A stretch of 35,964 nucleotides of DNA from Draconibacterium orientale (GTDB taxonomy: Bacteria; Bacteroidota; Bacteroidia; Bacteroidales; JAIFNL01). This document shows positions 1 through 35,964 of the stretch, piece after piece. The position numbers and the translations under genes are program-made. The notes beneath the pieces were generated by a model, which worked only from the letters and a program-made list of their open reading frames with translations, was not told the DNA's origin and ran no database searches. The stretch lies in contig DZBP01000006.1 of NCBI GenBank assembly GCA_022729915.1, forward strand, positions 1 to 35,964, read 5' to 3'. Every line of letters begins with the position of its first letter. The stretch's first letter is position 1.

Positions 1-59
1 ATTAATAATTAATAATTAATAATTAATAATTAATAATTAATAATTAATAATTAATAATT
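1..59. repeat. Heptamer tandem repeat (ATTAATA)n at window edge
   Basis: Eight perfect copies of the 7-bp unit ATTAATA plus a partial copy (ATT) fill positions 1-59 and stop at a C at position 60. The array runs off the left edge, so its full length is unknown. It is intergenic, about 110 bp upstream of rarA. Each unit carries TAA or TAAT in most frames, so it cannot encode protein. Such pure arrays usually arise by slipped-strand replication. Confidence 0.95.
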
Positions 60-172
60 CATATTCTAAATTTTTCTTAATTTTGCCAAATAAACGCCCT
101 TAAATAAAGAACAAAAAATAGCAAAAGATAACTTATTTATATTTTAGTACTCTTGCTAAAAAAAATAAAGAA

Positions 173-1444
173 ATGAACGAACCACTAGCAGAAAGATTAA
201 GACCCAGAACTTTAGACAATTACATTGGTCAAACTCACCTTGTTGGAAAAGGTGCAGTTTTGCGCAACATGATAGAAAGCGGTCGCATTTCGTCGTTCAT
301 TCTTTGGGGACCTCCGGGAGTTGGAAAAACTACGTTAGCTCAAATAATAGCAAATACTTTAGATAGAGCATTTTACACACTCAGTGCTATCAATTCGGGT
401 GTAAAAGACATCAGAGAAATGATTGAAAAAGCGCAAAAACAAAAATTTTTCAACAAACCCAATCCAATATTGTTTATTGACGAAATTCATCGATTCAGCA
501 AATCGCAACAAGATTCGCTTTTGGGTGCGGTGGAAAAAGGAATTGTTACGCTTATAGGTGCAACTACCGAAAATCCAAGTTTTGAAGTTATTTCTCCCCT
601 ACTCTCTCGCTGCCAAGTTTACGTACTCAAGCATTTGGAAAAGAAAGACTTAGTAAAATTGCTCACCTACGCACTCGAAACCGATTTTCAGCTCAAAGAC
701 CGAAAAATAGAACTCAAAGAATACGAAGCACTATTACAACATTCAGGCGGCGATGCTCGCAAATTACTGAATTTATTAGAGTTAGTAATTAATTCGGACG
801 AAAACCAAGAAATAGTGATAACCAACGAGTTGGTAAAAGAACGATTGCAAAAGAATTTGGCGCTTTACGACAAAGATGGCGAATTGCACTATGATATTAT
901 TTCGGCTTTCATCAAATCTGTGCGAGGAAGCGACCCAAACGGCGCAATTTATTGGCTCGCACGCATGGTAGAAGGCGGCGAAGACCCCAAATTTATAGCT
1001 CGCCGATTGCTCATTTTAGCCGCCGAAGACATTGGTTTGGCAAATCCAAATGCACTGCTTTTGGCTAATAATTGCTTTTCGGCAGTAGAACGAATTGGTT
1101 TTCCCGAAGGTAGAATTGTGCTAGCCGAAACAACAATTTATTTAGCTAATTCGCCTAAAAGTAATTCGGCATATTCAGCAATTGGTGCAGCACAAAAAAT
1201 AGTTCAACAAACCGGCAATTTGCTGGTTCCACTTCATCTACGCAATGCGCCTACCAAATTGATGCGCGAATTGGGCTATGGCAACGATTACAAATATGCT
1301 CATGCTTACGAAGGTAATTTTGTTGATATAGAGTTCCTTCCACAAGAAATTTCGGGAACAAAACTCTACGAACCACAAAATAACCCTACAGAAAACAAAG
1401 CAACCGAGCAACTTCGTATTAAATGGAAAAAATATAAATACTGA
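173..1444 (+). CDS. rarA: Replication-associated recombination protein A (RarA/MgsA), AAA+ ATPase
   Basis: The protein is 423 residues, close to the usual RarA length. RarA (MgsA, YcaJ; Mgs1/WRNIP1 in eukaryotes) is a clamp-loader-like AAA+ ATPase that acts at stalled replication forks. The sequence shows Walker A GPPGVGKT at residues 46-53, Walker B LFIDEIHRF at 100-108, sensor 1 GATTENPSF at 129-137 and an SRC arginine-finger-type motif near 145. The C-terminal half has the family's tetramerisation region (AAEDIGLANP; LRNAPTKLMRELGYG; YAHAY). The start is an ATG with an A-rich upstream region, as is usual where Shine-Dalgarno sites are rare. No good TAnnTTTG promoter was found upstream; TATATTTT at 138-145 is only a near match without a partner box. 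It is a cytoplasmic protein and appears monocistronic. Confidence 0.95.
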   Translation: MNEPLAERLRPRTLDNYIGQTHLVGKGAVLRNMIESGRISSFILWGPPGVGKTTLAQIIANTLDRAFYTLSAINSGVKDIREMIEKAQKQKFFNKPNPILFIDEIHRFSKSQQDSLLGAVEKGIVTLIGATTENPSFEVISPLLSRCQVYVLKHLEKKDLVKLLTYALETDFQLKDRKIELKEYEALLQHSGGDARKLLNLLELVINSDENQEIVITNELVKERLQKNLALYDKDGELHYDIISAFIKSVRGSDPNGAIYWLARMVEGGEDPKFIARRLLILAAEDIGLANPNALLLANNCFSAVERIGFPEGRIVLAETTIYLANSPKSNSAYSAIGAAQKIVQQTGNLLVPLHLRNAPTKLMRELGYGNDYKYAHAYEGNFVDIEFLPQEISGTKLYEPQNNPTENKATEQLRIKWKKYKY

Positions 1445-1621
1445 AAGAAAAAGCACGTAAAAAAAGCCATGTTATTTTTCAATAAAAAAACACAAAGCGA
1501 AAACAAAATATCCGTGTTAATTTATTTGAAACAATAAATTTTGTAACCAAATAAGTTTTAAGCAATTACCAAAATAAACCATACAAATAGTTTTGATTCA
1601 GAAGATAAAAGCAAAAATAAA

Positions 1622-1651
1622 TTTGTAAATGCAAATTTTTGATTATCTTTG
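1622..1651 (+). promoter_or_regulatory. Bacteroidota-type promoter for the DEDDh exonuclease gene
   Basis: TTTG at 1622-1625 is followed after 18 nt by TATCTTTG at 1644-1651, a full match to the -7 consensus TAnnTTTG at the expected spacing. Transcription would start near 1658, giving a leader of about 45 nt before the ATG at 1704. This is the clearest promoter in the window. Confidence 0.7.
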
Positions 1652-1703
1652 TTTTTAAGAAAATTGAAGAAATTCAAACCACAATAACTTATAACAGAAA
1701 CAA

Positions 1704-2276
1704 ATGTACTTATTTTTTGATACAGAAACCACAGGCTTGCCCAAAGACTATAAAGCTCCTGCAAGCGATACCGACAATTGGCCCCGAATGGTACAAATAG
1801 CTTGGCAAATCTACAATAAGGACAGCGAATTAGTTGAAAGTGAAGTATTTATCATAAAACCCGAAGGTTTTGAAATTCCGGCAGAAGCCGCCAAAGTTCA
1901 TGGAATTACAACTGAAATAGCTACAATAAAAGGTGTTGATTTAGAAGAAACACTCAATAAATTTAGAGAAGCAATGATGAAATCGGATTTTTTGGTTGCA
2001 CACAACATTAGCTTCGACGAAAAAATAGTGGGTGCTGAATTTATCCGAAAAAATATTGCCCGAATGCCAAAAAAGATTATTCGCATTGATACAATGGTCG
2101 AATCAACCGATTATTGCAAAATACCCGGAAAATTTGGGTACAAATGGCCTAATCTAACCGAACTTCACGTAAAACTTTTTGGAAAAGCATTTCAAGGCGC
2201 TCACGATGCGCTTGCCGATGTAATTGCTTGTTCGAAATGCTTTTTTGAACTTAAAAAATTGGGTGTTATAAAATAA
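1704..2276 (+). CDS. DEDDh-family 3'-5' exonuclease (DNA polymerase III epsilon-like)
   Basis: The 190-residue protein is a single RNase T/DnaQ-type exonuclease domain. Motif I is FDTETTG with D6 and E8, motif II is VAHNISFDEKI with D105, and motif III is GAHDALADV with H167 and D172. The five-residue HxxxxD spacing defines the DEDDh subgroup, which uses two metal ions to remove nucleotides from 3' ends. The domain makes up almost the whole protein. It could be a stand-alone proofreading-type or RNase T/Exo X-like nuclease; the replicative epsilon subunit cannot be distinguished from these by sequence alone. Two cysteines follow motif III (ACSKC). It has its own promoter at 1622-1651 and ends in a terminator shared with the convergent anti-sigma gene. 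Confidence 0.9.
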   Translation: MYLFFDTETTGLPKDYKAPASDTDNWPRMVQIAWQIYNKDSELVESEVFIIKPEGFEIPAEAAKVHGITTEIATIKGVDLEETLNKFREAMMKSDFLVAHNISFDEKIVGAEFIRKNIARMPKKIIRIDTMVESTDYCKIPGKFGYKWPNLTELHVKLFGKAFQGAHDALADVIACSKCFFELKKLGVIK

Positions 2277-2306
2277 AAAAAGCTGTAAAAAAATACAGCT
2301 TTTTTT
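2275..2306. terminator. Bidirectional rho-independent terminator
   Basis: AGCTGTA (2281-2287) and TACAGCT (2294-2300) form a perfect stem around a 6-nt A loop. The stem is extended by an A-tract at 2275-2280 pairing with a T-tract at 2301-2306. It serves the plus-strand exonuclease gene and, read on the other strand, the convergent anti-sigma gene, whose stop codon (2305-2307) touches the hairpin. Confidence 0.85.
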
Positions 2307-3321
2307 ATTCCATTTTTTTAAGTTTTTGCTTTGCTTTCAATTGGTAGTCGTTCTTTTTTTCAGCTAAAGATTGTAAGATAATTTTTGCTTTGGGCAATTG
2401 ATTTAATTCAATGTAAACAAGAGATTTATACCAAAGAGTTTTAAAATATTCCTTGTTTTGAGTTTCAAATTTGAGTTGGTCTAAAATTTCTAAGGCTTTG
2501 TTGTAATTTTTATTATCGTATTGGTTAATCGCTTCTTTAAGTGACACTTCTATGTTTTTATCAACAGTTCGTTTACTTTTTTCAGAAGCATCATCACTTA
2601 CTAAAATTTCACTTTCTACAAGGTCATCAACTATTTTTTCTTCTTTTACGTTGTCTTCTTCTAAGTCTTCAAACATTGTAACTTCCACTCCCGCAGATTT
2701 TTTTTCACTTTCGTAATTAATTATATTTGAAGCAATTAAATTAGTAGTATCAATCGTGCTATTTATAATACTTTCATCGCTCAGCAGATTATCTTGGCTC
2801 GAGATTTCGGGTAATTGTATTTGCTTTTTAGTAAAAATGGTACCTTTAGTCATTTGGTCTTTTTTGTTGCTTTCAAACAAATTGTTAGAAGTAATCGTCT
2901 CACCATCAGAAATTTCTTCTGCCGATTTTTCAGCATAATCAGGCTGCGAAAGTGCTAACTCAGAATTAGAAACATCATTTTTTAGAACAAAAAAAACTGT
3001 AATACCAACTAAAACAAGAAGTAAAGCAGCAATAGAATATAAGGGTTTTATTTTCTTAAAAATAGTTATTTTTTTTTGCTTCGATTCTAAAACTTTTTTA
3101 TCAATTTGAGCATTCAAAATTGAAACTAATGAAATTAATTTTTCGGCATTTTCAATCTGAGAAAGTCCGTCCAATTCATCAAAACACATTTCACAATCAG
3201 CTAAATGCACTTCTACTTCACGTTTTTGTGCATCAGAGAGTTTACCGGCAATGTAATTTTGCATTGCTTCGTGCGATAAACAAACCGAGCTGGTTTTCAA
3301 TATGTTTTGATATTTGTTCAC
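2305..3321 (-). CDS. Transmembrane anti-sigma factor with zinc-finger (zf-HC2-like) domain and periplasmic TPR-like tail
   Basis: The 338-residue protein has an N-terminal zinc-binding anti-sigma domain: C14, H17, then HLADCEMC with H39, C43 and C46, matching the HxxxCxxC signature of the ZAS/zf-HC2 family. One membrane segment spans about 93-113, which puts residues 1-90 in the cytoplasm and 115-338 in the periplasm. The periplasmic part is low-complexity and acidic (about 120-255), then helical and TPR-like at about 265-338 (YDNKNYNKALEILDQL; YIELNQLPKAKIILQSL). It should sequester the ECF sigma encoded just upstream (19-bp gap) and release it on an envelope signal. The start codon is GTG; an in-frame TAA lies five codons upstream with no ATG between. 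Confidence 0.82.
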   Translation of the reverse strand: MNKYQNILKTSSVCLSHEAMQNYIAGKLSDAQKREVEVHLADCEMCFDELDGLSQIENAEKLISLVSILNAQIDKKVLESKQKKITIFKKIKPLYSIAALLLVLVGITVFFVLKNDVSNSELALSQPDYAEKSAEEISDGETITSNNLFESNKKDQMTKGTIFTKKQIQLPEISSQDNLLSDESIINSTIDTTNLIASNIINYESEKKSAGVEVTMFEDLEEDNVKEEKIVDDLVESEILVSDDASEKSKRTVDKNIEVSLKEAINQYDNKNYNKALEILDQLKFETQNKEYFKTLWYKSLVYIELNQLPKAKIILQSLAEKKNDYQLKAKQKLKKME

Positions 3322-3340
3322 AAAATTTAAATTTTAAAAT

Positions 3341-3961
3341 TCAACTCATTGAAACAAGTATAAATGAATTTTGTTCAAAAAACGAAAGAAAAAGCAGAAT
3401 AATGCCAATTTTTTGTAAATTTATTTTCAAATTACGCTTTCCATTCTGAATACAACTTTTTACTTTATTGAGATCAAAACCCGTAATTTCCACAACTTCT
3501 TTATACGATTTTTCCTTCAAATAAAACAGCTCAATACAAAGTTTCTGTTCACTATTCAATTGATTGATAGCATTTTCTAAGCTTATATATTTCTGTTCAT
3601 TTTCTTGTACGCTCGTATGATGCAAAAAAGTTTGATTTTCCATATCCGAAACCGAAAATTTTTCGAATTCGTGGTATTTTTTTTGAATTGTTTGATTTTG
3701 ACGCAATTGCTGAAGGCAAAAGTTTTTAGTTACAACATGTAGCCAAGATTTGAAATTTTCGATTTCATGCTTAAGTAAATCTTGCAAAAGTTTCTCAAAA
3801 ATCAGCATCACAGCTTCTTTGCTATCTTCTTGATTTTTAAGATATTTCATAGAAACTAAAAACACAAAACGAGTATAGCGTTTGTATAATTCGCCTACAA
3901 ACAAAGCGTCCTTGCTTTGTTTATAGTTGGAAATCAATTCATTATCGCTATACTCGTTCAA
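3341..3961 (-). CDS. ECF-type RNA polymerase sigma-70 factor
   Basis: The 206-residue protein has sigma region 2 at about residues 20-95 (LYKRYTRFVFLVSMKYL, then an acidic segment and FKSWLHVVTKNFCLQQLRQ). Region 4 lies at about 130-185, with a helix-turn-helix (SYKEVVEITGFDLNKVKSCI) followed by NGKRNLK. No region 3 is present, as expected for extracytoplasmic-function sigma factors. The start is TTG: an in-frame stop lies two codons upstream and the next ATG is inside region 2. After region 4 there is an unusual hydrophobic tail (GIILLFLSFF and more, about 20 residues). It sits 20 bp after the DUF4349 gene and 19 bp before its likely anti-sigma gene, so the three genes form one operon. Confidence 0.88.
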   Translation of the reverse strand: MNEYSDNELISNYKQSKDALFVGELYKRYTRFVFLVSMKYLKNQEDSKEAVMLIFEKLLQDLLKHEIENFKSWLHVVTKNFCLQQLRQNQTIQKKYHEFEKFSVSDMENQTFLHHTSVQENEQKYISLENAINQLNSEQKLCIELFYLKEKSYKEVVEITGFDLNKVKSCIQNGKRNLKINLQKIGIILLFLSFFEQNSFILVSMS

Positions 3962-3981
3962 AATTTATTCGATGAAAAAGG

Positions 3982-4845
3982 TTATAATTTTGCTTTCGAT
4001 ATTTTCCGTTTGTTTATTCTATTGATTATAAACCAAATAAAGCCAGCCATTAAAATTAAGAAGGGCCAAATATTTACCAAACCAACCAAAAACCAAACCA
4101 TATTTGTCCAACCATTCACAAAGCCTCGTGAAAATTCGGAGCCAAATCCTTTTTCAGATTCGTGGTATTCGTAAAATGTAATGTGTAAGGTGCTCAAGGA
4201 AGTTCTGTTTTCTAGAAATTTCAAGCGTCCTTCTGCCGATTCTATTTCTTCACGCAAAACTGCAATTTGCCGCTCCACCTCCATAATATCCGAAACGCTG
4301 TTGGCTTTTGTCAAAATCTGTAAATAACGCGCTTCGAGTTCTTTTTTGGTTTTTATACGAGTCTGAACGTCAAGAAATTCTTCTGTAACATCGGTTGCGT
4401 TGATGTCTTTGCTATCCAAATGTTCTACTCCGCTCACAATTTTATTGAGTAAATTGTCAAAATCAGCAAAAGGTACTCTAATGGTCATATTTTGCTGAAT
4501 TTTCTCAGGGTATTTATTCTCAGTATCAGCCGAAACATAAGCACCAAGATCCTTTACTACTTTATCAATTTTTTTGCGTGCTTCGAGAATATTGTTGGTT
4601 TCAAAACTAATACTTCCTTCCTTTATAATTTTTCGCTCAGTAACATTAATAGGCGTTGAGTTGGTTGAATTTGTTGCATTTGTAGAAGATTCTGCTTCGA
4701 TAGTTGCAGTTTCGTCAACTGCTGCTTCTTCGGTAGTTTCGTAACCATAATCGGCACTTTTCGATGCAACTCCAAGAGATTCAGAATCAGAACACGAGAA
4801 AAGAAAACCAGTAAAAAGAAGCAATAAAAAAAAGATATTTTTCAT
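3982..4845 (-). CDS. DUF4349-family lipoprotein
   Basis: The 287-residue protein starts at the ATG at 4845; a longer reading frame adds nine residues but spoils the signal peptide. A lipoprotein signal ends in LFSC with C18 as the lipidated cysteine. A low-complexity Thr/Glu/Asn linker follows. The DUF4349 core runs from about 75 to 225 (RKIIKEGSISFE, LGAYVSADTENKYPEK, MTIRVPFADFDNLL, DVTEEFLDVQTRIKTK, IMEVERQIAVLREEIE), including a predicted coiled coil, and a C-terminal membrane segment (WPFLILMAGFIWFIINR) follows. The molecular function of DUF4349 is unknown. As the first gene of a sigma/anti-sigma operon, it may be part of the envelope-stress circuit or its autoregulated output; that is inference. 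Confidence 0.85.
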   Translation of the reverse strand: MKNIFFLLLLFTGFLFSCSDSESLGVASKSADYGYETTEEAAVDETATIEAESSTNATNSTNSTPINVTERKIIKEGSISFETNNILEARKKIDKVVKDLGAYVSADTENKYPEKIQQNMTIRVPFADFDNLLNKIVSGVEHLDSKDINATDVTEEFLDVQTRIKTKKELEARYLQILTKANSVSDIMEVERQIAVLREEIESAEGRLKFLENRTSLSTLHITFYEYHESEKGFGSEFSRGFVNGWTNMVWFLVGLVNIWPFLILMAGFIWFIINRINKRKISKAKL

Positions 4846-4892
4846 AACAACAAGATTTGAATAAATACTCAAGAAAATTAACTCCTAAGTTA

Positions 4893-4900
4893 CAAAATTA
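4893..4900 (-). promoter_or_regulatory. Candidate -7 element (TAATTTTG) for the DUF4349-sigma-anti-sigma operon
   Basis: Read on the minus strand, 4900-4893 is TAATTTTG, a full TAnnTTTG match about 48 nt upstream of the ATG at 4845. No clear TTTG was found at the expected distance upstream, where the MFS terminator lies, so the call rests on one box. An operon driven by its own ECF sigma could also lack the housekeeping -33 box. Confidence 0.4.
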
Positions 4901-4910
4901 GATTCAAAAA

Positions 4911-4944
4911 AAAAACTTTTAGCCATAAAAAACTAAAAGTTTTT
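4911..4944 (-). terminator. Rho-independent terminator after the MFS transporter gene
   Basis: A perfect 12-bp stem (AAAAACTTTTAG at 4911-4922 with CTAAAAGTTTTT at 4933-4944) encloses a 10-nt loop. On the minus strand it lies 24 nt past the MFS stop codon and runs straight into a long T tract (4911-4906). It separates the MFS gene from the DUF4349 operon. Confidence 0.8.
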
Positions 4945-4967
4945 CTAAAAAGATTTCATCAAATAGT

Positions 4968-6422
4968 TTATTTTTTCATATTTGGCAATTCCAAACCGTA
5001 ACCTTTAATTCTATCATCGCGTTTCAATAAGTATGCAAATAAAAGAGACAGTATGGTTAAAACAATGAAAATCATCCATGTTTGAGTATAATCCCAAGCT
5101 ATACTATTTTCAATTTTATACAAATCCATTTTCTCTGCAATTTGCTCGTTGGTTAATCCCAAAGCTTCAAAACCTTTTCTGGCTTCGTCTAGTTTTGCAA
5201 CAATTTCTGGGTTGGTAAGGTCGAGAACTTTTCCAAGCAAAGTTGGGATTGCCAATAATCCAATATTTTGTACCCAAAATATTAAAGCATAAGCAGTACC
5301 GAGTTGTTTTTCGGGTATAATTTTAGGAACGGAAGCCCACATTGCCGAAGGGACTAATGAAAAAGCAACTCCTAAAAATGCAATTGAAATAAGAGCAAAA
5401 ACAATGTTGGTAAGTCCTGGAATCCAAAGAATTAAGTGAGCAACAATTATCAAAGCTGCGCCTAAATACATAATTGATGCGCCCTTGCCTTTTTTGTCGT
5501 ATAAATTTCCAAAAATAGGAGTTAAAGCAATTGTAAATAAAGGAATTAGCCCAACAACAAATCCAGCCCACTTTTCAGGAACACCAAATTTATTCACCAT
5601 CAAATCAGGTCCAAATTTATAAAACGGAAAAACGGCAGAGTAAAATAAAACACAAAGCAAAGCAACATACCAAAATCCGCTATTGCTAAGAATAAATCCA
5701 ATATCTTTTACCTGAAATTTTTCATCATCGCCAAGAGCATCAGTTTCGGCTTGCAATTGTTTATCAAGCTTTACATCAAAGAAATAATAGATAATAAAAG
5801 TAATCAATCCTATAAAAATCATTATCACACCAAGCATAACATTTACCGGAATAGAAAAACGGATCACCACAAGCGGCGCAGCCCACATTGCAATAAATGA
5901 ACCCAAACGTGCAAAAGCCATTTCCATACCCATTGCCAGAGCCATCTCTTTGCCTTTGAACCACTTAACAATAATTTTTGAAACAGTAATACCGGCATAT
6001 TCAGTTCCAACACCAAAAATAGCATAGCCAATTCCAGCTACAATAACTTGTGTTTTAAAAGTATAACCCAAAATAGACATCACCAAACTTGGGTCGATGT
6101 AATTAAATGAATACCACTTAATTAAACCACCAATTAATGAAATTAAAGTTGCTAAAATTGCTGAAATCCGAACTCCAATTTTATCGAGCAAAATTCCAAC
6201 AAAAACAAGCATAAAAATAAATACATTTAACCAACCGTAAGCTCCTGTAACTAGCCCAAAATCAGAGCTAGACCAGCCGTAAGCTTTTTCCAACATAGGT
6301 TTTAAAGGCGAAATAATTTCTTGAAATAAATAGGCTGTTAGCATCGAAAATGCAACAATTACTAAGATAAACCACCTCAATTTGGGGTTGTCTCTCAACT
6401 TTTTTTCAATTTGTTGTGTCAT
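4968..6422 (-). CDS. Major facilitator superfamily transporter
   Basis: The protein is 484 residues from the ATG at 6422. A TTG at 6497 would add 25 residues but overlap the sbcD coding end, so it is less likely. About 12 hydrophobic segments are visible. The loop between segments 2 and 3 holds the MFS signature as GILLDKIGVRISA, and a related loop after segment 8 reads LYDKKGKGAS. The central cytoplasmic loop (about 215-240) is charged. An extended loop of about 45 residues with helical character separates the last two segments (LTNPEIVAKL, then LGLTNEQIAEKMDLY). It loosely resembles OFA-type organic-acid antiporters, but the substrate cannot be told. It sits 49 bp downstream of sbcD on the same strand and ends in a strong terminator. 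Confidence 0.85.
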   Translation of the reverse strand: MTQQIEKKLRDNPKLRWFILVIVAFSMLTAYLFQEIISPLKPMLEKAYGWSSSDFGLVTGAYGWLNVFIFMLVFVGILLDKIGVRISAILATLISLIGGLIKWYSFNYIDPSLVMSILGYTFKTQVIVAGIGYAIFGVGTEYAGITVSKIIVKWFKGKEMALAMGMEMAFARLGSFIAMWAAPLVVIRFSIPVNVMLGVIMIFIGLITFIIYYFFDVKLDKQLQAETDALGDDEKFQVKDIGFILSNSGFWYVALLCVLFYSAVFPFYKFGPDLMVNKFGVPEKWAGFVVGLIPLFTIALTPIFGNLYDKKGKGASIMYLGAALIIVAHLILWIPGLTNIVFALISIAFLGVAFSLVPSAMWASVPKIIPEKQLGTAYALIFWVQNIGLLAIPTLLGKVLDLTNPEIVAKLDEARKGFEALGLTNEQIAEKMDLYKIENSIAWDYTQTWMIFIVLTILSLLFAYLLKRDDRIKGYGLELPNMKK

Positions 6423-6471
6423 TTTAATAGTTTTAATTTTATAAAAGTTAGTTATAAAAAAATATAATAAT

Positions 6472-7677
6472 TTATTCGTAATTTTCAATTTGCTCAACTA
6501 ATTCCTTAAAAATCAATTTAAGTTCCTCTTTATCAAAAACTTCCTGTTCTTGCATCATATTTTCAAACACATCGAGCACATCTATATCGGCAATGCTTTT
6601 GGTTGAATCGAAAAAAGAAGTTATTTCAGTTAATTGTTCGGCAAAACTAATATTAAATTTCAATATTTCAATATGTTTTAAATCAGCTTTTAGCTCCTCA
6701 AAAGCAGAATTTATAGAATGGTCAATTTTGGGTTCAAGAATAAAAACTTCGAGCCAATCAGCTAATTTACTGTAATTTAAATAATTTGCAAGCAATTGTT
6801 TTACTTCTTCAAAACTACCTTTAATGCTCAATAATTTACGAAATTGAGGTATTTCAAGCGTGTGAATATTTTTAAAATTCGCAGAAATTTCGAGCAATAA
6901 CACACTTTTAACATCATTTTGTTCGCTAAAACTTAAAGGAATTGGGGAACCAGAGTAGCGAATAAATTCATTTTTGGCTACTTTTTGTGGTTTATGAATA
7001 TGCCCAAGTGCCAAATAATCGAAAGAATACAAAATATTTTCAGCTTCTACACTGCCCAAATTTCCAATGTAAATTTCGCGCTCACTATCTGATTTTGAGA
7101 CTCCTGAGGTAAAAAGATGTCCGGTAGCAATTACCGGAATTCCTTGTTGTTTGTATTTGAATGTAAGTTCGGAAAGTTCTTTGTAATGATTTGAAATTCC
7201 TGATTTTATCGAATTAGCTTTGTCTTCAAAGCTCTCGCCTTCTGTAGATTTTCTAATGTCGCTATCGCGCAAAAAAGGAACAGCACAAACTATTAGTTCA
7301 ATTTTTCCGTCAATTTCAATTTCGATAATTTGGTCTTTCAAATCGTTGGAAATTCCACCAACTATATGAATATTAAGAAATTGAAGTATTTCCTTCGGCG
7401 CATTGAGCGTACTTGGTGAGTCGTGATTGCCTCCAACGATAATAATATTTTTACAGTAACTTTGTGATATTTGATATAAAGTTCTGTAATAGAGCTTCAA
7501 AGCTTGGTTTGAAGGAAAGGCAACATCAAAAATATCGCCAGCAACAATCAGTAAATCAACCTTTTGCACGTTTATTTGTTCAATTAACCAATCAAAAAAA
7601 AGTGTATGCTCTTCGTCTCTAAAATTATTGTACAATCGCTGTCCAATGTGCCAATCTGAAGTGTGCAAAAGTTTCAT
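6472..7677 (-). CDS. sbcD: Nuclease SbcCD subunit D (Mre11-type exonuclease)
   Basis: The 401-residue protein starts at the ATG at 7677 (MKLLHTSDWHIG), the classic SbcD N-terminus. Calcineurin-like metallophosphoesterase motifs are present in order: SDWH (D8, H10), GDIFD (D48), GGNHDS (N84, H85, D86), then GHLF and GHIHKP. The C-terminal part matches the capping domain in position and length. SbcD with SbcC forms an ATP-dependent double-strand exonuclease and hairpin endonuclease that handles inverted repeats and DNA ends. SbcC is usually the next gene, but here the next gene downstream is an MFS transporter. The intergenic stretch upstream (7678-7793) contains a weak TAGTTTTT near 7720 and no strong promoter. 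Confidence 0.93.
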   Translation of the reverse strand: MKLLHTSDWHIGQRLYNNFRDEEHTLFFDWLIEQINVQKVDLLIVAGDIFDVAFPSNQALKLYYRTLYQISQSYCKNIIIVGGNHDSPSTLNAPKEILQFLNIHIVGGISNDLKDQIIEIEIDGKIELIVCAVPFLRDSDIRKSTEGESFEDKANSIKSGISNHYKELSELTFKYKQQGIPVIATGHLFTSGVSKSDSEREIYIGNLGSVEAENILYSFDYLALGHIHKPQKVAKNEFIRYSGSPIPLSFSEQNDVKSVLLLEISANFKNIHTLEIPQFRKLLSIKGSFEEVKQLLANYLNYSKLADWLEVFILEPKIDHSINSAFEELKADLKHIEILKFNISFAEQLTEITSFFDSTKSIADIDVLDVFENMMQEQEVFDKEELKLIFKELVEQIENYE

Positions 7678-7793
7678 AAACAATTAATTTAAAATTAGTT
7701 ACCAATTTATCTCCAAAAACTAAAAAAAATTAAGGATTTTGAAACAAAAAATGAACCAAAATCCAAATTCAAAATTCAAGAATTTATACCTTT

Positions 7794-10700
7794 TTATTTT
7801 TTCAAACTCTTTAAAACTTCTTCAATCGCTTTGTCCAATTGTGGGTCGGTATCAGAAAATCTATCCTTAAAGGTATTTTTTATGTAAACATCTGGTTTTA
7901 CTCCCGTGATTTCCAAATCGTTTCCATTCAAATCGAAACAACCCCAAGATGGTAAACGAGTATATGAACCGTCAACTAAGCCTTGTGCAGAAGTGAAAAT
8001 TATCCAACGATAAGTCTCCGAACCCACTATTTTGCCTAAATTCATTTGTCTAAATCCGGCAGCGGTCATTTCGGCATCGCTTAGTGAATATTCATTGATT
8101 AACAATACAATAGGTTTGTCGGCAGGAGCAAAATTCGGCTGAGGCGACATTTTTCCATTTCTATATTTCCACTGCAAATAAGGCTTTTGAGCCAGAAACT
8201 GCAAAACCTCGTCGTGAACATTTCCGCCTCTATTGTAGCGCAAATCCAAAATCAAAGCTTCTTTTTGCCATGCTTCCGTAGTCATATCTATTAAAAAACG
8301 GTTCAAACTTTCATCGCCCATATCTTTCATGTGCACATAAGCAATTCGCTTATTTCCAGCATTATCCACCTTTTTTTGGTTATTTTCTATCCATTCGTCA
8401 TAAAGTAAATCTACTTGTGCAAAAGTGCTGATTGTATGAAATTTAACATCAAAAGTTGCACTTTTTCGCTTAAAAGTCAATAAAATTTCATCGCCCAAAG
8501 ATGTAGCATTAAAATAGGAATCTCTATTTTTAGATTTATCAATAGAAATTGAATTTACAGCAATAAGCTCATCTCCAGCAAGTACAGAGTTATTGGCTAA
8601 ATCGGCAGGCGATTTTTTAATGATTCGGTTTACAATAAACGGGTTTTCATTATCAAATAATATTCCGGTATTTTGTGATTTAATATTGTAATATGTTTTT
8701 AATTCATCGCCTTCGGTTCTAAAATCGAGATGTGATGCATTTAATTCGCCCAGTAAGTCGTTAAAAAGTGTGGTTAAGTTTTGCCTGTGGCGCACAAAAG
8801 GTAAATAGGCTTCATATTGTTTTTTAGTTTTTTCCCAGTCAATACCATGATATTTAACGTCATAGAAATTATCAGCAAGGGCTGCCCAATTTTCATAAAA
8901 CATTTGAACAAATTCGCTATTCAAGTTTTTAGCAAACTCAAATTCAATATTTATTTTATCTAGCTTATTTTCAGACAGTTTAACTAAATGCAAATTGCCC
9001 GATGAAAGAGCATAATATGTATCTTTAGCTTTAATGATTTGACTGAAAGAAGAAGCAGAAATTTTTTCAGTTTTAGTTTTTTCAAAAGGCGTAAGTTCCT
9101 GTTTCCAAGCTTCATACTCCCAATTATTTTCAACATTGAACAAAATAATTGTTTTCTCTTTTTCTTTAAAAACAATGGGTGAATATTGATTATTAAAAGT
9201 AAGGTCCAGATTTTCCCAGCGTTGCCACATATTTTCCCATTCAAATTTCATAAGAATAACCGAATCTGCTTTTTCTTCTTTTTTAAATAATTTATCGTAT
9301 TCATCTGATTTAAAATCTGTTGCAAAACGATAAAGCGGCATTCTGTACAAAATCACATTTCCATTTCCTCGCGGAAAACCTGCATTGTATCTATTTGCCG
9401 AAAAATATAAATACTTTCCATCGGGTGACCAAAATGGATCTGATTCAGGAACGCCAGTATTTGTAACATTTATATTTGTTTTCGCCTTCAAATCAAAAAC
9501 AAAAATATCGGTTTCAAAATTACGAAAAGCTGTATAAACCAAATAATTACCATCAGGCGAAAAACGAGGAATATCTCCACGAAACCAAAATTCATCTTCG
9601 ATAAGTTTTTCGGTTTTCATACTTGTCAAGTCAACCAAATTTAAGTCGGAATTTCCACTCAAATAAGCTGCTTTATCTCTTTTTGGCGACAACTCTAAAT
9701 AACGTCCATTTTTCTGAAAATCAGTTATTTGCTTCTCAGGTTCTGTTTTATTTGCCGAAATGGTAAATAAATTTCCCCAACCTTTGTTTGTTCGTAAAAA
9801 CAACAGAGTTTCGTTATCTTTAAGCCATTTCGCCTCAGTAACACGTTCATTTTCATCAGTTTTAATCTCCTTTACAAATTTACCTTTCACATCAGAAACA
9901 AACAATCGACCACGCGATACAAAGGCAAGTTTCTTATTATCAGGCGAAACATCGAAGTAGCTGATATTTCCGGCAACTTTAAAGGATTTGTCAATTTGTA
10001 AGGTTTCATTCTTAAAAATATCAACCTGTGGTTTTTCAGTTTTGCCAGTTTCTACATTGTAAACGAATAATTGATAGTCTTTTACAAAAACTACCTTATT
10101 TCCATCGGCACTTACTTGTGGCTTGTAAATAGCTGTTTCAAAGTTAGTTAAATTCTTTTTAATTCCATTTTGAATTGAACACAAATTATAAACTTTGTTC
10201 ACTTCATCAGAAGCAAAATAAAGTTTTCCGGTTTTATCTATGCTCGACCATAAATCTTTGCCGTTGTAAGTTGTAAGTTCTTTGTATTCAGATGTTTTGG
10301 TGTTAAATGATAAAATATTGGGGTTTTGATCGCCAACATATCTTTTTCGGTTAAAATACCTAAAACTTTCGTAAGTTTCGCAAAAATAGAATGTATTTCC
10401 CTTTGTATCTTCGCAAACATTGTGTGCATAATTGAAAAAATCATTGCCCAATATACGAAAATGAGTTCCTCCTTTTCGGCTAATTTTATAGGAACTCACC
10501 ATATTAAATTGCCCCGAATTAAAATAAATATCGTCCGAATTCCAAGCCCAACTATCGACTTGCTCAGAGGCATCAGAATATGTAAGTTGCTGTATATCAC
10601 CACCTTTTAAAGGCATAACGTACACATCGGCATTACCATTTTGTGTAGAAGAAAACGCCAACCATTTGCCATCGGGCGAAATTCTTGGATTCGATTCTAA

Positions 10701-10901
10701 ACCGTCCATTGCAGTTAATCGCAAAGCAAGTCCACCATTGGTATTCACTTTCCAAATATCTGTTTCATAAACAAATAGCACTTCGCTACCATCAGGAGTT
10801 AAGCAAGGGTCAGACACAAACCAAGCATTCGATTGCTGTGCTTGGGCTGAAAAAAAATTTAGCAATAAAAAAATAGTGAATAAAAAAATATATTTTTTCA
10901 T
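7794..10901 (-). CDS. Secreted tricorn-type protease (S41 family with beta-propellers and PDZ)
   Basis: The protein is 1035 residues from the ATG at 10901, which gives a clean signal peptide ending near FFSAQAQ. Residues about 25-640 carry repeated PD40/TolB-like propeller strands (ISPDGKWLAFSS, FSPDGNYLVYTA, WSPDGKYLYFSA). A core domain with NASHLDF (S723, H724) follows, then a PDZ-like region (about 740-830) and the S41 peptidase core with RYNRGGNVHDE and NEYSLSDAEM. S941 aligns with the nucleophile of archaeal tricorn (S965) and S723-H724 with its S745-H746 pair; a Glu near LEITGVKPDV completes the set. Tricorn degrades peptides; bacterial secreted homologues probably work on peptides in the periplasm. 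It lies 50 bp downstream of the hydantoinase gene on the same strand. Confidence 0.92.
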   Translation of the reverse strand: MKKYIFLFTIFLLLNFFSAQAQQSNAWFVSDPCLTPDGSEVLFVYETDIWKVNTNGGLALRLTAMDGLESNPRISPDGKWLAFSSTQNGNADVYVMPLKGGDIQQLTYSDASEQVDSWAWNSDDIYFNSGQFNMVSSYKISRKGGTHFRILGNDFFNYAHNVCEDTKGNTFYFCETYESFRYFNRKRYVGDQNPNILSFNTKTSEYKELTTYNGKDLWSSIDKTGKLYFASDEVNKVYNLCSIQNGIKKNLTNFETAIYKPQVSADGNKVVFVKDYQLFVYNVETGKTEKPQVDIFKNETLQIDKSFKVAGNISYFDVSPDNKKLAFVSRGRLFVSDVKGKFVKEIKTDENERVTEAKWLKDNETLLFLRTNKGWGNLFTISANKTEPEKQITDFQKNGRYLELSPKRDKAAYLSGNSDLNLVDLTSMKTEKLIEDEFWFRGDIPRFSPDGNYLVYTAFRNFETDIFVFDLKAKTNINVTNTGVPESDPFWSPDGKYLYFSANRYNAGFPRGNGNVILYRMPLYRFATDFKSDEYDKLFKKEEKADSVILMKFEWENMWQRWENLDLTFNNQYSPIVFKEKEKTIILFNVENNWEYEAWKQELTPFEKTKTEKISASSFSQIIKAKDTYYALSSGNLHLVKLSENKLDKINIEFEFAKNLNSEFVQMFYENWAALADNFYDVKYHGIDWEKTKKQYEAYLPFVRHRQNLTTLFNDLLGELNASHLDFRTEGDELKTYYNIKSQNTGILFDNENPFIVNRIIKKSPADLANNSVLAGDELIAVNSISIDKSKNRDSYFNATSLGDEILLTFKRKSATFDVKFHTISTFAQVDLLYDEWIENNQKKVDNAGNKRIAYVHMKDMGDESLNRFLIDMTTEAWQKEALILDLRYNRGGNVHDEVLQFLAQKPYLQWKYRNGKMSPQPNFAPADKPIVLLINEYSLSDAEMTAAGFRQMNLGKIVGSETYRWIIFTSAQGLVDGSYTRLPSWGCFDLNGNDLEITGVKPDVYIKNTFKDRFSDTDPQLDKAIEEVLKSLKK

Positions 10902-10951
10902 AGTAAAAAGATTTATAATTGTATGAATAAAATTCAAGAAAAAAACAAGAT

Positions 10952-12334
10952 TTAATTTCCCAAACCTCTTTTTAAAAATATCCCTTTGGGAGTTGAAACA
11001 ATTTTTTCATTTTCAATAATTATTTCGCCTCGCAACAAAACCGTTTCAGCGTTTCCTTTTATTTTAAATCCTTGATAAATATTACTATCACAATTTTGAT
11101 ACTGGTTTTCGAGAGAAATTATTTTTTCATAGTCAGGGTTCCAAATCACTACATCAGCGTCTAAACCTACTTTCAAATCCCCTTTTTGTTTGCCTAATCC
11201 AAAAATACGGGCAGGAAGAGTAGAAACTATTCCAACAAACTGATTGATAGTAATTTTACCAGTCAAAACACCATAGGTATAAAGCAAACTTAAACGATAT
11301 TCAATACTGCCGGCTCCATTGGGGATTTTTGTAAAATCATTGATTCCAGCGTCTTTTTGTCCTTTCAAATTGAACGGACAATGGTCAGTACCAATACTTT
11401 GTATGGTATTTATACTCAACGATGCCCAAAGTTTGTCTTGATCATAATGCGTGCGCAAGGGCGGGCTCAAAACATATTTTGCCGAATTTTCAAACTCTTG
11501 ATTGTACAATTCATGGTCTAAAAGTAAATAGTGCGGGCAAGTTTCGGCATAAATTGGCAATTCTTCTCGTTGCGCTTTTTCGATTCTCATCATTCCTTTT
11601 GCTGACGAAACATGAACTACATATAGCTTACAATCAGTGAGTTTAGCTATTTCTATGGCTCTGTTTATTGCTTCTTCTTCAAGCGCAACAGGCCGAGTAA
11701 GTGCATGATATTTGGGCGAAACATTTCCTTCATCAATCGATTTTCGCCTCAAAAACTCAATTACTTTTCCATTTTCGGCGTGTACAGTAACCAAACCATT
11801 CTGTTTTCCAACAGCTTGCATTACCTTTGCCATTTCGAAATCGTTCAAACTAATATCATAAGCCATATAAATTTTAAAAGAGGAAATACCTTCTTCTTTT
11901 ATACACTTAATTATTTGGTTTTCTGTATCTTCCGTCCAACCAATTGGCGAAACATGAAAAGAATAATCGGTGAAGCAATTTATTGCATCTGCTTTTCTAA
12001 AATTTAATGCTTCAATTAAATTCTGGTTTCTTTCGGGTGTTACAAAATCGATAACAGTGGTGGTACCACCAAAAATAGCGGCTTTGCTTCCGGTTTCAAA
12101 ATTATCAGCCGAATTGCCGGCAGGAGTTGGTAAATCTAAATGCACATGAGGATCGATGCCTCCAGGAAAAACATATTTTCCGCTGGCATCAATCACTTTT
12201 GTTGCTTCATTTTCAGATATTTGGCTTTGAATTTTTGCTATTTTGCTGCCTTGTACCAAAATATCGGCTTTTAGGCTTTCGTTAAACCGAACAATAGTTC
12301 CATTTTTAATTAAAACGGTATTTTCTATTTCCAT
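10952..12334 (-). CDS. Dihydropyrimidinase / D-hydantoinase (amidohydrolase)
   Basis: The protein is 460 residues from the ATG at 12334, typical for the family. It is a cyclic amidohydrolase with a dinuclear metal site. HVHLD gives H63 and H65, SFKIYMAYD supplies the carbamylated lysine and the conserved tyrosine, VHAENG and VVHVSS give the next histidines, and GTDHCPF the catalytic aspartate. GGIDPHVHLDLP and the NGAGSIEYRLSLLY region fit dihydropyrimidinase/hydantoinase better than dihydroorotase, where DHVHFRDPG is expected. The reaction is reversible ring opening of 5,6-dihydropyrimidines or hydantoins. The other steps of pyrimidine catabolism are not visible nearby, so the natural substrate is open. 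It lies 42 bp after the glycosyltransferase gene and is probably cotranscribed with it. Confidence 0.88.
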   Translation of the reverse strand: MEIENTVLIKNGTIVRFNESLKADILVQGSKIAKIQSQISENEATKVIDASGKYVFPGGIDPHVHLDLPTPAGNSADNFETGSKAAIFGGTTTVIDFVTPERNQNLIEALNFRKADAINCFTDYSFHVSPIGWTEDTENQIIKCIKEEGISSFKIYMAYDISLNDFEMAKVMQAVGKQNGLVTVHAENGKVIEFLRRKSIDEGNVSPKYHALTRPVALEEEAINRAIEIAKLTDCKLYVVHVSSAKGMMRIEKAQREELPIYAETCPHYLLLDHELYNQEFENSAKYVLSPPLRTHYDQDKLWASLSINTIQSIGTDHCPFNLKGQKDAGINDFTKIPNGAGSIEYRLSLLYTYGVLTGKITINQFVGIVSTLPARIFGLGKQKGDLKVGLDADVVIWNPDYEKIISLENQYQNCDSNIYQGFKIKGNAETVLLRGEIIIENEKIVSTPKGIFLKRGLGN

Positions 12335-12376
12335 AAAATCTGTATTTCGATAATAACTTTTTAACAATTTAACAAA

Positions 12377-13111
12377 TCAACTGGCTTTTTTATAATTTTT
12401 AAATAAACTGCTGAGTTTAATTTTTATAACACCCCAAACTGCTTCGTTAAAAATTCCTCCACTCATTTTTGATGCACCTTCTTTGCGTTCGGTGAAAATA
12501 ATTGGAACTTCTTTAATTTCAAAGCCGTGTTTCCAAGTTTTGAATTTCAATTCAATCTGAAAAGCATAACCTTGCATTTTTATTTTATCTAAATCTATAG
12601 TTTCTAACACATTACGAGTATAACAAACAAATCCGGCAGTGGTATCTTTAATTTTCATGCGAGTAATAAAACGCACGTAAGCAGAAGCATAATAAGACAT
12701 TATGACTCTTCCCATAGGCCAATTCACAACATTAACGCCCGAAATGTACCTTGAACCAATAGACATATCTGCGCCCTGCTCACAGGTTTTTTGAAGCAAA
12801 ACTAAATCATCAGGATTGTGCGAAAAATCGGCATCCATCTCCATAATATACTCATATTTATGCTCCAAAGCCCACTTAAATCCTGTAATATAAGCAGTTC
12901 CCAAACCAAGTTTACCTTTGCGCTGAATCATAAACAAGCGTTCGGAAAATTCATTCTGCAAATTTTTAACAATTTCAGCAGTGCCGTCAGGCGAGTTATC
13001 ATCAATAATAAGAATATCAATTAATAAATTCAAAGAGAAGACTTTACGAATTATTTTTTCGATATTTTCTTTTTCGTTGTATGTAGGAATAATTACAAGA
13101 TTTTTTGACAT
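12377..13111 (-). CDS. Polyprenol monophosphate-sugar synthase-like glycosyltransferase (GT2, Dpm1-like)
   Basis: The 244-residue soluble GT-A protein matches the Dpm1/polyprenol-phosphate mannose synthase type. It has VIIPTYNEKENI (residues 6-17), IIDDNSPDGT (36-45), the metal-binding DAD at 93-95 within MEMDADFSHNP, GSRYISGV, and near the end EVPIIFTERKEGASKM, which is characteristic of the family. These enzymes move mannose or another sugar from a nucleotide donor to a polyprenyl phosphate on the cytoplasmic membrane face, making lipid-linked donors for glycan or protein glycosylation. No C-terminal membrane segments (GtrA) are attached. It is the first gene of the unit running to 7794 and has a candidate promoter at 13163-13194. 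Confidence 0.9.
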   Translation of the reverse strand: MSKNLVIIPTYNEKENIEKIIRKVFSLNLLIDILIIDDNSPDGTAEIVKNLQNEFSERLFMIQRKGKLGLGTAYITGFKWALEHKYEYIMEMDADFSHNPDDLVLLQKTCEQGADMSIGSRYISGVNVVNWPMGRVIMSYYASAYVRFITRMKIKDTTAGFVCYTRNVLETIDLDKIKMQGYAFQIELKFKTWKHGFEIKEVPIIFTERKEGASKMSGGIFNEAVWGVIKIKLSSLFKNYKKAS

Positions 13112-13162
13112 TGGCTATCGTATTGTTTTTGTGTACTACTTAAAATTTTTAAATAGAAAAAT

Positions 13163-13194
13163 AAAAACTAATTTTACAAAATTTTCTTTGCAAA
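13163..13194 (-). promoter_or_regulatory. Candidate promoter of the glycosyltransferase-hydantoinase-tricorn unit
   Basis: On the minus strand TTTG (13194-13191) is followed after 20 nt by TAGTTTTT (13170-13163), seven of eight matches to TAnnTTTG. The leader would be about 45 nt. Its -33 box directly abuts the -33 box of the opposing promoter, the two forming TTTGCAAA at 13187-13194. Confidence 0.5.
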
Positions 13195-13217
13195 TTTAAA
13201 AAAAAAGACTAAGTTTA
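13187..13217 (+). promoter_or_regulatory. Candidate promoter of the 155-residue unknown protein
   Basis: TTTG (13187-13190) is followed after 19 nt by TAAGTTTA (13210-13217), seven of eight matches to the consensus at ideal spacing. The start site would fall around 13224, so the transcript would be nearly leaderless before the ATG at 13229. Confidence 0.5.
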
Positions 13218-13228
13218 CTACATTTTAT

Positions 13229-13696
13229 ATGAAAAAAAGAGAACTACGCATTAAAGATAATTATATTGAAAAAGAAATTTACAGTTTTGTTATTTTAAAA
13301 GAAATTCATTTTGAAGAAGTTAGTTATTTTGCATTAGAAAGTGAATTTGGAAAAAAACATCTTTTACCTAAAGAATTTTATACCAATTATGAGCTAGAAA
13401 TAGAAAAAAAAATAAATTGCTATGTGGATAAAATTAACTGCGCCGGTGAAATTTTTTTAGAACCAATACACCAGTATTATGAACTAAATCAAGTATATAG
13501 CTTCAAAGTATTGCGTGAAGGAATAAAAAACATAAAAGGATTAATTGATTATGGTATTTTTTTTGAAAATATCTACAACGAAGAATTTTTTCTGCCAACA
13601 AGCCGCGAAAAAGCAAAAGAATTGGTATCTAAAGAAGTAATAGAATTGAAATTGCTACGTATAAAAAAAGGTGAATTTTACACCGAACTAATATAA
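13229..13696 (+). CDS. Unknown protein with two related, possibly OB/S1-like, repeats
   Basis: The 155-residue cytoplasmic protein was not recognised as a named family. It has no signal peptide or membrane segment and is rich in Lys, Glu and aromatic residues. Two halves look related. Residues about 17-79 run from IYSFVILKE through HLLPKEFY to KINCAGEIFLEP; residues about 90-154 run from VYSFKVLRE through FFLPTSREKA to RIKKGEFYTEL. The spacing of strands, the LLP element and the closing GEIFLEP-type strand suggest S1/OB-fold-like barrels, hence possible nucleic-acid binding; this is inference. The gene is divergent from the glycosyltransferase gene, and its last 19 bp overlap tail-to-tail with the 3' end of the kinase gene at 13678. 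Codon use looks like that of its neighbours. Confidence 0.75.
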   Translation: MKKRELRIKDNYIEKEIYSFVILKEIHFEEVSYFALESEFGKKHLLPKEFYTNYELEIEKKINCYVDKINCAGEIFLEPIHQYYELNQVYSFKVLREGIKNIKGLIDYGIFFENIYNEEFFLPTSREKAKELVSKEVIELKLLRIKKGEFYTELI

Positions 13697-14835
13697 TTAA
13701 CAGGAAAACAAATAGTTACTCTTGCTCCTGTTCCTTCCACATTTTCAGCTTTTACACTTCCGGCTATGTAATTCATAATCAGTTTTACAGTAGCCAAGCC
13801 AACGCCAAGCCCGCTAGCCGAAAAAATTGTTTTTTCGGTAAAAAAATTAAATACTTGTTCTAAAGCCTTCTCAGTAAAGCCTTTGCCATTGTCGGTAATG
13901 CTTATTATTGCCTGAGAATTTTCTATTTTGGAGTCGAGTGTAATTATGCCATTTCCAATCGAATGTTTAAAAGCATTGTCTAAAATCATAACTAATGCAT
14001 TGGAAATCAATGTAGTTTCGATTTCTACTAACACATCGGAAATTGCAAAATTTAATTGAAGTCTTTCTTTATTCCATTTAAATTTAGTGCAATAAGTATC
14101 TACTATGCTGACAATAAATTGACGAAGATTAATAGAAACTGTCCTTTTTTTGAAATTTTCGAATTGTAAAGAAGTAATAAGCAACGAAACATCTGATATG
14201 CGTACCAATTTATCGGCAGCTTCGTTTATTTCATCAAGAAAATCGCTATATTTTTCATCAGAAACCACATCTTTGAGTATGTACGAAAATCCTTTAATGG
14301 CATTTAACGGAGTTCTAAGCTCATGGCTAATAAGGTTTAAAAAATCGCTTTTTGCTTTATCAATTTTGTTAAGTTTCTCATTAGCAATAGTAAGCTCCAA
14401 AGTTCGTTGCTGTATTTTTTCTTCGAGAGTAGCATTCAATTGTTCTAGCGCTTCCCTATTTTGCTTTATTTCGATGTGAGTTTCTACTCTGGAAAGCAGC
14501 TCAACCGATTTGAAAGGTTTCGCAATATAATCTTGGGCACCTACATCAAAAGCTTCTTTTATGGTAGTTGCATCTGTTTTAGCGGTAAGGAATATAATTG
14601 GAATTTTCCGTGTTATTTCATTGGATTTGAGACGTTTACAGACTTCAATTCCGTCCATTTCCGGCATCATTATGTCCAAAAGAATCAAGTCTGGTAGCTT
14701 TTCTTTCACAAAATCAAGTGCTTCAAAACCACTTGTTGCAATTGCAGCTTTAAACTTTGCCTCTTTTAAGATGCTACCTAAAACTTGCAAATTTTTTAAA
14801 TTATCATCTACAATGAGAATCAGCGAGTTAGACAT
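13678..14835 (-). CDS. Response regulator-histidine kinase (REC-HisKA-HATPase)
   Basis: The 385-residue cytoplasmic protein has an N-terminal receiver domain (residues 5-120; acidic VDDN, phospho-acceptor D54 in LLDIMMPEMDG, T85, K107 in IAKPFK). A coiled coil at about 122-162 leads to HisKA with H172 in NLISHELRTPLNAIKGF, then HATPase_c with an N-box NALVMILDNAFKHS and G-boxes TDNGKGF and GLGVGLATV. There is no membrane segment, so its input must come through the receiver, probably from another kinase or HPt protein. It is the last gene of the 24702-to-13678 signalling block, 197 bp after the large hybrid kinase. Its stop codon lies inside the 3' end of the opposing gene. Confidence 0.93.
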   Translation of the reverse strand: MSNSLILIVDDNLKNLQVLGSILKEAKFKAAIATSGFEALDFVKEKLPDLILLDIMMPEMDGIEVCKRLKSNEITRKIPIIFLTAKTDATTIKEAFDVGAQDYIAKPFKSVELLSRVETHIEIKQNREALEQLNATLEEKIQQRTLELTIANEKLNKIDKAKSDFLNLISHELRTPLNAIKGFSYILKDVVSDEKYSDFLDEINEAADKLVRISDVSLLITSLQFENFKKRTVSINLRQFIVSIVDTYCTKFKWNKERLQLNFAISDVLVEIETTLISNALVMILDNAFKHSIGNGIITLDSKIENSQAIISITDNGKGFTEKALEQVFNFFTEKTIFSASGLGVGLATVKLIMNYIAGSVKAENVEGTGARVTICFPVNYISSV

Positions 14836-15032
14836 AACTTTTTGATTTTTTGGTTTTAATACAACAATAATTCTGTTTACAATTTGAATAAAATATAGAC
14901 AAAGATTTTGAAATTTTCATTTCTAAATTTATTAGAATCTATATTTGAAGGCTCTAAAAAATGCTTCTATTTTATGCTAAGTTATGAAATATTTTTTAAT
15001 AAAAAAAAAAACGATATAAATTAAGAAATTTT

Positions 15033-18000
15033 CTACAATTTTTCGATGAATGAAATTAAGTTATTCAAGCTTCGCTTTATTTTTGGTAAATCGAAACTCT
15101 GCAAATTGTCATTCAATTCTTCTATAAAAGGCTCAAATTCAAGCAAATCTACAGATTTTACATATTCTTGAAATTTATCTGAAAAAGCTTCGATATCGTC
15201 AATGATAAAAATTTTATTTAAATCATAAAGTTCAATTAATACATTTTTTTTGAGATGTTCAAGATTACTTTCAATTTTCTTTTCTGAAATATTCAAATAG
15301 GTTAATACTCGATTATTTTTTTTTGTGCTAATTGTTTCATTTACAATGTGCTTGTAAGGTAAAAAACTAGCCAATTCAAAAAACAAACTAGCAAGCTGTA
15401 TTGGCTTACTAATGAATGCATTAAACCCTGTTTTCATAATTTTTTCTCTGTCGCTAACAAGAGCAGAAGCAGTAAGTGCAATAATTGGAATTTCGGCAAA
15501 TTCGGGAATTTTGCGAATTTCGATGGCTGCACTAATTCCATCGAGTACTGGCATTCTGATGTCCATCAAAATCACATCGGGTTTATAAAGTTTTGTAAAT
15601 TCAATGGCTTCTCGACCATTTACAGCTGTAATTACATGAACTTGAGTACTTTCCAGAAATTCGGTTATTAAGTTTCTGTTCAGTTCAATATCATCAACAA
15701 CTAAAAGCGTAGAAGCCTCAAATACAATGGAATTGTAATCAAAATTGTGCTGTTCTTGAATTTCTTTTTGTAGGTCTGAAACTTTTACGTCGTAAAGATT
15801 TATAATAAAGTTGCTACCTGTAAGTTGCTTTTTTTCAGCTTTATGAGTGCTCTTCAACTTAATGTCGCCATTCATCATTTCGACTAATCGGGAAGTGATT
15901 GAAAGTCCTAAACCAGTACCTCCGTAATGTTTAGTAGCTTGATTGTCTTGCTGTTCAAATGCATTAAAGATTTTTCGTTGCGATTCTTCGGCAATACCAA
16001 TTCCAGTGTCTTCTACACTGATAACTAAATTTCGAAAATTAGTATTTTCATTACTTGCTTCATTGGTTTCAATATGAATTCGTACAAATCCTTCGTCGGT
16101 AAATTTTATGGCATTTCCTACCAAATTAAAAAGAATTTGTCGCATTCTAATTTCATCAAGCATCATCGAATCTGGCACATTTTCGTCAATATCGATAATG
16201 AAATCGAGATTTTTGTCCTGAACTTTGAGAGAAAAAATATTTTTAATTTCATCTACAATGCCTCTAATACTAGTATAATCGTATTCGAGTTTCATTTTGC
16301 CAGCTTCAATTTTGGACAAGTCGAGAATGTCATTAATAATCATAATCAGGCTTTTTCCGCTCGACTGAATAGCATCTAAATAACTTTTTTCTTTCAAACC
16401 CTCAACTTTTGTAGCCAATAGTTCACTAAAACCTACAATTGCATTCATAGGAGTTCTAATTTCATGGCTCATATTAGCCAAAAATTCGCTTTTAGCTTTG
16501 TTTGCATTGGTTGCTTCGAGTTTAGCTTGCTCTTTTTCAATAATTTCCTGCTTTAGTTTTTCGTTAATCTTTAATAAATTTTCTTTTTGCCTAGTTATTA
16601 ATATTTCTTGCTTTTCTTGCTCATCTTGAACTAATTGCATTTGTTCAATAATTTGTTTTAATTCTTCTTCTTGCGCCAAAAGCTGGTCATTTTTAAGCCA
16701 CAATTCTTTTCTACTAACTTCTGCCGTTTTCACCGCATTTTCAAGTTTTTTCTCTTTGGTAATCAACATAGTGTTCGCTTGCTTCAATTCATCGCGCTGA
16801 TTTTTGAGCTCTTGCTGAATTTTAGTAAGTTCAAGCATTTTTTGTTCGAGCTGAATTTGTTGATTTTGCTGAATTTTATTCAACACTTCAAGCTCTCTTT
16901 CGTTTTGTTTGATTTCAGTTATGTCGGTTTTGATAAGCAACAAACCTGTGTCATTCAAATAGTTTATAAAAAAAGGAGCTTTTGTAATCTGGAATATTTT
17001 CTCTTGCTCATTTATTTTTTCAATCGATTTGTACACAATCATACCTTTATTAACGACCTCAATTTCTTGCAGTCTTAATTCATCGGCTTTGTCAATTTGA
17101 TAAAAATCGTAATCCGTTTTTCCTACCAAATTTTCGACCTTTATATTCAAGTTTTCAGCAGCTATTTTATTAGCTATCAAATATTTACCAAGAGAATCTT
17201 TTAAAATAATCTCGGCAGGAAAGAAATCGAGAATTTTAGACAAAAGCCGTTTATTTTCATCTAACTGATTTAGAACCTGAGTAGCTTTAATAGCGTCAAA
17301 TTCTTTTAATCTAATCATTTCCTCTTGCGTAGTAATAAGTTCCTCTAAGTTTTGCTTCAATTCTTCTTCCTGTGCCCTGAGTTCTTCGTTATTAATTTTT
17401 AGTTCTTTTTGAGCATCAGCATATTGGTTAAGTATTTTCCGCAAAATCAACTCCTTATTACTCATCACTTTGTTCGCCTCTATAAGTTCACTTTCTTTTA
17501 TATTTAATTGTTCTTGGGCTTTTTTTAATTCAATAAGCTTTAATTCAAGCTTTTCCTTCAATTTTTGAGCTTCATTTTGTTTGTAAACAAGTTCGGTTAT
17601 GTCAAATTGAATTCCAAGCAATCCTTTTTCATTGATGAATTCAATAAAAAAAGGCTTTTTGATGGTTCTAAATATAACTTCGGTGTCGTTTAGCATTTCG
17701 GTTGAAATGTATTCTCGTTTACCTTTTCTTATTATATCTTGCTCTATTTCAGCATTTTTCTTAGCATCTTCGATAGGGTACAAATCAAAATCAGATTTTC
17801 CAATCAATTCAGATACTTCAACTCCATGAAATTCAGCAACTTGATTATTCATTAGAACAAATCTACCTCGCGCATCTTTTAGGAAAACATTTGCCTGAAT
17901 CTCATTCAAAATACTGTTAATCATATTTTTAGAAGATTCAATCTCTTTAATATGAACATTATTTTGCTCAATTTCTAATTTTTTTAGTCGCTCCATTTCC

Positions 18001-19088
18001 TTCAAACTAAGCTCATGTTTGCGAAGTGTCTCATCAACAAGTACTTGCTGTTGTTCCATTTCTTGTTTATACGATTTTATTTCTTCTAAAAGTCTTTCGG
18101 TATGGGTATGCACTCTCGACGAAAACAATGAAGCAGAAATATTGCTGGCTAATTTTTCAACAAATGATATTTTAGAAGGAGAAAATTTTTTGAAAGATGC
18201 AATTTCAATTACTCCAAGTAATTCATTTTCAAGCAACAATGGTACAATCAATAAAGCATTTGGGTTTGCTTGCCCTAATCCAGAAGTTATTTCAATATAA
18301 TCTTGAGGTATTTCGGTAAGGTAAATAGTTGATTTTTCTAAAGCACATGTACCAATTAAACCATCGCCAATTTGCACTTTCTTTTGCAAATATTTCTTCT
18401 TTCCATAGCCATAAAAGCTAATCAATTCGAGTTCTTGGCGCATCTCATCATTTTCAGAGAAAATAAACAATCCGGCTTGATTTGCATCAATATAATTTAC
18501 CAGATTACTTAAAATTTTATTAGCTAATATATCTATTCTTTCATTGCTTTTTCTTAAAATATCGTTCAAAATAGCCAAACCTTCGTTTGTCCAATTTCGC
18601 AAAGCTTCTTCTTCCTTCCGTTCTATTTCAAAGTTTTTGTTGCGTTTAAGGTTTTCATGCATTTTAATGAGTAATTGCCTGAAAATATTGGAAGTATTTG
18701 ACGTATCGTAAGTTATATCAATGTTTCCATTAAGTAATTCGGTAGTAATTTGAATGTTTTCATTAAATCCGTCGATAAATTTATTTATATCCGAACTTAA
18801 TTTTCCAATTTCGTAGTTGCTTGTATGATTTATTGATTTTGCTAATTTTCCTTCTGAAAGTTTTTTGGTAGTTTTACCTATCTCTTCTATTCTATCAAAA
18901 ATACCTTGCAATTGCAAAACTATAGTAAGAAATACGATTATGCCTGAAAAAACGATACCTAAAATAATGGTTATTTTTGATTGACTAAAAAAAACAAGAA
19001 TTGTAGATAAAGTTATAATAATGAACAATATAACTGCTCCAATAACAGTTAAAAATTTAATCAGAAGTTTGTTATTAGAAGAATTCAT
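15033..19088 (-). CDS. Large membrane hybrid sensor histidine kinase (TM-HAMP-GAF-PAS-PAS-HisKA-HATPase-REC)
   Basis: The protein has 1351 residues. Two N-terminal membrane helices (about 8-32 and 38-60) are separated by a very short loop, so there is no periplasmic sensor. A HAMP-like segment follows (about 60-115), then a GAF domain (about 170-325), a coiled coil, two PAS domains (about 388-500 and 609-720; both with KDxxGxxxxxN and a GKxDxDxY motif), and a long coiled coil (about 735-860). HisKA has H875 in [16 protein letters not shown], HATPase_c lies near 980-1095, and REC has D1176 in [13 protein letters not shown]. The last 105 residues are helical and hydrophilic without an obvious HPt histidine. 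Intracellular ligands or redox state could be sensed by GAF/PAS. It lies 252 bp after the SpoIIE gene; a TAGGTTTG at 19217-19210 might give it its own start. Confidence 0.93.
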
Positions 19089-19340
19089 TTTAAAATCAAT
19101 TTTCTATAAAAAAATAAATTAATTAATGCTATACAAAACCAACTATTGAAAAAAACTAAGTTTTTCTGCAATAAATAAATTTATAGCACAAATGCTATTT
19201 TAAATGGAGCAAACCTAAAGCAATTAAATAATTTTTAAGCATTTAGTACTAAATTATCCAATTAATCGGAGATCAGTGCTTCAAATTACATTTTGTATTC
19301 AATAAAAAAAAACTAAAAAAATTTAAATCGAATAATTATT

Positions 19341-21692
19341 TTAAGCAATTTTCAAACCCATAACTAAAATATCATCAATTTGCTCGCTATTTCCTTGCCA
19401 TTCTTTAAGCGTTTTTTCTAAAACCAATTTTTGCTCGGCAAACGATTTGTCTTGCATCATCAATAAAAGTCGCTTAAAAGGTTTCGACATAAATTTATTT
19501 TCGCCAGTTTCGTCAAATTGATCAACATAACCATCTGAAAACATGTACAATGCATCTCCAGATTTCAGTTTTTCTTCGTATTTGGTGAAGCTTTCTTTTT
19601 CGCGCGAGTAAATACCAATTGGCATTCTATCAGGCTTAAAATGAATGAGTTCGCCATTTCTAATCAAATACAAAGGGTTGTAAGCTCCGGCATATTCTAA
19701 TGTATATTTTTCAACATCAATCACACAAAGTGCCATATCCATACCATCTTGTGCTTCATTTTCTTTGCCTCGCTGTCTAAGAGAATTTTTAATTTTTTCT
19801 CTTAATTCATTCAAAATTATGTGAGCTTCAATTTTTTCGATATCGGAATTGTTCAAAATATCGTTCAGAAAAGAAATTCCTAGCATACTCATCAAAGCAC
19901 CCGGAACTCCGTGTCCTGTGCAGTCAGCAGCAGAAACAAATATTTTATTTCCCTTTTGGCGCACCCAATAAAAGTCGCCACTTACTATATCGCGAGGCTT
20001 CAAAAGTATGAAATGGTCGCTTATAAAATCGCCACCAAAATCGTCGGTTGGCAAAAGTGCCCTTTGAATTTTACTGGCATAAGTTATGCTATCGGTAATG
20101 CTCTTATTTTTATATTCAATTTCTTCTTTTTGATGTGCAAGTAATGTATTTTTGTGCTTCATTATTCGAGCATTTCTCAAAATTACAACCGAAAGCATTA
20201 TCATCAATATTATAACTATTGCGGCAGAATAAATTAAAACTTTTTGCCTATTTATTTTTGCTTCATTTGCTAAGTCTTTTTCTTTCTGTTCAAATTCAAT
20301 CTGTTTTTGCTTTTTATCAAATTCATATTGCATCGAAAGTTGAGTAATTTTCTTGGTATTTTCATCATTATTAAGTCGCTGATTGATAGAATTTTGCTCA
20401 ATAGAATACTCAAAAGCTTTTTTATAGTTTTTCATTCCGGCGTAAGATAAACTAAGCAAATTAGCTGAAGCGTTTAAATGTTCGAGCGAGTTGGCTTCTT
20501 TTCCAAATTCATAAGCTTGTTGAAGATGAAAAACTGCTTTTTGAAATTGGGCTAATTCGTAATAACATTCACCTATTCCAATGTTTTCGAGAGCAACTCC
20601 TCTCATGTCTTGAAAGTATTCTTTAATTTCTAAGCTTTTTTGGTAATTTAAAATAGCTGATTCGTATTTTTTGCTTTCCTTAAAAAGAGTAGCAATGTTA
20701 GAATAACAATCTGCTTCGATGCGGGCATCACCAATTTCTTTGGCAATTATTAGGCTTTTTGAATAATTATCTATGGCTTTTTTAGCATAAGTGCTGTCAT
20801 TATCCGATAATTCTTTATAAACATTTCCAATATTATTCAAAACTTTAGCAATTCCGGGAGAATATTTCAATTCTTCATTGATTTTCAGAGATTTTTGATA
20901 ATAAGACAAAGCATCATCTAGATGTTTCATTCGTTCCGAAATACTCCCAATATTGTTGTAAGAATCAGCCATTGCTGATTTATCGCCCAAAATTTCGTTT
21001 ATTTTTAAGCCTTCAATGTAATTTTCGAGTGCTTTTTTGTAATTTCCTTGTTTGTTGTAAATAATTCCAATCACATTGTAGCAAGAGGCTTGCCCTTTTT
21101 TAAAATTTATTTCGGTCGAAATATCTAAACCTTTGTTTAAATTAACCAATGCTTCAGAATAATTGCCAATGTTTTCATACAAGCTGCCAATTGTATAATA
21201 AGATGATGCAATTCCTTCTTTATCATCGAGTTGAATATTAATATCTAGCGATTTTTTACTGTATTCGAGGGCTTTAGTTGTGTTGCCAATATACGAATAA
21301 ATATTACCCAAATTGTTTAGGGTAGAAGCCATACCAAGCTTATCGCCAATGGATTGCCTAAGGTCAAGTGCTTTCTGATAAAAATAAAGACCAGAATCAA
21401 TTTTAGAAGCATAATAACAGGCATTGCCTAAATTATGAAATGCGGCTCCTTTTCCTTTTTTAAAATTTATTTTTTCTGCTAATTTCAACGCTTTTCGAGC
21501 GTAAACGGCTGCTTCGTCTTGATTATAAGGCACAATTTCATACGATAGTTCGTTAAAAATTTTTACTTGAAGGCTATCGATTTTTTGCACTGTCAGAGCT
21601 TTCTTCAAACTGTCAATTTTAGTTTGCGAAAACAATGAAAATGAACTAATTAATAACAAAAACAGCAAAATATATTTTTTTGTAGTACTCAT
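19341..21692 (-). CDS. TPR-repeat SpoIIE-family PP2C-type serine phosphatase, membrane-anchored
   Basis: The 783-residue protein starts with a signal peptide (cleavage near SLFSQ, residue 22), followed by about nine to ten TPR repeats at about 50-440 with repeated phrases such as GNIYSYIGNTTKALEYS. A membrane helix lies at about 484-505, a short coiled coil follows, and a SpoIIE/PP2C domain fills about 535-783 (ALLPTDDFGGDF, SGDFYWV, SAADCTGHGVPGALMSMLG, MFSDGYVDQF). Thus the TPRs are periplasmic and the phosphatase is cytoplasmic. Relatives dephosphorylate anti-sigma-factor antagonists or other Ser/Thr phosphoproteins. No STAS protein or HATPase anti-sigma kinase is seen next to it. The gene lies between two hybrid kinases on the same strand (117 and 252 bp gaps), suggesting a shared pathway. 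Confidence 0.92.
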   Translation of the reverse strand: MSTTKKYILLFLLLISSFSLFSQTKIDSLKKALTVQKIDSLQVKIFNELSYEIVPYNQDEAAVYARKALKLAEKINFKKGKGAAFHNLGNACYYASKIDSGLYFYQKALDLRQSIGDKLGMASTLNNLGNIYSYIGNTTKALEYSKKSLDINIQLDDKEGIASSYYTIGSLYENIGNYSEALVNLNKGLDISTEINFKKGQASCYNVIGIIYNKQGNYKKALENYIEGLKINEILGDKSAMADSYNNIGSISERMKHLDDALSYYQKSLKINEELKYSPGIAKVLNNIGNVYKELSDNDSTYAKKAIDNYSKSLIIAKEIGDARIEADCYSNIATLFKESKKYESAILNYQKSLEIKEYFQDMRGVALENIGIGECYYELAQFQKAVFHLQQAYEFGKEANSLEHLNASANLLSLSYAGMKNYKKAFEYSIEQNSINQRLNNDENTKKITQLSMQYEFDKKQKQIEFEQKEKDLANEAKINRQKVLIYSAAIVIILMIMLSVVILRNARIMKHKNTLLAHQKEEIEYKNKSITDSITYASKIQRALLPTDDFGGDFISDHFILLKPRDIVSGDFYWVRQKGNKIFVSAADCTGHGVPGALMSMLGISFLNDILNNSDIEKIEAHIILNELREKIKNSLRQRGKENEAQDGMDMALCVIDVEKYTLEYAGAYNPLYLIRNGELIHFKPDRMPIGIYSREKESFTKYEEKLKSGDALYMFSDGYVDQFDETGENKFMSKPFKRLLLMMQDKSFAEQKLVLEKTLKEWQGNSEQIDDILVMGLKIA

Positions 21693-21809
21693 TAATTGTA
21701 ACTATTTTTAAAACACTTTTAACTAAAAAATATTCTTCAAATAAAAGTGAATGAATAATTGAAATTCAAGAAAAAAGAACAAAACAGATTATTACACTAT
21801 CATTATAGG

Positions 21810-24068
21810 TTATTTTTTTAAAATCGTCAAAATTTCTTTTAATTCTACCACTCCTTTGTTGGTTTCACTTATAAAATTAGCCAACATTTCAGGATAATCC
21901 TCTTTGCGTTCTCTTGCTTTCACCGCATTTTCAAAAAGTTGCATATCGGCTCGTAACTTGTTCATTCCCACTATTGCAACAGATGATTTGGCTGAATGTA
22001 CGTACAATTTCAAATCGTCCCACTTTTCATCTCTAATTGCTTTGTTAATGTTAGTAACATATTCAGAGATTTGATCAATAAACATTTCAATCATTTCGGC
22101 AATAATTTCATTGTTATCGCCTGCCATATTTTTTAAATAATCTAAGTTTGTAATTTTTTGTGATTCGTTCAGAAATTCTTTATTTATAGCCTGCTGCAGA
22201 ATTTTTTTTATCAAAACTTCAGCTTTAAAGGGCTTTGCAATATAGTCATTAATTCCGGCTTCAAAACTTCTATCAATTTCAGATTTTGTAACAGCCGCCG
22301 TAAGTGCAATAATTGGAACTAACGAATGAGGCTCTTTCAAAAGCGTACGAATTTGTTTAGTAGCCTGATAACCATCAAGTTCTGGCATGTGTAAATCCAT
22401 CAAAATTACATCAAACAAATTGTTGGTAGCTGCTGTTACGGCTTCTTTTCCGTTTTCAACAAGGGTTACCGTCATATTGTTTTTTAATAGAACTTCCTTA
22501 GCAAAAACTTGATTTAATTTATTATCTTCAGCTAATAAAACGTTCAATGTTTTATTAACTGCTATTTTATTAAATTTTGGTGTATCTATTTGGTTTGCAA
22601 CCATATTTTTAGTATCTGTAACAACTCCAAAAGGAAGAGTAACACAAAAACTGCTACCTTCGCCAAATTTGCTTTCTACAGAAATTGTGCCGTCCATCAA
22701 ATGCACGAGTTGTTTAGAAATAGTTAATCCTAAGCCAGTTCCACCATATTCGCGAGTAGTTAAGTTGGTAGCTTGATTAAATTCTTCAAAAATAGCTTCA
22801 AGCTTGTCTTTCATAATGCCAATACCAGTATCAATGACTTCAAATTCAATAATTTGAGTGTTTTCAAGAACAGATTTTAATTTAAATTTCATTGAAATAC
22901 CGCCTTTTTGTGTAAACTTAAATGCGTTTCCAACCAAATTAGTAAGTATTTGATTTAAACGGACTTTGTCGCCAATTACAAAATTTGGAATAGCATCATC
23001 TATTTCAATGGTAAAAAATAAGCCTTTTTGAGTCATTCGTTTTTCAAAAATATCTCGGTATTGATACACCAATTTTCTAAAATCGAAAGCTTCATTCACA
23101 ATTTTCACTTTTCCGGCTTCAATTTTAGAAAAATCGAGAATATCATTGATAATTACCAGAAGATTATCGGCAGAAATACGAATATTTTCAAGATATTGAA
23201 ATTGTTCTTCGCTTAGTTCAGTTTCAGCCAAAAGGTCAGTCATTCCAATTACTCCATTCATTGGTGTTCTTATTTCGTGGCTCATATTTGCCAAAAACTG
23301 CTCTTTAATTTTGAGGCTGTATTCGGCTCTGTCTTTTGCTATTTTGAGGTCTTTATTTTGTTTTCCAAGCCTAGAAATCATTTCATTAAACACATACGAA
23401 AGCTGTCCAATTTCATCTTTGGAATTGTAATCACTTCGGATAGAATAGTTGCGAGTTTCAGCAATATTTTTCATCAAGTCGGCTAAATTTATAATAGGTT
23501 TGGTAATTAAACCCTGAAAATAAATAGCCATAATAAGCGATATAATCAATGCCAAAATTATTATCAATGAAATAACAATCAAAAATTTAGTTGTTCTTTC
23601 TTTGTATTCGTCTAAATTGGTTTGAATAAAAATAGTTCCGTGCGTATGGTTTTTGTAAATTATGGGCTTAGTGATAATAATTTTGTCTTGCGAAAAAATA
23701 ATGGTATCGGTAGGAAATTCAAGTTTTTCGGAAGCTCTGTAGCCAATTCCTTTTTTGGCATAATCAGCAAACGAAAGATTATTAACATTATAAATAGCAG
23801 CCATTTCAATGTAAGCATCAGAAGAAAGCAATTGCAACGATTTTTTTGCGTCTTCTTTACCGCTCATAAAAAACTCCAAATTTGCGGCATTATTATTTCC
23901 AACAGTTTCGGCTAAAATAGACAAATCGCGTAAAGCCTTGCGTTTAAATTGCTGTTTGTCATAAATAATGAACAAAATGGACGACACAAATAAAGCAAAA
24001 GCACTCAAAATAAAGAGAAAGAAAACAATTTTCTTTTTTATAGATAAATTTCTGAATCGAGCAAGCAT
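21810..24068 (-). CDS. CHASE8-like hybrid sensor histidine kinase with REC and HPt
   Basis: The 752-residue protein has a membrane helix at about 13-35 and a periplasmic domain of about 120 residues that looks like CHASE8 (LAETVGNNNAANLEFF, LLSSDAYIEMAAIYNV, FADYAKKG). A second helix lies at about 160-185, then HAMP (186-237). HisKA has H264 in [16 protein letters not shown], followed by HATPase_c, REC with D558 in VILMDLHMPELDG, and a C-terminal HPt with H691 in HSAKSS. CHASE8 is the input domain of the diguanylate cyclase YfiN/TpbB, which is controlled by periplasmic YfiR. A YfiR-like gene lies directly upstream (88-bp gap). The phosphate can pass His-Asp-His to another receiver, possibly the REC-kinase at 13678. 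The CHASE8 call is by eye and should be tested. Confidence 0.92.
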   Translation of the reverse strand: MLARFRNLSIKKKIVFFLFILSAFALFVSSILFIIYDKQQFKRKALRDLSILAETVGNNNAANLEFFMSGKEDAKKSLQLLSSDAYIEMAAIYNVNNLSFADYAKKGIGYRASEKLEFPTDTIIFSQDKIIITKPIIYKNHTHGTIFIQTNLDEYKERTTKFLIVISLIIILALIISLIMAIYFQGLITKPIINLADLMKNIAETRNYSIRSDYNSKDEIGQLSYVFNEMISRLGKQNKDLKIAKDRAEYSLKIKEQFLANMSHEIRTPMNGVIGMTDLLAETELSEEQFQYLENIRISADNLLVIINDILDFSKIEAGKVKIVNEAFDFRKLVYQYRDIFEKRMTQKGLFFTIEIDDAIPNFVIGDKVRLNQILTNLVGNAFKFTQKGGISMKFKLKSVLENTQIIEFEVIDTGIGIMKDKLEAIFEEFNQATNLTTREYGGTGLGLTISKQLVHLMDGTISVESKFGEGSSFCVTLPFGVVTDTKNMVANQIDTPKFNKIAVNKTLNVLLAEDNKLNQVFAKEVLLKNNMTVTLVENGKEAVTAATNNLFDVILMDLHMPELDGYQATKQIRTLLKEPHSLVPIIALTAAVTKSEIDRSFEAGINDYIAKPFKAEVLIKKILQQAINKEFLNESQKITNLDYLKNMAGDNNEIIAEMIEMFIDQISEYVTNINKAIRDEKWDDLKLYVHSAKSSVAIVGMNKLRADMQLFENAVKARERKEDYPEMLANFISETNKGVVELKEILTILKK

Positions 24069-24156
24069 ATTTAAAAGTTCATTATTTTAATAATTTATTT
24101 TTTCTCAAAGAAAACATACCAAGCTGTCGGAAAAAATTGTTTTACCCTAAACCAAT

Positions 24157-24702
24157 TTAATCGATTAGTTCGGCAATATTTAATAATTGTGGACTAAAAT
24201 AAACATGATAATCCAAAGCTATTTTATTATTAATCTGAATATTACACTTCATTCGAGCGTATTCAAAATTAACAATTCCTCCGTTTTTGCAAAATTCAGA
24301 ATTGTTAGTACTAACCGACAAAATTTTATATTCGTTGCAAAAAGTAATAATCTCGTGAGTTTTATCAACTTCACTTTCAGGTAAATAAATCAAATCATAA
24401 TTATTATTTTTTTTCAAATCAAGAAAATTAACCACTTTAATTTTTTTTCCGTAACACATTTTATCAGCAAAATACTGCTTCATTTCGTTTGTAATATTCT
24501 GATTATTAAATACTCCAATTAAAAACAACTCTTTATTTGAAAGTACAGCATGGTCCCAATCGATAAACTGAAATAAATGAAAAATCATTTCCTGTTCTTC
24601 ATCAATTTGGGCTGATAAACGAATAGAAAAACCAAATAAAAACAAAAAAACTGCAAAAAAGCCTTTCCTTGCCAATTTTAAAAGATGTTTGAAAAAAAAC
24701 AA
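24157..24702 (-). CDS. YfiR-like (DUF4154) periplasmic protein
   Basis: The 181-residue protein has a signal peptide ending near RLSAQ (about residue 31). The mature part follows the DUF4154/YfiR pattern: a short helix (MIFHLFQFIDW), LFLIGVFNN, a basic strand KKIKVVNF, YDLIYLPES, ILSVSTNNSEFCKNGGIVNF, then CNIQINNKIALDYHVYFSPQLLNIAELID. YfiR in Pseudomonas binds and represses the CHASE8 domain of YfiN in the periplasm. Three cysteines are present in the mature domain (residues 98-150 region), which may matter because YfiR activity is disulfide-dependent. No ATG fits: the frame opens with TTG at 24702, and another TTG at 24675 would give a compact signal peptide (MARKGFFAVFLF), so the true start may be 24675. 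It is the first gene of the signalling block. Confidence 0.82.
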   Translation of the reverse strand: MFFFKHLLKLARKGFFAVFLFLFGFSIRLSAQIDEEQEMIFHLFQFIDWDHAVLSNKELFLIGVFNNQNITNEMKQYFADKMCYGKKIKVVNFLDLKKNNNYDLIYLPESEVDKTHEIITFCNEYKILSVSTNNSEFCKNGGIVNFEYARMKCNIQINNKIALDYHVYFSPQLLNIAELID

Positions 24703-25125
24703 TAGCTAATAAATAACTGATTTACAATAACTAAACTGTCCTTTTTACAATTAAACATAATAAAAAAATAGATTAATTCAAAAATTAATTAGTTCACAAT
24801 ATAAGATGAAATTAATAAATATAAAAATCTTTTTAAACAAAAATTAGCTTTTTTCCTCAAAAAGGGAATAAACCTTTTGTTTAAAAAAAATAATCCTCTA
24901 TATTTCAAATAATTAAAATATAAAATATATCGAAATTTAAGTTTCGTTACACAAAAATTATTTTTTAATAAAAAAATTAAAAATTGTTCAAAATACCCAT
25001 TTATTTATTTACAAAATTTATGTAATCAATTTATTTATTTCACCATTTCGCAAACATGAATTTCGCTCTTTTAGTAAAGTAAAAATTACACGATGCAACG
25101 CAATATAATAATTATTTTTCTTCTT

Positions 25126-25157
25126 CAAAGTTAGCATATTGTGCCGAAAAAATCAAT
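25126..25157 (-). promoter_or_regulatory. Candidate promoter reading toward the YfiR-kinase block
   Basis: On the minus strand ATTG (25157-25154) is followed after 20 nt by TAACTTTG (25133-25126), a full TAnnTTTG match with the core TTG of the -33 box. The transcript would begin near 25119, leaving a leader of about 415 nt before the YfiR-like start. Confidence 0.45.
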
Positions 25158-25472
25158 AAAATTGTATATTTTTTTTAGCCAATTTTGTTTTTCTCAAAAA
25201 TAAAGATGCAGGTGTGTTTTATTTCGAAATCATTTTTTGATAATCTAGTCATTCACTGAAATATAACAAATATTCAAATACAATTGCAATTAAATTGTCG
25301 TTCGTACAAAAAGTCTAGTAAAAAGGAGAATTACATAAAATTAAATATTTCTTTATTGTTTTAAAAAAAACTAATTAAATACATGTAATTAAATTTCAAC
25401 CAATTGAATTACTATTAAAATTTGTAATATTATATTTTTATTCTAAAAATAGTTCGTTTTAATTTTTTTTTG

Positions 25473-25480
25473 TAAATTTG
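25473..25480 (+). promoter_or_regulatory. Candidate -7 element (TAAATTTG) reading toward the TPR/PorE block
   Basis: TAAATTTG matches TAnnTTTG fully. The best upstream partner is only TTCG at 25453-25456, 16 nt away, so the promoter is weakly supported. The leader would be about 260 nt. Confidence 0.3.
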
Positions 25481-25747
25481 AATAAAATAATTTTTCTATT
25501 TTTCGATATTAATTTTTAGCCTTAAAATAAGAAGAAAATTATTAGGAGTAAAAAATAATGAAATAAATACAGCATCAAAACTAAAATTTTTAAAAATTAA
25601 ATCATATTTTTATAACAAAACTTCCAAAAAAAATAGTTTTTTATATTTTGAATTAAAATACTCGTTTAATTAAAAAAAAATAAGTTTTAATAATATAAAT
25701 AAATAAAATAAATTTTGAACAAAGAAGTTTTTAAAACATTTTATTAT

Positions 25748-26809
25748 ATGAAAAAAATTACATCAACCTTAGCCTTAATGGTATTAATAGTAAACTTGTT
25801 TGCTCAAGTTCCAGCCATAACCGACACAAGTGCCACATTAGTAGCTGCACAAGGGCAGGAAGCAGAAACCTTCTACAATCAAGGCATTGAGGAGTTTAAG
25901 ATAAAAAATTATCAAGTAGCCATTGAAAGTTTTGACAAGGCTATTGCCATAAATCCTGAATTTGCAAAAGCTTATTTCAATAGAGGTGTAGTTAAAACAG
26001 AACTAAATGAAACCGATAATGCCCTGAATGATTTCAACAAAGCCATTGAAATTGATTCAAAAATGGGTATAGCTTATTTTAGTCGTGCACTTTTAAAATT
26101 CAACAAAAACGAATTTTCGCAAGCCAACAGCGATTTAAAAATGGCTATCAACTCAATGTATGAAGATGCAAAAGTGTATTATTATTTAGGCATAACTTAC
26201 TTTCAAACAGATGATTACAAAGAAGCAGAAAATAGTTTTACAAAATCAATAAACTTAGATGCAAACTTTGCCTTTGCATACAACGACCGTGCTAGTGCAA
26301 AAAGACAACAAAATGACTTAGCGGGTGCAATAAGTGATTATAAAATTGCGATTGAAAAAAACAATAATATAGCACTTATTCACAATAACTTAGGAAGTGC
26401 ACTAAAGCTAAACGGAAACTATGAAGAAGCCATTGCTGCCTACGAAAAAGCAGTTGCACTCAAGTCTGATTATTACATAGCTTTTAATAATATGGGAAGT
26501 GCATATTTTCAGCTAAATAATTATGAGAAAGCTGCTGAAAATTTCCAAAAAGCAAGCCAAATAAAACCAGATTATGCGTTTGCTTACAACAATTTAGGAA
26601 CTGCACTTCTAAAGCAAGAAAAATACCAAGAAGCCACACAAATTCTGGATAAAGCAATAGAATTAGACCCAAATTATGGTTTTGCTTACTTCAATAGAGG
26701 AAGCGCAAAAGAAATGCTCCGCCTCCCGAAAGAAGCATGTGCAGATTGGCAAAAAGCCTTTGATTTGGGTGTAAAGACTGCCGAAAGTTTAATCCATGAT
26801 TGTGATTAA
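25748..26809 (+). CDS. Secreted tetratricopeptide-repeat protein
   Basis: The protein is 353 residues from the ATG at 25748; a TTG 33 bp upstream would only lengthen the N-terminus before a clean signal peptide (cleavage near NLFAQ, about residue 20). Residues about 35-340 are nine consecutive TPR units of 34 residues, with recurrent phrases such as AYFNRG and AFNNMGSAYFQLNNYEKA. The end (CADWQKAFDLG, then a terminal CD) is the typical cap of Bacteroidota periplasmic TPR proteins. TPRs are protein-interaction scaffolds; no enzyme domain is attached. It precedes two PorE-like genes on the same strand (158-bp gap), which themselves carry N-terminal TPRs, so a role in the same envelope assembly is plausible but unproven. 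Confidence 0.9.
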   Translation: MKKITSTLALMVLIVNLFAQVPAITDTSATLVAAQGQEAETFYNQGIEEFKIKNYQVAIESFDKAIAINPEFAKAYFNRGVVKTELNETDNALNDFNKAIEIDSKMGIAYFSRALLKFNKNEFSQANSDLKMAINSMYEDAKVYYYLGITYFQTDDYKEAENSFTKSINLDANFAFAYNDRASAKRQQNDLAGAISDYKIAIEKNNNIALIHNNLGSALKLNGNYEEAIAAYEKAVALKSDYYIAFNNMGSAYFQLNNYEKAAENFQKASQIKPDYAFAYNNLGTALLKQEKYQEATQILDKAIELDPNYGFAYFNRGSAKEMLRLPKEACADWQKAFDLGVKTAESLIHDCD

Positions 26810-26967
26810 TTTAAATGTAATAATTTCGATTTTCTTATTAATTAATATTGCAAATTTTAAAAATAAATTATTTTCGAACGTCTAATTTTTTAAAAATATA
26901 AAACTAAGTTATAAATTTTTAGCAGTTTATATTATAATTTCCATCATTTAATTTAACTTTATTTAAA

Positions 26968-29046
26968 ATGAATTTGAAAAAAATTGCATATGTTATTTTT
27001 ATACTCTTTTTAATAAGTTTCTCGGTTAATGGGCAAACTCCGGTAAGCATTGATAAAAAAGAATTTAAATATAACTCAGACGACGATGCCTTTAAGCTTG
27101 CTTGGCAAAGTATAAAAGCTGGAGATGAAGCTTTTGCAGCGGGTTCTGCATATTATCACATTGCTTTAAAATACTATTTGGAAGCAGTAACTTACAACGC
27201 AAAAAATCCAGAACTGAACTATAAACTTGGGATTTGCTATTTATTTTCGCCTCAAAAAGAAAAAGCAGTTGCTTTTTTAGAAAAAGCAAGCGAAAAACCC
27301 GATTTAGCACCCGATTTTAGGTTTTGGTTGGGCAAAGCTTACCATGCAAACTACGAATTTGACAAAGCAATAGAGCAATACGAAAAATTCGTTAATAGCT
27401 TACCACCCAAGCTAATGCAGCAGTTTGAAGCAGAAGTAGGCGAACCAATTTTGTTGATTGAAAATTGCAAAAATTCAAAAGAATTAGTAGGTTCTAAACT
27501 AAATATTTTTGTTGATAATGTTGGAAGTAGTGTAAATACAGCTGCTGCTGAATATAGTCCACTCATTTCGGCAGACGAATCGCTGCTGATTTTCACTTCG
27601 CGCCGCGAAAATACAACCGGCGGAAATCGTTCGTTGAGCGACAATGAGTTTTTTGAAGATATTTATTTTTCAAAAATTGGTAAAAACGGAGAATGGCTAA
27701 CCGCTTTAAACATTGGCGACAAAGTAAATACTAAAGAACATGATGCCACAGTAAATTTAACAGCTGATGGTCAAAAACTTATAATTTATAGGAGTTCTTC
27801 GGGCAATGGCGATTTGTTTGAAAGTAAGCTTAATGGTAATGAATGGTCAAAACCGCGTCAATACTCTAAAAGCTTGAATACCAAATATCACGAAGCTTCA
27901 GCTTGCCTCTCACCCGATGAGCAAACGATTTACTTTGTATCAGACAATCCCTCGAATAATTATGGAAAGCACGATATTTTCAAAGCCACACTGAATAAAA
28001 ATGGCGATTGGGACAATATCGAAAATCTTGGCAATGTGGTAAATACAAAATTAGATGAAATTTCGGTATTTCTTCATCCCGATGGTAGAACGCTGTATTT
28101 TAGCTCAGAAGGACATAATTCGATGGGAGGTTACGATATTTTTAGCACTACATTACAAGAAAATGGCACTTGGTCGAAGCCTGAAAATATTGGAAATCCG
28201 ATAAATACACCCAACAACGAAGTATTTTTTGTAATTTCGGGCAACGGAAAACATGGCTATTTTGCATCAAACCAAGTTGGCGGCAAGGGTGAAACCGATA
28301 TTTACCGAATTACTTTTTTAGGCGAGCCAAAACCAGCTCTTCAAAGCAATGAAGATAATCTAATGGCAAGTTTGACGATTCCTATAAAAGAAAAAACAAT
28401 TGAAAAGGCAATAGAAATTAAAAAAATTCGCTTAACCATTTTAAAAGGAATTATAGCCGATTCAATAACAAATCAACCACTTGAAGCTCAAATAGAAATT
28501 GTTGATAATTTAACCGGAAAACTTATTTCGAGTTTTACGTCAAATTCAACAACGGGTAAGTATTTAATACCTTTACCTTCAGGTTTCAATTATGGAATTG
28601 CAGTAAAAAAAGACCAATATTTATTTCATTCTGAAAATGTAGATATTCCTAATACAACTGGTTATCAAGAAATTAATAAAGACATCAAACTTCTTAAATT
28701 CTTAAAAGGTTCAGGAATTATTCTTAGAAATATCTTTTTCGACACAGGAAAATCTATTTTAAGAGAAGAATCCAATACCGAGTTAAATAGATTGTGGGTT
28801 CTTTTGAATGAAAATCCAAGTTTAAAGATTGAAATACAAGGACATACAGATAATGTAGGCGGCTTAGAATACAATAATAAACTTTCAACCAGTCGCTCAA
28901 AAGCTGTAGTCGATTATTTGATAGGCAAGGGAATTGACTCTAACAGGCTCACTTTCAAAGGTTATGGCTATTCAAAACCACTAACTACCAACGAAACACC
29001 CGAAGGCAGACAAATAAACCGTAGGGTTCAATTTCAAATTTTATAG
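26968..29046 (+). CDS. PorE-like OmpA-family protein (TPR, PD40 propeller, CRD, OmpA), copy 1
   Basis: The 692-residue protein has a signal peptide (cleavage near FSVNGQ, residue 23; no lipobox cysteine). A TPR-like helical region (about 45-165) is followed by a PD40 propeller (about 190-450; YSPLISADESLLIFTSRR, LSPDEQTIYFVSD, LHPDGRTLYFSSEG). A carboxypeptidase-regulatory-like beta-sandwich lies at about 485-560 (LKGIIADSITNQPLEAQIEI), and an OmpA C-like peptidoglycan-binding domain at about 575-692 (FFDTGKS, GHTDNVGG near 626, RQINRRVQF). This domain order matches PorE of the type IX secretion system, which ties the secretion complex to peptidoglycan. Many paralogues with this architecture exist in Bacteroidota, so a direct T9SS role is not certain. 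A homologue follows 102 bp downstream. Confidence 0.88.
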   Translation: MNLKKIAYVIFILFLISFSVNGQTPVSIDKKEFKYNSDDDAFKLAWQSIKAGDEAFAAGSAYYHIALKYYLEAVTYNAKNPELNYKLGICYLFSPQKEKAVAFLEKASEKPDLAPDFRFWLGKAYHANYEFDKAIEQYEKFVNSLPPKLMQQFEAEVGEPILLIENCKNSKELVGSKLNIFVDNVGSSVNTAAAEYSPLISADESLLIFTSRRENTTGGNRSLSDNEFFEDIYFSKIGKNGEWLTALNIGDKVNTKEHDATVNLTADGQKLIIYRSSSGNGDLFESKLNGNEWSKPRQYSKSLNTKYHEASACLSPDEQTIYFVSDNPSNNYGKHDIFKATLNKNGDWDNIENLGNVVNTKLDEISVFLHPDGRTLYFSSEGHNSMGGYDIFSTTLQENGTWSKPENIGNPINTPNNEVFFVISGNGKHGYFASNQVGGKGETDIYRITFLGEPKPALQSNEDNLMASLTIPIKEKTIEKAIEIKKIRLTILKGIIADSITNQPLEAQIEIVDNLTGKLISSFTSNSTTGKYLIPLPSGFNYGIAVKKDQYLFHSENVDIPNTTGYQEINKDIKLLKFLKGSGIILRNIFFDTGKSILREESNTELNRLWVLLNENPSLKIEIQGHTDNVGGLEYNNKLSTSRSKAVVDYLIGKGIDSNRLTFKGYGYSKPLTTNETPEGRQINRRVQFQIL

Positions 29047-29148
29047 TTAACTAATTCTGAATATCAAATACTTAATAGTTTATAATTCCTATTTAAAAAT
29101 TGAAAAAATAATATTAAAAAAAGATAAATTATTAAAATACATAACAAT

Positions 29149-31200
29149 ATGAAAAAAACAATTTTATTTTTCATTGCACTGCTTTTCATAGCAAACATAA
29201 GCTATGCACAAGAGCTTCTGTCGATTAACAAAAAAGAGTTTCTCATTAAAAATCAGCCTGATAGCGGGGCATGGAAAGCACTAGCTGAAGCCGAAAAATT
29301 ATTTAAGCTTCACAAAGCAAATGCTCAAAAAGCTGCAAATTTGCTTATCAAAGCCGATTTGTACAATCCAGAATTAGCTAAACTAAAATACAATTTAGGA
29401 TTGTGCTATTTATATGCTCCAGAAAAAAGTAAATCGGCAAAATATTTTGAAGAAGCTATCCGATTAAACGAATTTGTAACCAAAGAAGTGCGCTTTTTGT
29501 TAGCCAAAGCTTACCAACTTAATGGCGAATTTGACAAAGCCATAGCTGCATACGAAAGCTACAAGCAAGCAGTTGCGCCTAGTGAATTGCCAAAAATTGA
29601 GTCAAAAATAGACTTTTTGATATTAGAATGCTCAAAAGGCAAAGAATTTATGGCAATTCAAAAAAGATGTTATATCGACAATTTGGGTAGTGCCATTAAT
29701 ACTGAATATAATGAGTACAACCCTTTCTTTGATGTTGAAAATCAGAAACTTCTATTCACTTCGCAAAGAGAAAATACAACAGGAGAAAAAATAAACAAGT
29801 ACGATAACAATTATTACGAAGATATTTTTGAATCAGAATTTGCAAACGAAACTTGGAATACAAGCCAAAACTTAGGAAAAATATTTTCGACAAAAAACAA
29901 TGACGCATTAGTTGGTTTAAATTCATCAGCCACAAAAGCGTTCATTTACAAAGGATTAGAAAATGGCGGTGATTTATTTATATCTACAAAAAAAATAACA
30001 ACTTGGTCAAAACCAATTAGTTTAGGAAACAGCATTAATGGTAAAAAAAGTAAAGAAAATTCAGCAACTCTTACAAACGACGATTCAACTCTCTATTTTA
30101 CAAGCAATCGTGAAGGTGGTTTTGGAGGTTTCGATATTTATGTAAGTTACAAGAAATCAAATGGAAAGTGGGACAATCCACAAAATTTAGGTTTCGAAAT
30201 AAATTCGCCTGCCGATGAACTTTCGGTGTGCCTTTCGCATGATAACCAAACGCTTTATTTTGCTAGCAATGGTTTAGCTGGATGCGGAGGTTACGATATT
30301 TTTAAACTCGAAAAAAATGAAAACGGAAGCTGGTCAAATCCAATAAATTTTGGAAGTCCAATAAATTTGGCAACTAACCAATTGAGTTACTATCCATTAC
30401 CCGATAATAAAACAGCTTATTATACTAGTGAAAACGAAAATAGTTTGGGATTTTTAGATATTTATAAAATAACATTCTTAGGTGACGAAAAGCCTTCTTA
30501 CCAGACAGTAGAAGATAATTATTTGTCATTTTTAGAATTAGCGCCACCCAAAATTGAACTTTTTCAGCCAGTACTATCTACTGTTTTATCAGGAAAAATA
30601 ATAAGTAAACGTACAAAATTTCCTATTTCGGCAATAATAGAGATAGTAGATAAAGAAAAAAATGAGGTAATTTATTCGGAAAAATCAAATCTGGAAACAG
30701 GAATGTATGAAATATCGCTTCCAGCAGGAAAAAATTATAGTATTTCGGTAAAATCTGATGAATATATGTTTGCATCTGACAATATTGAAGTACAAAAATC
30801 GGTAAAATTTCAACGATTTGTTAAGAATTTTGAGCTTTCTCCAATCGAAATTGGTGCTGCTATAGTACTAAAAAATGTCTTTTTTGACAGTAATGCATCA
30901 ATTTTACGTTCTGAGTCGTATGCCGAACTAAATGTTTTATCGCAATTACTTAAAAATAATTCAACAATAAAAGTAGAAATTTCAGGACATACCGACAATA
31001 AAGGAAGTGCATTTTCTAATAAAAAATTATCGACCGAACGAGCTATTGCAGTAGTTAATTATCTAGTAAACACTGGAATAGATAAGAATAGAATTGTTTC
31101 AGCTGGATATGGTCATGACAAACCAGTAGCGGATAACAAAACTCCCGAAGGAAGACAAATTAATAGAAGAGTAGAAGCCAAAATTATTTCATTAAACTAG
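29149..31200 (+). CDS. PorE-like OmpA-family protein, copy 2
   Basis: The 683-residue protein is a paralogue of the preceding gene with the same order of parts: signal peptide (MKKTILFF to SYAQ), TPR-like region (about 40-165), PD40 propeller (about 180-440; DDSTLYFTSNREGGFGGFDI, LSHDNQTLYFASNG), CRD-like beta-sandwich (about 475-555) and OmpA C-like domain (about 565-683; FFDSNAS, GHTDNKGS near 613, RQINRRVEA). Shared phrases with copy 1 include the start of the mature protein (LLSINKKEF against VSIDKKEF), SQRENTTG and GRQINRRV. The first propeller blade appears less regular than in copy 1. The pair looks like a tandem duplication with considerable divergence. A hairpin terminator candidate follows at 31210-31253. 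Confidence 0.88.
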   Translation: MKKTILFFIALLFIANISYAQELLSINKKEFLIKNQPDSGAWKALAEAEKLFKLHKANAQKAANLLIKADLYNPELAKLKYNLGLCYLYAPEKSKSAKYFEEAIRLNEFVTKEVRFLLAKAYQLNGEFDKAIAAYESYKQAVAPSELPKIESKIDFLILECSKGKEFMAIQKRCYIDNLGSAINTEYNEYNPFFDVENQKLLFTSQRENTTGEKINKYDNNYYEDIFESEFANETWNTSQNLGKIFSTKNNDALVGLNSSATKAFIYKGLENGGDLFISTKKITTWSKPISLGNSINGKKSKENSATLTNDDSTLYFTSNREGGFGGFDIYVSYKKSNGKWDNPQNLGFEINSPADELSVCLSHDNQTLYFASNGLAGCGGYDIFKLEKNENGSWSNPINFGSPINLATNQLSYYPLPDNKTAYYTSENENSLGFLDIYKITFLGDEKPSYQTVEDNYLSFLELAPPKIELFQPVLSTVLSGKIISKRTKFPISAIIEIVDKEKNEVIYSEKSNLETGMYEISLPAGKNYSISVKSDEYMFASDNIEVQKSVKFQRFVKNFELSPIEIGAAIVLKNVFFDSNASILRSESYAELNVLSQLLKNNSTIKVEISGHTDNKGSAFSNKKLSTERAIAVVNYLVNTGIDKNRIVSAGYGHDKPVADNKTPEGRQINRRVEAKIISLN

Positions 31201-31209
31201 CTTATTTAC

Positions 31210-31253
31210 AATAAATTGCCAAGTTAAGAATTAGATTTGCTTTGCAATTTATT
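31210..31253 (+). terminator. Candidate terminator after the PorE-like pair
   Basis: AATAAATTGC (31210-31219) pairs perfectly with GCAATTTATT (31244-31253). After one mismatch AAG/CTT extends the stem inside, leaving a 16-nt loop. T-rich sequence follows. A TAGATTTG at 31232-31239 lies in the loop and could act as a -7 element for the next gene instead, but lacks a well-spaced -33 box. Confidence 0.4.
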
Positions 31254-31280
31254 TTTATTTTATAATTCATTTTTGAATAC

Positions 31281-34268
31281 ATGAAAAGCAAAAAAATTCA
31301 AATCATATTTTTATTATTGATTATAATTGGTGTTGTTATTATAAGTATTTATTACTTTTCTCGAACAAAAAAAGCAGCAATTTTACCTTCTTTCATGCAA
31401 AACAATGAAATTTGGGTAGAAAAAGAGGTACAAAAATTAACAGAAAAAGAAAAATTGAGCCAACTTTTATTTATAGAAACAGATAGTTTTTCTGTAAATT
31501 TCGCTCCCGGGGCACTGGCTTATAATGGCAGTAATTTTTCTGATTTTGAGGTATTTAAATCTAAATTCGACCGAAAAAAAACAATAGCACCAATTTTTGT
31601 AAATCTCTTTTCAGATGGCTTATGTCATTTTAGCAAAGAACATACAAAGCTCAATATCAATCATTTATTTGCAAACGATGATTCTATTTCTATGAGAAAT
31701 TGGAGTGAGTACATTTTAAATTTAAATTTATCATTATCCCAGAATTTTCATGTTTTTTCGCTTCTCAATTTGCGCCCAAATCTGGAATACGATTCTATTT
31801 TTTTTGCAAACCTACTGTTCAAAGCAATTGAAACAACTCAGTTAAGTGATAGTCAGAGAGTTTTAAATGGTCATTGGTGTAATTTTCCGCTACAAAATCT
31901 TAAAAAAGATAGTTTGACGTATCTGCATGAAGTTAATCTCACAAAAGAGTTAATTAAAAACAAAATACCTGCTTTATTTTTAAAATTTCCATCAATCACC
32001 TTCATTAAGTATTTACGAAAAAATTTAAATTACAAAGGTTTGATTATTAGCGATTTCAGAAATAAAAAAACTCCCCAAACAGATGAATTGGTTCAATTTA
32101 TAGAAAACGGAAATACTTTTTTTCTTGTTTCAAAAAATTTAGGCTCTTTCAGTAAAAATATGTTTAAGCTCGAAAACCAGATAAATAAAGAAAAACTAAA
32201 TGAACAAGTAAAAAAAGTACTTTTGGCAAAAAAATGGATAGAAAAATCACCTTCAAAAAAACAAAACAATCTGTGTGAGGATAATTCATTCAAACTTCAA
32301 ACCAACAAAATAATTGAAAATTCGATAACACTTGTTAAAAATTCAGACAAAATAATTCCGTTAGTGTCAGTTAAAGAAAATATTGTGGTAATAAACATTG
32401 GAAAAAATTCAGATTCATTCAATGCGATGCTCCGAAATTATATTGAATTTTCAACCATAACCTTTGATGTAAATAAAAAACCGGCAAAACAAAAAGCGGA
32501 TAAAATTATTATCACTTTAAATACCCATAGCTTAAACGAAAATGAAATTAACTACATTCAAGAAGTAGCTAAACTACTAAATATCAAGCACAAACCAATT
32601 ATTATAAATATAGGTGAAGTTAAAAATTTAAGTAAATTATCATCATTTCAAACCATTATTCAATGCTATGGAAATTCAAATTTAGAACTCGAATTGAGTG
32701 CGCAAGCGATTATGGGTGGAATTGGATTAAAAGGCTGTTTACCAAGTTATTATGAAGAAAAAAAACTTTTCCAAAGCTCATTTACAACTGAAAAAAACCG
32801 ACTGAAATATTCGGTAGCTGAAGAAGTAAATATGAGTTCAACCAAGTTGGAAGTTATTGACAGCATAGCACTTGCAGAAATTTCGGCAGGAGCATTTCCG
32901 GGTTGCCAAATATTTGTAGCCTACAAAGGAGTAGTTGTTTACAATAAACAATTTGGCTATCATACTTATTCAAAGCAAGATAAGGTTAAAGAAACCGATT
33001 TATATGATTTGGCATCGCTTACAAAAATTTCGGCTACAACTTTAGCTGCGATGAAAATGTACGATTTAAAAAAGATAAATCTATCAACAACTTTGGGTAA
33101 TTGCATGAAAAATACCAAAATAGATTATACCCGTATAATTCCCGATACGATTATAAAAATCGATACTTTGCTACTCAAAGAAATACCAAATCTGAAAAAA
33201 CTTTTGGCTTCTACCGATACTATAAATCTGAACGATAGCACGATTATAACTTTTGATACAATTATTGCAAAACTAACTCCCAAACGAAATATTTTTAAAG
33301 TTCCTTTGCAAGAAATGCTAATACATGAATCAGGAATTATGCCGGTTTTGCCAATTTTACCCTATATTTTGTATAAAATACCACACAAACGTAAAAGTTT
33401 TAAAATAAAAGCTTCGGTATTTGCTGATGTAAATGATAGCTTACAAAATGAGCCAAAATACGATACTATTTATTCTATCGACAAAAAATTAAAGCGTTCT
33501 GAAGCTTTTTCGAGGTATTATTTAAAAAATAAAAGCGATTCGTCGGTAATGCAAATAGCTGAAAATATGTTCTTTAAAAATACTTATAGAGATACTTTGT
33601 GGATAGAAACAAAGCAGCTAAATGTGGCTCAAGAAAAAAAATACCAGTACAGCGATGTAAACATGATTTTGGTGCAAATGGCAATTGATTCACTCAATGG
33701 CGAAAATATGAACGATTTTTTGAAAAAAACATTTTATCAAGATTTGGGTTTAAAAAATACCTGCTTTCTTCCGTTGAAAGAGCACAAAAAAAATGAAATA
33801 GTTCCCACTTCGCTTGATAAAATATGGCGCAATCAACTCCTCCAAGGTTATGTTCACGACCCATCTGCTGCCATTTTGGGCGGAATTGCAGGAAATGCAG
33901 GATTGTTCAGTACTGCCAAAGAACAAGGAATTTTGTATCAAATGCTTTTAAATAAAGGCACTTACGGAGGAACTCGATATTTAAGTAAAGAAGTTGTAGA
34001 GCTTTTTACCAAACGCCAGGAGGGTCATGTTAGAGGTTTAGGCTTTGAAATTCAATCTTCTAAAGCAATAATGAGCCAGTTTGCTTCTAAAACAACTTAT
34101 GGGCACACCGGCTTTACAGGAAATTGCGTTTGGGTTGATCCTGAAAATGAACTGGTATTTGTATTTATTTCAAATAGAGTGTATCCAGATAGCAAAAATG
34201 GAAAAATAAACGGGCATAAAGTACGACAAAAAGTACACGATGCCGTTTATAAATCAATAATTCGTTGA
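31281..34268 (+). CDS. Membrane-anchored fusion of a degenerate GH3 (NagZ-like) domain and a class C beta-lactamase-like serine hydrolase
   Basis: The 995-residue protein has an N-terminal membrane anchor (about 6-27). Residues about 45-335 follow a GH3/beta-N-acetylglucosaminidase fold pattern (EKLSQLLFIET; YKGLIISDF with D258 at the nucleophile position), but the KHFPGHGDT motif with the catalytic histidine is absent. Residues about 340-500 resemble the GH3 C-terminal domain (SITLVKNSDKIIPL). Residues about 517-995 are a serine beta-lactamase/PBP-like hydrolase with SLTK (S579, K582), YSD (Y790) and HTG (942-944). An insertion of about 60 residues rich in Asp and Thr (about 612-672) separates the SLTK helix from LQEMLIHESGI. 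GH3-lactamase fusions are common in Bacteroidota and are thought to act in peptidoglycan turnover; here only the hydrolase half is likely active. Confidence 0.88.
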   Translation: MKSKKIQIIFLLLIIIGVVIISIYYFSRTKKAAILPSFMQNNEIWVEKEVQKLTEKEKLSQLLFIETDSFSVNFAPGALAYNGSNFSDFEVFKSKFDRKKTIAPIFVNLFSDGLCHFSKEHTKLNINHLFANDDSISMRNWSEYILNLNLSLSQNFHVFSLLNLRPNLEYDSIFFANLLFKAIETTQLSDSQRVLNGHWCNFPLQNLKKDSLTYLHEVNLTKELIKNKIPALFLKFPSITFIKYLRKNLNYKGLIISDFRNKKTPQTDELVQFIENGNTFFLVSKNLGSFSKNMFKLENQINKEKLNEQVKKVLLAKKWIEKSPSKKQNNLCEDNSFKLQTNKIIENSITLVKNSDKIIPLVSVKENIVVINIGKNSDSFNAMLRNYIEFSTITFDVNKKPAKQKADKIIITLNTHSLNENEINYIQEVAKLLNIKHKPIIINIGEVKNLSKLSSFQTIIQCYGNSNLELELSAQAIMGGIGLKGCLPSYYEEKKLFQSSFTTEKNRLKYSVAEEVNMSSTKLEVIDSIALAEISAGAFPGCQIFVAYKGVVVYNKQFGYHTYSKQDKVKETDLYDLASLTKISATTLAAMKMYDLKKINLSTTLGNCMKNTKIDYTRIIPDTIIKIDTLLLKEIPNLKKLLASTDTINLNDSTIITFDTIIAKLTPKRNIFKVPLQEMLIHESGIMPVLPILPYILYKIPHKRKSFKIKASVFADVNDSLQNEPKYDTIYSIDKKLKRSEAFSRYYLKNKSDSSVMQIAENMFFKNTYRDTLWIETKQLNVAQEKKYQYSDVNMILVQMAIDSLNGENMNDFLKKTFYQDLGLKNTCFLPLKEHKKNEIVPTSLDKIWRNQLLQGYVHDPSAAILGGIAGNAGLFSTAKEQGILYQMLLNKGTYGGTRYLSKEVVELFTKRQEGHVRGLGFEIQSSKAIMSQFASKTTYGHTGFTGNCVWVDPENELVFVFISNRVYPDSKNGKINGHKVRQKVHDAVYKSIIR

Positions 34269-34391
34269 AAAAATAAAACGAACTAAAAAAATCTGCTTTT
34301 TTTTTGCTTAAATCAAAAAAAAAACGTTTATTTGTTTAAAAAAAAGCTGTACATATTATAAATTTTGAAAACTATTTTTTTAACTCAAACC

Positions 34392-34399
34392 TAATTTTG
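34392..34399 (+). promoter_or_regulatory. Candidate -7 element of the AAA+ ATPase gene
   Basis: TAATTTTG matches TAnnTTTG fully, 20 nt before the ATG at 34420. The nearest upstream TTTG (34364-34367) is 24 nt away, slightly longer than usual. The leader would be about 14 nt. Confidence 0.4.
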
Positions 34400-34419
34400 A
34401 AATTGTAAAAAAAAATTAT

Positions 34420-35601
34420 ATGTCAAAACAAACAGACGAAAGACTTATTGTTGTAAATGAGATATTTAGCCCTTCAGCTCCTATTGAAAACATTAGCCTT
34501 TTTATAGGAAGAGTAGAGCAAATAACTAAAGTAAAAGAAGCAATAGAAGAACGTGGTCAGCATGTTGTAACCTTTGGAACACGAGGTGTTGGTAAAACAT
34601 CTCTTGCCAATGTAGTGCGCGATTTGTTCAAAAATGTGAGTACAGTAAAAGTAACTTGCAACCGCACAGACGATTTCAGAAGTATCTGGGATAGAGCTTT
34701 TAGCAAAACAAAGTTTGTTATCAGTGAGCGTAATGTTGGTTTCAATGCCAGTGTAAAAGACCAAGTAATAAGGCTTTATTTACCTGAAAAAGAAGAAATT
34801 ACAGCTCACGATATTGAATCAGTTCTTACTGATGTGTACAATACGATGCTGATAGTTTTTGACGAATTTGACAGCATCACCGATGAGAAAACCAAAATAA
34901 AAATGGCGGATACTCTCAAATCACTTTCTGATAATATTTTTAATATAACCATTATGATTATTGGGATTGCAGATAGTGTAGATGAACTTTTGGGGCATCA
35001 TTCGTCGCTCGAAAGATGTATCAAACAGATTCATATTCCACTGATGAGCGCTGATGAATCGTACCAAATAATTGAAAATAACTTACCGCTTGTGGGTCTA
35101 AAAATTGAAAAAGATGTAGCCGATAGAATTGTAGAATACGCATCTGGTTTTCCACATTATGTTCATTTGCTTTGCAAATATTCTAGTCAAATGGCTATAA
35201 TTCAAGACGATAATACAATAAAACACGAGCACTTGAATTGGGCAGTAGATGAAAGTATAAACAATTCAAATCATAGTATAAAAACAGCTTATCAATTGGC
35301 AGTAAAGTCAAATAGCCGTAAAAAAAATCAATTTGAAGATGTCATTTATGCTTGTTCGCTGATTGAAAATGATGATAGACTTTTTAGCTCCGAAGACGTG
35401 ATTAAAATATACAATAAACTAACCTCGAACGAAAACAAACCCGAAACCATCAATTACAATTTAGGGATGCTTTGTAAAGAAGAAAGAGGAGAAATACTTG
35501 TTAAAGCTGAAAAAATAGGCGAACAGAAATATACTTTCAAAAATCCTTTTATGAAAGCCTTTATAAAGCTAAAAGTACATTCAGAAAGTAATGAGGTATA
35601 A
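34420..35601 (+). CDS. Orphan AAA+ ATPase, Orc1/Cdc6-like, with C-terminal winged-helix-like region
   Basis: The 393-residue soluble protein begins with a FIGR element (28-31) typical of AAA_16/Orc1-type ATPases. Walker A is GTRGVGKT at 53-60, Walker B VFDEFD at 146-151, sensor 1 IMIIGIAD near 185-192, and an arginine-containing HHSSLERC segment follows. The lid region (ISADESY-like, then IVEYASGFPHYVHLLCKYS) is at about 210-260. The last 100 residues (IYACSLIENDDRLFSSEDVIKIYNKL) look like a winged helix. Such proteins occur alone or beside partner proteins in plasmid, phage-defence and regulatory contexts; none of these partners is visible here. It has its own short leader and ends in a strong terminator, so it is probably monocistronic. 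Function unknown beyond ATP-driven switching. Confidence 0.85.
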   Translation: MSKQTDERLIVVNEIFSPSAPIENISLFIGRVEQITKVKEAIEERGQHVVTFGTRGVGKTSLANVVRDLFKNVSTVKVTCNRTDDFRSIWDRAFSKTKFVISERNVGFNASVKDQVIRLYLPEKEEITAHDIESVLTDVYNTMLIVFDEFDSITDEKTKIKMADTLKSLSDNIFNITIMIIGIADSVDELLGHHSSLERCIKQIHIPLMSADESYQIIENNLPLVGLKIEKDVADRIVEYASGFPHYVHLLCKYSSQMAIIQDDNTIKHEHLNWAVDESINNSNHSIKTAYQLAVKSNSRKKNQFEDVIYACSLIENDDRLFSSEDVIKIYNKLTSNENKPETINYNLGMLCKEERGEILVKAEKIGEQKYTFKNPFMKAFIKLKVHSESNEV

Positions 35602-35610
35602 AAAAAGATA

Positions 35611-35647
35611 AAAAAAGCAGCTAAAAAATAATTTTAGTTGCTTTTTT
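35611..35647. terminator. Bidirectional rho-independent terminator
   Basis: A 16-bp stem (35611-35626 with 35632-35647, one G-T wobble) encloses a 5-nt loop and is flanked by A and T tracts on either side (core GCAGCTAAAA / TTTTAGTTGC). It lies between the ATPase stop (35601) and the convergent SPOR gene (stop at 35668) and can serve both. Confidence 0.85.
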
Positions 35648-35667
35648 AAATTAAAATTTCAAAAAAG

Positions 35668-35964
35668 TTATTGCTTCGTTTCATTAATTGCTTGCACAAT
35701 ATTGATTCGCTCACCATCTTTAAAAGCTACCACAAAAGAATCTCTGCCTATTCCATCTTGAAAATTTCGTGCATCATCGTAATTATCAAAGCGACCTACC
35801 ATGTATTTCCACAAACCTTCATGATATGATGCAGTTACGTTTTTATTGCCTTTATACAAATTATCTACTTTAATATTAGGCAAAGCATTTTTAACGGCAA
35901 TAATCTGCACTGTAAAATAAATATACGAACGATTGCCTGAATTATTATTTCCATTATTATTTCC
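35668..35964 (-). CDS. C-terminal SPOR-domain part of a protein truncated by the window edge
   Basis: The minus-strand frame stays open to the last base of the window, so the 5' end is missing; the GTG at 35910 is internal. Visible are 98 codons. A linker of two GNNN units and SGNRSYIYF is followed by a SPOR-like domain (VQIIAVKN near its start, WKYMVGRFDNYDDARNFQ, FVVAFKDGERI near its end). SPOR domains bind denuded glycan strands of peptidoglycan, often at division sites. The beta-alpha-beta pattern and the V-G-R-F / A-F-K-D-G phrases fit the family well. The protein probably has an N-terminal export or membrane signal outside the window. Confidence 0.8.
   Translation of the reverse strand, partial: GNNNGNNNSGNRSYIYFTVQIIAVKNALPNIKVDNLYKGNKNVTASYHEGLWKYMVGRFDNYDDARNFQDGIGRDSFVVAFKDGERINIVQAINETKQ
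35941..35964. repeat. 12-bp tandem repeat encoding GNNN
   Basis: ATTATTATTTCC occurs twice in a row (35941-35952 and 35953-35964) and reaches the window edge. On the minus strand each unit encodes Gly-Asn-Asn-Asn in the linker ahead of the SPOR domain. The full copy number lies outside the window. Confidence 0.8.

Follow-up and report, generated by a model that had tools for sequence, protein, structure and literature searches.

We identified in Draconibacterium orientale a fusion protein of 995 amino acids in which a serine hydrolase half keeps its catalytic residues and a NagZ-type GH3 half appears to have lost them, a conclusion well supported by alignment with relatives. The gene lies in a window (the whole stretch of DNA that was analysed) of 35,964 nucleotides. 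The pseudo-GH3 lineage it represents, carried on a serine hydrolase with kept catalytic residues, is genuine; the parent fusion was already known. To our knowledge, NagZ-serine hydrolase fusions are common in Bacteroidota and almost uncharacterised. The explanation that we favour, and regard as moderately probable, is a membrane-anchored periplasmic serine hydrolase with a pseudoenzyme NagZ half as scaffold, derived from an old duplication of the fusion. The parts of the gene are listed below.

31281-34268, plus strand: whole gene, pseudo-GH3/serine hydrolase fusion, 995 amino acids, ATG start (open reading frame and homologues)
31284-31364, plus strand: N-terminal hydrophobic helix, residues 2-28, likely membrane anchor or signal (sequence and DSSP of the model)
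31416-32234, plus strand: degenerate NagZ-type GH3 barrel, residues 46-318 (fold match, catalytic columns lost, no Pfam match)
31866-31892, plus strand: NGHWCNFPL, residues 196-204, at the place of K-H-F-P-G-H in intact NagZ (alignment)
32052-32054, plus strand: D258, in the column of the nucleophile Asp, which is D307 in the intact paralogue and D318 in B. subtilis NagZ (alignment)
32268-32795, plus strand: GH3 C-terminal alpha/beta sandwich, residues 330-505 (models, fold match)
32823-34265, plus strand: serine hydrolase, PF00144, class C beta-lactamase/PBP4B-like fold, residues 515-995
33015-33026, plus strand: S579-L-T-K582, nucleophile Ser and Lys (alignment)
33117-33290, plus strand: clade-specific insertion of about 58 amino acids, approximately residues 613-670 (alignment)
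33648-33656, plus strand: Y790-S-D (alignment)
34104-34112, plus strand: H942-T-G (alignment)

PF00144 is the sole Pfam domain of the protein (93.7 bits against a cut-off of 27), and no Pfam match to GH3 (PF00933) was found in it. No lipobox Cys was seen in the N-terminal helix. The order of GH3-like barrel, sandwich and serine hydrolase is that of RmNag3 of Rhodothermus marinus, which comprises GH3 domains 1 and 2 and a beta-lactamase domain and which was called the only characterised enzyme of such architecture in 2020 (PMC6987092). The hydrolase half has S-x-x-K, the Tyr motif, H-x-G and the fold of its family; SLTK, YSD and HTG, retained according to the original prediction, were located at S579-K582, Y790 and H942.

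Catalytic columns of the barrel were read from a MAFFT alignment of 138 rows, with the intact paralogue from the host genome (L006:5387-8362) as reference. RmNag3 is active on chitooligosaccharides, has an Asp nucleophile and an Asp-His dyad (Asp227-His229) as acid/base, and binds GlcNAc through Lys216 and His217 (PMC6987092). By position, the dyad is D231/H233 in the intact paralogue and D232/H234 in B. subtilis NagZ (3bmx), where the nucleophile is D318. The K220, H221, H225 and H233 columns are occupied by W199, C200, L204 and L212 in the 995-aa protein, the D231 column by D210, and the D307 nucleophile column by D258. Thus, the nucleophile Asp is present, and the K-H of KHFPGHG (sugar binding at -1; W199-C200 here) and the Asp-His dyad are not. 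Unlike RmNag3, the protein does not have the full GH3 catalytic set, with Lys, His and the dyad His lost by sequence.

The loss of KHFPGHGDT, its replacement by NGHWCNFPL and the Asp at position 258 had been predicted from the sequence alone, and all were confirmed by the comparison with intact Bacteroidota fusions. One detail had to be corrected: the acid/base His was thought to be within KHFPGHGDT, and it belongs instead to the D-S-H motif; both motifs are lost. In the MAFFT register, H198 of NGHWC sits two residues off the KH column; a shifted register would put H198 on H221, and K220 and the dyad His would be missing even then.

The alignment rows come from 147 matches in the fetched loci, 144 of which cover the hydrolase; removal of 5 short rows and 1 duplicate left 138, which are the best-ranked relatives in the searches rather than a random sample. 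By barrel, 87 rows are intact, 31 degenerate and 20 without one, or 17 when three rows that begin at a contig edge (L076, L084 and L159) are dropped; the tail of a normal barrel is present in L076. The hydrolase S, K, Y and H are kept in all rows except one (137/138). The 995-aa protein belongs to a clade of 26 rows (SH-aLRT 100, in a tree built on sandwich and hydrolase columns only), 25 with a scrambled barrel and one (L058) in which the barrel is deleted and the hydrolase residues are kept. A second, slower tree of 82 rows, without long branches, has a corresponding 24-row clade (bootstrap/SH-aLRT 100/100). Members are spread over many families of the order.

Within the clade, the dyad His column holds His, and the Lys column of the K-H pair Lys, in 0/26 rows. 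Asp was found in the dyad Asp column (D210) of 16/26 rows and in the nucleophile column of 6/26 (the 995-aa protein, two congeners and three other rows), and D258 is thus little evidence that any function remains. The clade has lost the Lys, Arg and His columns that bind sugar, and no conserved His/Asp pair was found in the 26 rows. In the intact group the dyad His is present in 86/87 rows (Lys in L173). The hydrolase residues are kept in 25/26 clade rows. The exception, L051 (G087:C12), has S, E, H and H at S579, K582, Y790 and H942; with the hydrolase Lys and Tyr lost too, it is possibly a doubly dead protein, as judged by its residues.

The degenerate barrel is more than chance, as the same state is seen in full-length open frames of two congeners and the barrel is scrambled in 25/26 clade rows. 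Without the three contig-edge rows, 8 switches of the barrel between the intact and the lost state are required on the tree, and well-supported branches force at least 5 of them; the root was not inferred, and counts of this kind do not distinguish gains from losses. The switches are most naturally read as losses, since NagZ in general has the residues of the intact rows. We conclude that the barrel decayed once in the clade ancestor and that several further independent losses occurred elsewhere.

A scan of genome contigs returned mostly intact fusions among the matches listed. Among 31 genomes chosen for carrying a clade member, 27 also encode a NagZ barrel at E<=1e-50, so the dead copy is usually extra to a live one; a barrel at this threshold is absent from G036, G087, G171 (85% complete) and G254. 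Six Pedobacter/Mucilaginibacter-type genomes with a barrel-less hydrolase (L111, L077, L092, L101, L096 and L125) encode a separate protein of 568-587 amino acids (L180-L185) that aligns to the L006 barrel and sandwich, with KHFPGHG and DSH in 6/6. In these genomes the two activities lie on two proteins, with a sandwich on each, and this looks like reciprocal loss after duplication of the fusion.

Gene fission next door was considered as the cause of barrel loss and rejected: among the 20 barrel-less loci, several of them short, barrel matches occur in 2; the one on the L160 locus is an intact fusion in its own right, and the other is L076, which is cut by the contig edge. A relative close to the clade, L110, is in two overlapping frames (7154-9410 and 9391-10273; 42% and 52% identity) that match residues 245-699 and 719-993 of the query, owing to a real break or an assembly error.

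Three members of the fusion family are encoded in the host genome (3.5 Mb, 299 contigs, 82.9% complete). The L006 copy is a canonical fusion of 991 amino acids with KHFPGHGDT, DSH and ITDA, a PF00933 match at 2.7e-79, and YbbD/NagZ (3bmx) as the closest PDB entry (3.9e-63). It is homologous to the 995-aa protein over the full length and shares its hydrolase catalytic residues; the 995-aa protein differs in KHFPGHG, DSH and ITDA, each intact in the canonical copy, and in the insertion, which that copy does not have. The third copy (L007:5051-6931, minus strand; 626 amino acids) consists of sandwich and hydrolase only. The copy at 31281-34268 is a state between the intact and the barrel-less copies.

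The AlphaFold2 model of the full protein has a mean pLDDT of 79.6, with 129 residues below 50, and Foldseek ranked GH3 enzymes and beta-lactamase-fold esterases jointly at the top. A second model, of residues 36-505 alone (pLDDT 77.2), has the GH3 barrel and sandwich fold: 50/50 listed fold matches are GH3, among them 5vqd (Z 26.5) and B. subtilis NagZ (3bmx; Z 23.9 over 460 residues). Intact GH3 relatives were in the alignments behind both models and may bias the fold towards GH3; the GH3 fold of this half is thus supported, not proved. D210 lies just before a predicted helix (212-226) and may be a helix cap.

Purifying selection acts on all parts of the protein, and the barrel is neither constrained like an enzyme nor free. 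Its mean pairwise identity is 0.19 in the clade versus 0.50 in the 87 intact rows; for the hydrolase the values are 0.46-0.50 versus 0.44-0.46 (0.42 in the clade stretch 676-700). The degenerate barrels of the host genome and congener G002 share 44% identity, as against 82% for their canonical barrels. In two comparisons, omega (Nei-Gojobori, with dS often above 1 and near saturation, so that values are rough) is 0.187 (bootstrap 0.12-0.28) and 0.222 (0.09-0.38) for the degenerate barrel and 0.056 and 0.075 for the hydrolase; the canonical barrel has 0.084. Residues 120-220, including NGHWC, have the lowest barrel omega in both within-genus comparisons (0.09-0.12), near the canonical value, so a genus-level site may exist there.

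The GH3 half had been proposed to be a glycan-binding or structural module. The structural option fits better: 90% identity is reached by none of the barrel columns in the 26 clade rows, against 65/331 in intact fusions, so the clade as a whole has no conserved binding site. A role of the dead barrel in glycan binding (lectin-like) or sensing, by which muropeptides or glycan strands would be delivered to the hydrolase, is unlikely in our view. The kept fold, the selection on the barrel, the low omega of residues 120-220 within the genus and the dyad-column Asp in 16/26 rows (if D210 is not a helix cap) are in its favour. It is contradicted by the loss of the sugar-binding columns and by the small number of barrel columns that reach 70% (8 only: D47, K58, P104, G253, L254, L314, A316 and K317).

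It is likewise unlikely that the barrel has no role and is slowly decaying as a neutral relic. Constraint is indeed relaxed, as omega is about 3-4 times as high in the barrel as in the hydrolase, and the barrel is wholly deleted in other lineages and in L058. However, omega is well below 1 (upper bounds 0.28 and 0.38), 174-283 aligned barrel residues persist in 25/26 clade rows, and no stop was found in any match to the insertion profile described below (37/393 order genomes matching).

Continued glycosidase activity through other residues is very improbable: D258 at the nucleophile position, with H198 nearby, is found in three congeners, but the clade-wide counts (dyad His and Lys each 0/26, nucleophile 6/26) and the lack of a conserved His/Asp pair in the clade argue against it. 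A frameshift, chimera or misassembly, conceivable in a draft of 299 contigs at 82.9% completeness, is refuted by full-length open orthologues with the same neighbours in two congeners (79% and 60% identity) and by the 25 degenerate rows within one clade.

In a 20-row branch of the clade, the segment from S-x-x-K to Y-S-D is longer by about 58 residues, as seen on inspection of 15 branch rows and of L058. The 96-aa stretch around the insertion has a mean column identity of 63% (14 rows). The other branch, of six rows (L059, L061, L156, L052, L143 and L141), has a degenerate barrel and no insertion; thus, barrel decay preceded the insertion. A profile of the insertion region (14 rows) matches 37/393 genomes of the order; the match is at E<=1e-13 in 29, where the open frames are 932-1079 amino acids long, and no stop codons were found inside the matches in the 37 genomes. 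Among 296 genomes drawn from the phylum, it matches the host genome alone, so the insertion is largely an order-level feature of the sample. The model is of low confidence there (pLDDT about 40-55), which may reflect the few insertion-bearing rows in the structure alignment.

The solved folds closest to residues 507-995 are beta-lactamase-fold esterases (EstG at Z 36.1, macrolactin acyltransferase and ester hydrolase EH7; Z 34.5-36.1), which differ in substrate and carry no GH3 domain. The substrate of Caulobacter EstG is a cyclic glucan, a ring of six glucose units (PMC11389396). Among NCBIfam models, PBP4B (NF002968) scores best on the hydrolase of each of the three paralogues (146, 147.8 and 144.3 bits), always far below its cut-off of 385, and E. 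coli PBP4B (YfeW), unlike the 995-aa protein, has no GH3 part. E. coli yfeW/PBP4B lies in the murQ MurNAc-recycling operon, and amiE lies next to nagZ in B. subtilis, where AmiE is a MurNAc-L-Ala amidase working with NagZ in sequential muropeptide breakdown (PMC5061867). B. subtilis NagZ (YbbD) shares the GH3 two-domain fold with our N-terminal half; unlike the 995-aa fusion, it is catalytically active and separate from AmiE (YbbE). We take AmiE to be of the PF00144 type. The substrate of the hydrolase is likely a cell-envelope ester or amide, and a muropeptide amidase or carboxypeptidase is a first, unproved guess.

The host genome has a NamZ-type gene (PF07075, 270 bits) and MurQ (over its cut-off); thus, a MurNAc-recycling route is likely. 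The neighbour of the L006 fusion was considered as mpl and rejected; the model that fits it best is murC, with matches below cut-off to two pieces that a run of N separates, and we regard it only as a Mur ligase-like gene. A literature search for a dead GH3 or a NagZ/beta-lactamase pseudo-fusion, to which subscription papers were mostly outside, found no report of a degenerate clade and RmNag3 as the sole characterised fusion.

The neighbourhood was rejected as a clue to function, as the OmpA/PD40 pair, TPR protein and AAA ATPase are common only to the two congeners; no neighbour family recurs widely beyond the genus at the loci compared. Directly downstream, 34420-35601 encodes an AAA/STAND-like ATPase, conserved in the two congeners; its matches to the anti-phage ATPase IetA/IteA are weak and cover only part of the protein, and the match from NCBIfam is below cut-off. 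Just upstream are tandem paralogues (26968-29046 and 29149-31200), also found in the congeners; the second has TPR/PD40/OmpA matches, with the CHU_0125 OmpA and PorE models below cut-off. Further away, two hybrid histidine kinases and a TPR/SpoIIE phosphatase form a cluster (15033-19088, 19341-21692 and 21810-24068, minus strand).

Under the scaffold explanation, an ordinary Bacteroidota NagZ-serine hydrolase fusion would have undergone an old duplication, with the canonical copy keeping both residue sets. In the other copy the glycosidase has lost Lys, His and the Asp-His dyad, and its active-site loops would have shrunk, while the fold stayed. Barrel and sandwich may then act as a scaffold or spacer that keeps the hydrolase off the membrane. 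The hydrolase would act on cell-wall fragments, as a MurNAc-L-Ala amidase, DD-carboxypeptidase or ester hydrolase, and the conserved insertion between S-x-x-K and Y-S-D could alter its specificity. L058, with hydrolase residues kept and no barrel, counts against this role, and the scaffold is thus not always needed; the low omega of residues 120-220 counts against a pure scaffold. A cell-wall role is weakened by the absence of a conserved gene neighbour outside the genus and by the low PBP4B score. It is quite unlikely, yet conceivable, that these clade members form a novel type of cell-wall hydrolase under regulation: the former glycosidase would sense a wall fragment or protein, as receptor or allosteric partner, and the insertion would give a new specificity that canonical fusions lack.

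Within the family, NagZ halves that are intact, dead or deleted form a natural series, in which the hydrolase is the part that evolution keeps. The series provides ready comparisons for the function of the hydrolase and for the GH3 fold as a pure scaffold. It also cautions that relatives alone are an unsafe basis for naming such genes glycoside hydrolases.
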